Assembly: GCF_011058165.1 (NCBI RefSeq)
Contig: NZ_JAALEG010000019.1
Location: 1-64,000 of the forward strand
DNA from: Rhodococcus aetherivorans
GTDB taxonomy: Bacteria; Actinomycetota; Actinomycetes; Mycobacteriales; Mycobacteriaceae
DNA: 64,000 bases
Direction of reading: 5' to 3'
Positions 1 through 64,000 of the stretch are shown one piece after another. Numbering within the stretch: position 1 is the stretch's first letter; each line of letters begins with the position of its first letter. The translations under genes and the position numbers were made by a program. The notes under the pieces were generated by a model. It did not search any database. It was not told the origin of the DNA and saw only the letters and a program-made list of their open reading frames with translations.

Positions 1-71
1 CCCGCACCGACAAGCCCGCCGACAGTGTCGCCGAGGAGACCGGGGAGGTGACACCGGCCTTGACTGCCTGA
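1..71 (+). CDS. C-terminal end of an unidentified protein (partial)
   Basis: An open frame runs in from the left edge and stops at TGA 69-71. The visible tail is 22 residues, hydrophilic and acidic (it contains SVAEETGEV), with no recognisable motif. It lies 186 bp upstream of the excisionase-like gene on the same strand, so it probably belongs to the same mobile element. The tail does not resemble the end of a tyrosine integrase. Function cannot be assigned from what is visible. Confidence 0.5.
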   Translation, partial: RTDKPADSVAEETGEVTPALTA

Positions 72-257
72 CCCACTCCCGAGGAATCACGCGACGACGT
101 CGTACACCACCTCCAGGGACTTGACCATTCGAGTTACTGCAAGCGATCGATTTTGGCTGCGGACGCTCTCATTTGAACTGTCTCCCGCAGTAAGAAGCGA
201 GAGGGACAGCGCCGTTCCTCTCGGCACCGGTCGCCCTTGACCGATTAGGGATTGACG

Positions 258-461
258 ATGAGTAGTGGCGATACCGAATTGATGTCGCGGCGGAGGTTCG
301 CCCAGTGGATGGGCATCTCTTCGGCCGGGGAGATCAGGGGACGGACCGGCGGCAGAGAGTGGCCGCCTCACGTGCGGATCGGGCACAAGGTCTACTACCG
401 CCGCGAAGCGGTAGAGCAGTGGCTTCGGGAGCAGGAGCAGGCGGGTGGTCGCCGTGCCTGA
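258..461 (+). CDS. Excisionase-like MerR-type helix-turn-helix protein
   Basis: The product is 67 aa. It has an RRRFAQWMGIS helix-turn-helix start, a central PPHVRIGHKVYYRREAVEQWL stretch and a basic tail. That pattern of helix, R-x-G-x-K-x-Y-Y and an ExWL wing helix is typical of small MerR-like excisionase/AlpA DNA-binding proteins. ATG 258 is preferred over the upstream TTG 252 in the same frame. The stop overlaps the next small ORF by 8 bp, which points to translational coupling with the downstream replication genes. By family and place it is likely to direct excision or repress early genes of the element; that role is inferred. No integrase is visible in the window to pair it with. Confidence 0.7.
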   Translation: MSSGDTELMSRRRFAQWMGISSAGEIRGRTGGREWPPHVRIGHKVYYRREAVEQWLREQEQAGGRRA

Positions 462-597
462 CTTGCGGGCGATGCTCCCGAACATCGACGAGAAGACATA
501 CCGGGCGGCGAAAGAGCTGGTCGAACGCGCTCCCCGACTCAGCCAGGAACAGCTCGACTCGATCCAAGCTGTCCTCGCAGGAGGCGATCGACGGTGA
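454..597 (+). CDS. Small coupled ORF of unknown function (47 aa)
   Basis: This ORF starts at GTG 454 and stops at TGA 595-597. It encodes a 47-aa charged helical peptide (MPDLRAMLPN..., with a KELVERAPRLSQEQLDSIQ segment). An in-frame GTG at 445 is an alternative start. The case for a real gene is its packing: the start overlaps the end of the excisionase-like gene by 8 bp, and its stop shares the tetranucleotide GTGA with the HNH gene start at 594. Chains like this are typical of phage-type early operons. No domain is recognised. It could be an accessory of the excisionase or merely a coupling ORF. Confidence 0.55.
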   Translation: MPDLRAMLPNIDEKTYRAAKELVERAPRLSQEQLDSIQAVLAGGDRR

Positions 598-1163
598 ACT
601 CCGGAAAGAAAATCCGCCCCGCCGGACGGGGCAGGGCGGATCACCAGGTCGGCGAAACCTTCATCGGCGATTCTACGGACTTCGAGACGTGTTACGCGTG
701 CAATGTTATGCGGCCTCTCCGGGAGTTCGCGGTGGACCGCTGTAGGCCGTCTGGCTACCGCGGCGTGTGCGCGGCTTGTAGGGCCGAGTACGAACGTCGG
801 CGGTACCGGCGTGAGCGCGGGCAGATTCTTAGCCGCCAGCTGGAGTACCGGCGTGCCCATCCTCACCTCGGGCGGGAGGCGGGCTTCCGTACTCGCTGCC
901 GAAGACACGGACTGTCGCCGGTCATCGAGTCGTTCAACCGTGATGAACTGATCGCGGCGCACGGTGATCGGTGCTTTGACTGCGGCGGTCCTTGGGATCA
1001 GCTCGATCACCGTATCCCGGTCGCCGCGGGTGGATCGCACGACCTCGGCAATTGCCGCCCGATCTGTGCGCGATGCAACCGGAGGAAGCTCCACGCCTCC
1101 GACCGCCGTGCGATCGCGGACTTCCGGTCGGGTCGGGTCGTGTCGAGGGCAGTGGCGTTATGA
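594..1163 (+). CDS. HNH endonuclease
   Basis: The product is 189 aa and starts at GTG 594, inside the stop of the preceding small ORF. The N-terminal part has two CxxC pairs (Cys33/36 and Cys59/62) with a basic helix, a probable zinc finger. The C-terminal part (about 115-180) is an HNH/McrA-type nuclease: CFDCGG, then LDHRIPVAAGGSHDLGNC and ICARCNRRK, which supply the metal-binding His and zinc Cys residues. In phages, HNH nucleases often assist terminase or act as homing enzymes; here the gene sits between the excisionase-like and primase genes. The stop shares ATGA with the primase-polymerase start at 1160. The HNH fold is clear; the biological target is unknown. Confidence 0.85.
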   Translation: MNSGKKIRPAGRGRADHQVGETFIGDSTDFETCYACNVMRPLREFAVDRCRPSGYRGVCAACRAEYERRRYRRERGQILSRQLEYRRAHPHLGREAGFRTRCRRHGLSPVIESFNRDELIAAHGDRCFDCGGPWDQLDHRIPVAAGGSHDLGNCRPICARCNRRKLHASDRRAIADFRSGRVVSRAVAL

Positions 1164-3337
1164 CCGATGCGGACCACGACGCGATCTACTCCCGCGGCGC
1201 GCCGGTGTACCGGAGGGCAGGTTGGACTGCGCCGCTTCCTTTCCCGCCCAGGGAGAAGTTCCCCCCGCCCGCGGGGTGGAGTGGTCACGACGGGAGATGG
1301 CCGGACGACGCGCAGATCGGCCTGTGGGCACGAGAGCATCCAGCGTCGAGCAACCTCGGTCTTCGGCTCGACTATGGCATCGTCGGCATCGACGTCGACG
1401 CCTACGACGCCAAGACAGGAGGCCAGACGCTCAAGGAGGCCGAAACCCGCTGGGGGCCGCTTCCGCGCACGTACCGGTCGTCGTCGCGGCTCGACGACAA
1501 GACGAGCGGGATCAGAGTCTTTCGCGCCCCTGAGGACGTGATGTTCCAGAGCCGGATCGCGTTCCCCGACTCCGCGATCGGGGATGTCGAGATCGTTCAA
1601 CCGCATCACCGGTTCGTCATCACGTGGCCGTCGATCCACCCGAAGACCGGTCAGCAATACCGGTGGTTCGGGCCGGACGGACGTCTGCTGCCGGAAGGCG
1701 TGGTGCCGGTTGTCGAGGACCTCGCCGAGCTACCCGAGGCCTGGGTGAGCGCCCTCGCGAAGGATGCGGTGCGAGAGGAAGCGTTCGCCGGCTCGACTCC
1801 GCTCCAATCCGGTGTCGAATCCGCCGTCGACAGTGCGCTCTACGAGGAACTGCGCCATCTGCGAGACGACGGGGCACCCGACACGGTCGTCGCCGCGAGA
1901 CTGCAGCGGGCTCTTACAGACCTCAGTGACGGTGCAGGCAGCAGGTACGACGCCACCCGTGACCACGTTCTCGCCCTCATGCGGTACCACTCTTGCGGGC
2001 GGATTGGCGTCCCGCGGGCGTTGGAAGAGTTGTTCACCGTGTACGTCACCGAGGTCATGGACACCAGGTCGCCGCGGGTGGCCGAGGCGGAGTTCAAGCG
2101 GTTCACCGAGGGAGCGGCGCTGCTCGTGGCCGCCACCCCGCCCACGGACGCGTCGAGCGTTCTCGGGATCGAGCGGTCGGTTACGGGGGAGATCGGTGAG
2201 GGTGTCGCTTCGAGTCGCATGGAAGGTTCCGCGGAGCTGTCGTCGTGGGAGCCGGTGGACCTCGAGGATGTCCTCGCCGGGGATCGGGAGCTGCTGGTTC
2301 CGACCTTATTCGAGCGCGCCGACGGTGTGTGCTTGCTTTACCCTGGCATGGTCCACAGCTTCCACGGTGAATCGGAGTCCGGAAAGTCCCTGATCGCGCA
2401 GATCGAGTGCGTGCGCGTGCTCAAGCAGGGTCGAGACGTGCTCTACCTCGACTTCGAATCCGATGCGTCGTCCGTCGTCGAGCGACTGCTCGAATTCGGT
2501 GCGACCGCGGAGTCGATCAGGGCTCACTTCCACTACCACCAGCCGGAGGTGCAGCCGTCCACTCTGCAGGACCGGCGGGCATGGGAGCAGATGCTAACGG
2601 GCGCGTACGCATTGGCCGTCGTTGACGGGGTTACCGACGCGCTCGGGGTGTTCGGTTGCGCGACCAAGGACAACGATGAGGTCGCTCGGTGGATCAGGGC
2701 GGTACCGAAGGCGATCGCCGCCCGGACCGGGGCAGCGGTCGTGCTCATCGATCACGTCACCAAGGACACCAGCTCGCGGGGCCGCTTCGCAATCGGCGGC
2801 CAGTCGAAGATGGCGGGCCTCACCGGTGCCGCTTACACCGTGGAGGTTGCGCAGCCGCTGGGTCGCGGTCTGCGTGGTGAGGTCGTGCTGAGGGTCGGCA
2901 AGGATCGTCCGGGGGCCGTTCGGCCGCACTGTGGCAGCTTCCACAAGAAGGACCGGACCCAGGAAGCGGCCCGGGTCGTCATCGACTCGACGGCGTCTCC
3001 CCCCGTCGTGACCATCCATCCTCCGGGCGCAAGTCAGGACGGCGAGCCCAACGCCGACTCCGCGGAGTTCCGCCCCACTGCACTCATGGAGCGCATCAGC
3101 AAGCTGATCGAGAAGCAGCCCGGCGAACTCACCAAGACCAAGGCCGGTGACCTGGCCGGAGGGCAGAAGCAGAGCAGACTGCATGCGGCCGGTGTGCTGC
3201 TCAGTGAGGGCTTCCTCAGTTCTGAGAGAGGACGAGGCGGACACGACGTGCTGAGCTCGGTGAAGCCGTACCGCGAAGCGGACGATCCGCGGTCGGATCG
3301 GTTCCTGGCTGGGGGGAACCTCCAGTGCTCGAAGTGA
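1160..3337 (+). CDS. Primase-polymerase (PrimPol) / RecA-like ATPase replication protein
   Basis: The product is 725 aa from ATG 1160, which overlaps the HNH stop. The N-terminal third matches the bifunctional primase/polymerase domain: a WxxHPxSNLGLRLDYG entry, then the acidic pair Asp78/Asp80 in GIDVDAYD and a later QPHHRFVITWPS strand. A RecA/AAA-type ATPase follows, with Walker A GESESGKS near residues 403-410, LYLDFES, and a Walker B-like LAVVDGVTD near 485. The C-terminal region is helix-rich and may be a winged helix. Such fusions initiate replication of phage satellites and integrative plasmids. The last codons run into the GGTTCC array, a plausible origin. An upstream-extended frame exists, but the overlap and domain layout favour 1160. 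Confidence 0.85.
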   Translation: MTDADHDAIYSRGAPVYRRAGWTAPLPFPPREKFPPPAGWSGHDGRWPDDAQIGLWAREHPASSNLGLRLDYGIVGIDVDAYDAKTGGQTLKEAETRWGPLPRTYRSSSRLDDKTSGIRVFRAPEDVMFQSRIAFPDSAIGDVEIVQPHHRFVITWPSIHPKTGQQYRWFGPDGRLLPEGVVPVVEDLAELPEAWVSALAKDAVREEAFAGSTPLQSGVESAVDSALYEELRHLRDDGAPDTVVAARLQRALTDLSDGAGSRYDATRDHVLALMRYHSCGRIGVPRALEELFTVYVTEVMDTRSPRVAEAEFKRFTEGAALLVAATPPTDASSVLGIERSVTGEIGEGVASSRMEGSAELSSWEPVDLEDVLAGDRELLVPTLFERADGVCLLYPGMVHSFHGESESGKSLIAQIECVRVLKQGRDVLYLDFESDASSVVERLLEFGATAESIRAHFHYHQPEVQPSTLQDRRAWEQMLTGAYALAVVDGVTDALGVFGCATKDNDEVARWIRAVPKAIAARTGAAVVLIDHVTKDTSSRGRFAIGGQSKMAGLTGAAYTVEVAQPLGRGLRGEVVLRVGKDRPGAVRPHCGSFHKKDRTQEAARVVIDSTASPPVVTIHPPGASQDGEPNADSAEFRPTALMERISKLIEKQPGELTKTKAGDLAGGQKQSRLHAAGVLLSEGFLSSERGRGGHDVLSSVKPYREADDPRSDRFLAGGNLQCSK

Positions 3338-3426
3338 GTGGTTCCTGGTTCCCGGTTCCTATACCCGGGAACCGGGGAACCAGTTCCGACCGGTTCCGCA
3401 GGAACTACTGGGAACCAAGGGGAACC
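3300..3426. repeat. GGTTCC/GGAACC array, candidate replication origin
   Basis: Ten exact copies of one hexamer lie within 127 bp: GGTTCC at 3300, 3340, 3347, 3354 and 3392, and GGAACC at 3315, 3368, 3376, 3411 and 3421. AGTTCC (3382) and GGAACT (3401) are near copies. The three central GGTTCC units have a 7-bp period and face two GGAACC units across the centre, making a large inverted repeat. The AT-rich palindrome TTTTCGAAAA follows at 3434-3443. Iterons beside an AT-rich stretch next to the primase gene are the usual form of satellite and plasmid origins. A regulatory or terminator role is possible. Confidence 0.6.
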
Positions 3427-3571
3427 AGGTCCATTTTCGAAAAACGACCGCGCTTGTCCGTCCGCCGCTGCATGCCGGTCATAAGTCAAGTGCGGCGTAG
3501 TGCCGTCCAGGTGCGCGGACGAGCAGTAAGTAGTGACAGCGGAGTACACCCCGGTCGGAAGGAACAACAGC

Positions 3572-4195
3572 ATGTATGACACACAGGTGGTCGGCGACCT
3601 CGTCGACGAGACGCTCGGATCGATAAAACTGGTCGAATCCGCGCACAGTCCGCGGATCGAACCGCGCTGTCGGGTGTGCCGGGACGACCAAATCCGCGGG
3701 ACGGTGAACCAGATGCTGGCGCGGGGAGCGTCGTATGCGGGCATCGTCCGGGCTCTCACCGCGGAGGACACCACGTTCGGCGAGCAGAGGGTCACGGTCG
3801 ACTCGGTTCGTCGGCACTGCGAGCGGCACTTCCCGGTGCAGCAGGCGGCAGCGGCCACCTATCGGGAAGTCCTAGAACGCCGGGCCCGGGAGAACCATCT
3901 CGACTTCGCCGAGGGCTTGGCGGTCGCACTGACGCCGATCGCGATGTTCGAGGTCGTCATGCAGAAGGCTTTCGCGCACCTTGTCGACGATGACACCATC
4001 GTGAGTGTCGAGACCGGGTTGCGGGCCGCGGAGAAACTGTACGCCATCTCTCAGGAGACCTCTTCCCATCCGGATGTCGCCGACATGATGGTCCAGCTCC
4101 AGCAGATCACCGCGGCGGTGAAGGCGGTCGTGCCTCGCGAGATGTGGGGGCAGATTCTGCAGCAGCTGGACGAGTCGGTCGCTACCGAGGGATAG
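3572..4195 (+). CDS. Phage terminase small-subunit-like DNA-binding protein
   Basis: The product is 207 aa from ATG 3572, chosen over GTG 3533 because GGAAGGA lies about 8 bp upstream. The N-terminal half has a CRVCRDD pair and a helix-turn-helix-like stretch (VNQMLARGASYAGIVRAL) followed by VRRHCERHFP, a pattern often seen in small terminase or phage DNA-binding proteins that scan for packaging sites. The C-terminal half is a helical bundle suited to oligomerisation. No large terminase, portal or capsid gene follows. This fits a satellite that redirects a helper phage packaging machine. The TerS label rests on pattern and context, so another phage-type DNA-binding role remains possible. Confidence 0.5.
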   Translation: MYDTQVVGDLVDETLGSIKLVESAHSPRIEPRCRVCRDDQIRGTVNQMLARGASYAGIVRALTAEDTTFGEQRVTVDSVRRHCERHFPVQQAAAATYREVLERRARENHLDFAEGLAVALTPIAMFEVVMQKAFAHLVDDDTIVSVETGLRAAEKLYAISQETSSHPDVADMMVQLQQITAAVKAVVPREMWGQILQQLDESVATEG

Positions 4196-4269
4196 GCGGC
4201 GATCCTGCCTCTGGAACGGCTCGATGCGGGAGTCACCCGACGCCTTGCCCTAAAGGAACGTCCTCCCGG

Positions 4270-4284
4270 GCGCAACTGTTGCGC
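4270..4284. repeat. Short palindrome between TerS-like and FRG genes
   Basis: GCGCAACTGTTGCGC is a 6-bp inverted repeat around a 3-bp centre, lying between two convergent genes. It may be a protein-binding site or a weak terminator stem. Nothing else is apparent between 4196 and 4318. Confidence 0.3.
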
Positions 4285-4318
4285 GATTGAGCGATGTAGT
4301 AGGTCGGCGGCGATCAAC

Positions 4319-5404
4319 CTAGAGGTAAGGGAGCAGCGGAACGGTCTGCTGAGCGCTGTGAGCTTGTGAAAAGCCTCCGATGTCGGGATAGATCGAAGCC
4401 TCGTCCAAGCCCAGGAGGCCATTCTCGCCGGCTCTCCGGACGGCATCCTTGAGCGGTGGGGGCACCGCGATAAAGAAGACCTTCGCAAAGGTGTGGTCGA
4501 GACTGAATTCCCGTTGGTCAGAAGCCCATACGCTAGTTCCCCACAGCGGGATAGTTCCCCACGGCTCCTCACCCGTCGGGGGGAGAAGAAACTGGCTGTG
4601 CTGGCCGAGAACGCGCGAGGTCGGGGTACTGGGCGTCCAGCGTCCGACGCGTTCGCGCTGCCACTCGCTCGTCAACCAATCGATGAGACCTTCAAGCGTT
4701 TCCCTCTCAGCGCTCTTGGCCGAGAGCGAGAGCACGGATTGCTCATCGAATGCGACTACAATTCCGGTGTCAAGCGGATTGCTGCTGGCCGCGAACCACA
4801 ACGCGACAAGCACGCTGCTGCTGATGTCGAGCAAGTTGGTGGCAGCTCCGTGGTGTTGCAGCATGCCAAGCAACGAAAGATCGGAAAGCGGCCGGCCATC
4901 AACGATATCGAAACCCCGCTTGCGTGCTTGGTCGAGCAAATACCGCTGATACATCGCCACGTCCTCGCGATGGCCGATGCACCCTTCATCACGTGGTTGA
5001 TCGCGTCTAGGGTTGAAGCCGGTATCGATCTTCGCTCGCTCGAGGAGATCATGCACCTCGCGATATTCGCGGCTTTCGCGAGCAGACCACGGTTTGAGGA
5101 CACGGCGAGCAGCGCCGGTCTGGACCCCCCACTTGCCGTCGGATTGTCCCCGCCAGCCCGTGATTCCCTGGTCGGATGCTACAGAGATTTGCTCGGCCAC
5201 GTCGATGAACTCAGAAAGTGATTCGGGGGCCGGGATACGGCCGAAACGCTCGAGGTATGCGAACTTCCCGGAAATGTTGTGGTGGGCATACCAGTCGAGT
5301 TCGACGGCGCTATCCGGAAACGATTCCGGCTTGCCTTGTTCGTCGAGGCGGACTCGCTCCCTGCGGAACCGTGCTGGATTTGTTCCGCTCACGTTGGATG
5401 GCAT
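4319..5404 (-). CDS. FRG domain-containing protein, putative defence protein
   Basis: The product is 361 aa. The FRG family is named for an F/W-R-G motif, seen here as GWRGQSDGKWG at residues 83-93. The second hallmark is LLGMLQHHGAATNLLDISSSVLVALWFAAS (about 178-206), with the conserved H-G-x-x-T-x-x-L-D core. The C-terminus has the SIYPDIGGF motif that closes the domain. FRG proteins occur widely in mobile and defence loci; an ADP-ribosyltransferase-like activity has been suggested for the family, and the mechanism here is unknown. The gene is convergent with the TerS-like gene and followed upstream by another minus-strand gene, then the divergent hsd operon. The ribosome-binding site before the start is weak. 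Confidence 0.8.
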   Translation of the reverse strand: MPSNVSGTNPARFRRERVRLDEQGKPESFPDSAVELDWYAHHNISGKFAYLERFGRIPAPESLSEFIDVAEQISVASDQGITGWRGQSDGKWGVQTGAARRVLKPWSARESREYREVHDLLERAKIDTGFNPRRDQPRDEGCIGHREDVAMYQRYLLDQARKRGFDIVDGRPLSDLSLLGMLQHHGAATNLLDISSSVLVALWFAASSNPLDTGIVVAFDEQSVLSLSAKSAERETLEGLIDWLTSEWQRERVGRWTPSTPTSRVLGQHSQFLLPPTGEEPWGTIPLWGTSVWASDQREFSLDHTFAKVFFIAVPPPLKDAVRRAGENGLLGLDEASIYPDIGGFSQAHSAQQTVPLLPYL

Positions 5405-5475
5405 TAGAGATATCTACCAAATGTCTGACCTCGTAGTCTCCTCGACGGGCGGAGCGACACAATCTAACTGAGAAG

Positions 5476-6036
5476 TCAGGTGCCGCCGTCGCCACCGTGC
5501 CCACCGTTCGCGTCACCGTCGCGTCCGATGAATCCGCCACGGCCCCCTGCGCCACCGGCTCCACCGGGCCAACCCCCGTGACCACCGTTGCCGCCGTTCG
5601 CGGTGCCGCTGCCGCCAACGGTGCCGCCGTCACCCCCGTGACCTCCATCGCCGCCATGGAAGCGCGAACGAAAGCCGGGCATCGTCCCCATGCCATTTGG
5701 AGTCTCGTAGTAGCCCGCGTAGTGGCGGGCGCGAATTCTGAAGCCGGCGCTCGCCGATGTCTCGCCTTGGAGCTCTCGCTCGGTGACTACCCAAGTCCTG
5801 ATCAGCCATGCGGTGACGAGTGCAAGAATCCCGAGCGCGATCGCGACGAGACCGACGCCGCCGTCAACGATGGTGGCGACCGTGACTCCGCTGAGGGTCG
5901 CGAGAGCGACAAGCGCGGCTCCTGTTCCTCGAGCACCTTCGAGCGCGTGACGTCGCATCAGCGACGGCATGCGTTCCGGCGGTGGAGGCTCCTCGGGTTC
6001 TTCGAACAGGAATCGCAGGCGGTCAATGTCTGTCAC
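5476..6036 (-). CDS. Two-TM membrane protein with PGRS-like glycine-rich tail
   Basis: GTG 6036 is chosen because GAGAGGA lies 8 bp upstream; the open frame extends further to 6093. The 186-aa product has an acidic/proline-rich N-terminus (EEPEEPPPPER), two hydrophobic helices (about 38-57 and 60-79), a soluble linker and a 60-residue tail (about 127-186) made almost entirely of GGxGG units such as GGDGGHGGDGG and GGAGGAGGRGG. The tail resembles mycobacterial PE_PGRS repeats, which are thought to form polyglycine-II sheets. The gene lies upstream of the FRG gene on the same strand with a 71-bp gap, so the two could be an operon. No family is assigned; an effector or anchoring role is speculation. 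Confidence 0.6.
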   Translation of the reverse strand: MTDIDRLRFLFEEPEEPPPPERMPSLMRRHALEGARGTGAALVALATLSGVTVATIVDGGVGLVAIALGILALVTAWLIRTWVVTERELQGETSASAGFRIRARHYAGYYETPNGMGTMPGFRSRFHGGDGGHGGDGGTVGGSGTANGGNGGHGGWPGGAGGAGGRGGFIGRDGDANGGHGGDGGT

Positions 6037-6304
6037 GGGCGAAATCCTCTCGTCGGCGAGCGAGGTCGTCGCGGCGAAGTTACGGCAGGACACCGACAGG
6101 GCGATCGACGACTCGAAGGGTGCAAACCCCGAGGGCAGCTGGCGAGCCCCCTAGCTAAGCAGACCCCGAAACTCTTGCATGTAACGCGACACCCCGATCG
6201 CCGACAACACCGTTGAGGGCGAACCGTACAGCCTGCTCGAGGTCATCCCCCCTTGGCCGGGGTAACTTCATCCAGACTGACCGACGAGGAGACCTACAAT
6301 CACC
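6037..6304. promoter_or_regulatory. Divergent intergenic region upstream of the hsd operon
   Basis: These 268 bp separate the minus-strand glycine-rich gene from hsdM and must hold promoters for both directions. GAGGAGACC lies just before the hsdM start. I see no convincing -35/-10 pair, controller-protein operator or other gene. Confidence 0.4.
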
Positions 6305-8281
6305 ATGGCAAAGACCAATGCCGACCTGATCTGGAGCATCGCGAACCTGCTCCGCGGCCCCTACCAGCCGAACCAGTACGGCGACGTGATCTTGCCGTTC
6401 ACGATCCTGCGCCGGCTCGACTGCATCCTCGAGCCGACCAAGGACCAGGTCCTCGCCGAGTACAAAAAGCTGCAGGGGCTCAAGGTCGACCCCGGCGTGG
6501 TGCTGAAGACCAAGTTCAAGCTGCCGTTCTACAACACCTCTCGTTGGACGTTCGCCTCGTTGGTGTCCGACCCGGAAGGGGTCGCCGACAACTTGATCGA
6601 CTACATCGAGCGGTTCTCGCCGAACGTGCGCGACGTGTTCGAGGGCTTCCGGATGCCCGATCTGATCGCCGACCTACAGAAGTCGGACCGGTTGTATCTG
6701 ATCGTCAAAGAGTTCGCGGCCGTCGATCTGCATCCGAAGGTCGTCTCCGGACACGATATGGGCTACATCTTCGAAGAGCTCATCCGCAAGTTCGCCGAAT
6801 CGAACAACGCCCAGGCCGGTGACCACTTCACCCCGCGTGAGGTGATCGCGCTGATGGTGGACATCCTGTTCGACACCGCTGACGACGCGCTGACCAAGCC
6901 CGGCACCGTACGCACCATCTACGATCCCGCCGCGGGCACCGGCGGGATGCTCTCCACGGCCTACGACCACCTGATCGAGATGAACCACAGCGCCCGCCCG
7001 GTACTGTATGGGCAGGAGATTAACCCGCGCTCGTACGCCATGTGCAAGTCCGACATGATCATCAAGGGTCAGGACGTCGACAACATCTACCTCGGCGACA
7101 CCCTTACCGACGACGGACACTCCGGACGGCACTTCGACTTCCTGCTGTCCAACCCGCCGTTCGGGGTCGAGTGGAAGACCCAGCAGAAGGTCGTGACCGA
7201 TGAGTACGAGCAGCGCGGCTTCGCCGGACGCTTCGGCCCCGGACTGCCCCGCGTCTCGGACGGGTCGCTGCTGTTTCTGCTGCATCTGATCTCGAAGATG
7301 CAGCCTGTCCGCGGCGGTGAGGGCGGCAGCCGCCTCGCGATCGTGCTCAACGGCTCGCCGCTGTTCACTGGCGGAGCCGGATCGGGGGAGTCGAACATCC
7401 GGCAGTGGATCATCGAGAACGACCTGCTCGACGCGATCATCGCGCTGCCGACAGACATGTTCTACAACACCGGCATCTCCACCTACATCTGGATTCTCGA
7501 CAACAACAAGCCCGAGCCGCGCCGCGGTAAAGTCCAGCTGATCAACGGCGTCAACATGTTCGGCAAGATGCGCAAGTCTCTCGGCTCCAAGCGCAAGTAC
7601 CTGCGGCCCGAGGACATCGAACGCCTCTGCAGGCTCTACGACCGGTACCGCAACGAGAAGGGCACCGACACCCACCCCGCCCACTCGAAGGTCCTCCGCG
7701 GCGAGGAGTTCGGCTACGCCACCGTCACCGTCGAACGGCCCCTGCAACTGCGGTTCGAGCCGACCGAGGACAAGATCGACGAGGTCCTGGCGCAGAAGAG
7801 CATCGCCAAGCTCAAGGACGGCGAGCAGGCTGTGATCCGCAAGGCCCTCAAGACCCTCGTCGGCTGGACCTGGACGAACCGCGACGCCTTCGTCGACGAA
7901 CTCAAGGCGGCGTTGCGCGACGCCGGCATCACCCGGCCCGGTGCACCGCTGGTGAAGACGATCTGGTCGACGATCGGCGAGCACGACCCCGAGGCCGACA
8001 TCGTCACCAACTCCAAGGGCGACCCCGAACCCGACCCGGCGCTGCGCGACACCGAGAACGTGCCGCTGACCGAGGACATCGAGGAGTACTTCGCCCGCGA
8101 GGTGCTGCCGCATGTGCCGGATGCTTGGATCGACCACGACAAGACCAAAATCGGCTACGAGATTCCCTTCACCCGGCACTTCTACCGGTACGTGCCGCCG
8201 AGGCCGCTCGATGAAATCCAGAAGGACCTGCGGGCCCTCGTCTCCGAGATTCAGGCCATGCTCTCGGAGGTCGGCGCGTGA
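6305..8281 (+). CDS. hsdM: Type I restriction-modification DNA methyltransferase subunit M
   Basis: The 658-aa product has the full HsdM layout: an N-terminal helical domain (NADLIWSIANLLRGPY), the HFTPREV segment, SAM-binding motif I DPAAGTGGML (about 207-216) and catalytic motif IV NPPF (about 283-286), which marks an N6-adenine methylase. It methylates the recognition site together with HsdS and, with HsdR, forms the restriction complex. The start ATG has GAGGAGACC upstream. The stop shares GTGA with hsdS at 8278, so stoichiometry is probably set by translational coupling. At 658 aa it is at the long end of the family. It is intact with no frameshift. Confidence 0.96.
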   Translation: MAKTNADLIWSIANLLRGPYQPNQYGDVILPFTILRRLDCILEPTKDQVLAEYKKLQGLKVDPGVVLKTKFKLPFYNTSRWTFASLVSDPEGVADNLIDYIERFSPNVRDVFEGFRMPDLIADLQKSDRLYLIVKEFAAVDLHPKVVSGHDMGYIFEELIRKFAESNNAQAGDHFTPREVIALMVDILFDTADDALTKPGTVRTIYDPAAGTGGMLSTAYDHLIEMNHSARPVLYGQEINPRSYAMCKSDMIIKGQDVDNIYLGDTLTDDGHSGRHFDFLLSNPPFGVEWKTQQKVVTDEYEQRGFAGRFGPGLPRVSDGSLLFLLHLISKMQPVRGGEGGSRLAIVLNGSPLFTGGAGSGESNIRQWIIENDLLDAIIALPTDMFYNTGISTYIWILDNNKPEPRRGKVQLINGVNMFGKMRKSLGSKRKYLRPEDIERLCRLYDRYRNEKGTDTHPAHSKVLRGEEFGYATVTVERPLQLRFEPTEDKIDEVLAQKSIAKLKDGEQAVIRKALKTLVGWTWTNRDAFVDELKAALRDAGITRPGAPLVKTIWSTIGEHDPEADIVTNSKGDPEPDPALRDTENVPLTEDIEEYFAREVLPHVPDAWIDHDKTKIGYEIPFTRHFYRYVPPRPLDEIQKDLRALVSEIQAMLSEVGA

Positions 8282-9603
8282 ACTGGCCGACGTATGAGAC
8301 TTATAGAGAAGTCGAAACCCAGTGGCTTGGCCAAATTCCTGATCATTGGGACATCCGCAACCCGAAGACACTCTTTGTACTTCACCGGGAACCTGCCCAT
8401 CCGGAAGACCGGCAGCTCACAGCGTCGCAGAGCGACGGCGTCGTCTATCAGGATGAGTTCATGGAAACCCGGGGTACTCGCGTGGTGCAGGTAATCGAAG
8501 GCCAGGCGGGGTTGAAGCATGTGGCTGCCGGGGACTTCGTCATCAGCCTAAGAAGCTTTCAAGGTGGCATCGAGTACAGCCCAGCGCCCGGGAAGATCAG
8601 TCCGGCGTACACGATCCTCACGCCTGGTCGTGAAGTTGTCGATCGGTATTTCGTCCATCTTTTGAAGTCCAGCGGCTTTGTTCAGGAACTACGAAGTACC
8701 TCGAATCAATTGCGAGACGGACAAGCGCTGGGACTTGAGCATTTCGCTCAAGTACGGGTTCCGTTGCCTCCGAGTTCTGAACAAGTCGCCATCGCAGGTT
8801 TCCTAGATCGCGAGACTTCCAGGATCGACGCGCTGATCGGCAAGCAGGAACAGCTCATCGCCACCCTGCGCGAGGACCGCACCGCCACCATCACGCTCGC
8901 CGTCACCAAGGGCCTCGATCCCGACGTCGGAGTAAGGGAGTCCGGCGTCGAGTGGCTGGGAAAGATTCCACAGCATTGGGTGCCTGCGCGCTTGAAAAGC
9001 GTCATGGTGTCTATTGACTCGGGTACAAGTGTTAACGGCGCAGATATTCCCGCAGAGCCGGGAGAGGTGGGCGTGCTCAAGACGAGCTGTGTCTCAGGGG
9101 GATGGTTCAACCCGACTGCGAACAAGACGGTTGTCGATGAGGACATTTCCCGGGTGTCTTGTCCCGTCCGGAAAGATACGTTGATCGTCAACCGTGCAAA
9201 CACCCCACTACTCGTGGGGTCTGCGGGCTACGTTGCGCACGCCCCGAGGAACCTTTACTTATCGGATAAGCTTTGGCAGGTCCGCTTCGAGGGTGCGCTT
9301 GCATCCTTCATCTACTACTGGACACGGACGGACACCTATCGATCGCAGATAGCAGCGAGTTGCGTCGGAGCCAGTTCGAGCATGCAGAACCTTTCGATGG
9401 GCGATTTCCGAAATTTTGCCCTTGCCCTTCCTCCCGAGAAAGAGCAAGCTGCCCTCGTCGATTTTCTCGATGAGCGCTGCAGGACGATTGACTCCCTAAT
9501 CGACAAAGCCGCAGAGGTCATCGTGACGATGCGTGAGTACCGGTCAGCGCTGATCACCGCGGCAGTGACCGGCAAGATCGACGTGCGGCAGGCGGTCGCA
9601 TAG
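8278..9603 (+). CDS. hsdS: Type I restriction-modification specificity subunit S
   Basis: The 441-aa product consists of two target-recognition domains, each ended by a coiled-coil spacer. The first half-site region runs to about residue 190 and ends in DRETSRIDALIGKQEQLIATL. The second starts with SGVEWLGKIPQHW and ends in RTIDSLIDKAAEVIVTMREYR with the common ALITAAVTGKIDV tail. This two-fold layout is that of a full-length HsdS recognising a bipartite DNA site; the sequence recognised cannot be read from the protein. Codon and base use in the recognition domains is less GC-rich than in hsdM, as expected for exchangeable specificity modules. The start GTG overlaps the hsdM stop. No spare hsdS copy or inversion repeats are seen. 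Confidence 0.95.
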   Translation: MNWPTYETYREVETQWLGQIPDHWDIRNPKTLFVLHREPAHPEDRQLTASQSDGVVYQDEFMETRGTRVVQVIEGQAGLKHVAAGDFVISLRSFQGGIEYSPAPGKISPAYTILTPGREVVDRYFVHLLKSSGFVQELRSTSNQLRDGQALGLEHFAQVRVPLPPSSEQVAIAGFLDRETSRIDALIGKQEQLIATLREDRTATITLAVTKGLDPDVGVRESGVEWLGKIPQHWVPARLKSVMVSIDSGTSVNGADIPAEPGEVGVLKTSCVSGGWFNPTANKTVVDEDISRVSCPVRKDTLIVNRANTPLLVGSAGYVAHAPRNLYLSDKLWQVRFEGALASFIYYWTRTDTYRSQIAASCVGASSSMQNLSMGDFRNFALALPPEKEQAALVDFLDERCRTIDSLIDKAAEVIVTMREYRSALITAAVTGKIDVRQAVA

Positions 9604-9605
9604 CG

Positions 9606-10532
9606 GTGGGGCGAGCGCAAACGATCCAGATCTATCTTCCCTCAGGCGATCCGGCGGGGCTCCGCGTGGCAAATCTGACCACACGTACGGTCCGGGTGTT
9701 CGAGGTGCCCCGGTCGCTCCTCAGCGAGTTCCTGAAGCGGCCCGAGGCGGGACAAGTGGGGGTCTACTACCTAATCGGGGCGGGGGAGGACGAGACGGCA
9801 CGGTGTTACATAGGGCAGTCCGGGAATGTCGGTGTGCGGTTGCAGCAGCACACCGGGACGAAGGACTTCTGGACGAAGGCACTTGTGGCGGTCTCACTGA
9901 CCAACGAGTGGACCTCCACCCACGTCGCGTACCTGGAGTGGTTATCGCTCAACCGGGCCACCGGCGCGGATCGGTACATCCTGCTCAACGGCAATCAGGC
10001 CTCCAATCCGCACACGCCCGAACCTCTGGAGGCCGATTGTCAGGAGTTTCTGGAGACCATAGCGGTGCTACTCGCCACCCTCGGCGCTCCAGTACTCGAA
10101 CCGGTCCAGCGACGTCCGCCCGAGTCTGCCGTCGACCTAAGTGCGGAGGCGGAGCCGGTGTGGCTGTTTTTCCGGGAGCGCAAGTGTGATGCGACCGGCT
10201 ATCAGACTCCGGAAGGGCTGCTCGTGCTCGCCGGTTCGAGGGGTCGCCCCGAGCTACGACCGTCCGCTCCGGCCAGCATAGGTCGGCAGCGCGATGCGCT
10301 ACACGCTGACGGAATTATCCGGCTGAGTGACACCGAACTGGTGTTTCTCAAGGATCACTTGTTCTCCAGCCCGTCCGCTGCCGGGAGCGTGGTCGTTGGA
10401 GGCAGCAACAACGGACGAATCAGTTGGCGCAATGCCGACGGCCAGTCGATCAATGATCTGGAAGCGCAGACGTTGGCCGCCACGACAGAGGACTGGAGAG
10501 CTGATGGCCCAGCATCACGAGTCTGCTTTTGA
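9606..10532 (+). CDS. GIY-YIG nuclease with DUF4357-like C-terminus, inside the hsd operon
   Basis: The 308-aa product carries a GIY-YIG nuclease core at about 52-115: G-V-Y-Y (52-55), CYIG (67-70), Arg78, His82, and a candidate catalytic Glu at 111 in YLEWLSL. The C-terminal third (SPSAAGSVVVGGSNNGRISW) resembles the DUF4357 domain common in such proteins. The start GTG lies 2 bp after the hsdS stop, and the end overlaps the hsdR start by 29 bp, so it is translated as part of the R-M operon. It could be an extra nuclease or an accessory of the complex. Its role is not known from the sequence. Confidence 0.8.
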   Translation: MGRAQTIQIYLPSGDPAGLRVANLTTRTVRVFEVPRSLLSEFLKRPEAGQVGVYYLIGAGEDETARCYIGQSGNVGVRLQQHTGTKDFWTKALVAVSLTNEWTSTHVAYLEWLSLNRATGADRYILLNGNQASNPHTPEPLEADCQEFLETIAVLLATLGAPVLEPVQRRPPESAVDLSAEAEPVWLFFRERKCDATGYQTPEGLLVLAGSRGRPELRPSAPASIGRQRDALHADGIIRLSDTELVFLKDHLFSSPSAAGSVVVGGSNNGRISWRNADGQSINDLEAQTLAATTEDWRADGPASRVCF

Positions 10533-13500
10533 GACCGAGCTCTGCGAGTACCTGGCCGCGCACGGCTGGCTGTACTCGCCGACCGACGCCGGCTACGACC
10601 GGGACCTCGCGCTGTTCCCGGAGGACGTGTTCGGATGGCTGGCCGACACGCAACCGGAGCAGCTCGCGAAGCGGGTCAAGCCGGACCTGACCGGACAAGC
10701 GGTGACGAAAGCTCGGCAGGGCGTGCTCACAACCCTGGTGAAGGCCCTGGACGCCGATCCGAAGGCCAACGGTGGCACCCTGTCGGTGCTGAGGCGCGGG
10801 TTCAAGGACCTGAACGCCCAGTTCTCGATGTGCCAGTTCCGGCCGAACACCTCACTCAACGCCACCACCGCGAAGCGGTACGAGTCGGTGCGTCTGCGGG
10901 TGATGCGACAGGTGCACTATTCGACGAAGCACAACAACAGCATCGATTTGGTGTTCTTCGTCAACGGTATCCCGGTGGCGACTGCCGAGCTCAAGACCGA
11001 CTTCACGCAGAACATCACCGATGCCGTCCTGCAGTACAAGCACGACAGGTTGCCGAAGGGGGAGCCGCTGCTGGCGTTTGGCTCCCGAGCCCTGGTGCAC
11101 TTCGCCGTGTCCAACAGTGAAGTGCAGATGACCACCAAGCTCGCTGGCAAGGACACGGTCTTCCTGCCGTTCAATCGAGGGAACAATGCGCACGCGGGCA
11201 ACCCTCCGAATCCGATCGGCTCACCGACTGCGTACCTGTGGGAGACGATCCTGCAGCGCGACACCTGGCTCGACATCCTCGGGCGGTTCATGCACCTGCA
11301 GATCACCGAGAAGATCGATCGGGTCTCGGGGAAAAAGAGTCGCAAGCAGACGATGCTGTTCCCGCGCTTCCACCAGTGGGAGGCAGTCACGAAGTTGATC
11401 GACGCGGCCCGCACCGAGGGACCGGGACACCGTTACCTGATCCAGCACTCCGCCGGTTCTGGCAAGACCAACAGCATCTCGTGGCTCGCGCACCGGTTGT
11501 CCGTGCTGCACGACGAGGAAAGCTCGGCGGTGTTCGACTCGGTCATCGTCATCACCGACCGCAACGTTCTCGATGCGCAGTTGCAGGAGGCGATCCGGCA
11601 AATTGATCGCACTCCCGGTGTGGTGGCGCACATCGACGGGCTGGGCAGCTCGAAGTCTCAGCTGCTCGCCGACGCCCTCGAGGGCGGCACGAAGATCATC
11701 ATCGTCACCATCCAGACCTTCCCCTACGCGCTTGAGCTGATCCGCAACCAGGCCAAACTGAAGGGGAAGAACTTCGCGGTCATCGCCGATGAGGCGCACT
11801 CATCTCAGGCCGGGGAAGCCTCTAAGCGTCTGAAATCGGCCCTGACGGCCACGGAGATCGATGAACTCGCCGACGGCGGCACCGTGGATGCCGAGGATGT
11901 CCTGGCGGCGGAGATGACCGCACGGGCGCAGGCGAAGAACCTGTCGTTCTTCGCGTTCACCGCCACCCCGAAGAACAAGACCCTCGAACTGTTCGGCCGG
12001 AAAGGCCCGGACGGCACGCCACAGCCGTTCCACCTGTACTCAATGCAGCAGGCGGTCGAGGAGGGCTTCATCCTCGACGTGCTCAAGAACTACACCCCCT
12101 ACAAGACCGCGTTCCGGCTCACCCACAACGGCCGTTCCTACGAGTCGGAGACCACGGCGGCCGCGGGCACCGTCGCGGTCACCGGCAGCACCGACGGCGA
12201 GCTGGTGGACAAACAGGCGGCGATCAAATCGGTGATGAACTGGGTCAAGCTGCACCCGACGAACATCTCCCAGAAGGTCGGCATCATCGTCGAGCACTTC
12301 CGGGGGAACGTCGCCTGGCGGCTCGACGGCCGCGCCAAGGCCATGGTAGTCACCTCCTCGCGTAAGGCGGCAGTGCGCTACAAGCTCGCCTTCGACACCT
12401 ACCTCGCCAACCACGGTTACACGGACGTCGCCGCGCTTGTGGCGTTCTCCGGCGACGTCACCGACCTCGACTTGGGCGTCGAGAAGGCCACCGAGACGTC
12501 GATGAACCCGGGTCTGAAGGGACGTGATCTGCGGGAGGCCTTCGCCACCGACGAGTACCAGGTGATGCTGGTGGCGAACAAGTTCCAGACCGGGTTCGAC
12601 CAGCCGCTGCTGGTGGCGATGTACGTCGACAAGAAGCTCTCCGGCGTCGCCGCGGTGCAGACCCTCTCGCGGCTCAACCGCACCGCCCCGGGCAAGGACC
12701 AGACCTTCGTGCTGGACTTCGCCAACACCGCCGAGGAGATCGTCGAGGCGTTCGAGCCGTACTACCAGGCCACCACCCTCGCCGATGTCACCGACCCGAA
12801 CATCGTGCACACCACGATGGCCAAGCTCGACGCCGCCGGAGTCTACCTCGACTCCGAAATCGACGGCCTGGTCGCCGACTACCTCGCCGACAAGGGCAAC
12901 AACGCGCTGACCAAGTGGATCACCCCGGCGAGGGATCGGTTCCGCGACCGGGAACGCACCGCCACCGAGGCCGGAGACACCGTCGCGCTCGACGAGCTCG
13001 AGATGTTCCGCAAGGACGTGGGTACGTTCCTGCGCCAATACGACTTCCTGTCCCAGATCGTCGACTACGAGGACCCGTCGCTCGAGAAGCTGTCGATCTA
13101 TCTGCGCCACCTCGCCCCGCAGATCACCCGTGAGCAGCTCAATCACGAGATCGACCTGTCCACCGTGAACTTCGACTACATCGCCCAGCACGAGCAGGCC
13201 ACCACCGACGGCAAGCTCACCGGCGACGTCGCCCTTGCACCGGCCAAGGAGGCCGGGACCGGGACGGTGCGTGATCCGGAGATGGTGGCTCTCGAGGAAG
13301 TCATCGAGAAGATCAACGATCTGTTCGACGGCGATCACCCCGACTCGAGCGTGCGCAACGTGGTCACCCACATCCGGGACCGGCTCGAAGAATCCGAGAC
13401 GTTGCAGCAGCAGGCGCAGAACAACAGCATGCAGCAGTTCTCGGCAAGCCCCGATCTGCACAGCGAGTTCCTCGCCGCGGTGATCGGCGCAATGGACTCG

Positions 13501-13605
13501 TCGGCGGACCTGTCCGCCCAGATACTCAACAACCAGGGCCTGTCGCAGAAGCTGCTGGAGGCGTTGTTACCGGCCGTCTACCGGCGGCTGAAGGATATCG
13601 CTTAG
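10504..13605 (+). CDS. hsdR: Type I restriction endonuclease subunit R
   Basis: The 1033-aa product starts at ATG 10504 inside the end of the GIY-YIG gene. Domains in order: a PD-(D/E)XK nuclease with the TAELKTD motif (Glu-x-Lys near residue 161), an SF2 translocase with Walker A AGSGKTN (about 317-323), DEAH (about 429), the FFAFTATP motif III and an AVQTLSRLNRT motif VI, then a helical C-terminal domain that docks on the M/S core. It cleaves unmodified DNA after ATP-driven translocation. All motifs are intact. The last 277 bp recur as a degenerate copy at 21,917-22,192. The ORF can be extended upstream, but the GHGWLYSPTDAGYD-type N-terminus fits a start at 10504. Confidence 0.95.
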   Translation: MAQHHESAFETELCEYLAAHGWLYSPTDAGYDRDLALFPEDVFGWLADTQPEQLAKRVKPDLTGQAVTKARQGVLTTLVKALDADPKANGGTLSVLRRGFKDLNAQFSMCQFRPNTSLNATTAKRYESVRLRVMRQVHYSTKHNNSIDLVFFVNGIPVATAELKTDFTQNITDAVLQYKHDRLPKGEPLLAFGSRALVHFAVSNSEVQMTTKLAGKDTVFLPFNRGNNAHAGNPPNPIGSPTAYLWETILQRDTWLDILGRFMHLQITEKIDRVSGKKSRKQTMLFPRFHQWEAVTKLIDAARTEGPGHRYLIQHSAGSGKTNSISWLAHRLSVLHDEESSAVFDSVIVITDRNVLDAQLQEAIRQIDRTPGVVAHIDGLGSSKSQLLADALEGGTKIIIVTIQTFPYALELIRNQAKLKGKNFAVIADEAHSSQAGEASKRLKSALTATEIDELADGGTVDAEDVLAAEMTARAQAKNLSFFAFTATPKNKTLELFGRKGPDGTPQPFHLYSMQQAVEEGFILDVLKNYTPYKTAFRLTHNGRSYESETTAAAGTVAVTGSTDGELVDKQAAIKSVMNWVKLHPTNISQKVGIIVEHFRGNVAWRLDGRAKAMVVTSSRKAAVRYKLAFDTYLANHGYTDVAALVAFSGDVTDLDLGVEKATETSMNPGLKGRDLREAFATDEYQVMLVANKFQTGFDQPLLVAMYVDKKLSGVAAVQTLSRLNRTAPGKDQTFVLDFANTAEEIVEAFEPYYQATTLADVTDPNIVHTTMAKLDAAGVYLDSEIDGLVADYLADKGNNALTKWITPARDRFRDRERTATEAGDTVALDELEMFRKDVGTFLRQYDFLSQIVDYEDPSLEKLSIYLRHLAPQITREQLNHEIDLSTVNFDYIAQHEQATTDGKLTGDVALAPAKEAGTGTVRDPEMVALEEVIEKINDLFDGDHPDSSVRNVVTHIRDRLEESETLQQQAQNNSMQQFSASPDLHSEFLAAVIGAMDSSADLSAQILNNQGLSQKLLEALLPAVYRRLKDIA

Positions 13606-13636
13606 CACTGTCCGCCTGCAGGTGTCCGGGTGAGAG

Positions 13637-13870
13637 TCAGTCGATGGCGTAGTACCGGTTGTAGGTCCCGTAGCCGCTGGGTTTGCGGCCGATGACTCCG
13701 CGTTCGACCAGTCTCTGTAACCGGTCCTCGGCGTCCCGGCGGCTGATGGAGAGCGAACCCGCAACCGTGCCCTCCGACTGGAAGGCATCGTTCTCGACGA
13801 ACAGCTCGTGGGTCTACCGGTCGCGATCGTCGTCGAGCTGAGCCTGTATCTCTCGGCGATGGTCGACGGA
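13637..13870 (-). pseudogene. 3' remnant of the double winged-helix gene found at 22.2-23.0 kb
   Basis: Read on the minus strand, this fragment encodes the same C-terminus as the intact gene at 22,216-23,004, ending in RKPSGYGTYNRYYAID. It has an in-frame TAG at 13,814-13,816 and loses the homology and frame beyond about 13,870. It lies immediately after the hsdR stop, just as the intact copy lies after a broken hsdR end. It is a relic of a gene that once stood convergent to hsdR. Confidence 0.85.
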
Positions 13871-13931
13871 CAGTCGGTGCGGAGGTGCGCCGCTGCGGCG
13901 GCGCGTCGGTCGTCTCGCGTAGATTCCGCGC

Positions 13932-14813
13932 GTGACTGTCGACACAGACCAGACGCCGGACGACGGCGGCGACGAGCAGACCTCCGAAACGCACGACGAC
14001 CAGCGGCCTGACGCCGAAGCGACCGATACCGAAGCTGCACCGAAAGAGCCTCTCTCGCCGAGATGGCCTCGCACGACGACCGTCAGTAGCAGCCTTATCC
14101 AGACGGTCCGCGACAACCCCCTGTGGGTGTTAGGCCTCCTCCCGCTAGTGCTTGTGTGTTTCCGGTTGATCTATGTGTCGCGTGGAGACACCGAGGTTAT
14201 GAGGGCGCTCCTCGCCAGCATCGATATCCTCCGAATCGTCCTCGCGACGGTGTTGCCCGTGATGCCAGTCCTTATGTTCTGGGGCATAGTCCTACTAATT
14301 GACCGCTGGCGAATCACCCGCAAGGAGGAGCGGCCTGCAATGCCAGCGTTGCTACCGGCGTTTGTCATCACACTTCTACTGGTTTCGCTCACTGGCATGA
14401 CTATCTTGACGGCAGTGGCTTCGATAGCGTCCGTCATGGTTGTGGCTGCTCAAATCTGGCGCGCTCAGCGTAAGGGCGGTCCGAGGAGTTACCGCCTCAA
14501 AGCGACGGAGGCGATAGGTCTTGCCGTCCTAACATGTCTGACCGCGAGCGTTGGGCCGTGGCTACCCACCGAAGCAATCAAGCTGACCGACGGATCGCAG
14601 TATGTCGGATACGCCCTGTCGGCGGACGCGCGATGGTTTCAATTCCTCGACGACGACAACGTCCTGCACGTTGAAGCGAGCACCAGCGTCGAGAGCCGGA
14701 CTCCGTGCACAAAGGTAGGCAACTGGTACGTCGACACGACCTTTCGAGCGTTGCAAAGGCACCGGGGCCAAGAGGTGGCTCCGAGGTGCCCAGAACAGCC
14801 TTCTCAGGAGTAG
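13932..14813 (+). CDS. Predicted multi-pass membrane protein of unknown function
   Basis: The 293-aa product starts at GTG 13932. The first 45 residues are acidic and disordered (DQTPDDGGDEQTSETHDD). Four or five hydrophobic segments follow between about 65 and 215, including PLWVLGLLPLVLVCF and LPAFVITLLLVSLTGMTI. A C-terminal soluble domain of about 75 residues contains two Cys (TPCTKVGNWY and APRCPEQ) that could pair outside the membrane. No family is recognised. It lies between the hsdR/relic block and the comM-dprA scar, and its base composition is a little lower in GC than its neighbours. It may be cargo of the element; a role in defence is not supported by any motif. Confidence 0.55.
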   Translation: MTVDTDQTPDDGGDEQTSETHDDQRPDAEATDTEAAPKEPLSPRWPRTTTVSSSLIQTVRDNPLWVLGLLPLVLVCFRLIYVSRGDTEVMRALLASIDILRIVLATVLPVMPVLMFWGIVLLIDRWRITRKEERPAMPALLPAFVITLLLVSLTGMTILTAVASIASVMVVAAQIWRAQRKGGPRSYRLKATEAIGLAVLTCLTASVGPWLPTEAIKLTDGSQYVGYALSADARWFQFLDDDNVLHVEASTSVESRTPCTKVGNWYVDTTFRALQRHRGQEVAPRCPEQPSQE

Positions 14814-14861
14814 TCAGTCGGGTGATATGAGGGCGAGTCCATAACTGTCAGGAGCCAGTTC

Positions 14862-14978
14862 AGCCTTTGGCGTGCACTGCGGGTCGCGTGGACGCTGAGC
14901 GACCTCGATGGTTCCGATTCGCCGTCGGCGACGCATGTCGCCGCCGGGCTCGACTTTCGGGATCGGGGTGTCGCATGA
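14862..14978 (+). pseudogene. 3' fragment of comM (Mg-chelatase-like competence ATPase)
   Basis: The frame ending at TGA 14,976-14,978 reads LRVAWTLSDLDG followed by HVAAGLDFRDRG. This is the characteristic C-terminal helix region of ComM/YifB proteins (RVAWTLADL...VAAAL.FR). Only about 38 codons remain and the ATPase core is absent. The stop overlaps an ATG in ATGA, the usual comM-dprA junction, so a chromosomal joint has been captured. Confidence 0.65.
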
Positions 14979-15109
14979 GCGGACACGACGACGAGCGCCT
15001 GGCCTCGACCAATCTGTCGACCGTCGAGCAGGGGGCGTCGCGGTCGTTGTGGGCGGTCGTCGATGCTCTCGGTGTGGTTAACGTCGCGGCAGTTCCCGCC
15101 TGTGGCTAG
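14975..15109 (+). pseudogene. 5' fragment of dprA
   Basis: Starting at the ATG that overlaps the comM stop, the frame reads MSGHDDERLASTNLSTVEQ, then SRSLWAVVDALGV, and ends at TAG 15,107-15,109. This resembles the N-terminus of actinobacterial DprA (an ERRLAWA-LSRV type opening followed by LxxLVDxLG). No Rossmann fold follows, so it is a truncated relic of at most 44 residues. Its order and overlap with the comM end support the assignment better than either fragment would alone. Confidence 0.55.
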
Positions 15110-15136
15110 CTCACGCTTCTTGCATGCGAAGAGTGG

Positions 15137-16162
15137 TCACATTATCTGGGTACGAGCGCAGTCATGGTGCATCGAGAGACCAGTGGCGGCACCGTCTAGG
15201 GGAAAACGACAAACCGGGCAGAGCGGAGCGGGACCGTGCACGGGGCCAATGATCGCGGTCTGTGACACCGCGATGCCCCTGTGAATCGCCGCCTCACAAG
15301 TCCTGCGATCTTGTTTCGGGTCCGGTTTCTGCTGCTGCTGCCACGTAGGACTCCAGTCGCATTCACCTTCTTGACGGAGCTTGTCTCGGTCGCGCTGGGG
15401 CACGATGTACACGTGTCCCGATCGGTCGACGATGGGGAGCAAGTTTCCGCTCGCGGCCCCTGCGATCGCGTCGTCCAAAGTTATTCCGAGTAGTGGAACG
15501 AGCTTGGGATGCCAGTCGCCGCAGGGTCGCCCACCGGTGACGGGGCACTTCTGGAATCCGCTCCAGTCGCACCGCGTCATTTCGATCTCGCGAAGTGCCG
15601 TGGCGGTTGCAGTGCCTGCCGGTGGCATCCCCGCTGACCAGTCTGTGTCGTTCACCCGAATTGAAGGGATTTTGTGCAGCCAGGTCGGCTCCCGTTGCGA
15701 ATCCGACGTCCACAGCGGCACGATGCCAGCATTCGCGGTTTTCGTCGTCCGGCTACGTGCCGCGGTGAGCTTCAGACGAGAATGCTGCACTTCGGCCCCG
15801 ACCAGTACCGTGCCCTTAACCAAGACATCGACGCGAGTCCCCCCGTTTGTCTTGTACTCGGGGACAGCCTCGTAGCCCACGCGATCAGCCGCCCGGCACC
15901 AGTATTCCTTCTGGCGTTTGTGCTCGTCGGTTTCGGGAGCTACGTCGTGAGTAGCGCTGCAACCCGAGCCGGAGAAGTGCACTGCGAAGTACCTGTCACC
16001 GCGTCGACGAATGAACATCTCTCCACCGCCCGCCTCCATACACTCGAGGGTGTGGTCGCCTCTGTCGATGTTGCCGTGGAGCTCACCAATCCGCGCCATT
16101 TCCGCAGGCGTGAGAGCCGAGAGGTCCACGGTCGTGCCTTCGAGTCGCGCCAGGGTGCTCAT
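15137..16162 (-). CDS. CoiA-like (PD-(D/E)XK) nuclease family protein
   Basis: ATG 16162 is chosen because GGAGG lies 5 bp upstream; the frame extends to ATG 16234 without a good ribosome site. The 341-aa product has the layout of competence CoiA-like nucleases: a HKRQKEYW helix (81-88), then the acidic residues Glu101, Asp112 (RVDVLV) and Glu124-x-Gln126 (GAEVQHSRL), followed by ANAGIVPLWTSD. The C-terminal part carries CPVTGGRPCGDWHP and CPVCRFPL cysteine clusters that could bind zinc. In Firmicutes CoiA takes part in transformation; homologues on actinobacterial mobile elements have no established role. The gene lies next to attR, at the right end of the element, facing the comM-dprA scar. 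Confidence 0.6.
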   Translation of the reverse strand: MSTLARLEGTTVDLSALTPAEMARIGELHGNIDRGDHTLECMEAGGGEMFIRRRGDRYFAVHFSGSGCSATHDVAPETDEHKRQKEYWCRAADRVGYEAVPEYKTNGGTRVDVLVKGTVLVGAEVQHSRLKLTAARSRTTKTANAGIVPLWTSDSQREPTWLHKIPSIRVNDTDWSAGMPPAGTATATALREIEMTRCDWSGFQKCPVTGGRPCGDWHPKLVPLLGITLDDAIAGAASGNLLPIVDRSGHVYIVPQRDRDKLRQEGECDWSPTWQQQQKPDPKQDRRTCEAAIHRGIAVSQTAIIGPVHGPAPLCPVCRFPLDGAATGLSMHHDCARTQIM

Positions 16163-16364
16163 CCGTACCTCCAGTGGCGCGGCTCTGAAGGAGTTGCCGT
16201 CGCCTTTACGCAGTATGACGAACGGGTACGACATTCCCGATATGCCGCGATCTGGTCGTCAGCGCCAATAACGATTGTGCTGCGCGCCGATGACCGATCA
16301 CCGCGCACGTAAGACATGTGCGAAGAAATAAGAGATGCAGGCGTGTCGCGGACGGGTCCTACTG

Positions 16365-16383
16365 TGCCCACATTTTGCCCACA
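16365..16383. repeat. Direct repeat TGCCCACA, possible integrase arm site
   Basis: TGCCCACA occurs at 16,365-16,372 and 16,376-16,383, an 11-bp (one helical turn) spacing, about 95 bp inside the tRNA-fragment boundary. Tyrosine integrases bind such arm-type repeats next to att cores. The assignment is positional only. Confidence 0.35.
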
Positions 16384-16475
16384 CCCATGCGTCGATGCTC
16401 GTGAATGAGTGTGATTGAGTGAGTGGAATATCCGCTGCTCAGCAAGTCGCCCACCCCCTGACCCGGGGCTAGTCT

Positions 16476-16502
16476 AGGGTTCGAAACCCTCCGCGCCCAC
16501 CA
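16476..16502 (+). other. tRNA 3' end fragment, probable attR of the mobile element
   Basis: The segment holds a T-arm (AGGGTTCGAAACCCT), the acceptor 3' strand CGCGCCC and the ACCA end. No D-arm or anticodon arm precedes it, so it is not a whole tRNA gene. Integration into a tRNA 3' end leaves exactly this duplicate at the far side of the element. The complete tRNA, with an acceptor beginning GGGCGCG, should lie left of the window at attL. The tRNA identity cannot be told from this fragment. Confidence 0.75.
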
Positions 16503-16563
16503 GGGGAGTGGCGGTGAAAGACCTGGTCAGCGGCCGGTCCCTCACCGCTCGAGGGGGATTCTG

Positions 16564-16650
16564 CCCACCCGACATCCACTGCAGGGCCTTCACGTTGACG
16601 CCCGCGGACACGGCCAGGCCGGGGCCGCGGTGTGCCGGGGATCGTGCGGC
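16564..16650 (-). pseudogene. Tyrosine recombinase C-terminal relic
   Basis: On the minus strand this encodes LAVSAGVNVKALQWMSGG. It matches the conserved region of actinobacterial phage integrases, where (RHT)AASLAVSAGxNVKxVQRMLGH carries the Arg-His motif. Here the expected RHT has become AHR or is lost, and no catalytic Tyr follows. It lies 61 bp beyond attR and reads toward it, as integrases do beside their att sites. It probably marks an earlier element inserted at the same tRNA. Confidence 0.6.
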
Positions 16651-16707
16651 GTCACCCGGGGCCTTTGGGCTCTGTCGTGGCCGGGCCGGGTTTGCTGTGC
16701 TCGTGTT

Positions 16708-18417
16708 GTGAAGGTGCCGCTGCTCACGTCGTTCGAGGGCTATCGAGCCAACCAGATGGGACGTGACCTGCTGGCCGGCCTGACGGTGTGGGCGGTTCTG
16801 GTGCCCGAGGCCCTCGCGTACGCCACGATCGCCGGGGTGTCCCCGGTGATCGGCCTGTATGCCGCGCCCGCGGCGCTGCTCCTCTACGCGCTGTTCGGCA
16901 GCTCCCGGCACCTGGTGGTGGGGCCGATGGCGGCCACCGCGGCGCTTTCGGGTGCTGCTGTTGCCGGCATTTCCGGTGACGCCGATTCGGCAGCGCTGAC
17001 GGCCGGTCTGGCGCTGCTGGTCGGTGCGCTCGGGATTCTCGCGGGGCTGTTGCGTCTGGGGTTTCTGGCTTCCTTCATCTCCGAGCCGGTGCTGAAGGGG
17101 TTCATCGTCGGCTTGGCGCTGACGATCATCGTCGGCCAGCTCCCGAAGCTCTTCGGAGTCCCGAGGGGAGAGGGGGACTTCTTCGAAAAAGCCTGGCACC
17201 TGGTCACGTCGCTGGGTGGGACGAACGGCTGGACGTTGGCCGTCGGCGTCGGCTCCCTTGCGGTCGTACTGGTCCTGCACAGGGTGTCGCCCCGGCTGCC
17301 CGCACCGCTGGTCGCGGTCGTCCTGGGAATCGTCGCCGTCTCGGTCCTCGGCCTCGACGCCAAGGGAGTGGAGATCGTCGGGCGGATCGAAGGCGGGCTA
17401 CCTCCGCTCGGGCTCCCCGGCCTCCCTGGATCCGACTACGTCGCGCTGCTCGCGTCGGCGGCAGGGATCCTGCTGGTGGCGTTCGCCGAGGGCGTCGGAG
17501 CAGCCAAGAACTACGCCGCCAAGGAACACTACGAGATCGATCCGAACCAGGAGCTGCTCGGGGTGGGCACAGCGAACATCGGCGCGGGACTGTCCTCCGG
17601 GATGATCGTCAACGGGTCCCTGTCGAAGACCGCGGTCAACGTCTCGGCCGGGGCGGTGTCGCAGATCTCTGGCATCGTCGTGGCGGCGCTGACGGTGATG
17701 ACGCTGCTGTTCCTGACCGGTCTGTTCGCGAACCTGCCGGAGGCCACCCTCGCCGCCGTGGTGATCGCGGCCGTCACGAAGCTCGTCGACTTCCGGACGC
17801 TGCGCAAGTACGCGCGCCTGGCGACCCCGAGCCTGCGGCGGATCTACGGCGTCGCGGCGTACGCGGACTTCCTCGCCGCGGCGAGCGCCATGGTGGGTGT
17901 GCTGGTCTTCGACATCCTTCCCGGGCTCTTCCTCGGTGTCGCGGTGTCGGTCCTGCTCCTGCTGTTCCGGGCCTCGCGGCCCCACGTCGCCGAGCTGGGC
18001 CGCACACCGGACAAGAGCCGCTGGGTCGACCTGCAGCGCCATCCCGACGCGCTCACTGAGCCCGGAATCGTGGTGCTGCGGCCCGAGTCCGGCTTGATCT
18101 ACGCCAACGCCGACAACGTGGCAGCGGCCGTACGCGGCCATGTCCATGACGACACGCGGGCCGTCGTCCTCGACACCGCAGCTGTGCCGGGAATCGACAT
18201 CACCGCCGTCGAGATGCTGGACCGGCTGTATGCCGACCTCGAGCACCACCACATTCGGCTGCTCTTCGCCGGCGAGATCGGCCAGGTGCGCGACCTGCTC
18301 AGCGCGACCGGCATCGCCAGTGTCGTTACAGACGCACACTCGACCGTCGACGCGGCCGTCACCGCGGCCCGTCGCAAGCTCGACCACCCGCCGGACACCG
18401 ACCAGAAGTCGGCGTGA
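16708..18417 (+). CDS. SulP family anion transporter with STAS domain
   Basis: The 569-aa product from GTG 16708 has the SulP pattern: an N-terminal DLLAGLTVWAVLVPEALAYATIAG signature, about 12 membrane segments up to residue 430, and a cytoplasmic STAS domain (about 455-560) with VVLDTAAVPGIDITAVEML. It probably imports sulfate or another anion such as bicarbonate by proton or sodium symport; the substrate cannot be told from sequence. It is the first intact gene right of attR and is convergent with the DUF1254 gene, with a strong hairpin between. The ORF extends upstream to 16630 through the integrase relic, and GTG 16708 precedes the first typical SulP residues. Confidence 0.92.
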   Translation: MKVPLLTSFEGYRANQMGRDLLAGLTVWAVLVPEALAYATIAGVSPVIGLYAAPAALLLYALFGSSRHLVVGPMAATAALSGAAVAGISGDADSAALTAGLALLVGALGILAGLLRLGFLASFISEPVLKGFIVGLALTIIVGQLPKLFGVPRGEGDFFEKAWHLVTSLGGTNGWTLAVGVGSLAVVLVLHRVSPRLPAPLVAVVLGIVAVSVLGLDAKGVEIVGRIEGGLPPLGLPGLPGSDYVALLASAAGILLVAFAEGVGAAKNYAAKEHYEIDPNQELLGVGTANIGAGLSSGMIVNGSLSKTAVNVSAGAVSQISGIVVAALTVMTLLFLTGLFANLPEATLAAVVIAAVTKLVDFRTLRKYARLATPSLRRIYGVAAYADFLAAASAMVGVLVFDILPGLFLGVAVSVLLLLFRASRPHVAELGRTPDKSRWVDLQRHPDALTEPGIVVLRPESGLIYANADNVAAAVRGHVHDDTRAVVLDTAAVPGIDITAVEMLDRLYADLEHHHIRLLFAGEIGQVRDLLSATGIASVVTDAHSTVDAAVTAARRKLDHPPDTDQKSA

Positions 18418-18422
18418 CGTCT

Positions 18423-18454
18423 CTGACGGCCGGTGGAGAGGCACCGGCCGTCAG
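18423..18454. terminator. Bidirectional terminator hairpin
   Basis: A 13-bp perfect stem (CTGACGGCCGGTG / CACCGGCCGTCAG) with a 6-base loop lies just after the SulP stop, between two convergent genes. Confidence 0.75.
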
Positions 18455-18473
18455 GGCGGACCATTCCCGGTTG

Positions 18474-19904
18474 CTACGCGAGCGGTTCGGTGTCGGGCAG
18501 TCTCCATGTCTTGTCGAACCACGGTTCCAGCGGACCGTAGAGCCGGACTATCGCGAACCAGCTCTTGCCGGGCAGGGTCTGGATCCAGTTGCGGCTGCCC
18601 TCCGGCCGTTCGGGACCGAAGTGGACGTCGACTGAGCCGTCCGCGTTCGAGATCATGTCGCGGTCGCTGGCAACGGTGGGCCATTCCTGGTCGGTCTGCA
18701 GCATCGACCGGGTCTGGGTGTCGTAGACGACGATCGACCAGAAGGTGTTGACCGGCACGTTCGGCGGGACGTGCAGCCGGTAGGTCCTGCCGCCGTCGAA
18801 GTGCGCGTCGGTGGCGTCGACGAACGCCGTGACATACTGCGATCCGGCGCCGACCATCTCCGTCAGGTACGCCGGACTCGATCCGCTCCCTATGAAGCCG
18901 AGCGCGGCGGCGGTGTCGAGCATCGCGGCGCCATTGTCCTGGAACTGGTAACCGGCGAAGAGGAAGACCCGCCAGGCGCCGTCCGGGTAGTAGCGTGCCT
19001 CGGGCTGGCGGACCCGGTAGAGGAGCGCGCGGGCGGTCGCGTCGCCGACCGCGGCTGCCTCGGTCAGGATTGCCCGCATCCGCTCGTCGGGGTCGAACGG
19101 TTTGCCGTGCTGGATGCCGACGGCGGCGAACATCCCCAGCGTGACCGGGTCGGATGACTCCGGCAGCTCGGACTGCACCACCTCGTTGAGCAGCTCCCAG
19201 TACTGGTAGTCGGCGGCCGGGATGGTGACCCACGGCTCGAAGGAGACGTTCACGAATCGCATCGGCGGCGGGTCGTCGGCCTGAGCCAGCGGGTAAGCCC
19301 GGGTCTTCGCCTTGATCATGTCGGCGGCCGGATGCGGGTCGCCGTGCTCGTCGCGGAAACCGCGCGAGACGAGGCACATCCCGTAGCTACGGGACCGCAC
19401 CACGAAGTAGCCGTCCGGGACCTCGCCGTCGTATGCAGGCGGCAGGAACAGGTACTTGCCACCCTGGCCCTTGTCGGGTCCGGTCGCGCCGATGTCGACG
19501 ACCCAGCGCCCCCACGAGTCGTCGATCAGGCCGTACACGTCGGGCGGGGCGTCCAGGACGAGGGGTCCATCGTGGAGGTCGATCCACATGTAGAAGTACA
19601 CAACGGTCGTGTGCATCGCCGGTCCGACGGTGCACGGGTGGCACAGGTCCTCCCAGAGCGCCATCGTGGTGTTCGCCGGGCCCCAGCGCAGCAGCCCCCG
19701 GCGCCACGCCGCCCACGACACCGGATGCTGCGCCAGCAGGTACGCCTGCACCGCCCGCTGGAAGTCCAGGTTGTCGAACAGTGTCCGGGTCGTCTCGTCG
19801 TCCGGGACTCCGTCGAAGGACCGCAGCGTGCCCAACCGGGTGCGGACCTCGTCCGGCATCTCGATGCCGGGCGGAATCGGGGTGCTGTTCGCATGTGAGG
19901 TCAT
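18474..19904 (-). CDS. DUF1254/DUF1214 domain protein
   Basis: The 476-aa product starts at ATG 19904 with AGGAGG 5 bp upstream. It has the DUF1254 N-terminal half (ALWEDLCHPCTVGPAMHTTVVYFYMWIDL, YGLIDDSWGRWVVDIGATG) and the DUF1214 C-terminal half (TYRLHVPPNVPVNTFWSIVVYDTQTRSML, GSVDVHFGPERPEG, NWIQTLPGKSWFAIVRLYGP). These proteins are abundant in Rhodococcus and mycobacteria. Their biochemical role is unknown. No signal peptide is present, although many family members are exported. The gene appears intact and is not visibly linked to neighbours; it is convergent with SulP and followed upstream by 1 kb of decayed sequence. Confidence 0.88.
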   Translation of the reverse strand: MTSHANSTPIPPGIEMPDEVRTRLGTLRSFDGVPDDETTRTLFDNLDFQRAVQAYLLAQHPVSWAAWRRGLLRWGPANTTMALWEDLCHPCTVGPAMHTTVVYFYMWIDLHDGPLVLDAPPDVYGLIDDSWGRWVVDIGATGPDKGQGGKYLFLPPAYDGEVPDGYFVVRSRSYGMCLVSRGFRDEHGDPHPAADMIKAKTRAYPLAQADDPPPMRFVNVSFEPWVTIPAADYQYWELLNEVVQSELPESSDPVTLGMFAAVGIQHGKPFDPDERMRAILTEAAAVGDATARALLYRVRQPEARYYPDGAWRVFLFAGYQFQDNGAAMLDTAAALGFIGSGSSPAYLTEMVGAGSQYVTAFVDATDAHFDGGRTYRLHVPPNVPVNTFWSIVVYDTQTRSMLQTDQEWPTVASDRDMISNADGSVDVHFGPERPEGSRNWIQTLPGKSWFAIVRLYGPLEPWFDKTWRLPDTEPLA

Positions 19905-20075
19905 CGCGTCCTCCTGTGTCGATAGCCCTTGCCGAGATTCTCCGCCGCCGACCCGACGGCTCGCGCCACCCACTCAGGATGCGCCGTCTCTGCCCTCACT
20001 GTGTGCCGGATCGACGAGGGAACACGGGACGGCGTGGTACACCCGTCACGGTCTCGAGGTCGCCGGTTGTGGCAT
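19905..20075. other. Intergenic stretch with no recognised feature
   Basis: This stretch lies between the DUF1254 start and the DUF4268 relic. It holds the DUF1254 ribosome site (AGGAGG) and presumably its promoter. I see no gene, repeat or RNA in it. Confidence 0.4.
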
Positions 20076-20715
20076 TCATGAACCGCTGCCCTGGGTGGAA
20101 GGAGCGCACTCACCTGGGTGAGGCCGACCTGGAGGATGGTGACGGGTATCCCCGTAGCGCGTACGCACGACGCCGGGGATGTCATAGGTGCCGTCGAGCA
20201 GCTGCTGCAACCCACGCTGCCCAGCAGCCTGTCCAGGGTCCGGTACCTCACCGCCGGAAGGGCTTTTGCCCACATTCGCCCGAGCTCGCGCCTCCGAGGG
20301 GGCGCTCGCGACCGCCTCGAGGTCGTCGTCGAACAGCCGACCGAGCTGTCAGTGCGTTCGTTGAGCCAGTCGAGCGCGCTTCGGTGATCTTCACCGACCG
20401 TGTCGATACCCAAACGATGGCCGCGGCGTCGAAGCCGGCTGCGTACATCAGGCTCTGCCCAGGTGCCCGTGATCGGTTCGCTCGAGTTGGTTCTCGATGA
20501 CGACGGTGCGGCCGTTGTCGTCCTCCGCCTGGATGTCGAAGCAGAATTCGCCGACAGCGACCTGTGTGGACACGACCGTCAACGGCCGCTCGAGCTACTC
20601 AGCCGGGAGGTCGATGTTCTCGGCAAGCCAGGGCGTGAAATCACCTGCTTCTGACGTCCGGACACTGAGTGGGTCCGCGACTCGGCGCAGCCTTCCGAGG
20701 TCATTACCGTCCAGC
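20076..20715 (-). pseudogene. Degenerate DUF4268-type PD-(D/E)XK nuclease gene
   Basis: Read on the minus strand from about 20,715, three frames together give the N-terminus of a DUF4268-like nuclease: LGRLRRVADPLSV, FTPWLAENID, FCFDIQAEDDNGRTVVIENQLE (an Asp...Glu-Asn-Gln nuclease core), then MYAAGFDAAAIVWVS and HRSALDWLNERTD. A TAG interrupts it at 20,595-20,597, and frameshifts separate the last pieces near 20,450 and 20,400. Beyond 20,280 the frame continues to a stop at 20,076 but no longer resembles the family. Intact homologues occur in defence and mobile regions. The gene is dead. Confidence 0.7.
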
Positions 20716-20882
20716 TCCGTGGTTGCGATTGTGCGGGCGGCACCAGCCACCGGCGGCCGATTCTCCCAATCGAGGACCCGCCGCTTTTGAAAGGCACAGA
20801 AACGGGTAGGCGGAGTTCGCGAGGTTACCCCGGACTGGGAAGGCCCAGCTTCGGTCTGTTGCGGTCACCGGGAGAGGTAGAG

Positions 20883-21692
20883 ATGGGGTTCTGGCTCTAC
20901 AAGTGCAACGCCGCGGAAGGCGGGCCGTCCGGATATTACGGTGATTGGCTACGGGGCGTGTTCAGTCGAGGTGCACCTGTCGAGTGGGGCGGGGACTACT
21001 CGACGCTGTCGGGTGAGGTGTCCAAGCATCTCGCCGAAGAAGTGACGGCCGGGGACGTGGTGGCGGCCTATCAGACCGATTCGAAGTCCGTGGTCGGGTT
21101 CTGCACGGTCACCAAGCTGACTGGGGAGCCCGGCGTTCGCAGAATCTACTTGCAGCCCATCCACTGGCTGACGCCGGCGTTCCCGGTGCACGAGCGAAAA
21201 GCGGGGACGCCCCTGGAGAGCTCGAATGCAGTCAACGGCCCCGCGGCGTTCCGCGAACTGCCGGATGCCGAGATGCAGGCCCTCGTGACGCTCAGTGGCG
21301 CACCCGATCGTGTGCTCGAGGGCAAGCCCGCGAAGGACGGATGGCGTCCTGTTCCGATACGCGATCCCAGTGAATTGATTGTGCCCCTCGACGAGGTCTG
21401 GGCCGGCCACACCCGCGGCTACTACGGCCTGGAAGAGTCGTGGCGGCAGGACGGCGTGGTTCTCGCACCCAAGTCGGTGACGTTCTTCGCGAGCTTGGAC
21501 GATCTGCGGGACTACTTGCGGTGGAGGGTCGGGCAGTGGGAGGCGGACGGGTACGTGAGGACTGTCGGCGTGGAATTCCGAGCCACGGCGGCCCAACTCG
21601 TCGACGGTGACGAAGGCACCGGCGCAATGGTGACGTTGGAACCGTTCACCTACCGCGACACCCCTCCCGAGTTCGGAGGGACCGGCGACTGA
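20883..21692 (+). CDS. EVE/PUA-like domain protein
   Basis: ATG 20883 is chosen for the GAGAGG a few bases upstream; the frame is open back to 20787. The 269-aa product opens with GFWLYKCNAAEGGPSGYYGDW and contains VTAGDVVAAYQTDSKSVVGFCTV and RRIYLQPIHWL. That is the beta-barrel pattern of EVE/PUA-like proteins, which bind modified bases in DNA or RNA and are often linked to restriction and defence systems. The C-terminal half (about 165-269) is of unknown type, with aromatic residues (TRGYYGLEESW) and no clear nuclease core. It is the only intact plus-strand gene in the decayed zone, between the DUF4268 relic and the hsdR relic. The family call is from pattern only. Confidence 0.55.
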   Translation: MGFWLYKCNAAEGGPSGYYGDWLRGVFSRGAPVEWGGDYSTLSGEVSKHLAEEVTAGDVVAAYQTDSKSVVGFCTVTKLTGEPGVRRIYLQPIHWLTPAFPVHERKAGTPLESSNAVNGPAAFRELPDAEMQALVTLSGAPDRVLEGKPAKDGWRPVPIRDPSELIVPLDEVWAGHTRGYYGLEESWRQDGVVLAPKSVTFFASLDDLRDYLRWRVGQWEADGYVRTVGVEFRATAAQLVDGDEGTGAMVTLEPFTYRDTPPEFGGTGD

Positions 21693-21916
21693 CGCCCGGA
21701 GGTGCCGTTCCGTCGGTCTACCGCGTGGTCTTCCCCGCCCTCTCAGCCGCTCCGCAGTGAGGCCGGATGGACGGCACAGCGTACGGACTACACGGCCCGG
21801 CAGCCGTCCGGCGCTGCGCCGACTGCCCGACCCGATCCTCGAATCGTTCCGGCGGGTAACGAGTGCCGCTCGTTCGTCGCCCCCTCGGGTATGCGCCGGT
21901 CCCGCAGTGCCTGCTC
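21693..21916. other. Gap between EVE gene and hsdR relic
   Basis: I see no gene or conserved fragment here. Short open frames exist, but none resembles a protein or has a ribosome site. It probably contains the debris left where the rest of the second hsd operon was lost. Confidence 0.4.
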
Positions 21917-22192
21917 CGGTGACCACCCCGACTCGAGCGTGCGCAACGTCGTCACCTACATTCGGGACCGGCTCGAGGAGTCCGAGACCCTGCAGCAGGC
22001 GCAGACGGCACCATGCAGCCGTTCTCGGCGGGCCAGGACCTGCACAGTGAATTCCTCGCCGCGGTGATCGGGAGCTATGGACTCCTCGGCGGACCGGTCG
22101 GCGCAGATCCTCGACAACCAGAGGATTGTCGCAGAAGCTGCTGGTGGCGTTGCTTCCGACCGTCTATGAGCGCCTGAAGGGTGCAGTCCAGC
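21917..22192 (+). pseudogene. 3' end of a second hsdR (broken copy)
   Basis: The sequence follows the last 277 bp of the intact hsdR (13,329-13,605) closely, including HPDSSVRNVVT-IRDRLEESETLQQ and the LSQKLL-ALLP end. It contains a short deletion before the GCAGCCG run and single-base insertions (near 22,075 and 22,125) that break the frame. Nothing of the 5' part of hsdR remains. It stands in the same relation to the winged-helix gene as the intact hsdR does to its winged-helix relic. Confidence 0.9.
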
Positions 22193-22215
22193 ACTGTTCG
22201 CCTACTCGGAGAAAG

Positions 22216-23004
22216 TCAGTCGATGGCGTAGTAGCGGTGGTAGGTCCCGTAGCCGGTTGGTTTGCGTCCGATGACTCCGCGCGCGACCAGTCTTTGCAGC
22301 CGGTCCTCGGCCTCACGCCGGGTGATGAAGAGCGAACCGGCGACCGTGCCCTCCGACTGGAAGGCGTCGTTCTCGACGAACAACTCGAAGGTTTGCCGGT
22401 CGCGGTCGTCGTCGAGCCGAGCCTGTATCGCCCGACGATGGGACGGCTCGAGCAGCGCAGCGGCACGTGCACTCGACAAACGCTTGCGTCGGGAGACGAA
22501 CAGGTCGTAGGTCTCGCGGTCACGTCGGGTCGGTAGCAGGGCTTGCACCTCACGCCTGAAAGTCATGATCGCATCGAAGGGGTCGGGTTCCGCGGAGGGC
22601 ACCGTCTCGGACTCCTCGGCCGGGGTGCCGGCATTCATCGCCGCGGTGTCCCGAGGCTCGCTCTCGTCGACGTCGTTGACGTTGTCGATCGGGCGGTAGA
22701 TGCCGTCGGACAGTTGCTCGACCCGGCCCATCACGACAAGCATCGCGAGTCGTTCCAGGGCGTCCTCCGGGGTGATGCCCGATCTCCTGGCGAGGTACGT
22801 GACGGTCACCGGCTTCGGTCGAGCACGCACGATGTGCAGGGCTTCGAGTGCCGCGTCCTCCGAGCAACCGGCGGATTCTTCGTCCGGGACGTCATTCGGG
22901 GCGGGGCCGGCATCGTCAACGACGGGTGCGAGGCCCGCGAGGGCAGCGGCCGCGGCAGCGGATGGGTCGTCGTCCTCGATGCCGTTGGGCAGAGTGATTC
23001 TCAC
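22216..23004 (-). CDS. Double winged-helix protein of unknown function
   Basis: GTG 23004 is chosen because GAGGGA lies just upstream; the frame runs on to 23310. The 262-aa product begins with VRITLPNGIEDDDP and an Ala/Asp-rich linker. It then has a winged helix (about 65-125: AALEALHIVRARPKPVTVTYLARRSG..., ending GIYRPID) and a charged helical segment (RRDRETYDLFVSRRKRL). A second winged helix at the C-terminus includes GSLFITRREAEDRLQRLVARGVIGRK and ends TYHRYYAID. It looks like a DNA-binding regulator or adaptor. It was convergent with an hsdR gene at both of its copies, so it may belong to type I R-M loci of this lineage. No named family is recognised. Confidence 0.65.
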   Translation of the reverse strand: MRITLPNGIEDDDPSAAAAAALAGLAPVVDDAGPAPNDVPDEESAGCSEDAALEALHIVRARPKPVTVTYLARRSGITPEDALERLAMLVVMGRVEQLSDGIYRPIDNVNDVDESEPRDTAAMNAGTPAEESETVPSAEPDPFDAIMTFRREVQALLPTRRDRETYDLFVSRRKRLSSARAAALLEPSHRRAIQARLDDDRDRQTFELFVENDAFQSEGTVAGSLFITRREAEDRLQRLVARGVIGRKPTGYGTYHRYYAID

Positions 23005-23045
23005 GATTCCCTCTTCGTGACCCGGAGTGGCGCTGTCGTCGCCTG

Positions 23046-23258
23046 CTATGTCCAGCCGGGTCCACGCGAGTCGGGGGGCGAGACGAACTCGACGGGTACG
23101 TCGTTGACCACGTTTTCGGTGAACGAGAAGCTGCCGTCCTCGAAGTGGGTCGGTCTCGCCAGGCGCAGCAGTCTGCCGTCGTCGTAGACGCCCATCACCC
23201 GCCAATATTCCTCGGCCCACCAGACTCCTTGGCCGAGCCGCACTTCGCCGGGTCTCAC
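23046..23258 (-). CDS. Small conserved-looking protein (70 aa), partner of the winged-helix gene
   Basis: It starts at GTG 23258 with GGGAGG 5 bp upstream and stops at TAG 23,046-23,048, 41 bp before the winged-helix gene. The product is compact and aromatic (GVWWAEEYWRVMGVYDDGRLLRLARPTHFEDGSFSF), a predicted small beta-sheet fold. It has codon use typical of a real gene and a better ribosome site than most neighbours. Probably co-transcribed with the winged-helix gene. No family is recognised. Confidence 0.55.
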   Translation of the reverse strand: MRPGEVRLGQGVWWAEEYWRVMGVYDDGRLLRLARPTHFEDGSFSFTENVVNDVPVEFVSPPDSRGPGWT

Positions 23259-23319
23259 GGGGACCTCCCGGTCGGAATCGAGTTGCCGCCGTCGACAGGA
23301 GTATCGGCAATGTGCCCAG

Positions 23320-23927
23320 TTATGTTCCCGCGCTCATCGCGGCGACCAGGACCGGCAGGTCGTCCGCGACGACGAGGGACAGTGGGCTCTCGTGGGGCTT
23401 GCCGCTGTGCGTGATGATCAAGGCGGTCGGCGGGAGTCCGCCGTCGGCGGGTGGGGAGAGTTTCTTGAGGGCCTGCGGCACGGTCGTCTTGCGGGACAGA
23501 TGGATGGCTCGATCGTGGGGCTCGACGAACTCCGGTGCCGCGCCCACGGTCTCGCCTTCGACGATCTCGTCGGTGGCCAGGCGGTGTGCGAGCCAGCGTG
23601 CGATGCAGTTGGTGGTCAGCAGACCGCGGTAGGTGCGGTCGTCGCAGATGGGAAACTGCGAGTAGTGGTGGCGGCGGATCTCCTCGAGGACCGAGCGGAG
23701 CGGATCGTCGAGTCCGAAAGACGCGAGTGGGCGTTGCGGGCGTTACGCAGATCGGCGAACGCGCGCAACGCCGGCAGATCGAGCCGGGTGTGGTGTCGCC
23801 GCGCGTAGTCCTCGGCCATCCGGACGACGCCGGTCCGGCCGTCGTCGGTCTGGAGCTTCCATGTGAAATGGTTCTCGATCGCGGTGAACGCGGCCGGGAA
23901 TCGGATCGCACCGCTTACCTCGTCCAT
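23320..23927 (-). pseudogene. Frameshifted HEPN-like plus CBS-domain gene
   Basis: From ATG 23927 the frame reads VSGAIRFPAAFTAIENHF and ends in FADLRNARNAHS, a helical region with the Leu-Arg-Asn...His pattern of HEPN-like domains. Near 23,720 the reading passes to another frame: FGLDDPLRSVLEEIRRHHYSQFPIC, YRGLLTTNCIARWLAHRLA, then HLSRKTTVPQALKKLSPPADG and SLVVADDLPVLVAAMSAGT, a pair of CBS motifs. The span is 608 bp, not a multiple of three. The linker expected between HEPN and CBS is missing, so a deletion with frameshift is likely. Homologues with an intact HEPN-CBS layout occur in bacteria. A sequencing error is possible but would not explain the missing linker. Confidence 0.65.
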
Positions 23928-24432
23928 CACGTTCCATCTGCCTGAGACAGGTCTGCGCTTTCGCAGACGGGAGTGGGCATCGATGAGATGTGACGCGTCT
24001 GTGGGACTTCTATCCTCCGCCTTCGCGGATACGTACCGCCGATGGCCGCTCGGGGAGCCGGCAGCGCCGGCCGGGTGTCTCCGATCAGCACACCGCCTGA
24101 CCGACCACTCCCGGTTCGACCCTTCGGACCTGTTGTGGCCCAGACTGAACGGAGTCGCGAGATCGTGGTCGAACGGCGGAACCAGGCACGTCGCCGATTC
24201 TCGCCGTCGGGCCGTCCGGAGGTCGTACCGTCGAACTCACGGGCCGGTCGTGATGCCACCGGCCACGGGCAGAATCGAGGCTCGTCGTGCGACTTCGTGG
24301 TACCGCAACGTCGTCCGCCGGGGTGGCACCCGCTTTTCCGGGCATCGCCCTTTCCGTTGTGTCCGCCGCGGCCGCGGCAGCAGTCGGTGTCCGCGCGGGC
24401 GCGGCGGCATCAGGGTCGTCGCCCATGCCGAC
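23928..24432. other. 505-bp gap upstream of the MFS gene
   Basis: No gene is supported here. Long shadow frames cross it on both strands, but none resembles a protein. It is the border between the decayed zone and the intact chromosome, and should contain the MFS promoter. No TetR- or MarR-type palindrome was found by eye. Confidence 0.4.
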
Positions 24433-26103
24433 GTGAACGGCGGCGGAAGGACCGGCACACCGGGACCGGGCGTCGCCGGAGCCCTGTTCCTCCCCCTTGC
24501 GGTCCAGAACTTCCTGATGGTCTACAACTCGACCGCCATGAACGTGGCCATGTCGGCCATAGTCGCGGATCTGCAGACCACTCTGACCGCCGTACAGTCG
24601 GCGATCTCGCTGTACTCCCTCGTCATCGCCGCGTTCCTGATCACGAGCAGCAAGCTCGGAGGCCGCCTCGGCTACCGACGAACCTTCGTCCTGGGCGCGG
24701 AGATCTTCGGGCTCGGCACGCTCATCACTGCCGTCGGCCCGAGTATCGTCTTCATGTTGGTCGGCTGGTCCCTGCTCCAGGGGATCGGCGTGGCGCTCAT
24801 GATCCCGGCCATGCTTGCCCTGCTCACCGACGCCCTGACCGGCGCCACACGGACGAGGGCGTTGTCGACGATCGGGACGGTCGGCGGGGTCGCCGCGGCG
24901 GCAGGCCCCATCGTCGGTGGCGTGATCACCAGTTTCCTGAGCTGGCGGGTGTCGTTCCTCATGGGAACCGTGGTGACGGTTGTCGTGCTGCTCCTCATGC
25001 GCCGGGTCGCCGAACCGGGGCGACGCAGCGTTCCGGCGGAGGATCGCCGGTTCGACGTCCTGGGAGCGGTGCTGTCCGCGACCGGATTCGGGCTCCTCGT
25101 CGTCGGGACGCTGCTGGCCGGCAGGTACGGCCTGGTCCGGGCCCGGCAGGACTTCGAGGTGCTCGGGTACACGGTGCTCGAACGGGGCGGGGTGTCGCCC
25201 GTGCTCGTACTGGGCGGCGCCGGGCTGGTGGTCCTGGTCGCGTTCGCCGCGTGGGAGCGCCACCTCGTCACGAACGGTCGAGATCCGCTGGTGCGGATCG
25301 CGGTGCTGCGAAATCGGACGACGCGGGCCGGCTCGGAGACCCTGGCGATGCAGGCGCTGGTGACCGCGGGTGTCCTGTTCCTGGTGCCGGTCTTCCTGCA
25401 GACGACGCTGGGTTTCGACGCGCTGTGGAGCGGCCTTGCCATGCTGCCCGTGACGCTGGGGCTGATCGTCGCCGCCTCGGCGGCGGCCCGGCTCGTCGCC
25501 GGCCGCCGAATGACTCATCGGACCGCCCAGCTGTGGTCGTTCCTGTTCATGATCGCGGGCTGCGTCGCGGTCGCCGCCATGTTCGACCCGCGCGAGACGG
25601 GGCAGACCGCGACGGGCCTGGCGCTCGCGCCGGGGCTCTTCCTCCTCGGTGTCGGCCAGGGCATGACGATGACGCTGACCGACCTGATCCAGTCGACGCC
25701 GCCGGCGGAGGAGGTGAGCGACGTGACGGGCCTGTCGCGGAGCATCAACTACCTCGGGAGCTCACTCGGAGTGGCACTGGCCGGTGCGTTCCTGACGACG
25801 GCGCTGGTCTCCTCGTTCCAGTCGGGGGTGGACGACAGCGCCGTGCTGAACGCCGCGGAGAAGCAGCTCGTCCAGCAGACGGTAGACCAGCAGGTCCAGG
25901 TCACCGCGCTGAGCGACGACCAGGTCGGTGCCAACCTCGCGGCACGGGGCGTCGGGGGTCCCGCTGCCGACGAGCTCGTGCGGATCAACGCCGACGCCAG
26001 GAACCGGGCCCTGACCTTCGCCGTCGGCGCCATGGCGGTCATGTCGACCGTCGGCTACGTTGTCGCGCTACGACTCCCGCGGGTACCTGCCCGGCGTCGG
26101 TGA
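24433..26103 (+). CDS. MFS drug exporter, DHA2 (14-TM) type
   Basis: The 556-aa product from GTG 24433 begins at the first membrane segment region (PLAVQNFLMVYNSTAMNVAMSAI). It shows the DHA2 signs: the LGGRLGYRRTFVLG loop 2-3 motif, GVALMIPAMLALL, and VGGVAAAAGPIVGGVITSFLSWRVSFL (the antiporter motif C region), with 14 predicted helices. A periplasmic loop of about 70 residues separates the last two helices (DDSAVLNAAEKQLVQQTVDQQVQV). It probably exports drugs or lipophilic compounds in exchange for protons. It stands alone, with no regulator beside it, and is separated from fadD by 64 bp. The frame is open upstream, but no better start is visible. Confidence 0.88.
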   Translation: MNGGGRTGTPGPGVAGALFLPLAVQNFLMVYNSTAMNVAMSAIVADLQTTLTAVQSAISLYSLVIAAFLITSSKLGGRLGYRRTFVLGAEIFGLGTLITAVGPSIVFMLVGWSLLQGIGVALMIPAMLALLTDALTGATRTRALSTIGTVGGVAAAAGPIVGGVITSFLSWRVSFLMGTVVTVVVLLLMRRVAEPGRRSVPAEDRRFDVLGAVLSATGFGLLVVGTLLAGRYGLVRARQDFEVLGYTVLERGGVSPVLVLGGAGLVVLVAFAAWERHLVTNGRDPLVRIAVLRNRTTRAGSETLAMQALVTAGVLFLVPVFLQTTLGFDALWSGLAMLPVTLGLIVAASAAARLVAGRRMTHRTAQLWSFLFMIAGCVAVAAMFDPRETGQTATGLALAPGLFLLGVGQGMTMTLTDLIQSTPPAEEVSDVTGLSRSINYLGSSLGVALAGAFLTTALVSSFQSGVDDSAVLNAAEKQLVQQTVDQQVQVTALSDDQVGANLAARGVGGPAADELVRINADARNRALTFAVGAMAVMSTVGYVVALRLPRVPARRR

Positions 26104-26167
26104 CCGGGGGTGCCCTCGTTTGCGCAACCGCCCACGTCGGAGACCGGGACAGTCCTACACTCGGCGC

Positions 26168-28006
26168 ATGGCTGCGCTGCGGGTGGCGGACGAACCGGTG
26201 GACTCTTCGAAGCTCGACAACCGGGCGCCGTCGGTGGCCCGGCTGTTCGTCGACCGGGTTGCGGCGACTCCCGAGGCCGAGGCCTTCCGGTATCCGAAGG
26301 GTGACGGCTGGGAGAGCGTGACCTGGAGGCAGGTGGGCGAGCGGGTCGACACGCTCGCCGCGGGCCTGATCGCCCTGGGGGTCCAGCCTCAGGATCCGGT
26401 CGCGGTCGCGTCGTCGACCCGGTACGAATGGGTGCTCGCCGACTTCGCGGTGATGTGCGCCGGTGCCGCGACCACCACGATCTACCCCACGACCAACGCC
26501 CCCGACGTCGCCTTCATCGTCGCCAATTCGGGCAGCGGCGTCGTGATCGCGGAGGACCGGACCCAGGTCGACAAGCTCGTCGCCCACCGCGCCGACCTGC
26601 CGAAGGTGCGGACCGTGGTGGTCATCGACGGCGAGGGCGACGGGGACTGGGTCATCAGCCTCGCCGACCTGGAGGACAGGGGCCGGAAACTGCTTGCCGA
26701 GTCGCCCCGCGTCGTCGCCGACCGGGTCGACGCGATCCGGCCCGAACAGTTGGCCAGCATCATGTACACCTCCGGCACCACCGGGAAGCCGAAGGGCGTG
26801 CTGCTGCCGCACTCGGGGTGGACGTACACGGCTGCGGCCGTCGACGCGGTGAACATCCTGGGACCCGACGATCTGAACTTCCTCTGGCTGCCGCTGTCGC
26901 ACGCCTTCGGCAAGGTCATGCTGGCGCTGCCCCTGCAGATCGGTTTCACCACCGTGATCGACGGCCGCGTCGAGAAGATCGTCGAGAACCTCGCCGTCGT
27001 GCATCCCACCTTCATGGGCGCGGCGCCGCGCATCTTCGAGAAGGCACACGCCCGCATCGAGGCGATGATCGCCGAGGAGGGCGGGGCGAAGAAGAAGATC
27101 TTCGACTGGGCCCTCGGCGTCGGACTGCGTGTCTCGCAGGCCCGGCAGGAGGACCGCGCACCCTCTCGCCTCGACCGGCTCCGGTATCGGCTCGCCGACC
27201 GTCTCGTGTTCTCCACCATCAAGGAGCGTTTCGGCGGTCGCCTGCGGTTCTTCGTCTCGGCGGCGGCCCCGCTCGACCGTGCCGTGGCGCAGTGGTTCGA
27301 CGCGGCCGGCATCATCATCCTCGAGGGGTACGGCCTGACCGAGACGTCCGCCGCGTCGTTCATCAACCGCCCGTACGCGTACCGGCTCGGCACCGTCGGC
27401 TGGCCCTTCCCGGGCACGGAGGTGCGGATCGCCGGCGACGGGGAGGTACTGCTGCGCGGGCCGGGCGTCATGGACGGCTATCACGAGCGGCCCGATGCCA
27501 CCGCAGAGGCCCTCGAACCCGACGGCTGGTTCCACACCGGCGACATCGGGGAACTCGACGCCGACGGGTTCCTGCGGATCACGGACCGCAAGAAGGATCT
27601 GTTCAAGACCAGCCAGGGCAAGTACGTCGCGCCGTCCGCGATCTCCGCCACCTTCAAGGGCATCTGCCCCTATGCCAGCGAGATCGTCGTGTACGGCGAG
27701 AGCCGGCCCTACTGCGTCGCCCTCGTCGGTCTCGATGCCGAGGCGATCACGGAGTGGGCGGACAAGAACGGCATGGCCGGCAGGGAGTTCGGTGAGATCG
27801 CCCGGGACGAGCGGACCCGCGAGCTGATCGCCGGCTGCATCGACCGGCTCAACGACCGGCTCAACCGCTGGGAGCAGATCAAGAAGTTCACGGTCCTCGA
27901 CCGGGAGCTGTCCATCGAGGCGGGGGATCTGACGCCCAGCATGAAGCTGCGCCGCAAGCTGGTGGTCGACAATTTCGCCGACCGGATCGAGCAGCTCTAC
28001 GTCTGA
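26168..28006 (+). CDS. Long-chain fatty-acid-CoA ligase (FadD15-like)
   Basis: The 612-aa product has the adenylate-forming fold: the P-loop YTSGTTGKPKGV (about 199-210), the WLPLSHAFGK motif, EGYGLTETSA (A5), WFHTGDIGELDADGFLRITDRKKD (A7/A8) and the C-terminal lysine region SMKLRRKL. It activates long-chain fatty acids to acyl-CoA via acyl-AMP. The residues KYVAPSAI replace the usual KGEYIAP/VAPEKIE, as in the mycobacterial FadD15 group. It starts at ATG 26168 with little ribosome-site support. It may be co-transcribed with the MFS gene (64-bp gap), but no functional link is known. Chain-length specificity cannot be read from the sequence. Confidence 0.93.
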   Translation: MAALRVADEPVDSSKLDNRAPSVARLFVDRVAATPEAEAFRYPKGDGWESVTWRQVGERVDTLAAGLIALGVQPQDPVAVASSTRYEWVLADFAVMCAGAATTTIYPTTNAPDVAFIVANSGSGVVIAEDRTQVDKLVAHRADLPKVRTVVVIDGEGDGDWVISLADLEDRGRKLLAESPRVVADRVDAIRPEQLASIMYTSGTTGKPKGVLLPHSGWTYTAAAVDAVNILGPDDLNFLWLPLSHAFGKVMLALPLQIGFTTVIDGRVEKIVENLAVVHPTFMGAAPRIFEKAHARIEAMIAEEGGAKKKIFDWALGVGLRVSQARQEDRAPSRLDRLRYRLADRLVFSTIKERFGGRLRFFVSAAAPLDRAVAQWFDAAGIIILEGYGLTETSAASFINRPYAYRLGTVGWPFPGTEVRIAGDGEVLLRGPGVMDGYHERPDATAEALEPDGWFHTGDIGELDADGFLRITDRKKDLFKTSQGKYVAPSAISATFKGICPYASEIVVYGESRPYCVALVGLDAEAITEWADKNGMAGREFGEIARDERTRELIAGCIDRLNDRLNRWEQIKKFTVLDRELSIEAGDLTPSMKLRRKLVVDNFADRIEQLYV

Positions 28007-28039
28007 CGCCCGTCGCGGCTCACCGCCCTGCGGAACCTG

Positions 28040-28399
28040 CTATCGGGTGCTTGCGCCGACCGTGGCGTACGCCTCCGCCAGCAACGCGACGACGCCGTCG
28101 TCGAGCTGATCCGGGGTGGCGATGCTCAACCGGTGGGTCGTCACCTTTCCGGTGGTCGGGAAGGCCTCCCGCAGCTGCGGGTGATGGACCCGCCGCGGCA
28201 GGTCGATCGCGATCTCGAGCCGCGACGAATAGACGAATGCCGCCGCGAACACGCGACCGCGCCCCCACCGCACCTCGGCGGTGCGGACCTGCTCCTCGAC
28301 GTCGTCGCCGAGGCCCAGCACGAGCGTGCGGAGCCGGCAGAACATGTCGACGGCGGCGGCATCCTTGTCGGCCAGGTAGTCGTCGATCGTCGCGTGCAT
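28040..28399 (-). CDS. DUF5655 domain protein
   Basis: The 119-aa product starts at ATG 28399 with GAGGAG six bases upstream. It contains FCRLRTLVLGLGDDVEEQVRTAEVRW, a strand pair around FAAAFVYSSRLEIAIDLP and HRLSIATPDQLDDGVVALLAEAY. This pattern is that of the DUF5655 family, which is related to DUF1801-type small proteins sometimes annotated as involved in transport or phosphate-sensing, without proof. It lies 23 bp after the SURF1 stop on the same strand and may be in that operon. The function is unknown. Confidence 0.7.
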   Translation of the reverse strand: MHATIDDYLADKDAAAVDMFCRLRTLVLGLGDDVEEQVRTAEVRWGRGRVFAAAFVYSSRLEIAIDLPRRVHHPQLREAFPTTGKVTTHRLSIATPDQLDDGVVALLAEAYATVGASTR

Positions 28400-28422
28400 C
28401 GCGGGCTCCTCGCCTGGGTGGC

Positions 28423-29262
28423 TCAACGGGACCGGCCGTAACGGTCGGCGAGCTTGTCTTCGGTGCTGCGCTCCACCGGAGCGGGCACCGGTTCGGCCTC
28501 GGGGGCGGCGGCCGGCGCCGGGTCCTTCCGCTTGCGGCGCTCGCGCAGCTCCGCCCATACGAAGTACCCCAGGCCCAGCGGCGCCATGATCCCGAACGCC
28601 ACCCACTGCAGCCCGTACGACAGGTAGGGGCCGGCGTCGAGCTGCGGCAACGGGATCGTGCCCAGCCCCCCGGCCTGGTTCTCGGACAGCTGCAGGTATC
28701 CGCCCGTCAGCTCCAGGCCGGTGAACGCCGCGATCTGCGCAGGGTCGATCGAGTAGACCTGGGTGTGGCCGGCGTCGCGGAACGGGGTCTTGCCCTCGGC
28801 GGTCCCCTCGGACATCCGCAGGCGGGCGTCGACGGTCACCGGACCGGCCGGTGCCGGGGCGAACCCGGGGATCTCGGTGCCCCGCTCCGGGCGCACGTAT
28901 CCACGGTTCACCAGGACGGTGCGGCCGTCGGCGAGCCGGAACGGCGTGAGCACCTCGTAGGCGGGGGAGGACTCGACGCTGCGCAACCGCACCAGCAGGT
29001 CCGAATCCGGGAGGTAGGACCCGGTCGCGACGACGCGCCGCCACTCGTCCTCCGGTGCCGGCGCGGCACCGGTCAGCAGCTCCTCCACCGGCACGGGGTC
29101 CGTGGCCAGCGAGGCGGTGATCCGGTCGTTGCGCTCCTCGGTGGTGGTGTTCTTGCCGAGCTGCCACGGCGCGAGCACTGTGAAGCACGCGTAGGCGAAG
29201 CCGCCCACCACCAGGGCCAGCACCAGCCAGCTCGGGCGGAGCAGGAACGTCAGTCGTCGCAC
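28423..29262 (-). CDS. SURF1 family cytochrome oxidase biogenesis protein
   Basis: The 279-aa product has an N-terminal membrane helix (SWLVLALVVGGFAYACFTVLAPWQLG) with the family GxWQxxR-like turn, a periplasmic beta domain (RRVVATGSYLPDSDLLVRLR, VLTPFRLADGRTVLVNRGYV) and a second helix (LSYGLQWVAFGIMAPLGLGYFVWAELRERRK). SURF1 proteins help insert haem a into cytochrome c oxidase subunit I. The C-terminal tail is Ala/Pro/Glu-rich. The same gene stands next to ptpA in M. tuberculosis (Rv2235). No cytochrome oxidase gene is in the window. Confidence 0.93.
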   Translation of the reverse strand: MRRLTFLLRPSWLVLALVVGGFAYACFTVLAPWQLGKNTTTEERNDRITASLATDPVPVEELLTGAAPAPEDEWRRVVATGSYLPDSDLLVRLRSVESSPAYEVLTPFRLADGRTVLVNRGYVRPERGTEIPGFAPAPAGPVTVDARLRMSEGTAEGKTPFRDAGHTQVYSIDPAQIAAFTGLELTGGYLQLSENQAGGLGTIPLPQLDAGPYLSYGLQWVAFGIMAPLGLGYFVWAELRERRKRKDPAPAAAPEAEPVPAPVERSTEDKLADRYGRSR

Positions 29263-29290
29263 GTAACCACGGTAACCGGTGACGCGGGCC

Positions 29291-29758
29291 TCATTGCCGT
29301 CGCACCCAGTCGAGCAGGCCCGGGATCGCCGCCTCGATCTGCCGCCGGACCAGTTCGAACTCGTGCCGGTCGCCGTAGTACGGATCCGGTACCGACTCGC
29401 CCTCGGCGTCCGGGTCGAAGCTGCGCAGCAGCACCCGGCGCTCGGCGGGCACCCCGAGCTGCGCGAGCACCCGGTCGTGGCCGGTGTCCAGTGCGACCAC
29501 CAGATCGGCGGCGAGCTGCTCGTCGGTCACGCGCCGGGCGCAGTGCCCGGTCGGGTAGCCGTGCCGCCGCAACAGGTCCGTGGTGCGTGGATCCGCGTCC
29601 TCGCCGGCGTGCCAGTCGCCGGTGCCGGCGCTGGTGACCCGCACGCGCTCGGCGAGACCGGCCCGGCGGAGGTGCTCGGCGAAGATCTTCTCGGCCATCG
29701 GCGACCGGCAGATGTTGCCGGTGCACACGAACGTCACGTGCAGGCGCTCAGCGGTCAC
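29291..29758 (-). CDS. ptpA: Low-molecular-weight protein-tyrosine phosphatase (PtpA-like)
   Basis: The 155-aa product has the C-x5-R-S phosphate loop as VCTGNICRSPMAE (Cys12, Arg18) and the DPYYGD acid loop near residue 130, which together form the complete catalytic set. Enzymes of this class dephosphorylate phosphotyrosine; mycobacterial PtpA is also secreted into macrophages, which cannot be assumed here. The start overlaps the HAD gene end by 11 bp on the same strand. In M. tuberculosis ptpA has the same neighbour, the HAD-fold tyrosine kinase PtkA, and SURF1. The length is normal for the family. Confidence 0.92.
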   Translation of the reverse strand: MTAERLHVTFVCTGNICRSPMAEKIFAEHLRRAGLAERVRVTSAGTGDWHAGEDADPRTTDLLRRHGYPTGHCARRVTDEQLAADLVVALDTGHDRVLAQLGVPAERRVLLRSFDPDAEGESVPDPYYGDRHEFELVRRQIEAAIPGLLDWVRRQ

Positions 29759-30449
29759 CGGTCAGCACCCTCGTCAGTTCGTCGACGCTCGCCGTGGACC
29801 GGTGGGCGACGGCCGCCTCGTCGTCGGCGCCGTACCCCCACTCGACGAACACCGTCGGAATACCCCACCGCGCCGCGCCCGTCACGTCGTGCTCGCGGTC
29901 GCCGACCATGACCACGCCCGCGGTGCCGCCGTCCTCCGCGGCGACCGGGTCCACCCCGAGCGAGGCCAGACTGTGCGCGATCACGTCCGACTTCGCCCGC
30001 CGGCTCCCGTCGTCGCTCGCGCCGCCGATGAACTCGAAGTGGGCGGCCAGCCCGAAGTGCTCGAGGATGCGGACGGCGAAGCCCTGGTTCTTCGACGTCG
30101 CGACGGCGAGCCGGCTCCCGGCGTCGCGCACCCGCTCGAGCATCGCCGCCACCCCGTCGAACACGGAGTTCTCCGCCCAGCCGCGCGCGTCGTAGCGCTC
30201 GACGTACGCGGTCAGCGCCCGATCCACCTGCTGTTCGTCGAGACCGAGCCCGCGCAGTGTGTCGATCATCGGCGGACCGAGGACCCGCTGTGGCTCGTCG
30301 TGCGCCGGTTCCGGAACGCCCACCGTGGCGAGCGCATGCCGGAACCCGTCGAGCACGCCCGCCGCCGAGTCCGTGAGGGTGCCGTCGAGGTCGAACAGCA
30401 CGACGGGCGCGGGCAGCAGCAGTGGATGCAGGTCGGCGAGAGTCGTCAC
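29748..30449 (-). CDS. HAD-superfamily hydrolase (PtkA/phosphoglycolate phosphatase-like)
   Basis: The 233-aa product has HAD motif I DLDGTLTDS (nucleophile Asp20 and Asp22), a helical cap, motif II in AVATSKNQ, a motif III lysine region (SRRAKSDVI) and motif IV GDREHD. It resembles Gph/PpaX-type phosphatases. In M. tuberculosis the gene in this position, ptkA, encodes a HAD-fold protein tyrosine kinase that phosphorylates PtpA. The product here lacks the long disordered N-terminus of PtkA, so a simple phosphatase is as likely. Translation is coupled to ptpA by the 11-bp overlap. It is divergent from the Nif3 gene. Confidence 0.87.
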   Translation of the reverse strand: MTTLADLHPLLLPAPVVLFDLDGTLTDSAAGVLDGFRHALATVGVPEPAHDEPQRVLGPPMIDTLRGLGLDEQQVDRALTAYVERYDARGWAENSVFDGVAAMLERVRDAGSRLAVATSKNQGFAVRILEHFGLAAHFEFIGGASDDGSRRAKSDVIAHSLASLGVDPVAAEDGGTAGVVMVGDREHDVTGAARWGIPTVFVEWGYGADDEAAVAHRSTASVDELTRVLTGDR

Positions 30450-30528
30450 GTCCCCATTGTCCCGGCTCCCGGCGAAGCCCGCCGCGTAGGGTCTCGGGCA
30501 GCACCCGGGAGACGACGAAGGAGGAGCG

Positions 30529-31662
30529 GTGACGGCGGTGGCGCTGCGCGAGGTGATCGACGTGCTCGAGACGGCCTATCCGCCGTCGCTGGCCGAGTCG
30601 TGGGACTCCGTCGGGCTGGTCGCCGGTGATCCCTCCGAGCCCGTGAGCAGGGTCCTGCTCGCGGTCGACGCGACCGCCGCCGTCGTCGACGAAGCCCTGG
30701 CCTGGGGTGCGCAGTTGCTCCTCGTGCACCACCCGCTGCTGCTGCGCGGCGTCGACACCGTCGGCGCGCACACCCCGAAGGGCGCCCTGATCCACCGGCT
30801 CATCCGAGGCGGCTGCGCGCTGTTCACCGCCCACACCAACGCCGACCGTGCCGACCCGGGCGTGTCCGATGCGCTGGCACAGGCGCTCGGCCTGACCGGC
30901 CTGCGGCCGATCGAACCCAAGCCCGAACCGGCGGTCGACAAGTGGGTGGTCCTCGTGCCCGCCGACTCGGCCGAGACGGTGCGCGCCGCCCTGTTCGACG
31001 CCGGTGCGGGCCGGCTCGGGAACTACCGCGAGTGCTCCTGGACCACCTCCGGGACCGGACAGTTCCGTCCCGAGGCCGGGGCGGATCCGGCGGTCGGCAC
31101 CGTCGGCGAACTCGAACGCCTGGCCGAGGACCGCATCGAGGTCGTGGCCCCGCGATCGGTGCGCGGCCCGGTGCTTGCTGCCCTGCGCGCGGCGCACCCG
31201 TACGAGGAACCCGCGTTCGACGTGCTCGAACTCGCCGCTCTGCCCGGCTCCCGAGGTCTCGGCCGGGTCGGAGAACTCCCGGCGCCGCAGACGCTGCGCG
31301 AGTTCACCGAGCGGGTCGCGGCCGCACTGCCGGCCACCGAGTGGGGGGTGCGCGGTGCCGGCGACCCCGACCGGATGATCCGCACCGTTGCGGTGTGCGG
31401 CGGCTCCGGCGACTCCTTCCTCGGCACCGTCGGCCGGCTCGGCGTCGATGCCTACGTCACCGCGGACCTGCGGCACCATCCCGCCGACGAGCACCTGCGC
31501 GCCGGCGGCCCCGCGCTTGTCGACGTCGCGCACTGGGCCAGCGAGTACCCGTGGTGCGCCCAGGCGAAGGGTGTGCTCGACGACGTGTTCGCCGACCGCG
31601 ACGGCTGGTCGACCCGCGTCAGCGCGCTGCGCACCGATCCCTGGACCACCGCAGCCCGGTAG
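30529..31662 (+). CDS. Nif3-like dinuclear metal-centre protein
   Basis: The 377-aa product from GTG 30529 (GGAGGAG upstream) has the NIF3 fold: [12 protein letters not shown] (metal-binding His pair), [13 protein letters not shown], and at the C-terminus [10 protein letters not shown] and [13 protein letters not shown]. The central segment (about 135-240) is the YqfO-type insertion, including [13 protein letters not shown]. Family members form toroidal hexamers with a di-metal site, and the reaction is not established; a GTP cyclohydrolase I type 2 name seen in databases is doubtful. The gene is followed by the zinc-ribbon protein and RNase HI/CobC in the order conserved in mycobacteria (Rv2230c-Rv2228c). 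Confidence 0.93.
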
Positions 31663-31749
31663 GTCCGGGTTCCCCGTGACCGGCCGCGCGGTACGGTAGG
31701 CAGCTACCACCCCCCCTTGATCTCGTCGCCGAAAGCAGGAACCCGCCGA

Positions 31750-32487
31750 GTGAACGTCGAACCCGCCGTGCAGTCCAAGCTCCTGGCCCTCGCCGCTGTG
31801 GACACCGAGGTGACCCGCCTGGCGCACCGGCGCCGCACCCTGCCCGAACAGCAGGAGGTCGAGCGGCTCGAGGCGGAACGCACCGCGCGCCGGGACGCCG
31901 CCGTCGCTGTCGAGATCATCCTCGACGACCTCGACCGCGACATTCGCAAGCTCGAGGGGGAGGTCGAGGCGGTCCGCCAGCGGGAGGATCGCGACCGCAA
32001 GCTCCTCGCCGCCGGCGGAGTGGGCGCCAAGCAGCTGTCCGAACTCCAGCACGAGCTGACCAGCCTCGAACGCCGGCAGGCCCTGCTCGAGGACGAGCTG
32101 CTCGAGGTCATGGAACGCCGGGAGGCATCCAAGGCCGATCACGACCACGCCGGCGCGCGGTTGTCGAGCGTCGACGAGGAACTCGCCGACGCGGTCCGCC
32201 TGCGCGACGAGGCGCTCGCCGACATCGAGGTCGCCGAGCAGCGGTGCCTGAGCGACCGCGCGGCACTCGTGGAGGCCTTCCCGGCCGAGCTGGTCGACCA
32301 GTACGAGGCGCAGCGGACGAAGACGGGCATCGGCGCGGCCCTGCTGCAGGCGCGCCGGTGCGGCGCATGCCGCCTCGAGCTCGACCGCGGCGAGATCGCT
32401 CGCATCGCCGCCGCCGCCCCCGAGGTCCTCGTACGTTGCCCCGAGTGCAACGCGATCCTGGTGCGTACCAAGGAATCCGGGATTTGA
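31750..32487 (+). CDS. Coiled-coil C4 zinc-ribbon protein (Rv2229c-like)
   Basis: The 245-aa product starts at GTG 31750. Residues 10-170 are a long antiparallel coiled coil (EQQEVERLEAERTARRDAAVAVEIILDDLDRDIRKLEGEVEAV), and the C-terminus has CGACRLELDRGE...CPECNAIL, a four-Cys zinc ribbon of the DUF164 type. Such proteins have been proposed to be nucleic-acid-binding or CdsZ-like, and their cellular role in actinobacteria is unresolved. The stop overlaps the TTG start of the RNase HI/CobC gene in TTGA, so translation is coupled. The ORF extends upstream by 11 codons without a better start. Confidence 0.9.
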   Translation: MNVEPAVQSKLLALAAVDTEVTRLAHRRRTLPEQQEVERLEAERTARRDAAVAVEIILDDLDRDIRKLEGEVEAVRQREDRDRKLLAAGGVGAKQLSELQHELTSLERRQALLEDELLEVMERREASKADHDHAGARLSSVDEELADAVRLRDEALADIEVAEQRCLSDRAALVEAFPAELVDQYEAQRTKTGIGAALLQARRCGACRLELDRGEIARIAAAAPEVLVRCPECNAILVRTKESGI

Positions 32488-33587
32488 GCCGGGTAGTTGT
32501 CGAGGCCGACGGCGGCTCGCGCGGCAACCCGGGCCCCGCCGGCTACGGTGCGGTGGTCTTCGGCGCCGACCATGAGGCGGTGCTGGCCGAGCGCAGCGCG
32601 AGCATCGGCCGCGCCACCAACAACGTGGCCGAATACCAGGGCCTGATCGCCGGATTGACCGCCGCCGCCGAACTCGGGGCCGACGAGGTCGACGTCCGGA
32701 TGGATTCCAAGCTCGTCGTCGAGCAGATGTCGGGCCGATGGAAGATCAAGCACCCGGACATGATTCCGCTCGCCGCCCGCGCCCGCGAGCTGGCCCGGGG
32801 ATTCTCGCGGGTCGAGTTCACCTGGGTGCCACGCGCGGAGAACGCCTACGCCGACCGGCTCGCCAACGAGGCGATGGACGCCGCCGCGTCGGTTGCTTCG
32901 GGTTCCGAATCCGCTTCTCCCACACCGGAATCGGCGGCCCCACCGGTGAAGTCGCCCGGCTGGACCGGCGCTGTCGGCACGCCCACCCGGATGCTGCTGC
33001 TGCGGCACGGGCAGACCCCGCTGTCGGTGGAGCGCCGCTACTCCGGCCGCGGCAACCCGCCGCTGACGGAACTGGGCCGTGCGCAGGCCCGCGCGGCCGC
33101 GCGTCGCATCGGCGAGCGCGGCAACGTCGCCGCGGTGGTGTCGTCGCCGCTCGGGCGGGCCCGGGAGACCGCCGATGCCGCGGCGTCGGCGCTCGGTCTG
33201 CCCGTGACGGTGCACGAGGGCCTCATCGAGACCGACTTCGGCAAGTGGGAGGGGCTGACCTTCCTCGAGGCGGCGCAGCGCGATCCCGATCTGCACCGGC
33301 GCTGGCTGGGGGACACGTCGGTGCGCCCGCCGGGTGGGGAGAGCTTCGACGAGGTCCGCGGCCGTCTCGCCACCGTCCGCGACGATCTGGTCGCGGAGTA
33401 CGGCGGGGCGAACGTGCTCGTCGTCTCCCACGTCACGCCGATCAAGACACTGCTGCAGATGGCGCTCGACGCGGGGCCGTCGCTGCTGTACCGCCTGCAC
33501 CTGGACCTCGCGTCGCTGAGCATCGCCGAGTTCTATCCCGACGGCGGCGCGGCCGTGCGGCTGGTCAACGACACGTCGCACCTGTAG
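32484..33587 (+). CDS. Bifunctional RNase HI / alpha-ribazole phosphatase-like protein
   Basis: The 367-aa product starts at TTG 32484, the only start codon near the RNase H fold, and overlaps the preceding stop. Residues 1-135 form RNase HI: VVEADGGSRGNPGPAGYGAV (catalytic Asp), NVAEYQGLIAGL (Glu), DVRMDSKLVVEQM (Asp). After an Ala/Pro-rich linker, residues 165-367 form a histidine phosphatase: LLLRHGQTPLSVERRYSG, GLIETDFGKWEGLTF and VSHVTPIK. M. tuberculosis Rv2228c has the same fusion, with RNase H activity and CobC-like phosphatase activity. The fusion joins RNA-DNA hybrid removal and cobalamin (alpha-ribazole-P) chemistry for no known reason. Confidence 0.93.
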   Translation: MSRVVVEADGGSRGNPGPAGYGAVVFGADHEAVLAERSASIGRATNNVAEYQGLIAGLTAAAELGADEVDVRMDSKLVVEQMSGRWKIKHPDMIPLAARARELARGFSRVEFTWVPRAENAYADRLANEAMDAAASVASGSESASPTPESAAPPVKSPGWTGAVGTPTRMLLLRHGQTPLSVERRYSGRGNPPLTELGRAQARAAARRIGERGNVAAVVSSPLGRARETADAAASALGLPVTVHEGLIETDFGKWEGLTFLEAAQRDPDLHRRWLGDTSVRPPGGESFDEVRGRLATVRDDLVAEYGGANVLVVSHVTPIKTLLQMALDAGPSLLYRLHLDLASLSIAEFYPDGGAAVRLVNDTSHL

Positions 33588-33600
33588 GCGCCGTCGGCGC

Positions 33601-33644
33601 CGGTGTGTCTTTCGGGCTGCGCCCACCGCCCGAAGGACACACCG
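33601..33644. terminator. Bidirectional terminator hairpin
   Basis: A 16-bp stem (CGGTGTGTCTTTCGGG / CCCGAAGGACACACCG, with one G-T pair) and a 12-base loop lie between the convergent RNase HI/CobC and DUF1697 genes. Confidence 0.75.
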
Positions 33645-33663
33645 CCGGCAGCGTCCCGGCCGC

Positions 33664-34188
33664 TCACACCTGGAGTTTTCGGAGCGTGCGCAGGTTCCGC
33701 GTCGTGGTCACCGCCTTGTAGCGCGGTTTGCCGGTGTTCCGGCCGAAGGCGCTCTTGACCGTCTGCCCGCGCTCGACGTCCCAGTAGAGGACGCCGTTGC
33801 CCCGGGTGACGCGTTCGACCGCCGGGTCGAGACCCTCCGCCGTCGCCGCCAGTTCGTCCAGAACCGCGGGATCGGCGACGAACACCGCGTACGCGTGCCG
33901 GCCGTCACGCTCCTCGAACGGGTAGGCGTCGACGATCGCCGCGACGGCCGCCTGATCGTGGACGAACACGAACGCCTCGTACCCGAATCGATCACGCAGG
34001 GCCGCCTCGATCCGGGCCTTCGCTTCGGCGGTGTCGGCGGTGTCGGCATCGAACACCACGTTGCCCGAAGCGAGCACGGTGCGGACGTTGCCGAAACCGA
34101 GCCCGGCGAACACGTCCTTCAGATCCGCCATCGCGATGGTGATGCCACCGACGTTGATTCCCCGCAGCAGGGCCACATATCTCGCCAT
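33664..34188 (-). CDS. DUF1697 domain protein
   Basis: The 174-aa product starts at ATG 34188. It shows the DUF1697 pattern: YVALLRGINVGG at the N-terminus, MADLKDVFAGLGFGNVRTVLASGNVVF and the C-terminal YKAVTTTRNLRTLRKL. The family adopts a ferredoxin-like fold and has no established biochemical activity. It is convergent with the RNase HI/CobC gene across a hairpin and begins about 50 bp upstream of the divergent rnpB gene. Codon use is typical of the chromosome. Nothing else in the sequence suggests a role. Confidence 0.88.
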   Translation of the reverse strand: MARYVALLRGINVGGITIAMADLKDVFAGLGFGNVRTVLASGNVVFDADTADTAEAKARIEAALRDRFGYEAFVFVHDQAAVAAIVDAYPFEERDGRHAYAVFVADPAVLDELAATAEGLDPAVERVTRGNGVLYWDVERGQTVKSAFGRNTGKPRYKAVTTTRNLRTLRKLQV

Positions 34189-34238
34189 GGCGGTACCGTA
34201 GTTCGCATTCGAGACAGGTGAGGCAGTACCCTGATCGA

Positions 34239-34660
<422 letters not shown>

Positions 34661-34669
34661 CACCCCGGC

Positions 34670-34762
34670 TCAGATCGGGGCGACGACCAGCAGGTGCGCC
34701 CAGTAGGAGGCGGCCTCGTGCCCCAGGTAGGGGAGCAGGAAGTCGTAGAGCAGGTACGACAT
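34670..34762 (-). CDS. Small hydrophobic protein (30 aa) beside rnpB
   Basis: An ORF from ATG 34762 to TGA 34,670 encodes MSYLLYDFLLPYLGHEAASY followed by WAHLLVVAPI. AAAGG lies 6 bp before the start. The peptide is aromatic and hydrophobic and could lie in or on the membrane. It ends just outside the rnpB 3' stem, running toward it. The codon choice (CTG, CTC, GCC, TAC) is that of expressed genes here. It is too short to classify, and similarity in other genomes would be needed to accept it. Confidence 0.45.
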   Translation of the reverse strand: MSYLLYDFLLPYLGHEAASYWAHLLVVAPI

Positions 34763-34870
34763 GCGGTGCCTTTCGAGTCGTCGAGCGGGGACCAGGGGCC
34801 GACGGTACCAGCCGCGCCGCGCGTGCGGGTTACCCCGAAACTCGGCGTCGGTTGGGGCAGACTGGGAGTC

Positions 34871-35050
34871 ATGAGCGACGAGGGCTGGTACTACGACGTC
34901 CACACCGGAAAGGTCAGCCAGGGAAAGGACCCCAGTGCGCTGAACCGCATGGGGCCGTATCCGGACCGCGCCACCGCCGAACGGGCACTCGAGATCGCGG
35001 CCGAGCGCAACAAGGCCGCGGACGAGGCCGACGAGGAGTGGAACCGCTGA
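34871..35050 (+). CDS. Small SPOR-like conserved protein (59 aa)
   Basis: The 59-aa product from ATG 34871 reads SDEGWYYDVHTGKVSQGKD, then RMGPYPDRATAERALEIAAERN, and ends in a charged tail. Such short proteins are annotated as SPOR-domain or hypothetical proteins in Actinobacteria; the YYDVHTGKV...GPYPDRATAERAL pattern is recognisable. Its role is unknown. It is followed by the RNB gene 16 bp later, so the two are probably co-transcribed. The ORF is open far upstream, but only the last 59 codons resemble the family. Confidence 0.75.
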   Translation: MSDEGWYYDVHTGKVSQGKDPSALNRMGPYPDRATAERALEIAAERNKAADEADEEWNR

Positions 35051-35066
35051 GCGGTTCCCCAGCACG

Positions 35067-36476
35067 GTGACGAACACCCGCATCGTCGTCGCGCCCGCGA
35101 TCGACTTCGGTGCCGTCCGCGCCGAGTTCGCGCTCGACGACAGTTATCCCCTGCCCGCCGTCGCCGAGGCCGAGGCCGCGGTCGACCGCTGGTCGGCCGC
35201 GCGGGTGGACCGCACGGATCTGCCACTGGTGACCATCGATCCGCCGGGCTCGATGGATCTCGACCAGGCGCTGCACCTCGAGCGCACCGTCGACGGCTTC
35301 GTCCTGCACTACGCGATCGCCGACGTCGCGGCCGTCGTCGCACCCGACGGCGCGCTCGACCGCGAGAGCCGGCGCCGCGGACAGACCTACTATCTGCCCG
35401 ACGGGTCGGTCCCGCTGCACCCCCGGCCGTTGTCCGAGGATTCGGCCAGCCTCCTCCCCGGCCGCGTGCGTCCGGCGGCGCTGTGGCGCATCGTTCTCGA
35501 CGACGCCGCCGAGCCCGTGGACGTGAGCGTGCGGCGCGCACTGGTCCGGTCCGTCGCCCGGTTCGACTACGCCGGAGTGCAGGCCGGCGTCGACGCCGGG
35601 GTCGTGCACCCGTCGATCGCGGCACTATCCGAGTTCGGCCGGCTCCGCGAGGCCGCGGCCCGCGCACGCGGCGCGATCGAACTGCGCCTGCCCGAGCAGG
35701 ACGTGGTCGCCGACGGGAACGGCTGGCGGCTGACCACCCAGCCGCGCACCGAGGTCGACGACTGGAACTCCCACGTGTCGCTGCTGACCGGGATGTGTGC
35801 GGCGCGACTGATGCTCGACGCGCGGATCGGGCTGCTGCGGACCCTGCCACCGGCCGCTCCCGAGGCCGTGGCGCAACTGCGGCGCACCGCCTCCGCCCTG
35901 GGAGTGCCGTGGCCGGACCAGGTGCCGGTGGGTACCTTCCTGGCCGGCCTCGACGTGAACCTGCCCGGCACCCTGGTGCTGATGAGCGAGGCCCCGGCGC
36001 TGCTGCGCGGCGCGTCGTACGTGGCGTTCGACGGTGCGATTCCGGAGCAGCCGGGACACGGGGCGATCGGTGCGCCGTACGCACACGTCACCGCGCCGCT
36101 GCGGCGGCTGGCCGACCGGTTCGTGACGGAGGTGTGCCTGGCGCTCTGCGCGGGCACCGACGTGCCGGACCCGGTGCGCGCCGTGCTCCCGGAGCTTCCC
36201 GAGACGATGTCCGGCTCCGACGCGCTCGCCGGGAAGGTGACCCGCGCGTGCATCGAACTCACCGAGGCGACGGTCCTCGCCCCGCACGTGGGGGAGTCGT
36301 TCGAGGCGACGGTCCTGCGTGCGGCGAACGGCCGCCGGGACGCCGAGGTGTTCGTGCCCGACGCCACCGTGATCGCCCCGTGCGCCGGCGAGCCGAAGGA
36401 GGGCAGCCGGATCCGGATCCGGCTGACGCACGCCGACCCGCAGGCCCGGAAGGTGCGGTTTGCGTACCCGGCGTGA
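35067..36476 (+). CDS. RNB-domain (RNase II family) ribonuclease
   Basis: The 469-aa product from GTG 35067 has the RNB catalytic core: LVTIDPPGSMDLDQALHLE (the Asp cluster binding Mg), YAIADVAAVV, GQTYYLPDGSVPLHPRPLSE and, late in the protein, the GHGAIGAPYAHVTAPLRRLADR segment that lines the RNA channel. It lacks the separate cold-shock and S1 domains of E. coli RNase II, as is usual for the short actinobacterial form. It should degrade RNA 3' to 5'. The C-terminal 60 residues could form a small OB-like domain (GSRIRIRLTHADPQARKVRF). It is in a tight cluster with the SPOR-like gene before it. Confidence 0.92.
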   Translation: MTNTRIVVAPAIDFGAVRAEFALDDSYPLPAVAEAEAAVDRWSAARVDRTDLPLVTIDPPGSMDLDQALHLERTVDGFVLHYAIADVAAVVAPDGALDRESRRRGQTYYLPDGSVPLHPRPLSEDSASLLPGRVRPAALWRIVLDDAAEPVDVSVRRALVRSVARFDYAGVQAGVDAGVVHPSIAALSEFGRLREAAARARGAIELRLPEQDVVADGNGWRLTTQPRTEVDDWNSHVSLLTGMCAARLMLDARIGLLRTLPPAAPEAVAQLRRTASALGVPWPDQVPVGTFLAGLDVNLPGTLVLMSEAPALLRGASYVAFDGAIPEQPGHGAIGAPYAHVTAPLRRLADRFVTEVCLALCAGTDVPDPVRAVLPELPETMSGSDALAGKVTRACIELTEATVLAPHVGESFEATVLRAANGRRDAEVFVPDATVIAPCAGEPKEGSRIRIRLTHADPQARKVRFAYPA

Positions 36477-36503
36477 CGTCGCTGCCGGGCGGGAGCGGCG
36501 GCC

Positions 36504-37100
36504 GTGAACGCGTCCCGACCGCCGCGCCGGCCGCGGGGCCTGCTCGTCGGCCTCGCCGTCCTCACGACGGTGCTTGTGGTCCTGGCGGTGCTGGTGTTCC
36601 GCGTGGCACCGAGCCGGTATCTGCCCTGGGACACCGCCGACTTCCCGGACGTGGACACGTCGGCGTTGACGCTCCCGCAGGCGCGGATCGTGGAGTTGCT
36701 CGAGGACGAACACCGGACGCAGCGGCCCGGGACGTTCTACTCCGAGGGCGCCGAGGAGCCCTGGTGCGCGAACTTCGTCAGCTGGATCATGCGGGAAGCG
36801 GATCGGCCGCTGGCCAATCCGCATTCCGGGCACTGGCGGATCCCCGGCGTGTACACCCTGCAGGAGTACTACGAGTCGGTCGGACGATTCGAACCGGCCG
36901 GCGACGGGTACCGGCCGGCGGTGGGCGACGTGGTGCTGTACGAGAACGAGCTGTGGGTCGGCCAGCACACCAACATCGTCGTCGCGGTCGACGGCGACAC
37001 CGCGACGACGGTCGGCGGCAACGAACTCGGCCGCATCCGCGTCCACACCGTCGACGTCACGTCCGACTCGGCGGTCGTCGGGTTCGGCCGCCTCGGGTGA
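36504..37100 (+). CDS. Membrane-anchored CHAP-domain protein
   Basis: The 198-aa product has a basic N-terminus, one membrane helix (GLLVGLAVLTTVLVVLAVLVFRV, about 13-35) and an extracytoplasmic CHAP-like amidase/peptidase domain (about 60-198). Catalytic Cys is in EEPWCANFVSWIMREA, and His in LWVGQHTNIVVAVDGDT. Family members cleave peptidoglycan cross-links or stems. The protein would act at the outer face of the membrane. It follows the RNB gene by 27 bp, and is convergent with the proline iminopeptidase gene with only a 3-bp gap. Cell-wall hydrolysis is inferred from the fold. Confidence 0.82.
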   Translation: MNASRPPRRPRGLLVGLAVLTTVLVVLAVLVFRVAPSRYLPWDTADFPDVDTSALTLPQARIVELLEDEHRTQRPGTFYSEGAEEPWCANFVSWIMREADRPLANPHSGHWRIPGVYTLQEYYESVGRFEPAGDGYRPAVGDVVLYENELWVGQHTNIVVAVDGDTATTVGGNELGRIRVHTVDVTSDSAVVGFGRLG

Positions 37101-37103
37101 GGA

Positions 37104-38063
37104 TCAGCGGAAGCGGTCGGTCGCCTCGAGCAGGTGATGGGTGATGCCGGGCTCGTTCGCGGCGTGCCCGGCGTCGTCGACGACGACGAGTTCCGAGCCG
37201 GACCACGCCTTGTGCAGTTCCCACGCGCTCGTCGCGGGGCAGACCACGTCGTAGCGACCCTGCACGATCACGCCGGGGATGGTGCGCAGCCGTCCGGCGT
37301 CGCGCAGCAGCTGCCCCTCCTCGAGGAAGCCACGGTTGCGGAAGTAGTGGTTCTCGATGCGCGCGAACGCCAGAGCGAAACGCGGTTCCGACGTCTCCAC
37401 GATCCGTTCCGGGGTGGGCAGCAGGGCGCTGGTCGCCCCCTCCCACGTCGACCACGCCACGGCGGCCCGCAGCGCGACGTCGGGGTCGGGCGAATGCAGC
37501 AGCCGGTGGTACGTGTCGACGGGATGCTCACCGTCCGGCGCCCCGGCCAGCGGCTCCAGGAAACGCTCCCACAGCTCGGGGAACAGTTGTCCGGCGCCAC
37601 CGTTGTAATACCAGTCGATCTCGCTGCTGCGCAGCAGGAAGATGCCGCGCAGCACCAGCTCGGTGACCCGGTGCGGGTGGCGCTGCGCATAGGCCAGGGC
37701 CAGCGTCGACCCCCACGAGCCGCCGAACACCTGCCAGCGGCCGATCCCCAGACGTCGCCGCAGGGTCTCGATGTCGGTGAGCAGATACTCGGTGGTGTTG
37801 GCGGACAGATCCGCGCCCTCGGCGACGTGCGGCACCGACCGACCGCAGCCGCGCTGATCGAACAGCACGATCCGGTACGCCTCCGGATCGAAGAACTGCC
37901 GGTGGGCGGGCATGGTGCCGCCGCCCGGACCGCCGTGCAGGAACACCACCGGCTTGCCGGCGGGATTCCCGCTGACCTCCCAGTAGATGCGCTGGCCGTC
38001 GCCGACGTCGAGCAGGCCCTGCTCGTACGGCTCGATCGGCGGGTACGGCCGCCGCAACGGCAT
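37104..38063 (-). CDS. pip: Proline iminopeptidase (prolyl aminopeptidase)
   Basis: The 319-aa product from ATG 38063 is an alpha/beta hydrolase of peptidase family S33. It has the oxyanion HGGPGGG loop (about 44-50), the DQRGCGRSVPH motif, nucleophile Ser in GGSWGSTLAL and the catalytic Asp/His in QGRYDVVCPATSAW and DAGHAANEPG. The layout matches bacterial proline iminopeptidase, which releases N-terminal proline from peptides. The start shares ATGA with the stop of the upstream lipoprotein gene, so the two are translated together. The closing tail, LLEATDRFR, is typical. Confidence 0.92.
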   Translation of the reverse strand: MPLRRPYPPIEPYEQGLLDVGDGQRIYWEVSGNPAGKPVVFLHGGPGGGTMPAHRQFFDPEAYRIVLFDQRGCGRSVPHVAEGADLSANTTEYLLTDIETLRRRLGIGRWQVFGGSWGSTLALAYAQRHPHRVTELVLRGIFLLRSSEIDWYYNGGAGQLFPELWERFLEPLAGAPDGEHPVDTYHRLLHSPDPDVALRAAVAWSTWEGATSALLPTPERIVETSEPRFALAFARIENHYFRNRGFLEEGQLLRDAGRLRTIPGVIVQGRYDVVCPATSAWELHKAWSGSELVVVDDAGHAANEPGITHHLLEATDRFR

Positions 38064-38503
38064 CAGAAGCCGACCAGCGCGGAGGCGAGGGTCGGGATCT
38101 GCAGGGCCTCGAGCGCCTGGCTGCGCACCTCCGGACACTGGGCCGAGGCGATCGTGTCGACACGGTCACGGTCCTGGGCGAGCGCCAGCATGTCGATCCC
38201 GTTGCGGGCCGCCCACTCGCCGACCAGCAGGTTCAAGCCGGGCTTGCTCATGGACGGGGTGTAGGTCCGCCAGCTCTGCAGCTGGGCCTCCATCTGCGAG
38301 CACAGCTCGGCGGCCTGGGCCTCGGTGACCCCACCGGGCAGCGCGCTCGGCTCGGCCGCCGCGCCGGTGCCGGTCGTCGGCTGCGTCGACGCGGTGGTCG
38401 AGCCGGTGGGGGCGGGCTGACCGCCGGACGCGCACCCGCCCAGGGCGGCGATCGTCGCACCGGCGACGGCAACGGCGAGCAGTGTGCGACGGGGACGAAT
38501 CAT
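38063..38503 (-). CDS. Predicted lipoprotein of unknown function
   Basis: The 146-aa product begins with a signal peptide and lipobox (MIRPRRTLLAVAVAGATIAA, then LGGCASG, with the lipidated Cys at 24). A Thr/Ala/Pro-rich linker of about 35 residues follows, then a soluble helical domain with two Cys (ELCSQME and SAQCPEV) that may form a disulfide. It would be anchored on the outer face of the membrane. The stop overlaps the pip start (ATGA). No family is recognised. The coupling to pip may mean a partner in peptide processing, but this is guesswork. Confidence 0.7.
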   Translation of the reverse strand: MIRPRRTLLAVAVAGATIAALGGCASGGQPAPTGSTTASTQPTTGTGAAAEPSALPGGVTEAQAAELCSQMEAQLQSWRTYTPSMSKPGLNLLVGEWAARNGIDMLALAQDRDRVDTIASAQCPEVRSQALEALQIPTLASALVGF

Positions 38504-38550
38504 GTGGGGTGCACCTCGCGGGTCGGTAAGGCCCGGGCCTACGGGTGAGC

Positions 38551-38581
38551 GGAACCTCCGGCCGGACCGGCCGCAGGTTCC
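38551..38581. terminator. Hairpin downstream of panB
   Basis: GGAACCT...AGGTTCC arms enclose CGGCCGG/CCGGCC pairs between the panB stop and the lipoprotein start. It probably ends panB transcription; there is no T-run. Confidence 0.5.
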
Positions 38582-38596
38582 CCTCGTCCTGCCGGA

Positions 38597-39445
38597 TCAG
38601 AAGGAATGCTCGGGACCGGGGAACGTCCCGGCCGCCACCTCTGCAGCATATTCGGCCGCGGCGCGGCGCAGCTCGTCGCCCACGCTGCCGAACTTCTTGA
38701 CGAACTTCGCGGTCTTGCCGCTGGTGTAGCCGGCCATGTCCTGCCACACGAGGACCTGGGCGTCACACTCGTTGCCGGCACCGATCCCGACCGTGGGGAT
38801 GGTCAGCTTGCGGGTGACCTGGCCGGCGATGTCGGCGGGCACCATCTCCATGACCACGGAGAAGGCGCCGGCCTCCTGCACGGCGATGGCGTCGGCGATG
38901 AGCTGTTCGGCGCCGTCGCCGCGGCCCTGCACGCGGAATCCGCCGAGGCTGTTGACCGACTGCGGGGTGAACCCGACGTGGGCCTGGACGGGGATGCCGG
39001 CGGCGGCGATCGCGGCGATCTGCGCGGCGACCCGCTCGCCGCCCTCGAGCTTGACGGCGTGGGCGCCGCCCTCCTTCATGAAGCGGATGGCGGTGGCGAG
39101 AGCCTGCTCGGGCGACGCCTCGTAGGTGCCGAACGGCAGGTCGGCGATCACCAGGGCGTGCGGCGCGCCGCGCACCACGCCGCGCACCAGGGGGAGCATT
39201 TCGTCGACCGTGACCGGCACGGTGGTGTCGTAGCCGTAGACGACGTTGGCGGCGGAGTCGCCCACGAGCAGCACCGGGATGCCGGCCTCCTCGAAGATGC
39301 GGGCGCTCGAGTAGTCGTACGCCGTCAGTTCGGCCCAGCGACGGCCCTCGGCCTTCATGGCCTGCAGGTGATGGACCCGCGTCTTGCGCCGAGGGGCGGC
39401 GGACGGGGCGGAGCCGCCGTAGAGGGCAGCGGTGGATTCGGACAT
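38597..39445 (-). CDS. panB: 3-methyl-2-oxobutanoate hydroxymethyltransferase
   Basis: The 282-aa product has the PanB TIM-barrel pattern: [101 protein letters not shown] and [19 protein letters not shown]. It transfers a methylene group from 5,10-methylene-THF to 2-oxoisovalerate, the first committed step of pantothenate synthesis. It is divergent from the CaeA-like hydrolase gene. No other pan gene is in the window. The substrate 2-oxoisovalerate is also the product of the valine dehydrogenase encoded at 51.4 kb. Confidence 0.96.
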
Positions 39446-39636
39446 CAGAGGTCCCTTTCTGCCTCGAGGCCCGTGCGGGTCCCCGGGTTGGGTGATGACG
39501 GTCTCAGTCTGCCACCGGCTCCATTCGGGCAGTAGCGGCGCCGGCGGTGCGATTGGTCACATCCGCCGGATGCGGCGGCGGGCCGGACCCGAACCGGCCG
39601 CGTCGGCGCGGATGCTGCCCGTGGCACCATCGCTGG

Positions 39637-41181
39637 GTGTCGTCCCCTTCTCTCCGCGTCCCGGCGCGCGCCGTCGCGCTGACCGCCGCGGTGCTGCTCG
39701 CCGCCGGCTGCAGCACCACGACCGAGACCGCGCCGCCGCGGACGTCGCCGATCGGCGCCCCGGCCGGCCTCGAGCGGTTCTACGCGCAGCAGGTGCAGTG
39801 GGGGTCCTGCCGGGACTACGGCCCCGACGCCGAGCAACTGCCCCGCGGCGTGCAGTGCGCGCGGATCACGGTGCCGCTAGACTACGACGACCCGAACGGG
39901 GAGACGATCACGGTGGCGATCTCCCGCTCGCCCGCGTCCGGGCAGCGGATCGGCTCGCTGCTCGTCAATCCCGGCGGGCCGGGTGCGGCCGGGATCGGGC
40001 TCGCCACCGTTGCCGACGGCACCGAGCTGACCGACCGGTTCGACATGATCGGATTCGATCCCCGCGGCGTCGGGGCCTCCGAGCCCGCAGTGCGCTGCCG
40101 CACCGACGCCGAGGCGGACGCCGACCGCGCGTCCGACGACGGCGACATGAGCCCCGAGGGCATCGCGCGGACGGAACAGCGGCACCGCGACTATGCCGGT
40201 GCCTGCGCGCAGCGCGCCGGGACCGGCCTGCTCGCCCACGTGGGCACCCGCGAGGTCGTGCGCGACATCGACGTGCTCCGCTCCGTCCTCGGCGACGAGA
40301 AACTGAACTACCTCGGGTTCTCGTACGGCACCCGGATCGGCACGCTCTATGCGGAGACCTTCCCCGACCGGGTGCGGACGATGGTGCTCGACGGTGCGCT
40401 CGACCCCGAGCAGGACCCCCTCGACGAGGTCCTGCTGCAGGCGGCCGGATTCCAGACGGCGTTCGACGCGTTTGCGGCGGACTGCGCCCGCCACGACGAC
40501 TGTGCGCTCGGCACCGACCCGGTCGCGGCGGTGGGCCGGTTCCGGGCCCTGGTGGACCCGCTGATCGCGGCGCCCGCGGAGACCACGGATCCGCGCGGCC
40601 TGAGCCACCGGGACGCGATCACGGGGGTGCAGCAGGGTCTGTACTCGCCGCGGCTGTGGGGCTCGCTGCGGGCGGGGCTCGCGGCGCTGACCGAGGGCCG
40701 GGGCGACACGTTGCTGCTGCTCGCCGACCTGTACGAGGGACGCGGCGACGACGGCACCTACACCAACTCCACCGACGCCTTCAACGCGATCCGGTGCGTG
40801 GACGACCCGCCGGTGACGGACGCGGCCGTCGCGGCCGAGGCCGACCGGCTGTACCGGCAGGCCGCGCCGTTCCTCGACGACGGCCGCGCGAGCGGCGCCG
40901 CGCCGCGGGATCTGTGCGCCTTCTGGCCGGTGCCGCACACCGGTGAGCCGCACACCCCGGACGTGCCGGGCCTGCCGACCGTGCTCGTCGTCTCCACCAC
41001 CGAGGATCCCGCAACGCCGTACCAGGCGGGGGTGGACCTCGCGCGGCAACTCGGCGGCGCACTCGTCACCTTCACGGGTACCCAGCACACCGTCGTGCTC
41101 GACGGCGAGGCCTGCGTCGACGACCCGGTGATCAGGTATTTCGTGACCGGGCAGGCGCCGGCGGCGGACCCGCGGTGCTGA
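39637..41181 (+). CDS. Secreted alpha/beta hydrolase lipoprotein (CaeA/Slp-like)
   Basis: GTG 39637 gives a 514-aa product with a lipoprotein signal peptide (ALTAAVLLAAGCST, lipidated Cys about 23). The mature part is an alpha/beta hydrolase of the tripeptidyl-peptidase/CaeA group. It has LLVNPGGPGAAG, DMIGFDPRGVGAS, nucleophile Ser in LGFSYGTRIG, and late catalytic Asp and His in TTEDPATPYQAGVDLARQL and GTQHTVV. In M. tuberculosis homologues (Rv2223c/Rv2224c) lie in the same position between panB and glnA2, and Rv2224c cleaves GroEL2 and acts as a cell-envelope esterase/protease. The substrate here is not known. The gene ends 84 bp before glnA2. Confidence 0.88.
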   Translation: MSSPSLRVPARAVALTAAVLLAAGCSTTTETAPPRTSPIGAPAGLERFYAQQVQWGSCRDYGPDAEQLPRGVQCARITVPLDYDDPNGETITVAISRSPASGQRIGSLLVNPGGPGAAGIGLATVADGTELTDRFDMIGFDPRGVGASEPAVRCRTDAEADADRASDDGDMSPEGIARTEQRHRDYAGACAQRAGTGLLAHVGTREVVRDIDVLRSVLGDEKLNYLGFSYGTRIGTLYAETFPDRVRTMVLDGALDPEQDPLDEVLLQAAGFQTAFDAFAADCARHDDCALGTDPVAAVGRFRALVDPLIAAPAETTDPRGLSHRDAITGVQQGLYSPRLWGSLRAGLAALTEGRGDTLLLLADLYEGRGDDGTYTNSTDAFNAIRCVDDPPVTDAAVAAEADRLYRQAAPFLDDGRASGAAPRDLCAFWPVPHTGEPHTPDVPGLPTVLVVSTTEDPATPYQAGVDLARQLGGALVTFTGTQHTVVLDGEACVDDPVIRYFVTGQAPAADPRC

Positions 41182-41226
41182 CGGCGCGACGATGTGAGCG
41201 ACACGCCGGGGCCACAACCCGCGGAT

Positions 41227-41242
41227 GTAACACGGATTTAAC
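41227..41242 (+). promoter_or_regulatory. Possible GlnR-like box upstream of glnA2
   Basis: GTAAC, a 6-bp spacer and TTAAC lie 24 bp before the glnA2 start. The first half matches the GTnAC half-site; the second (expected GAAAC) differs. Weaker than the glnA1 box. Confidence 0.35.
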
Positions 41243-41265
41243 GCACTGTGCCTAGTCTCGGCCGT

Positions 41266-42603
41266 ATGGATCGCCAGAAGGAGTTCGTGCTCCGCACCCT
41301 CGAAGAGCGCGACATTCGGTTCGTGCGCTTGTGGTTCACCGACGTGGTCGGAACGCTCAAGTCCGTGGCGATCGCCCCGGCCGAACTCGAAGGAGCCTTC
41401 GAGGAGGGCATCGGGTTCGACGGCTCGGCCATCGAGGGATTCTCCCGCATCTCCGAGGCCGACATGGTCGCCCGGCCGGACGCCTCGACCTTCCAGGTGC
41501 TGCCGTGGGCCGACAGCAAGGGTCAGCAGTACTCGGCCCGCATGTTCTGCGACATCACGATGCCCGACGGCACCCCCAGCTGGGCCGATCCGCGGCACGT
41601 GCTGCGCCGCCAGCTCAACAAGGCATCCGACCTCGGCTTCAGCTGCTATGTGCACCCCGAGATCGAGTTCTTCCTCGTCGAGAACGGTGAACCGGGCGCG
41701 CCGCCCGTGCCGGCCGACGACGGCGGCTACTTCGACCAGTCGGTGCACCGCTCGGCCCCGAACTTCCGCCGCCACGCCATCGACGCGCTCGAGTCGATGG
41801 GCATCTCCGTCGAGTTCAGCCACCACGAGACCGCGCCCGGTCAGCAGGAGATCGACCTGCGCTACGCCGACGCGCTGTCCATGGCCGACAACGTGATGAC
41901 CTTCCGCTACGTGGTCAAGGAGATCGCGATGTCGGAGGGCGTGCGCGCGACGTTCATGCCCAAGCCGTTCCGCGAGCACGCGGGCTCGGCCATGCACACC
42001 CACATGAGCCTGTTCGAGGGCGAGAACAACGCCTTCCACGATCCCGACGATCCGCTGCAGCTCTCGGCCACCGGCAAGGCCTTCATCGCCGGGGTGCTCG
42101 AGCACGCCAACGAGATCAGTGCCGTGACCAACCAGTGGGTCAACTCCTACAAGCGCATCGTGCACGGCGGCGAGGCGCCCACCGCGGCCTGCTGGGGCCC
42201 GTCCAACCGCTCCGCTCTGGTGCGGGTGCCGATGTACACGCCGAGCAAGGCGTCCTCGCGCCGGGTGGAGATCCGCACGCCCGACTCGGCCTGCAACCCG
42301 TACCTGACGTTCGCGGTACTACTCGCCGCCGGCCTGCGCGGCATCGAGAAGGGCTACGAGCTCGCCCCCGAGGCCGAGGACGACGTGTGGGCGCTGACCT
42401 CCGCGGAGCGGCGCGCCATGGGGTACCGGGAGCTGCCGACCGACCTCGACATCGCCCTGCGCGAGATGGAGAAGTCGGAACTGGTGGCCGAGGCGCTCGG
42501 CGAGCACGTGTTCAACTTCTTCCTCCGCAACAAGTGGACTGAGTGGGAGAACTACCGCAGCCAGGTCACCCCGTACGAACTGGATCAGTACCTGGGCTTG
42601 TAA
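41266..42603 (+). CDS. glnA2: Glutamine synthetase family protein GlnA2
   Basis: The 445-aa product starts at ATG 41266. It has the GS N-terminal beta-grasp (FVRLWFTDVVGTLKSVAI), the GFDGSAIEGF and NRSALVRVP-like active-site elements, and the metal ligands HPEIEFF and EFSHHETAPGQQEIDLRYADAL. It is a type I-alpha length, shorter than GlnA1 and without the 25-residue insertion. The sequence around the expected adenylylation tyrosine is YELAPEAEDDVW, so regulation by GlnE is uncertain. Homologues in Streptomyces include gamma-glutamylpolyamine synthetases, so the substrate may not be ammonia. It stands directly before glnE, as in mycobacteria. Confidence 0.93.
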   Translation: MDRQKEFVLRTLEERDIRFVRLWFTDVVGTLKSVAIAPAELEGAFEEGIGFDGSAIEGFSRISEADMVARPDASTFQVLPWADSKGQQYSARMFCDITMPDGTPSWADPRHVLRRQLNKASDLGFSCYVHPEIEFFLVENGEPGAPPVPADDGGYFDQSVHRSAPNFRRHAIDALESMGISVEFSHHETAPGQQEIDLRYADALSMADNVMTFRYVVKEIAMSEGVRATFMPKPFREHAGSAMHTHMSLFEGENNAFHDPDDPLQLSATGKAFIAGVLEHANEISAVTNQWVNSYKRIVHGGEAPTAACWGPSNRSALVRVPMYTPSKASSRRVEIRTPDSACNPYLTFAVLLAAGLRGIEKGYELAPEAEDDVWALTSAERRAMGYRELPTDLDIALREMEKSELVAEALGEHVFNFFLRNKWTEWENYRSQVTPYELDQYLGL

Positions 42604-42723
42604 CCCCTGCCGGCCGCGGCCGCACGAGGGCGTCGCCGCGGACCGGACGGTCGACGACGACGAAGAGGTGAGGTCCGTGCCCACTCGGGCGGTAGTGTCC
42701 CGCGCCGGAGCGACGGTGACGGC

Positions 42724-45700
42724 ATGGTGAGACCGCCGACGGCGCGTTCGGCGATACCGAGCGCCGGTCGGCTCGGCCTCCTCGCCCCGACCGCCCCCGA
42801 CGAACTCCGGCAGCTCGGCTGGACCGACACCGACAGCACCGAACTGCTGTGGGCCCTCTCCCGCGCACCCGACGCGGACCTCGCCCTGCGCACCCTTGCC
42901 CGGCTGCACGACGCGCTCGGCGACGGCTGGGCCGAACTCGACGCGGCGCTGCGCACCGACAAGGGGCTGCGCGGCCGGTTGTTCGGCCTGTTCGGCGGGT
43001 CGTCCGCCCTGGGCGACCACATCGTGGCCCACCCGGATCGGTGGCGTGGCCTCGCCGGGACGTTGCAGCTGCCCGACCGGCGGACCCTCACCGATCGGAT
43101 GCTCGGCTACGTCGAGGCCGAACCCGAGGCCGGGACGGGAGACAACCGTCTGATCTACCGGGCGACGATCACCGGTCCGGCGGCCGTGGCTGCGCTGCGC
43201 ACCGGCTATCGCGACCAGCTGGCGCTGCTCGCGGCCGCCGATCTCGCGGCCGTCGTCGAGAACGAACCGGTCCTGCCGTACCTCGAGGTGGGGCAGCGGC
43301 TCGCGGATCTCGCCGACGCGGCCCTGACGGCGGCCCTGGCGGTGGCCGTCGCCAGCGTCGTCCCGGACGGTCCCTGCCCCGTCGACCTGGCCGTCATCGC
43401 GATGGGCAAGTGCGGGGCCCGCGAGCTCAACTACGTCAGCGACGTCGACGTCGTGTTCGTCGCCGAGCCGGCCGACGCCCGCGCCGGCCGCATCGCCGGG
43501 GAGATGATGCGGATCGGCACCTCGGCGTTCTTCGAGGTCGATGCCGCGCTGCGTCCCGAGGGCAAGCGCGGCGCACTGGTCCGCACTCTGGACTCGCACG
43601 TCGCGTACTACCAGCGCTGGGCCAAGACGTGGGAGTTCCAGGCACTGCTCAAGGCCCGGCCCATGACCGGCGACCTCGACCTCGGTCGCCGCTACGTCGA
43701 GGCGCTCAGCCCCATGGTGTGGACGGCCTCCGAGCGGGAGGCGTTCGTGCCCGAGGTGCAGGCGATGCGCCGGCGCGTCGAGGAACTCGTGCCCGCCGAG
43801 CTGCGCGAGCGGGAACTCAAGCTGGGCCGGGGCAGCCTGCGCGACGTGGAGTTCGCGGTGCAGTTGCTGCAGCTGGTGCACGGCCGCGCCGACGAGGCGC
43901 TGCGCGTACCGAACACCGTGCAGGCGCTGTCCGCCCTCGCCGACGGGGGCTATGTCGGGCGCGACGACGCCGCGAACCTGCGGGCCTCCTACGAGTTCCT
44001 GCGGCTGCTCGAGCACCGCCTGCAGCTGCAGCGGCTCAAACGCACCCACACGCTGCCGCCCCCGGAGGACCGGGAGGCGATGCGCTGGCTCGCCCGCGCC
44101 GCGCACATGCGCCCCGACGGACGGCACGACGCGCTCGGGGTGCTCGAGTCGGAGATCAAGCGCAACTCGGCGCGGGTGCGCAAGCTGCACGCGAAGCTGT
44201 TCTACCGGCCTCTGCTCGAGTCGGTGGCCCGGGTGGACAAGGAGGCGCTGCGGCTGTCGCCCGACGCCGCGGTCCGGCAGCTCGCCGCGCTCGGCTACAG
44301 CGCACCGGAGAACGCGCTCGGCCACCTGACGGCACTGTCCGGCGGTGCCTCCCGCAAGGCCCGCATCCAGGCGCTGCTGCTGCCGCAACTGCTCGAGGCG
44401 CTGGGGGAGACGAGCGACCCCGACGCCGGGCTGCTCGCCTACCGCCGCCTGTCCGAGGCGCTCGTCGACCGGGTGTGGTTCCTGCGGACGCTGCGCGACG
44501 AGCCGTCCGTCGCGGACCGGCTCATGACCGTGCTCGGGTCCTCCGCCTACGTGTCCAACCTGTTGTTGCGGGCCCCGGACGTCATCCGGCTCTACGCCGA
44601 CGGCGCCGGCGGGCCCCGGCTCCTCGAACCGCGGCCCGACGAGGTCGCCAAGGCCATCGTCACCTCCTCGGCCCGCTACGACGCCCCCGACAAGGCGATC
44701 AACGCGGCCCGGTCGCTGCGCCGGGCCGAACTCGCCCGCGTCGCGAGCGCCGACATCCTCGGGATGCTGGACGTACCGCAGGTGTGCCGCGCACTGTCCG
44801 CGGTGTGGGCGGCGGTGCTCGAGGCTGCCCTGGCCGCGGTGATCAAGGCGTCCGAGCAGGAGGACGGGCCGGCGCCGGCGCGGCTCGCGGTGATCGGCAT
44901 GGGGCGTCTGGGCGGTGGCGAACTGGGCTACGGGTCCGACGCCGACGTGCTGTTCGTCTGCGAGCCGAACCCCGGGGCGGACGAAACCGCCGCGGTGAAG
45001 TGGGCGAACCAGGTCGCCGAGCGGGTGCGCACCCTGCTCGGCGCGCCGAGCACGGATCCGCCGCTCGAGGTCGACACCGGCCTGCGCCCCGAGGGGCGCA
45101 GCGGACCCATGGTGCGCACCCTCGCGTCCTATCAGGCGTACTACGCCCAGTGGGCGCAGACCTGGGAGGTGCAGGCGCTGCTGCGGGCCGACGCCGTCGC
45201 CGGCGACGCGGAGCTCGGACTGCAGTTCCTGCACATGATCGACGCCACCCGGTACCCGGCCGGCGGCGTGTCGGACGACGCGGTGCGCGAGATCCGGCGG
45301 ATCAAGGCCCGGGTCGACTCGGAGCGGTTGCCGCGCGGTGCCGACCCCGCCACCCACACCAAGCTGGGCCGCGGTGGCCTGGCCGACATCGAGTGGACCG
45401 TGCAGCTGCTGCAGCTGCAGCACGCGCACCACATCGAGTCGCTGCACAACACCTCGACGCTCGAGACGCTCGATGCGATCGGCGCCGCAGAACTGCTCAG
45501 CAGCGCGGACGTCGCACTGCTGCGCGACGCGTGGCTCACCGCCACCCGCGCCCGCAACGCGCTCGTGCTGGTGCGCGGCAAGCGAACCGACCAGCTGCCG
45601 GGCCCGGGCAAGCTGCTGTCGGCGGTCGCCCAGGTCGCCGGCTGGTCGGGTGGTGACGCCTCCGAGTTCCTCGACCACTATCTGCGGGTCACTCGACGTG

Positions 45701-45735
45701 CCCGGGGGGTCGTGGAGCGGGTGTTCGGGACGTGA
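42724..45735 (+). CDS. glnE: Bifunctional glutamine synthetase adenylyltransferase/deadenylase
   Basis: The 1003-aa product has two nucleotidyltransferase domains. The N-terminal domain (AR, deadenylylase) carries [16 protein letters not shown], and the C-terminal domain (AT, adenylylase) carries [18 protein letters not shown], each with the G-S-x-x-D-x-D metal motif. Helical linker regions contain the paired [19 protein letters not shown] and [19 protein letters not shown] repeats. The enzyme adds and removes AMP on a tyrosine of GlnA1 (encoded at 58-59.5 kb) in response to nitrogen status. The start ATG 42724 is supported by the ends of homologues, which are about 990-1000 residues long in mycobacteria. 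The 120 bp before it contain no gene. Confidence 0.95.
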
Positions 45736-45773
45736 GGCCCCGACCTCCCGTGGAACCAGCTCAGGACTTCATC

Positions 45774-46622
45774 GTGACCACTGCCCCGATTCCCCCGACC
45801 GTCGACGATCTCGCCGCCGCCCTCGACGCTCTCCGCGCCCGGGTGCCGCTGGTGCAGTCGCTCACCAACGTCGTCTCCGCCAACTTCCTGACCAACGTCC
45901 TGCTCGCCGCCGGCGCGAGCAACGCCCACATCGACAACGTCCACGAGGCCGCCGGATTCGCCCGCATCGCCGGGGGCGTGCTGATCAACCTCGGCACCCC
46001 CGACGACGGGACGGCGGCGGCGTTCACCCTGGCCGCCGAGGCCGCCCGCGACGCGGGCACCCCGTGGGTGCTCGATCCCGTCGGCGTGGGGGGCCTCCCG
46101 TGGCGCACCGGCCTGGCCGCGGATCTGCTCCCGTTCCGTCCGACGGCGATCCGCGGCAACGCCTCCGAGGTCATCGCGCTGGCCGGTCTGGGTGGCGACA
46201 CCCGCGGCGTCGACAGCTCCGACGACCCCGCCGCCGCGGTGCCGGCCGCGCTGGCGCTGCTGGCCCACGCCGACGCGGTGTCCGCCTCCGGTCCCGTGGA
46301 CCACCTCGTCGGCCGCGACGCCGCCGGTGCGACGACCGGCCTGCGCATCGGTGGCGGCAGTGCCCTGCTCCCGCGCGTGACCTCCACCGGCTGCGCGCTC
46401 GGTGCCCTCGCTGCGGCATACCTCGCCGTCGCCCCCACGGCGCTGATCGGACTCGCCGCCGCGCACGCCCACGTCGCGGTGGCCGCGGAGATCGCCGACG
46501 GGAACGCCACGGGCCCGGGCTCCTTCGCCGTCGCGTTCCTCGACGCCCTGTACTCGGTGAACGCGGACGTCCTCCGGGTCCGTGCCCGCGTCGAGCCGTT
46601 GGACATTCCGGCGCAGGCGTGA
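45774..46622 (+). CDS. thiM: Hydroxyethylthiazole kinase
   Basis: The 282-aa product has the ThiM ribokinase-like fold: VPLVQSLTNVVSANFLTNVLLAAGAS, WVLDPVGVGG, IRGNASEVIALAG and SGPVDHLVG, and the catalytic GCALGALAAAYLA loop with Cys. It phosphorylates 4-methyl-5-(2-hydroxyethyl)thiazole in thiamin salvage. An upstream GTG at 45732 overlaps the glnE stop (GTGA) and would add 14 residues; 45774 gives the usual N-terminus. I find no TPP riboswitch before it, so regulation is probably through the upstream glnE transcript. No other thi gene is in the window. Confidence 0.92.
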   Translation: MTTAPIPPTVDDLAAALDALRARVPLVQSLTNVVSANFLTNVLLAAGASNAHIDNVHEAAGFARIAGGVLINLGTPDDGTAAAFTLAAEAARDAGTPWVLDPVGVGGLPWRTGLAADLLPFRPTAIRGNASEVIALAGLGGDTRGVDSSDDPAAAVPAALALLAHADAVSASGPVDHLVGRDAAGATTGLRIGGGSALLPRVTSTGCALGALAAAYLAVAPTALIGLAAAHAHVAVAAEIADGNATGPGSFAVAFLDALYSVNADVLRVRARVEPLDIPAQA

Positions 46623-46772
46623 GGGCCGATCGCCCCCGGACGTCGGGTGCCACCAGGGGGTGATTCCCCTGCGGGACTGGATAATTCGGGCAAGGCGCTC
46701 GGTGCGTGCCCGGTGAGGGTGCGGGGAACGCGTTCGTCGAGGCGGTTCCGCCGGATCGGTTGGGCGCATGCG

Positions 46773-46818
46773 GCACCACCGTGCATCCCCCCGGGTCGCG
46801 AGGGGTGCACGGTGGTGC
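46773..46818. terminator. Hairpin after thiM and the PASTA-domain gene
   Basis: A long stem of GCACCACCGTGCA with CCCC pairs to GGGGTGCACGGTGGTGC, with one bulged T, between the two convergent genes. Confidence 0.7.
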
Positions 46819-46843
46819 GCGATGCGGTTCGCGAAGCGAGAGG

Positions 46844-47164
46844 TCAGCGGCAGACTACGACGAGGCCGACGCCCAACCACACCTGCCGTTCGACACGATC
46901 GAACTCGTTGTCGTCGTGGTCGTACACGTAGTCGACTTCGGTGCGATAGCCGCGATCCCGTTGTTCGGTGACGCGGCACTCGCCGGACAGATTGCCGGCG
47001 CGGTTGGTGATCCGGTACGGGATGCCTTCCGCATCCAGGAGGGCGATCGCCTGTTGTTCGCTGAGGCCGACGACATCGGGCGCGGGTTGCGCTGCGGCGA
47101 TGCCGGATCCGAGAAGGAGGGTGGCGGCGGCCGCGCACAGGGCGGCCGGGAGGGTGGTGCGCAT
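46844..47164 (-). CDS. Secreted PASTA-like domain protein
   Basis: The 106-aa product from ATG 47164 (AAAGGAC upstream) has a signal peptide (MRTTLPAALCAAAATLLLGS, cleaved after AAAQ) and one PASTA-like domain: PDVVGLSEQQAIALLDAEGIPYRI. PASTA domains bind peptidoglycan stems and normally occur in tandem on serine/threonine kinases or penicillin-binding proteins; a single secreted copy is found in several actinobacteria. There are two Cys residues (GECRVT and VVVCR) that might pair. Function is not established. It is convergent with thiM over a hairpin. Confidence 0.7.
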   Translation of the reverse strand: MRTTLPAALCAAAATLLLGSGIAAAQPAPDVVGLSEQQAIALLDAEGIPYRITNRAGNLSGECRVTEQRDRGYRTEVDYVYDHDDNEFDRVERQVWLGVGLVVVCR

Positions 47165-47839
47165 GACAACGTCCTTTCGGGAACGATGTCGCGATGGAGT
47201 GAATCCGGTGGGGGACACCCGTTCCGCCCGGGCATGCCGGTGAGCGGGGTCCGTCAGATGTGGTCTATCGGCGCGGTCGGGAGGACGGGACCGGGCGGCG
47301 GCGCGCGGCCCCGCGGCACGGACGACGGTCCGGCCGTGGACGACAGTGCCCCGGCATGGCGGGGTACGCAAGCTTTCATCGGCAGTTCCCCAGGCGCTCC
47401 GGCCCGGAACCGGCCGGCGCCACTTCAGGGTACTCCCGGCTCCTGACAAATCCGGCAGAACTGGCAGCCTCCCCGGAACGGTTTCGGCGGCGGTGCTCTC
47501 GGCGTCGGTGTGCATGGCGGCGGTGTCCACGGCCCGGATCTGCCATCGAACGGAACCGCGCACGGAGCCGGGCGACGGATCCCGGAGCGAGGGCGGACGG
47601 GCCGGTCCGCTACGGCGCATCGAGCCGGCCGGGTCTGCGTCGCCGGTGGTGCGACACCCGCCCGCTGATCACGGTGACCATTTGTCGAGTGTGTCGCGGG
47701 TCACATTTGAACATTATGATTCGCTGAGAACTTGTGTGTTGACGAAATCAATCAGCTATGTCGATCATTGCTGCACCAGTTGATGTGACTTGAGCGACGC
47801 TGCACAACACATGTCGCAGCAAAGGAACGGTGGTGTGCG
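47165..47839. promoter_or_regulatory. Upstream region of the IOR gene, with promoter and operator
   Basis: These 675 bp hold no gene that I can support. The distal part is GC-rich; the part from 47,690 is AT-rich and carries the Lrp-type palindrome (47,701-47,719), the TTGACG -35 candidate (47,739-47,744) and a GATCAT -10 candidate (47,763-47,768, 18-bp spacing). The gene start follows at 47,840. The sequence ATCATTGCTGCAC recurs before the permease gene. Confidence 0.6.
47701..47719. promoter_or_regulatory. Lrp/AsnC-type operator upstream of IOR
   Basis: TCACATTTGAACATTATGA is an imperfect palindrome ending exactly 19 bp before TTGACG (47,739). An almost identical site stands at the same spacing before the permease promoter at 53,084-53,102. 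The linked Lrp/AsnC regulator is the expected binder. Confidence 0.6.
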
Positions 47840-50800
47840 ATGACCGAGACCGCGGTCCGCGGAATCGAGCGTCTTCCCTACGACCTGGACGACCGGTACC
47901 GCTCCGGCTCGGGCACGGTGCTGCTCACCGGCGTCCAGGCGATCGCCCGGCAGCTCGTCGAGCAGCACGTGCGCGACATCCGCGACGGACGTCGCGTGGC
48001 CACGTTCGTCTCCGGGTACCCCGGCAGCCCCCTCGGCGGCCTCGACAAGCTGCTGCACGGCATGCCGAAGGTTCTCGCCGAGCACGACATCACCTTCGTG
48101 CCCGGCTTCAACGAGGAACTCGCCGCGACGTCCGTGTGGGGGAGTCAGGGCCGGCTCGGGGCGGGCACGCCCACCCACGATGCTGTCGTCGGTGTCTGGT
48201 ACGGCAAGGGCCCCGGTCTGGACCGGGCCACCGACGCGCTGCGGCACGCCAACATGTACGGCGTCGACCCGAACGGCGGCGTGCTGCTGATGGTCGGCGA
48301 CGACCCGGCATCGAAGTCGTCGACCGTGCCCGCGGTGAGCGAACGGTCCCTCGCGGCCCTCGGCATCCCGGTGCTCTTCCCCCGCAACGCCGCCGAGATC
48401 GTCTCGATGGGCCTGCACGGGGTCGCGCTGTCGCGCGCCTCGGGCTGCCTCGTCGCGCTCAAGATCGTCGCGGACGTCGCCGACGGCGCGTGGTCCGTCG
48501 ACGGCTCGGTCGCGGACCTGCGCATCACGGTTCCCGAGATCGATTGGGAGGGAAAGCCGTTCGTCTACCGTCAGCGTCCGATGGCTGCGCCGAGCGACAG
48601 CGTGATCGCCGAGGCCGACCTGTACGGGCCGCGCTGGGCGATGGTCCACGCCTACGGGAAGGCCAACGGGCTGGACGTCGTGGAGGTCGACCCCCCGCAC
48701 GCCCGGATCGGGCTGGCCGCCACCGGTACCACGTTCGACGCGCTGCGGCAGGCGCTGCTCGACCTCGGGGTGACCGACGCCGACCTGCATCGCGCCGGGA
48801 TCCGGCTGCTGCGCATCGGCATGCCGTACCCGATCGGCCCCGACCTGGTCCGCGAATTCGCTTCCGGCCTCGACCAACTCGTCGTCGTCGAGGACAAGAC
48901 CGCGTTCGTCGAAACCCAGATCCGCGAGATCCTCTACGGCACCGACGCCCCGCCGCGCATCGTCGGCAAGAAGGACGCCGACGGCCGCCCGCTGATGCCC
49001 GTCGACGGCGAACTGACCGCCGGCCGGATCCGCGGGCCGCTGCGCCGGGTACTGCGCGGCCACGTGGACCTCGGACCCGCGCCGCTCCCGTCGCTGCCCC
49101 TGGAGGTGCTGTCGGCCAAGCGCACCCCGTACTTCTGCAGCGGCTGCCCGCACAACCGCTCCACCGCCCTGCCGGAGGGCTCGATCGGCGGCGGCGGCAT
49201 CGGCTGCCACGCGCTCGTCACGATGTCCGGCCGCGCCGACAGCGCCGTCACCGGGCTGACCCAGATGGGCGGCGAGGGCGCGCAGTGGATCGGCCAGGCA
49301 CCGTTCACCGACATCCCGCACATGTTCCAGAACCTCGGCGACGGAACGTATTTCCATTCCGGCCAGCTCGCCGTGCAGGCGTGCGTCGCGGCCGGGGTGA
49401 ACATCACCTTCAAGCTGCTCTACAACGACGTCGTCGCGATGACCGGGGCGCAGGACGCCGAGGGCGCGTTGACGATTCCCGCGCTCACCCACAAGCTCAC
49501 CACCGAGGGGGTGCGGCGGATCATCGTCTGCTCCGACGAACCGAAGCGGCACCGCAAGCGCTCCCTCGCCCGCGGCGTGACGGTCTGGCACCGCGACCGG
49601 CTCGACGAGGCGCAGCGGCTGCTGCGCGAGGTCCCGGGCGTCACCGTGCTCATCTACGACCAGCACTGCGCGGCCGATGCGCGGCGGCAGCGCAAGCGCG
49701 GCACCCTGCCCGCCCGCACCACGCGCGTGGTGATCAACGAGGCGGTGTGCGAGGGCTGCGGCGACTGCGGCGTCAAGAGCAACTGCCTGTCGGTGCAGCC
49801 GGTCGACACCGAGTTCGGGTCCAAGACCCGCATCGACCAGACGTCGTGCAACACCGACTACTCCTGCCTCGACGGGGAGTGCCCGTCGTTCGTGACGGTC
49901 GAGGTCGCGCCCGGACGCACGCCGCAGCGCCGCACCGTCCCGGTGCCCCCGGCCGTGCCCGACCCCGATCCCGGCTCCGCGGTGGGCACCCGCAACATCT
50001 TCCTCGCCGGCATCGGTGGCACCGGCATCGTCACCGTCAACCAGGTGCTCGCGACCGCCGCGCTGCGCGCCGGCTTCGACGTCGAATCCCTGGACCAGAT
50101 CGGTATGAGCCAGAAGGCCGGCCCGGTGGTCTCGCACCTACGGTTCGCCGCCGACGGTCTCGAACCCGGCAACCGGGTGACCACCGGCGGGGCGTCGTGC
50201 CTGCTGGCGCTGGACCTGCTCACCGCGGCGGATGCGAAGAACCTCGCCTACGCCGATCCTGCCACGACCGTCGCGGTGGCCTCGACGAGCCGCACCCCCA
50301 CCGGGGACATGGTGTACGACAGGTCGATCCGCCACCCCGACGAACAGGAGCTGCTGTCCCGGCTGGACGCGGCGACCCGCCGGTCGGCCTCGTTCGACGC
50401 TCTCGCCGCCGCCCAGGCACTGTTCGGCGACACCGCCGCCGCGAACTTCCTGATCGTCGGCGCCGCCCATCAACTCGGCGGCCTGCAGATCCCCGCCGAG
50501 TCCGTCGAGGAGGCGATCGAGATCAACGGTGTCGCGGTGGCGGCGAACATCGCGGCGTTCCGGTGGGGCCGCGTGGCGATCGCCGACCCCGGCGCGTTCG
50601 CGGCCGCAACCGAACCGGCCCGCCCGCAGCCGAAGGTCACCGTCGCCCCGGACGCCCTGTTCGCGGACACCACCCTCGACGGCGAGGTGCTGCGGCTCGT
50701 GCGGGTGCGTGCCGCCGCGCTCATCGACTTCCAGGGCGAACGCCTCGCCGCCCGCTACATCGACCGGGTGCAGTCCGTGTGGGCGGCCGAACGCCGTGTC

Positions 50801-51301
50801 ACCGACCGCACCGACCTCAGCGAGGCCGTCGCGCGCGGGCTGTTCAAGTTCACCGCCTACAAGGACGAGTACGAGGTCGCGCGACTGCTCGTCGACCCCA
50901 CGTTCCTCGACGAGGTACGCGCTCAGGTGCCCGGCGGTGAGCAGCTGACCTACCGGCTGCACCCGCCGGTCCTGCGGGCGCTCGGCCGCACCAAGAAGAT
51001 CGGGTTCGGACCGAAGTCGCACGCGGCGCTGCGGATCCTGGCCAAGGGCAGGCGCCTGCGCGGCACCCGCCTCGATCCGTTCGGTTACGCGCACGTCCGG
51101 AAGGTCGAGCGCGCCCTGCTCGCGCACTACACGGCCACGGTCGATCGCCTCGCCGCCGACCTCGATGCCGCCACCTACGACCGCGCGGTGCAGGTCGCGG
51201 CTCTGCCGGACACGGTCCGCGGCTACGAGGACGTCAAGCTGCGCTCCGTCGAGCAGTACCGCGCGCGGCTCGCCGAGCTCGGCGTCGAGATCGACTTCTG
51301 A
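47840..51301 (+). CDS. Fused indolepyruvate ferredoxin oxidoreductase
   Basis: The 1153-aa product joins the alpha, beta and gamma parts of a 2-oxoacid:ferredoxin oxidoreductase. Motifs in order: FVSGYPGSPLGGLDK at the N-terminal pyrimidine-binding region, YFCSGCPHNRSTALP, a TPP-binding GGGGIGCHALV...MGGEGAQWIG stretch, ferredoxin-like VCEGCGDCGVKSNCLSVQPV cysteines, and the gamma part GIGGTGIVTVNQVLATAA. It decarboxylates aryl or branched-chain 2-oxoacids (indolepyruvate, phenylpyruvate) to acyl-CoA and reduced ferredoxin. The gene precedes the valine/leucine dehydrogenase by 55 bp; the dehydrogenase would supply the 2-oxoacid. It is preceded by the Lrp-type operator. Many actinobacteria have this single-chain form. 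The natural 2-oxoacid is not certain. Confidence 0.93.
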   Translation: MTETAVRGIERLPYDLDDRYRSGSGTVLLTGVQAIARQLVEQHVRDIRDGRRVATFVSGYPGSPLGGLDKLLHGMPKVLAEHDITFVPGFNEELAATSVWGSQGRLGAGTPTHDAVVGVWYGKGPGLDRATDALRHANMYGVDPNGGVLLMVGDDPASKSSTVPAVSERSLAALGIPVLFPRNAAEIVSMGLHGVALSRASGCLVALKIVADVADGAWSVDGSVADLRITVPEIDWEGKPFVYRQRPMAAPSDSVIAEADLYGPRWAMVHAYGKANGLDVVEVDPPHARIGLAATGTTFDALRQALLDLGVTDADLHRAGIRLLRIGMPYPIGPDLVREFASGLDQLVVVEDKTAFVETQIREILYGTDAPPRIVGKKDADGRPLMPVDGELTAGRIRGPLRRVLRGHVDLGPAPLPSLPLEVLSAKRTPYFCSGCPHNRSTALPEGSIGGGGIGCHALVTMSGRADSAVTGLTQMGGEGAQWIGQAPFTDIPHMFQNLGDGTYFHSGQLAVQACVAAGVNITFKLLYNDVVAMTGAQDAEGALTIPALTHKLTTEGVRRIIVCSDEPKRHRKRSLARGVTVWHRDRLDEAQRLLREVPGVTVLIYDQHCAADARRQRKRGTLPARTTRVVINEAVCEGCGDCGVKSNCLSVQPVDTEFGSKTRIDQTSCNTDYSCLDGECPSFVTVEVAPGRTPQRRTVPVPPAVPDPDPGSAVGTRNIFLAGIGGTGIVTVNQVLATAALRAGFDVESLDQIGMSQKAGPVVSHLRFAADGLEPGNRVTTGGASCLLALDLLTAADAKNLAYADPATTVAVASTSRTPTGDMVYDRSIRHPDEQELLSRLDAATRRSASFDALAAAQALFGDTAAANFLIVGAAHQLGGLQIPAESVEEAIEINGVAVAANIAAFRWGRVAIADPGAFAAATEPARPQPKVTVAPDALFADTTLDGEVLRLVRVRAAALIDFQGERLAARYIDRVQSVWAAERRVTDRTDLSEAVARGLFKFTAYKDEYEVARLLVDPTFLDEVRAQVPGGEQLTYRLHPPVLRALGRTKKIGFGPKSHAALRILAKGRRLRGTRLDPFGYAHVRKVERALLAHYTATVDRLAADLDAATYDRAVQVAALPDTVRGYEDVKLRSVEQYRARLAELGVEIDF

Positions 51302-51356
51302 GCCGCCACCGATTCTCGACATCCCGAATACATTCTTCTGGAAAGGAACCCATCAC

Positions 51357-52448
51357 GTGACCACACCGACCCTCGCCCGTTCGGCCACCTCCGACGCCCC
51401 CGCCGGTGTCTTCGGCCGATCCCGGTGCCTGTCCGACCGCCCACACGAGCAGGTCGTCTTCTGTCAGGACGCCGCGACCGGCTTGCGCGCGATCGTCGCG
51501 ATCCACTCCACCGCGCTCGGGCCCGCGCTCGGCGGCACCCGCTTCTACCCGTACGCCGACGAGGCCCGGGCGCTCGAGGACGTGCTGCGGCTGTCGTGGG
51601 GCATGACCTACAAGGCCGCGGTCGCGGGCGTGAACCTCGGCGGCGGCAAGGCCGTCATCCTCGGTGACCCCGCCACGGACAAGAGCGAGGCGCTGCTCGC
51701 CGCGTACGGACGGTTCGTCGAGTCCCTCGGTGGCCGCTACATCACCGCCGCCGACGTCGGTACCCACGCCGGCGACCTGGACGTGATCGGCCGCCAGACC
51801 TCGCACGCGGTGGGACGCACTCCCGCGGCCGGCGGATCCGGGGACAGCTCGCCGCTCACCGCGCTCGGCGTGTTCCAGGCGATGCGCGCCGGAGCCGAGC
51901 ATGTCTGGGGAACAACGACTCTCGCCGGCCGCACCGTGGGTGTCGAGGGGCTCGGGAAGGTGGGCTACGAACTGGTGGGGCTGCTCACCGCGGACGGCGC
52001 CGACGTGGTGGTCTCGGATGTGAACCCGGTGGCTCTCGCCCGGGTGGCCGCCGAGTTCCCGGCGGCACGGGTCGCCGACGGCGTCGTCGCGGCGCCGCTG
52101 GATGTGTACGCACCGTGTGCCCTGGGGGGAACGCTGACCCCGTCGACCGCCGGGGTGCTCGGTGCGCGTCTGGTGTGCGGTGCGGCGAACAACCAGCTGG
52201 CCCGCCCGGAGGTCGAGGACATCCTGCGCGACCGCGGCATCACGTGGGTGCCGGACTACGTCGCCAACGCCGGCGGCCTGATCCAGGTCGCGGGGGAGGT
52301 CGACGGATCCGACCCGACCGTCGTCCGGTCCCGGGTGGACGCGATCTTCGACCGCACGGCCGAGATCTTCGAGATGTCGCGGACCCTGGACATCGGGCCC
52401 GGCGCGGCCGCGAACCGGGTCGCCGAGCGGCGTATCGACGCCGCCTGA
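51357..52448 (+). CDS. vdh: Valine/leucine dehydrogenase (Glu/Leu/Phe/Val family)
   Basis: The 363-aa product starts at GTG 51357 (AAGGAACC upstream). It has HSTALGPALGGTRFYPYADEARAL (substrate lysine region NLGGGKAVI, catalytic Lys in LSWGMTYKAAVAG) and the Rossmann GVEGLGKVGYELVGLLTADGADVVVSDVNP. The N-terminal pattern is closer to Streptomyces valine dehydrogenase than to the rhodococcal phenylalanine dehydrogenase. It deaminates branched-chain amino acids to 2-oxoacids with NAD. It is in the same operon as IOR, giving the sequence amino acid to 2-oxoacid to acyl-CoA. Specificity for valine, leucine or isoleucine cannot be decided from sequence. Confidence 0.9.
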   Translation: MTTPTLARSATSDAPAGVFGRSRCLSDRPHEQVVFCQDAATGLRAIVAIHSTALGPALGGTRFYPYADEARALEDVLRLSWGMTYKAAVAGVNLGGGKAVILGDPATDKSEALLAAYGRFVESLGGRYITAADVGTHAGDLDVIGRQTSHAVGRTPAAGGSGDSSPLTALGVFQAMRAGAEHVWGTTTLAGRTVGVEGLGKVGYELVGLLTADGADVVVSDVNPVALARVAAEFPAARVADGVVAAPLDVYAPCALGGTLTPSTAGVLGARLVCGAANNQLARPEVEDILRDRGITWVPDYVANAGGLIQVAGEVDGSDPTVVRSRVDAIFDRTAEIFEMSRTLDIGPGAAANRVAERRIDAA

Positions 52449-52462
52449 CGGGCGGTACGGCG

Positions 52463-52490
52463 AGGGGGAGGCACCGCGGTGCCTCCCCCT
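52463..52490. terminator. Bidirectional terminator hairpin
   Basis: AGGGGGAGGCACCG and its exact complement CGGTGCCTCCCCCT form a 14-bp stem directly after the valine dehydrogenase stop. TTCTC follows. The lrp gene ends 55 bp further on and is convergent. Confidence 0.75.
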
Positions 52491-52545
52491 TCTCGCGTAC
52501 CCGGAGACCGATGTCCCTCGACGCCGGTCCCTCAACGCCGGTCCC

Positions 52546-53055
52546 TCAGTGCCGGTCGCTCACCGGCGCGGAGCGCCCGTGCCCGGAGTCGCGGGTGAGG
52601 TGTTCGAGCAGGGGCTGCGTCCGGTACGGCACCGGCGTCGTCAGCGCCAGCGTGGTCGTGGTGTGCGCGACGCCCTCGATCGCATGGATTCGTTCGAGCT
52701 GCAGGAGCAGATCCTCCTGCGACTGCGCCGCCATCCGGATCAGCAGGTCCTCCCGACCCGTCGTCGCGTGCACCTCGAGCACCTCGGGGAACCGCTCGAG
52801 CTCCGCGATGACGTGACCCATCCGGGCCTGCACCAGTTCTGCGCCGATGAACGCCTGCAGCGGCAGGCCGAGCTTCGGCAGATCCACCACCGGCCGGTAT
52901 CCCGTCACGGCGCCGGACTCCTCGAGCTTCCGGATCCGCGACTGGACGGTGTTGCGCGCGACGCCGAGCTTCGCTGCCAGATCGACGATGCCGGCCCGCG
53001 GGTTGTGGGTGAGCTCGGCGAGAAGAGCCGCGTCGAGCCGATCGAAACTGAGCAC
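52546..53055 (-). CDS. Lrp/AsnC family transcriptional regulator
   Basis: GTG 53055 (AAAGG 8 bp upstream) gives a 169-aa product with an N-terminal winged helix-turn-helix (DRLDAALLAELTHNPRAGIVDLAAKLGVARNTVQSRIRKLEESG) and a C-terminal RAM domain (LQAFIGAELVQARMGHVIAELERFPEVLEVHATTGREDLLIRM) for effector binding and oligomerisation. It is divergent from the APC permease and convergent with the valine dehydrogenase. Matching palindromes upstream of both the permease and the IOR gene suggest it controls them and itself in response to amino acids. Whether it activates or represses is not visible. The upstream frame extends through the operator and is unlikely to be translated. Confidence 0.92.
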   Translation of the reverse strand: MLSFDRLDAALLAELTHNPRAGIVDLAAKLGVARNTVQSRIRKLEESGAVTGYRPVVDLPKLGLPLQAFIGAELVQARMGHVIAELERFPEVLEVHATTGREDLLIRMAAQSQEDLLLQLERIHAIEGVAHTTTTLALTTPVPYRTQPLLEHLTRDSGHGRSAPVSDRH

Positions 53056-53072
53056 GGTGACACCCTTTCTGT

Positions 53073-53102
53073 TGTGATGCGCATCACATTTAAGCATTGT
53101 GA
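53073..53102. promoter_or_regulatory. Overlapping palindromes between lrp and permease genes
   Basis: A perfect 16-bp palindrome TGTGATGCGCATCACA (53,073-53,088) overlaps the imperfect TCACATTTAAGCATTGTGA (53,084-53,102), which matches the site at 47,701. The pair lies in the leader of the lrp gene and upstream of the permease promoter, suggesting autoregulation and cross-control by the Lrp-type protein. Confidence 0.65.
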
Positions 53103-53121
53103 ATAGCTGGTGCGGAAGATA

Positions 53122-53150
53122 TTGACACGAATTGTGACAGTGCCATGATT
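53122..53150 (+). promoter_or_regulatory. Predicted promoter of the permease gene
   Basis: TTGACA at 53,122-53,127, a 17-bp spacer and ATGATT at 53,145-53,150 form a plausible sigma70-type promoter. TTGACA begins 19 bp after the operator, as TTGACG does at the IOR promoter. The following TGCTGCAC is also shared. ATG 53273 follows. Confidence 0.5.
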
Positions 53151-53272
53151 GCTGCACTGAATTGCTCACGCAATCCCGCTCTGCGGCACCACAATGCGTC
53201 GCCTGCGAGTGTCACGCCCCCGGTCGCCCACGAGGTCCGGCGGGCCCACAATCCCATCCCGAGGAGCACACC

Positions 53273-54814
53273 ATGCCCGGAGTCGGCATCTGGCGCACCA
53301 AATCCGTCGAACAGTCGATCGCGGACACCGACGAACCCTGTTCGCGGCTGCGAAGAGAGCTGACCGCCAAAGACCTGACCGTGTTCGGCGTCGCCGTGGT
53401 GATCGGCGCCGGCATCTTCACCCTCACCGCACGCACCGCGGGCAACGTCGCCGGCCCGTCGATCTCGCTGGCATTCGTGCTCGCCGCGATCACGTGTGGT
53501 CTCGCTGCCCTGTGTTACGCCGAATTCGCGTCGACCGTCCCCGTCGCCGGCAGCGCCTACACCTTCTCGTACGCCACCTTCGGTGAGTTCGTCGCCTGGA
53601 TCATCGGCTGGGACCTGATCCTCGAGTTCGCGCTCGCCTCCGCCGTCGTCGCCAAGGGCTGGTCGCTGTACCTCGGTGGCATGCTCGGCGGCAGCGGGCA
53701 CACCACGATGCATCTCGGGCCGCTTGCGGTCGACTGGGGGGCGCTGCTCATCGTCGGCGCGATCACGGTCGTGCTCGTCGTCGGCACCAAGGTGTCCTCG
53801 CGGGTGTCGGCCGTCGTCACCGCCATCAAGGTTGCGGTCGTCCTGCTGGTCATCGTGGTCGGCGTCTTCTACATCGACAAGAGCAACTACTCGCCCTACA
53901 TCCCGCCGGCCGAGGGGGCGCAGAGCACCGCGAGCGGCGTGCACCAGTCGCTGTTCTCGGCGCTCACCGGAGCCGACGGCAGCAGCTACGGATGGTACGG
54001 CCTGCTCGCCGCCGCGAGCCTGGTGTTCTTCGCATTCATCGGATTCGACGTGGTCGCCACCACCGCGGAGGAGACGAAGAACCCGCAGAAGGCGCTGCCG
54101 CGCGGCATCTTCGCCTCGCTCGCCATCGTCACGGTCCTCTACGTGGGCGTCACGCTGGTGCTGACCGGCATGGTGAAGTACACCGACCTGCGGACGGGCA
54201 GCGCGCTCGTCGGCGACGGCAGCGCCACGCTGGCCACCGCGTTCGAGGCGCACGGCATCACGTGGGCGCAGATGGCGATCAACGTCGGCGGCCTCGCCGG
54301 CCTCACCACGGTCGTGATGGTGATGATGCTCGGCCAGACCCGCGTGCTGTTCGCGATGTCCCGGGACGGGCTGATGCCGCGGCAGCTGGCCACGACGGGC
54401 CGTAAGGGCACCCCGGTACGCATCACCCTGCTGGTCGGCGGCATCGTCGCCGTCCTCGCCGCGGTGTTCCCGATGGGTGTGCTCGAGGAGATGGTCAACA
54501 TCGGCACGCTGTTCGCCTTCGTGCTGGTGTGCATCGGCGTGATGGTGCTCCGCCGGACCCGCCCCGACCTGCCGCGCGGGTTCCGGGTGCCGCTCGTGCC
54601 GCTGGTGCCGATCCTCGCGGTCCTCGCGTGCGGCTGGCTGATGCTCAACCTGTCCGTCGAGACGTGGATGCGGTTCGTGGCCTGGATGGCCCTGGGCGTG
54701 GTGATCTACTTCGTCTACGGTCGGCGCAAGTCGGTGCTCGGGCAGCGGCTGCGGGCCGAGGCGGCCGAGCGGGCGGAGACGCCGCAGGTCGTCCGCGAGC
54801 CCGAGCCGGTCTAG
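53273..54814 (+). CDS. APC family amino acid permease
   Basis: The 513-aa product from ATG 53273 (GAGGAG upstream) has about 12 membrane segments and the APC signature region near the start: DLTVFGVAVVIGAGIFTLTARTAGNVAGPS, with LAALCYAEFASTVPVAGSAYTFSYATFGEFVAWIIGWDLILE. It resembles the cationic/branched-chain amino acid permease subgroup (CAT/YfnA-like), which transports amino acids with protons. It is divergent from lrp and shares the Lrp-type operator with the IOR operon, so it probably imports the amino acids that the operon degrades. The precise substrates cannot be read from the sequence. A charged tail (EAAERAETPQVVREPEPV) ends it. Confidence 0.9.
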   Translation: MPGVGIWRTKSVEQSIADTDEPCSRLRRELTAKDLTVFGVAVVIGAGIFTLTARTAGNVAGPSISLAFVLAAITCGLAALCYAEFASTVPVAGSAYTFSYATFGEFVAWIIGWDLILEFALASAVVAKGWSLYLGGMLGGSGHTTMHLGPLAVDWGALLIVGAITVVLVVGTKVSSRVSAVVTAIKVAVVLLVIVVGVFYIDKSNYSPYIPPAEGAQSTASGVHQSLFSALTGADGSSYGWYGLLAAASLVFFAFIGFDVVATTAEETKNPQKALPRGIFASLAIVTVLYVGVTLVLTGMVKYTDLRTGSALVGDGSATLATAFEAHGITWAQMAINVGGLAGLTTVVMVMMLGQTRVLFAMSRDGLMPRQLATTGRKGTPVRITLLVGGIVAVLAAVFPMGVLEEMVNIGTLFAFVLVCIGVMVLRRTRPDLPRGFRVPLVPLVPILAVLACGWLMLNLSVETWMRFVAWMALGVVIYFVYGRRKSVLGQRLRAEAAERAETPQVVREPEPV

Positions 54815-54824
54815 CGCGGCGATC

Positions 54825-54862
54825 GGCCGCGGCCCCGGAGCGACCGCTCCGGGGCCGCGGCC
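54825..54862. terminator. Bidirectional terminator hairpin
   Basis: A perfect 17-bp stem (GGCCGCGGCCCCGGAGC and its complement) with loop GACC follows the permease stop, between two convergent genes. Confidence 0.8.
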
Positions 54863-54925
54863 GTGCGACGGCGTGCGATCGGCACCGGCGGGCGCACCGG
54901 GATCGCCGGTCCGGGCCGGTTCCCG

Positions 54926-55576
54926 TCACGCGCTGTCGTCTCGGACGCCGCCGGAGGAGGCGCGTGCCGCGGTCGGGCACTGGGCGAGGATCGCGGCGCC
55001 CATCCAGCGTCGGAGATAGCGCCGCAGCTCGTCGTCGCTCCGCGGGGGGTTGCCGGGGGAGACGAAGAACGACTGCATCGTGCGCAGCACGTATTCGACG
55101 AGTTCGTGGAGTGCCGCGTCGTCGTACCCGTAGCGCTCCCAGTCGACGTCGAAACGCTTGATCATCGTCATCCCGAACTCGCGTGCCTCTTCGGAGGTGA
55201 GGCCGTCGGGATGGACGTTCGAGTACGTGCCCGTGAGCAGGATGCCCAGATGCGGCGTCCGGCGTACCTCGGCCAGGGTGTAGACCACGCCTTCGGTCAT
55301 CGCGTCGACGGGATCCTCGATGCCGCGGATGTGCCGGGTCAGTCGAGCGAGGAATCCGTCGACCGATGCGATCGCCGCGGCCCGCATCAGTGCATCCGCG
55401 CTGGGGAAGTAGCGGTACACCGTCTGGCGGATGACGCCCAGCGACTCCGCGACATCGGCGATGCTGATGACGGAACCCGTACGCCCGATCAGATCGACTG
55501 CAGCGGAGACGATCCGGCGGGACGCTTCGTCGTCGTTCTCCGGTGGGCTGCCGCCCCACCCGCGTCTCCGTGCCAC
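54926..55576 (-). CDS. TetR family transcriptional regulator
   Basis: GTG 55576 is chosen because GAGGAAG lies about 7 bp upstream; ATG 55627 is an alternative, with less typical N-terminal sequence. The 216-aa product has the TetR helix-turn-helix (RRIVSAAVDLIGRTGSVISIADVAESLGVIRQTVYRYFPSADALMRAA) and a divergent ligand domain ending in AILAQCPTAARAS. It is divergent from the metal-hydrolase/membrane-protein pair, and a palindrome of the operator type lies between them at 55,712-55,734. It is likely to repress that pair and itself. Ligand unknown. Confidence 0.85.
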   Translation of the reverse strand: MARRRGWGGSPPENDDEASRRIVSAAVDLIGRTGSVISIADVAESLGVIRQTVYRYFPSADALMRAAAIASVDGFLARLTRHIRGIEDPVDAMTEGVVYTLAEVRRTPHLGILLTGTYSNVHPDGLTSEEAREFGMTMIKRFDVDWERYGYDDAALHELVEYVLRTMQSFFVSPGNPPRSDDELRRYLRRWMGAAILAQCPTAARASSGGVRDDSA

Positions 55577-55711
55577 TGCTCCGCTTCCTCGGATCGCACC
55601 GCATCCGGAACGGCGGGCCCTCCGCATGGTGGGGCCTGTCGGCCGTCCGCTCGAACGACCGACGGTAGCACGGGGTGGCCCGCCGCCCGCGGGGCCGTCC
55701 ACGGTTTCGAT

Positions 55712-55734
55712 AACACGTTCTCATCATACGTGTT
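55712..55734. promoter_or_regulatory. Candidate TetR operator
   Basis: AACACGT (55,712-55,718) and ACGTGTT (55,728-55,734) are inverted arms with a 9-bp centre. It lies between the divergent TetR gene and the PF10118-type hydrolase gene, at the right size for a TetR dimer site. A TATGAT -10-like hexamer follows at 55,747-55,752. Confidence 0.55.
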
Positions 55735-55822
55735 GGTCGATCTATGTATGATCACGGCACCGCGGCGCGGGGCCTCTGCGGGGCCCCGGCCCAGCCCATT
55801 TCCGGACGACGAGGGGTAGCGC

Positions 55823-56749
55823 GTGACCGATCTGCAGATCCGAAAGATGAACTTCGCGTTCGAGGACTACGACGTGCCCTTCCTGTGGAACGACGCGAAT
55901 CCGGCCTTCTCGAGCATGGCCAACGCGGTCTCGTTCCTGGCGATCGGCTTCGAGAAGATGATCGTGAAGATGATTCTCCAGACCAAGCCGCTGATCACCG
56001 ACCCCGAGGTCGCCGCGGAGGCGGACGCGTTCATGCGTCAGGAGGGGCAGCACTCGACCGCGCACCGCCAACACGTCAGGGCCCTGATCAAGCAGTACCC
56101 GGGGCTCCGGGAGACTCTCGACGACGTCATCGGAGAGTTCGACCGGCTCACCGCGGAGACCTCGCTGAACTACCGGCTCGCCTACACCGCGGATCTCGAA
56201 GCGACCTTCACTCCGGTGTTCAAGCTGATGCTCGACAACGAGGCGGCCCTGTTCCGGCCCGGAGACGACCGGGTGGCGTCGCTGTTCATCTGGCACTTCG
56301 TCGAGGAGGTCGAACATCGGAGTTCGGCGCTCGTCGTCTTCGACTCCGTCGTCGGCTCCGACATCTACCGGATGCGCGTGGCCCCGTCGGTCTTCCGTCA
56401 TGTGCTGAAGGTCATCCGGCTGGCCTGCGAGGGCTTCAACGAGCATGTTCCCTTGGCGGACCGGAGGATCGACGCTCTGTCGATGTTCGCGTCCTACCGG
56501 CGCAAGCAGCGCCTGCGCACGTGGTTGCCGCTGCTGCACGCGGAGGACCACGGCCCCCTGCCGCGCGCGTTCGACGATCTCCCGCTCGGTGAGCAACTCG
56601 TCGCCCTGGCGGGAGTCGTCCGGAGCCAGTTGCCGAAGCACAACCCGGCCCACGAGAAGCTGCCGGCACTCGCGGACGTGTGGTTCCGGCGCTACGAGGA
56701 CGGCTACGACGTCACGCGCTGGTACACCGCCGACGCGGTCGCATCGTAG
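55823..56749 (+). CDS. Metal-dependent hydrolase, PF10118 type
   Basis: The 308-aa product from GTG 55823 has the family signs: RKMNFAFEDYDVPFLWNDANPAFS at the N-terminus, RQEGQHSTAHRQHV with a Glu-x-x-His pair, and HFVEEVEHRSSAL with another Glu-Glu-x-x-His, which together could bind two metals in a helical (ferritin-like) bundle. The family is named for a predicted metal-dependent hydrolase fold; substrates are unknown. In Rhodococcus and mycobacteria such genes are common and often linked to TetR regulators. It is followed by the membrane protein gene 13 bp later, so both are one operon. Confidence 0.82.
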   Translation: MTDLQIRKMNFAFEDYDVPFLWNDANPAFSSMANAVSFLAIGFEKMIVKMILQTKPLITDPEVAAEADAFMRQEGQHSTAHRQHVRALIKQYPGLRETLDDVIGEFDRLTAETSLNYRLAYTADLEATFTPVFKLMLDNEAALFRPGDDRVASLFIWHFVEEVEHRSSALVVFDSVVGSDIYRMRVAPSVFRHVLKVIRLACEGFNEHVPLADRRIDALSMFASYRRKQRLRTWLPLLHAEDHGPLPRAFDDLPLGEQLVALAGVVRSQLPKHNPAHEKLPALADVWFRRYEDGYDVTRWYTADAVAS

Positions 56750-56762
56750 GGGGGCCGGAGCG

Positions 56763-57923
56763 ATGACCGACCTGTGTTCACCCACCTTCGCCGAACTCGC
56801 CACGTCCCTGGGCTTCTCGTGCGAGGAGGCCGGTGGCCTCGTCGAGGTCCGCAACCCGTCGGCCCTGGAGAACTGGACCCTTCCGGTTCTCGAGGTCACC
56901 GTCGTGTTCGGTGCCGTGCTCGCGCTCGTGCTCGCCGTCGTGCGCCTGCGTCGCCACGGCGATCCCACCAACCTGGTGCTCTGGTTCGGCGCCACCGCCT
57001 ACCTGTTCCTCATCGAGCCACCGCTGTACTTCCCCGCCGCATTCGGCATCGAGGAGCACGTGGACACGATGTTCGCCCACAACGTGTTCACGGTGGAGTT
57101 CCTGTGGGGCCGGCTCCCGCTGTACATCGTCGCGATCTACCCGCTGATGGCCACGCTGGCCTTCGAGATCGTCAGAATGCTGGGCGTTTTCCGGGGCTAC
57201 GGGGTTCTCGTCGGTGCGGTCTGCGTGGGCTTCGTTCACCACGCGTTCTACGAGATCTTCGACCACCTCGGACCGCAGTTGCGATGGTGGCACTGGTCGG
57301 TGACGAATCCGGTCAACCAGCCCATGTTCGATGCGGTCCCGCTCCCGAGTGTGGTGGTGTTCGCCGCGCTCTGGCCGATGTCGCTCGCGTTGTGCGTGCA
57401 GTTCTTCGTCGGTCGCCACGTCGACCGCGGCCGGCACTTCTCCGGTCTCGAGCTGGTGTGGCGCACGGTCGTGATCGGCCTGCTGGCGTCGCTGGGCACG
57501 TTCGTCCTCCCGCTCCCGGCCACGGTCCTGGGCATGGGAAGCACGACGGTCCGGGGAGTGCTGTACGCGGTGGAACTGGTCGTCGTCACACTCGTCGCGA
57601 GCGCGGTGCTCGTGCGCCGATGGGTGCGGCTGCGGCGGGGCGAGCCGGACGTTCCTCCCTACACGAACCGCTTCGTCCAGGCCTACAGCGTGGTGTACCT
57701 GTGCGTCATGGCGTTCCTCTGGGCGGCCGCGTTGCCCGACTTCCTCCGTGCCGTCGACGGCGTGACGAGCACCGGAGATCCGGTGGGAAACCTGTGGTAC
57801 ACGCTGGCGTGTTTCGTCGTCGCACTGCTGTGCGTCGCCGCCACGTTCACCGCACACCGCGGAGGGGGTGAACCGGGCGACACATCGCCCGCGCACGAGC
57901 GGGACGCGACGCACGCCGGATAG
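56763..57923 (+). CDS. Multi-pass membrane protein of unknown function
   Basis: The 386-aa product starts at ATG 56763 and has about nine membrane segments. Histidine-rich elements occur in helices or at their ends: EEHVDTMFAHNVFTVEFLWGR, GFVHHAFYEIFDHLGPQ and RWWHWSVTNPVNQPMF. This pattern could bind a metal or haem but matches no family I know. It is probably co-transcribed with the PF10118 hydrolase (13-bp gap) under TetR control. A di-metal hydrolase paired with a membrane protein with His clusters could be a lipid- or sterol-modifying pair. That is a guess. Confidence 0.6.
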   Translation: MTDLCSPTFAELATSLGFSCEEAGGLVEVRNPSALENWTLPVLEVTVVFGAVLALVLAVVRLRRHGDPTNLVLWFGATAYLFLIEPPLYFPAAFGIEEHVDTMFAHNVFTVEFLWGRLPLYIVAIYPLMATLAFEIVRMLGVFRGYGVLVGAVCVGFVHHAFYEIFDHLGPQLRWWHWSVTNPVNQPMFDAVPLPSVVVFAALWPMSLALCVQFFVGRHVDRGRHFSGLELVWRTVVIGLLASLGTFVLPLPATVLGMGSTTVRGVLYAVELVVVTLVASAVLVRRWVRLRRGEPDVPPYTNRFVQAYSVVYLCVMAFLWAAALPDFLRAVDGVTSTGDPVGNLWYTLACFVVALLCVAATFTAHRGGGEPGDTSPAHERDATHAG

Positions 57924-57992
57924 CAGATTCGGCGCACGCCGAGCGCGGCCGGCGGCGGGGAGGTCGCGCCCTCCGGCCGACGAGGCCGCAGA

Positions 57993-58038
57993 CACGAGTC
58001 CACCCGCCTTGCGGAATCGCAAGGCGGGTGGACTCGTG
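57993..58038. terminator. Bidirectional terminator hairpin
   Basis: A perfect 21-bp stem (CACGAGTCCACCCGCCTTGCG and complement) with loop GAAT lies between the convergent membrane-protein and glnA1 genes. It is the strongest hairpin noted in the window. Confidence 0.85.
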
Positions 58039-58060
58039 ACGAACTACGTGCGGAACCGGC

Positions 58061-59497
58061 TCAGCAGTCGTAGTACAGCTGGAACTCGTAGGGGTGCGGC
58101 CGCAGGTTGACCGGAGCGATCTCCTGCTCCCGCTTGATCGAGATCCAGGTCTCGATCAGGTCGCTGGTGAACACGCCGCCCTCGGTCAGGTACTCGTGGT
58201 CGCGCTCGAGGTTGTCGATGACCGATTCGAGGCTGGTGGGAGCCTGCGGGATGTTCTTGGCCTCCTCCGGCGGGAGCTCGTAGAGGTCCTTGTCGACCGG
58301 GGCCATCGGCTCGATCTTGTTCTTGATGCCGTCGAGACCCGCGAGCATCTGCGCGGCGAACGAGAGGTACGGGTTGCCCGAGGAGTCCGGGGCGCGGAAC
58401 TCGAGGCGCTTGGCCTTCGGGTTGTTGCCGGTGATCGGGATGCGCACGGCGGCGGAGCGGTTGCGCTGGCTGTAGACCAGGTTGATCGGAGCCTCGTAGC
58501 CCGGCACCAGACGGTGGTACGAGTTGATCGTCGGGTTGGTGAACGCGAGCAGCGACGGCGCGTGGTGCAGGATGCCGCCGATGTACCAGCGCGCCAGGTC
58601 GGACAGGCCCGCGTAGCCGGACTCGTCGTGGAAGAGCGGCTTGCCTTCCTTCCACAGCGACTGGTGCACGTGCATGCCCGAACCGTTGTCACCGAACAGC
58701 GGCTTCGGCATGAAGGTCACGGACTTGCCGTGCTTCCAGGCGGTGTTCTTGACGATGTACTTGAACAGCTGCAGATCGTCGGCCGCACCGAGCAGCGTGT
58801 TGAACTTGTAGTTGATCTCGGCCTGACCGGCGGTGCCGACCTCGTGGTGGCCGCGCTCGAGTTCGAAGCCGGCGTTCTGCAGGTTGGTGGAGATCTCGTC
58901 GCGCAGGTCCACGTAGTGGTCGTACGGTGCGACGGGGAAGTAGCCGCCCTTCGGGCGGACCTTGTAGCCGAGGTTGGGGCTGCCGTCGGCGTTGAGCTCG
59001 ACGCCGGTGTTCCACGAACCGGAGACCGAGTCGATCTCGTAGAACGCGCCGTTCATCTGCGAGTCGTAGCGGATCGAGTCGAAGATGTAGAACTCGGCCT
59101 CGGCACCGAAGAACGCGGTGTCGGCGATGCCGGTGCTGACGAGGTACTCCTCGGCCTTGCGGGCGACATTGCGCGGGTCCCGGCTGTAGGACTCGCGAGT
59201 GAACGGGTCGTGGACGAAGAAGTTGATGTTCAACGTCTTGGCGGCCCGGAAGGGATCGATGCGCGCGGTGGTGACGTCGGGCAGCAGCATCATGTCCGAC
59301 TCGTGGATGGACTGGAAGCCGCGAACGGACGAGCCGTCGAACGCCAAGCCGTCCTCGAACACGTCCTTGGTGAACGCGCTCGCGGGAATCGAGAAGTGCT
59401 GCTGAACGCCGGGGAGGTCGCTGAATCGGATATCGACGTACTCGACGTTTTCGTCCTCGATGTACTTGATGACCTCTTCGGCCGAGGTGAACGCCAC
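58061..59497 (-). CDS. glnA: Glutamine synthetase type I-beta (GlnA1)
   Basis: The 478-aa product begins at GTG 59497 (AAGGAG upstream), the exact length of mycobacterial GlnA1. Active-site elements: [40 protein letters not shown], the substrate loop [39 protein letters not shown], and NRSAAVRIP. The adenylylation site is the tyrosine in [10 protein letters not shown] (near residue 405), consistent with control by GlnE encoded at 42.7-45.7 kb. It makes glutamine from glutamate and ammonia with ATP. A GlnR-type box lies about 100 bp upstream. Confidence 0.97.
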
Positions 59498-59593
59498 GCT
59501 TGTGCTCCTTCAGTCAATGCGCGCCATGGGGATGGGGCGTCTGCGTCGGATACAGACCGTATTGAGCTGGTGTTGCCCGACCATCAATCCCAT

Positions 59594-59609
59594 GTTTCAC
59601 CGATGTTAC
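59594..59609 (-). promoter_or_regulatory. GlnR-type box upstream of glnA1
   Basis: On the minus strand the site reads GTAAC, six bases, GAAAC. This is the established actinobacterial GlnR consensus (gTnAc-n6-GaAAc). Its distance to the glnA1 start is 97 bp. It also lies upstream of the divergent RDD gene and could affect both. Confidence 0.65.
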
Positions 59610-59710
59610 AGCTCGTCTTCCGGTGTCGTGAGGACTACTTTTGTGGTAGAAGTCACCGGCGTGCACGTGGGGTCGGGCCGGTCCGCTCGTTGCACCCTAT
59701 CCTGGACAGC

Positions 59711-60187
59711 ATGGCACGTATGACCGGCAGCTGGCTCTCCGGACCCGCTGCGGCGATCCCCAAGGGGCAGGAAAAGGCCCAGGACTACCGCGGGCAGTTG
59801 CTCGGCCTGCCCCAGGAGGGGCCGGGCGCGCTCGCGGGCACCGGCCGGCGGGCGAGCGCTCTGGCGATCGACTGGTTCACCTCCGTCGGTATCGCCACCG
59901 CGATCGTCGGCGAACGTCCCTTCGAGAACCCTCAGCTGTCCACCTACACCCTGCTGGTGTGGTTCGTGGTGGGGGTGCTCACGGTGACGTTGTTCTCGTT
60001 CACCCCGGGGCAGTATCTGGTCGGCCTCCAGGTCGCCCGGGTCGACGCGCCCGCACGAGTGGGGCCGGTTCGCGCCCTGGCGCGGCAGCTGCTGCTCGTG
60101 TTCATCGCGCCGGCGATCGTCACCGACGTCGACGGCCGCGGCCTGCAGGACCGGGCGACCGGCACGGCCCTCGTACGGTCCCGCTGA
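59711..60187 (+). CDS. RDD family membrane protein
   Basis: The 158-aa product starts at ATG 59711 and has two or three membrane segments (ALAIDWFTSVGIATAIV, LSTYTLLVWFVVGVLTVTLFSF and LLLVFIAPAIVTDV). The RDD name refers to conserved Arg and Asp residues seen here as GRRASALAIDW, FTPGQYLVGLQV and DGRGLQDRATGT. The function of the family is unsettled; in some bacteria members act as Na+/H+ antiporters. It is divergent from glnA1, and the same pair is found in mycobacteria (Rv2219A beside Rv2220). It is convergent with the DUF4191 gene. Confidence 0.85.
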   Translation: MARMTGSWLSGPAAAIPKGQEKAQDYRGQLLGLPQEGPGALAGTGRRASALAIDWFTSVGIATAIVGERPFENPQLSTYTLLVWFVVGVLTVTLFSFTPGQYLVGLQVARVDAPARVGPVRALARQLLLVFIAPAIVTDVDGRGLQDRATGTALVRSR

Positions 60188-60210
60188 CGCACCCGCCCCC
60201 GAAACGCGGA

Positions 60211-60251
60211 ACGGGAGCCTGCACCGGGTCGATCCGGGTGCAGGCTCCCGT
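60211..60251. terminator. Bidirectional terminator hairpin
   Basis: ACGGGAGCCTGCACC pairs with GGTGCAGGCTCCCGT (15 bp), plus an inner CGGG/CCGG, between the convergent RDD and DUF4191 genes. Confidence 0.8.
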
Positions 60252-60265
60252 CGTCGGAGCGGGGC

Positions 60266-61006
60266 TCAGCGGCGGCGCATGGTGCGCTGGACGCTGCGCA
60301 TCTTCGCGCCGGCCGGCATCGGACCCTTCGGGAGCGCGGCGCCGGTCTTCTTGGTGCTCAGGGCGGCCAGCCGGCCCTCGATCGCGTCCATCCGCTTGGT
60401 GTCGATGTTGCGCGGCAGCTTGGACAGGTGCTTCTGCAGCTGCGACAGCGGGACCTGGCCCTCGTCGTTGCCGACCACGACGTCGTAGATCGGGGTGTCG
60501 CCGACGAGGCGCGCCACCCGCTTCTTCTCCTGTGCGAGAAGCGCTTTCACGCGCTGCGGCGATCCCTCGGCCACCAGGATCACGCCCGGGCGGCCGATGA
60601 CGCGGTGCACGGCGTCGAGCTGCGCGGTGCCGGCCACCGCGTGCGTGACGCGCCAGGAGCCCTGCAGGTTGTCCAGCGCCCACGCCGCCGCGCCGGCCTG
60701 GCCCTCGGCCTTGCCGTAGACCGTTTTCTGCACCCGGCGACCGAAGATGACGAACGCGAGCAGCACCCCCACGAGCAGGCCGACCGGCAGGAGGAACCAC
60801 TCGATACCGAAGATCAGCCCGATCAGGAAGAACACCAGGGTGGAGACGACGATCGCGCCGATCATCCACGGCAGCAGCAGCTTGTCTTCCTTGCGCTGCA
60901 GCTGGAACGCCTGCCAGAGCTGGGTTCGCCGCTCCTTCGACGCCTGCTTGCGCGCGGCCTTCGCCGCGGCCTTCGCTTCCTTGTCGGGTTTGCTGCCTTT
61001 CGCCAT
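60266..61006 (-). CDS. DUF4191 membrane protein (Rv2219-like)
   Basis: The 246-aa product from ATG 61006 has a highly basic N-terminus (KPDKEAKAAAKAARKQASKERR), two adjacent membrane helices (LLPWMIGAIVVSTLVFFLIGLIFG and WFLLPVGLLVGVLLAFVIFG), and a cytoplasmic domain with AVHRVIGRPGVILVAEG and PLSQLQKHLSKLPRNIDTKRMDAIEGRLAAL. The family is confined to actinobacteria and has no known activity. It lies next to lipA in the same order as M. tuberculosis Rv2218-Rv2219 and is probably co-transcribed with lipB and lipA. Confidence 0.88.
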   Translation of the reverse strand: MAKGSKPDKEAKAAAKAARKQASKERRTQLWQAFQLQRKEDKLLLPWMIGAIVVSTLVFFLIGLIFGIEWFLLPVGLLVGVLLAFVIFGRRVQKTVYGKAEGQAGAAAWALDNLQGSWRVTHAVAGTAQLDAVHRVIGRPGVILVAEGSPQRVKALLAQEKKRVARLVGDTPIYDVVVGNDEGQVPLSQLQKHLSKLPRNIDTKRMDAIEGRLAALSTKKTGAALPKGPMPAGAKMRSVQRTMRRR

Positions 61007-61061
61007 GCACCCAGGATACTTTCCCCGCGGTGACCCCTTCACCACCGCGGGTCCGGTACGG

Positions 61062-62072
61062 CTACGGCGTGAGGCGAGCGAGCACGGAGCTGGCTTCCTG
61101 GGCCGCTGTGCCCCCCTCGGCCAGGTGCGCCTGGGCGGCGGGCAATTCGCGACCGTGGTGTGCCATGGCCTGCGCGTACAGGCGGCCCGCGCGGTACGAG
61201 GACCGGACCAGCGGCCCGGCCATCACGCCCGCGAAGCCGATCTCCTCGGCGGTCTCCGAGTGCGCGACGAACTCCTCGGGCTTGACCCACCGCTCGACGG
61301 GATGGTGCCGCGGCGACGGACGCAGGTACTGGGTGATGGTGACGATGTCGCAGCCGGCGGCGTGCAGGTCGTGCAGCGCCTCGGTGACCTCCTCCGGTGT
61401 CTCACCCATGCCGAGGATCAGGTTGGACTTGGTCACCAGGCCGAACTCGCGGGCCGCGGTGATCACGTCCAGCGACCGCTGGTAGCGGAACGCCGGGCGG
61501 ATGCGCTTGAAGATCCGGGGGACGGTCTCGACGTTGTGCGCGAGGACCTCGGGACGCGACTCGAAGACCTCGGTGAGCAGTTCGGGCTTGCCGTTGAAGT
61601 CGGGGATGAGGTTCTCGACGCCGGTGCCCGGGTTGAGCTCGTGGATCTGCCGCACGGTCTCGGCGTACAGCCACGCGCCGCCGTCGGGCAGATCGTCGCG
61701 GGCGACACCGGTGATCGTCGAGTACCGCAGACCCATCGCCTGCACCGACTCGGCGACGCGGCGCGGCTCGTCGCGGTCGAGCTCGGCGGGCTTACCGGTG
61801 TCGATCTGGCAGAAATCGCATCGACGGGTGCACTGCTCGCCGCCGATGAGGAACGTCGCCTCCCGGTCCTCCCAGCATTCGTAGATGTTGGGACAACCGG
61901 CTTCCTCGCAGACCGTGTGCAGGCCCTCGCGCCGCACCAGTCCCTTCAGCTCGGTGTACTCCGGGCCCATCTTCGCCCGGGTCTTGATCCAGTTCGGCTT
62001 GCGTTCGATCGGCGTCTGCGCGTTTCGGGTCTCGATCCGCAGCAGTTTGCGTCCTTCTGGGGCCACAGTCAC
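61062..62072 (-). CDS. lipA: Lipoyl synthase
   Basis: The 336-aa product from GTG 62072 is a radical-SAM enzyme with two Fe-S clusters. The auxiliary cluster ligands are [12 protein letters not shown] (Cys55, 60, 66), and the SAM cluster ligands are CTRRCDFC (Cys81, 85, 88). It inserts two sulfurs into the octanoyl group on lipoyl domains. Further motifs: [28 protein letters not shown] and [10 protein letters not shown]. The order lipB-lipA is conserved with mycobacteria. GTG 62066 is an alternative start. The sucB/dlaT gene, whose end lies at the right edge, encodes a substrate of this pathway. Confidence 0.97.
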
Positions 62073-62140
62073 GGGCTCGATCCTACGCCCGCCGGTACCG
62101 GCCGGACCCACCCTGGGGGCGCGGCCGTGGCGGGCGGCGA

Positions 62141-62923
62141 TCAGCCGTACCGCACCGTGGTGAACTCCGGCCGCGGGGTCTGCGGCGGCTCGGCACCGAC
62201 GGCCTGTTCGAACGTCACCCGCTCGATGTCGTGGTCCGTCACCGGCAGGCGGCCGTCGAGAGCGTCGATCACCGCCGCCGTCACCGCCGGCATCACCTCG
62301 GCGACGGTGACGTCTCGTCCGAGCTCACCCGTGAGCGAGGTGACACCCGCGTCGCGGATGCCGCACGGGACGATCGAGTCGAACGCGTCGAGGGTGGCGT
62401 CGCAGTTGAGGGAGAACCCGTGCATCGTCACCCCGCGCTGCACCCGCACCCCGATGGCGGCGATCTTGCGCTCGGGCAGCCAGTGCCCGTCGCGCAGCTC
62501 GGCCGGCAGCCACACGCCCGAGCGACCGTCCACGCGGCCGCACGTGAGCCCGAGGTCGGTGCAGACCTCGATCAGGGCCTGCTCGAGACGCCGCACGTAG
62601 CCGACGACGTCGATGGGTTCGCCGAGCCGGATGATCGGGTAGCCCACCAGCTGGCCGGGACCGTGCCAGGTGATCTTGCCCCCGCGGTCGACGTCGATCA
62701 CCGGGGTGCCGTCGGTGGGGCGATCCTCGGGGGCGGTGCGCTTACCGGCGGTGTACACGGGCGGATGCTCGAGCAACAGCAGGGTGTCGACGCCGCGGCC
62801 CTCGGCCCGGTCGGCGGCGATCTCCCGTTGCCGCTCCCACGCCTCGAGGTAACCGATCAGCCCCAGGTGCGCCACCGCGACGGGTTCGGAATCGAAACGG
62901 GCGGAGGAGGATGCGCTGCTCAT
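62141..62923 (-). CDS. lipB: Octanoyl-[ACP]:protein N-octanoyltransferase
   Basis: The 260-aa product from ATG 62923 has the LipB motifs: [54 protein letters not shown] (catalytic Lys) and the catalytic Cys in DSIVPCGI. It transfers octanoate from acyl carrier protein to lipoyl domains of 2-oxoacid dehydrogenases, before LipA inserts sulfur. It lies upstream of lipA by 68 bp on the same strand. The family is about 215-240 aa; the extra length is N-terminal and C-terminal tail. It is intact. Confidence 0.96.
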
Positions 62924-62969
62924 AGTCCACGACCCTACGCCGTCGGCGAGCCCTCGCGAAGAGGTGACT

Positions 62970-63860
62970 TCAGGACGCGAGCGCGTTTCCCAGGGCGGCA
63001 CCGATCGTCGGGTACCGGAACTCGAAGCCCGTCGACTCGAGCACCGCCGGCAGGGCACGCTGCCCGGTGAGCACCAGTGCGCGCGCCATTTCCCCGGCGA
63101 CCGCGGCGACCACGAAACCGGGGGTCGTCCACGGCGCGGGCCGGTGCACCGAGTGCGCCAGCGCCTCGGTGAACCGGGCATTCGTCACGGGGGCCGGCCC
63201 GGTGACATCGACCGGTCCGGCGATGTCGCCGCGACCGAGGACGAAGCCCACCGCCGCCACCGCATCCTCGAGCGCCACCCACGACATGTACTGCCGGCCG
63301 TCGCCGAGCCGGGAACCGAGCCCGAGCCGGAACAGCGGCTCGAGCCGGCGCAGGATGCCCCCGTGCGGCGCGAGCACGATCCCGGTGCGGAGAACGATCG
63401 TGCGGACCCCGGCCTCACGCGCCGGCGCCGTCGCGGCCTCCCAGTCGTGGCACAGGTCGGCCACGAACCCCTGCCCGGCAGGGCTGCGTTCGTCCACCAC
63501 CGTCTCGCCGGTGTCCCCGTAGAAGCCGACGGCGCCCGCGTTGACCAGCGTCGGCACCCCGGCGGCCGCGACGGCGGCGGCGAGGACGTCGGTGGGGACG
63601 ATCCGGCTGTCGCGCAGTTCCTGCTTCACCGCGCCCGACCAGCGCCGCGCACCCACGCTCGACCCGCACAGGTTCACCACGGCGTCGACGCGGTCGAGCG
63701 CCGCGGGATCGACCCGCCCCGTCCGCGGGTCCCAGGACCATTCGTCCGGCGCCCCCGGCGGACGCCGCACCAGGCGGCGCACCTCGTGGCCGTGCGCCCG
63801 CAGCCACGCGACCGAGGCAGTTCCGATCAGCCCCGACGAGCCGGCCACGAGGATGCGCAT
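62970..63860 (-). CDS. TIGR01777 family NAD-dependent epimerase/oxidoreductase-like protein
   Basis: The 296-aa product from ATG 63860 has the extended SDR Rossmann start [21 protein letters not shown], the [16 protein letters not shown] motif, the [16 protein letters not shown] strand and a C-terminal [27 protein letters not shown]. The TIGR01777 group (YfcH-like) has no established substrate. In M. tuberculosis the homologue Rv2216 has the same position between dlaT and lipB. The active-site Tyr-x-x-x-Lys of classic epimerases is not obvious, so the catalytic role is doubtful. Confidence 0.9.
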
Positions 63861-63900
63861 GCCGGAGATTCTCCCGCATCTGCGGGGATCGGAACGCGGA

Positions 63901-63935
63901 AGCGGGGGCCTCGTCGGTGTGACGATGCCCCCGCT
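63901..63935 (-). terminator. Terminator hairpin after sucB
   Basis: AGCGGGGGC pairs with GCCCCCGCT, and CGTC with GACG inside, in the gap between the sucB stop and the TIGR01777 start. It probably ends sucB transcription. Confidence 0.65.
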
Positions 63936-63970
63936 GCGGGTCCGGTGAGTGCCGGGCTACACCCCGTGGG

Positions 63971-64000
63971 TCACAGACCCAGGTCGGCTTCGAACGCCGC
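63971..64000 (-). CDS. sucB: C-terminal end of 2-oxoacid dehydrogenase E2 (partial)
   Basis: The last nine codons on the minus strand read AAFEADLGL followed by TGA at 63,971-63,973. This ending fits the dihydrolipoamide acyltransferase of actinobacteria (annotated sucB or dlaT), which occupies this position in M. tuberculosis (Rv2215) next to the TIGR01777 gene. The rest lies outside the window. The call rests on a short tail plus synteny. Confidence 0.7.
   Translation of the reverse strand, partial: AAFEADLGL

Follow-up and report, generated by a model that had tools for sequence, protein, structure and literature searches.

The DNA analysed here (the window) is a stretch of 64,000 nucleotides from Rhodococcus aetherivorans that forms the start of contig C110 in a genome assembly of 216 contigs. 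From an insertion sequence (IS) end at its first base, it carries a small helix-turn-helix (HTH) gene, a replication block, an array of short repeats, a gene of the family phrog_2807 and a group of defence genes, up to an attachment site derived from a tRNA gene (table 1). The HTH gene, a 47-aa open reading frame (ORF), an HNH nuclease gene and a gene for a PrimPol fused to an ATPase follow one another as an earlier note on this DNA had described, with overlaps at GTGA (594–597) and ATGA (1160–1163). We found that this block is the early and replication region of a separate integrative element of about 18.9 kb without the IS (element B). This element occupies tRNA-Val(TAC) and stands next to a prophage of about 52 kb, as computed from coordinates (prophage A), with which it forms a tandem.

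Table 1. Features of element B and its borders in the window
Feature	Position	Strand	Remarks
IS256-family (IS1164-like) insertion, 3' end	1..126	+	contig end; outside the element proper
8-base target duplication ATTCGAGT	127..134	.	second copy beside the left end of the IS on C175
67-aa HTH protein	258..461	+	HTH_17 18.6 bits (cut-off 27); phrog_66 E 0.0025
47-aa ORF (50 aa from GTG 445)	454..597	+	no family match
HNH / endonuclease VII-like nuclease	594..1163	+	Pfam HNH 5.3e-8; phrog_1035 endonuclease VII 1.9e-21
Replication protein, PrimPol with a fused RecA/KaiC-like ATPase	1160..3337	+	Prim-Pol 6.4e-20; AAA_25 3.8e-11
10 GGAACC/GGTTCC hexamers	3300..3426	.	likely origin iterons (predicted function)
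phrog_2807 protein, function unknown	3572..4195	+	207 aa from ATG; 220 aa from GTG 3533
FRG-domain protein (PADLOC PDC-S15)	4319..5404	-	
ORF; two hydrophobic segments and a tail rich in glycine (our reading)	5476..6093	-	no Pfam match
HsdM, type I methyltransferase	6305..8281	+	
HsdS, type I specificity subunit	8278..9603	+	
DUF4357 protein (PADLOC PDC-S14)	9606..10532	+	
HsdR, type I restriction subunit	10327..13605	+	coordinates use the first start; the real one is probably downstream
ORF	13932..14813	+	no family match
CoiA-nuclease-like protein	15137..16234	-	20.2 bits, just under the cut-off of 20.3
attR, 3' end of tRNA-Val(TAC)	16477..16504	+	24-nt core 16477-16500 also present in attL, in the internal att and in the tRNA gene of G003

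The repeats behind the PrimPol gene, which had been noted earlier as an iteron array, exceed what base composition would give. The 145 nt from 3291 to 3435 contain ten GGAACC/GGTTCC hexamers; none of 2000 dinucleotide shuffles of this stretch reached ten (mean 0.48, maximum 3), by which chance was rejected as their source, and nowhere else in the window do 145 nt contain more than two. The array stands where the origin of a PICI, a type of phage satellite, is expected, that is, after PrimPol, and such repeats are also found in the sister element described below, at locus L063 and on plasmid pKRAD02. Among 17 loci compared, post-PrimPol repeats lay above all background windows of the same locus at only four (the window, L125, L063 and L070), and at each of the remaining 13 at least 13 background windows reached the post-PrimPol repeat count. 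Elsewhere, a 500-nt stretch of locus L130 (contig C3 of genome G244), situated away from the PrimPol-relative gene, holds up to 16 GAACC/GGTTC motifs and is perhaps another origin.

At the right end, chromosomal homology with a genome of the same genus (G003) starts at position 16477, within the G003 tRNA-Val(TAC) gene, and the earlier claim of a tRNA-derived attR is thereby borne out. The 28 nt from 16477 to 16504 are identical to G003, 26 of them inside the tRNA gene, and ARAGORN reported no whole tRNA over the window. Just right of attR, in chromosomal sequence, 22 codons on the minus strand (16567–16632) match the C-terminus of the integrase of B at 73%, and this fragment was probably, to judge from the match, left behind by an element that had occupied this tRNA earlier. 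An ordinary chromosomal gene for RNase P RNA of class A (265.7 bits) lies farther along, at 34245–34658 (+).

The left side of the element was recovered from the target-site duplications of IS elements. The IS256 end at the start of the window recurs in eight further places of the genome, with 124–127 bases identical at 100%, and contig C132 carries a 91% copy downstream of a Transposase_mut C-terminus. Plasmid records matching this end were almost all from Rhodococcus (17 of 18); the eight matches listed were 91–93% identical, and half of them (4/8) were annotated as IS256. A search with a guessed sequence pattern for the IS256 left end returned no match, because the two ends of the IS differ. 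The far end of contig C175 is an IS256 left end followed by ACTCGAAT, the complement of ATTCGAGT in the window. As a control on this pairing, all seven left ends found (7/7) paired over 8 of 8 bases with exactly one of the nine right ends, and two of the nine right ends had no partner. Contig C163 carries a 95% counterpart of the upstream flank of G003 that terminates in an intact tRNA-Val, after which come the integrase of A, about 16 kb with DUF3846, HNH, ArdA-like, ERF and replication-relaxation genes (the Replic_Relax gene belonging to element A), and the left end of an element that we read as IS1380-like. The IS1380-like left ends on C163, C24 and C210 pair with right ends on C175, C54 and C136 through the duplications CTGA, CTCA and TTCA, respectively; these are of 4 bases and each is weak alone, and the argument lies in the mutual consistency of the three pairs. 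The order of the contigs, as reconstructed from these short duplications across contig ends, is C163, IS1380-like element, C175 (reversed), IS256 and the window. The IS256 copy lies in the intergenic gap between a 139-aa gene and the 67-aa HTH gene of the window and disrupts no predicted gene, and it may separate the replication genes from an early promoter or alter their expression.

Contig C175 holds an internal att, in which the 24-nt core lies at 2651–2674 with more of the 3' half of the tRNA on one side. The side of prophage A carries genes for TerS (phrog_606), TerL, portal, protease, capsid and tape measure. Thus the att site of B is also occupied by A, in tandem and at the same tRNA-Val core; B was probably resident first and A inserted later on the tRNA side. 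Outside the att sites no exact match over 16 nt was found between A and B, and a packaging site common to both was rejected on that ground. Two proteins of A were noticed in passing. Its TerL (L077:8810–11026, minus strand, on C175) contains an intein at about residues 193–465 (Intein_splicing 4.5e-15), and the halves on either side match known terminases. Its portal protein (L077:6792–8750, minus strand, on C175) is fused at the C-terminus (about 488–617) to a 2H phosphoesterase domain with the motifs HVTL at 520 and HLTL at 598, which matches 2_5_RNA_ligase2 (7.8e-10) and the anti-CBASS protein Acb1 (2.9e-6; 27.5 bits, cut-off 27); a putative virion-borne anti-CBASS activity of this portal would be striking if true.

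The earlier note had proposed looking left of the window for a tyrosine integrase and a complete tRNA gene, and both are there. Beside the internal att on C175, B encodes an integrase of the tyrosine type (phrog_1 1.4e-78; Phage_integrase 1.3e-24) together with a CI-like repressor of 180 aa (phrog_4583 'transcriptional repressor' 1.9e-7; Pfam HTH_3 below cut-off) and a divergent 88-aa Xis-like protein (phrog_66 3e-4; no match in Pfam), the assignments of Xis and repressor being weak to moderate profile matches; the intact tRNA-Val lies farther left. A 139-aa protein in this region has no family match. The order of B is therefore att, integrase and CI-like repressor (both toward att), then in the divergent direction the Xis-like gene, the 139-aa gene, IS256, HTH, 47-aa ORF, HNH, PrimPol/ATPase, iteron-like origin and phrog_2807 gene, and last the FRG and type I restriction-modification (R-M) cargo and attR. 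The 67-aa HTH gene had been called excisionase-like: it is of HTH type and matches phrog_66 weakly, but its HTH_17 score is below cut-off, and on these profile matches it is a weak candidate; the 88-aa gene on C175, to which a gene of the sister element is 40% identical, appears the better one.

In the cargo, the product of the ORF at 5476–6093 is possibly a membrane partner of the adjoining FRG protein. We found no structural gene in B in scans of 18 ORFs by Pfam and of 12 ORFs, other than the FRG and R-M genes, by PHROGs, nor in tblastn searches with actinophage structural proteins, and the two profile scans showed no lytic gene among the same ORFs. Terminase, portal, capsid and tail genes were not found within B's own att sites and are present in A, so that the earlier statement that the block has no capsid, portal, large terminase or tail genes holds for B; no packaging or capsid-remodelling gene was recognisable in it either. 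A Terminase_3 search of the genome itself found nothing and was the wrong probe, since it is PHROGs that recognises the TerL of A. Scans of viral contigs with the query proteins P0004, P0005 and P0003, each alone, gave no match, and a search of genome contigs with P0005 gave one match of 43 residues only. AICEs and other conjugative elements are recognised by an FtsK/TraB-type translocase or a relaxase, and neither was found among the 18 ORFs of B scanned with Pfam. The earlier note had held that structural genes left of the window would make the block a prophage, and conjugation genes an AICE. Structural genes do lie there, but they belong to the tandem prophage A, beyond the internal att and a second integrase, and no conjugation gene was found among the 18 scanned ORFs of B.

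The gene at 3572–4195, which had been described as TerS-like, encodes a protein of the phage type phrog_2807 (9.1e-55). Its match to terminases was never significant (nothing in Pfam, chance matches only in a sequence search of the PDB), and hhalign against the TerS of prophage A gave a probability of 0.4%. Two AlphaFold models of the protein were poor (mean pLDDT 40.9 and 56.2), and fold searches with them reached small-terminase structures at E 6–8 only; the sole significant viral fold match of these predicted structures was an uncharacterised Gordonia phage protein. Identity as TerS is thus unsupported, not disproved, by profiles, hhalign and poor fold models, and the sister element lacks the gene; as the earlier note itself had foreseen for a lack of terminase matches, this weakens the satellite reading. 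Relatives of phrog_2807 were found in 210 of 50,697 phage records, all from Mycobacterium, Mycolicibacterium, Gordonia or Rhodococcus, and the 40 such records listed were of 135–161 kb. In phages Finch, E3, LinStu and Stormageddon the relative is downstream of recombination and nuclease genes, and in the parts of the Finch record examined, 71 kb separate it from the terminase gene. Among bacteria the family is rare: of 397 genomes of the order, two had phrog_2807, namely our own and one with a weak match of 44 positions. Predicted helices and the annotation 'helix-turn-helix' in Stormageddon allow the guess that the protein might bind DNA. The viral contig whose phrog_2807 relative is closest to that of the window (51%) also encodes, at L089:11225–19152, three consecutive very large proteins, all of phrog_25255, of unknown function.

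Relatives of the PrimPol protein (E <= 1e-20) were present in 46 of 401 genomes of the family, including our own, and in 17 of 31 genera. The 27 loci that we examined were made up of a single locus from each of seven other matched genomes and 20 regions picked mostly by score; several of these are cut by contig ends, and the sample excludes G660, G206 at its second place, G157, G369, G673 and weaker matches. By local tblastn (E <= 1e-3) an integrase match was found in 25 of the 27 (all except L066 and L131, and weak in L132; for L067, L138 and L140 the query was called an integrase by eye). At the same threshold, TerL matched in one locus (L131), protease in three, tape measure in one and portal in none, and since such pairwise searches miss diverged structural genes, absences at these loci are evidence of a lower grade. 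A capsid match without TerL was found in four loci (L064, L069, L128 and L143), in L064 by its own protein; L064 combines an integrase, a related ATPase and Phage_capsid (3e-20). No locus (0/27) gave a tblastn match to the phrog_2807 gene.

The best relative is a sister element in another genus (G480), which is 19.2 kb long and has the gene layout of B with defence cargo. Its likeness to B is 63% in the integrase, 54% in the ATPase region and 40% over 63 aa in the Xis-like protein; a repressor-like gene has the same position as in B and barely aligns (41% over 34 aa, E 0.007). Eight GAACC repeats follow its PrimPol gene, above all 180 background windows. In contrast to B, the sister has its att in tRNA-Ser(TGA) instead of tRNA-Val and carries HmaC, HmaB and HmaA (E 9.5e-266, 0 and 6.5e-224) instead of type I R-M; tblastn found in it no match to the HNH, 139-aa, 67-aa HTH, 47/50-aa and phrog_2807 genes of B. 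It is closed by a 23-nt repeat at 25538 of the joined L125/L148 stretch, and an alternative boundary lies farther on, at 40971 of the same stretch, where 18 nt match tRNA-Ser. This island (L125:6290–19900 plus L148:1–5660) also contains a resolvase gene, assigned by eye, and, ahead of the right repeat, a weak match to ShosT. Two other systems share parts of B. The Kineococcus plasmid pKRAD02 has an ATPase 47% identical over half the query with small genes ahead of it, as in B, and five GGAACC/GGTTCC after the ATPase gene, above all 111 background windows; unlike B it is a free plasmid of 12.9 kb, typed as non-mobilizable, whose gene table names a recombinase-family gene and no integrase. In the temperate Gordonia phage Hibiscus, the order integrase, repressor, excise and later PrimPol is that of B, and temperate actinophages with PrimPol have a PrimPol N-terminus 39% identical to that of B, whereas such phages possess a full structural module.

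According to passages of the PICI literature, these satellites have the integrase and repressor genes in one direction, and xis, a fused primase/replication gene and origin-like repeats in the other, with cargo at the far end (PMC6092414). The divergent regulators of B, with the integrase on the repressor side and xis and primase/replication on the other, match this order and orientation, and the tRNA-derived att and the lack of any structural gene found are likewise PICI-like. The satellite-like reading of the earlier note is partly supported. In passages of the published criteria, the att sites of PICIs are never occupied by prophages, whereas that of B is used by A, and PICIs are typically 12–15 kb. 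Some PICIs have a terS homologue; none was recognised in B, with a poor structure model, and B carries type I R-M as cargo. We therefore claim that B works like a PICI and do not file it as one, because its att site and size depart from those of PICIs and its induction and packaging are predicted. The Mycobacterium candidates were defined, in the relevant part of PMC10654092, by an integrase plus a major capsid gene, SatelliteFinder being the other route to them. These and phiRv1-like elements have, in the accounts excerpted, an integrase, replication genes and, for tyrosine integrases, a tRNA att, as does B; the candidates have a capsid gene, however, and none was found in B. The likeness to phiRv1 itself is a suggestion of the earlier note.

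Judging from gene order, att sites, protein families, the links through IS duplications and the sister element, we consider it most likely, at about an even chance, that B behaves as a phage satellite of the PICI type. Its repressor would keep B silent until a phage signal relieved repression; Int and Xis would then excise it, the PrimPol/ATPase would replicate it from the repeats, and phage particles would carry it, while the R-M and FRG genes would protect the host against other phages. On this reading B would depend on a helper phage.

The strongest rival, which we regard as possible and somewhat improbable, is an integrative plasmid-like defence island, a replicon with its own Int and Xis moved by ordinary or lateral transduction, transformation or the conjugation of another element, without adaptation to a helper. 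Such an island would have its own replicon and integrase and be independent of phages; B has a replicon-like module and an integrase, and its independence is conjectural. This reading draws on pKRAD02 as the closest free replicon, with its related ATPase and repeats, and on the lack of a recognised packaging gene, and the adjoining prophage could move B by lateral transduction (for the principle, see the pertinent section of PMC12829572). The divergent repressor and Xis with an integrase at att nevertheless form a control region of phage type, comparable to that of Hibiscus, and the related loci are integrase-linked, four of them with the capsid matches without TerL. That B is the deletion remnant of a temperate actinophage, which kept its lysogeny and replication arm and gained R-M later, would agree with the early-arm order of Hibiscus and with the actinophage-like PrimPol N-terminus, but the ATPase half is nearest to a plasmid and small elements, and the sister, of near-equal size but from a different genus and with a different tRNA and cargo, likewise gave no structural matches, which makes this unlikely. 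A single prophage of about 70 kb comprising A and B, with the window block as its far arm, was rejected as very improbable, for in spite of their adjacency in the reconstructed order there is an internal att with the full 24-nt core and a second integrase beside it, the sister is bounded by its own repeats, and G+C differs (0.55–0.61 for A on C175 against 0.60–0.68 for B in the window, the first 2 kb of B on C175 having 0.59).

Returning to the PICI-type satellite, a bolder version of it is doubtful at best: B and its sister would be an unnamed family of Mycobacteriales satellites of about 19 kb, with a plasmid-type PrimPol/GGAACC replicon and exchangeable defences, in which B would have captured phrog_2807, an early gene of large Finch/E3/Bxz1-type myoviruses, and would exploit or sabotage such phages with it, the neighbouring prophage maybe serving as a second vehicle.

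In the relevant portions of the literature, actinobacterial satellites are known from Streptomyces (PMC10690885) and Mycobacterium (PMC10654092), their experimental validation lags (PMC10023795), and defence-carrying satellites are known as well (PMC9122126, PMC11389934). These portions do not describe an element of B's type, which may already be listed in the large survey PMC10085698. With no capsid gene, yet a complete core of integrase, repressor, xis, PrimPol and origin-like repeats and swappable defences (type I R-M in B and Hma in its sister), B falls outside a definition based on capsid genes. If B is a satellite, its dependence on a helper could be tested within a single strain, thanks to the tandem prophage, and B would be a further vehicle that moves restriction and other defences between genera.
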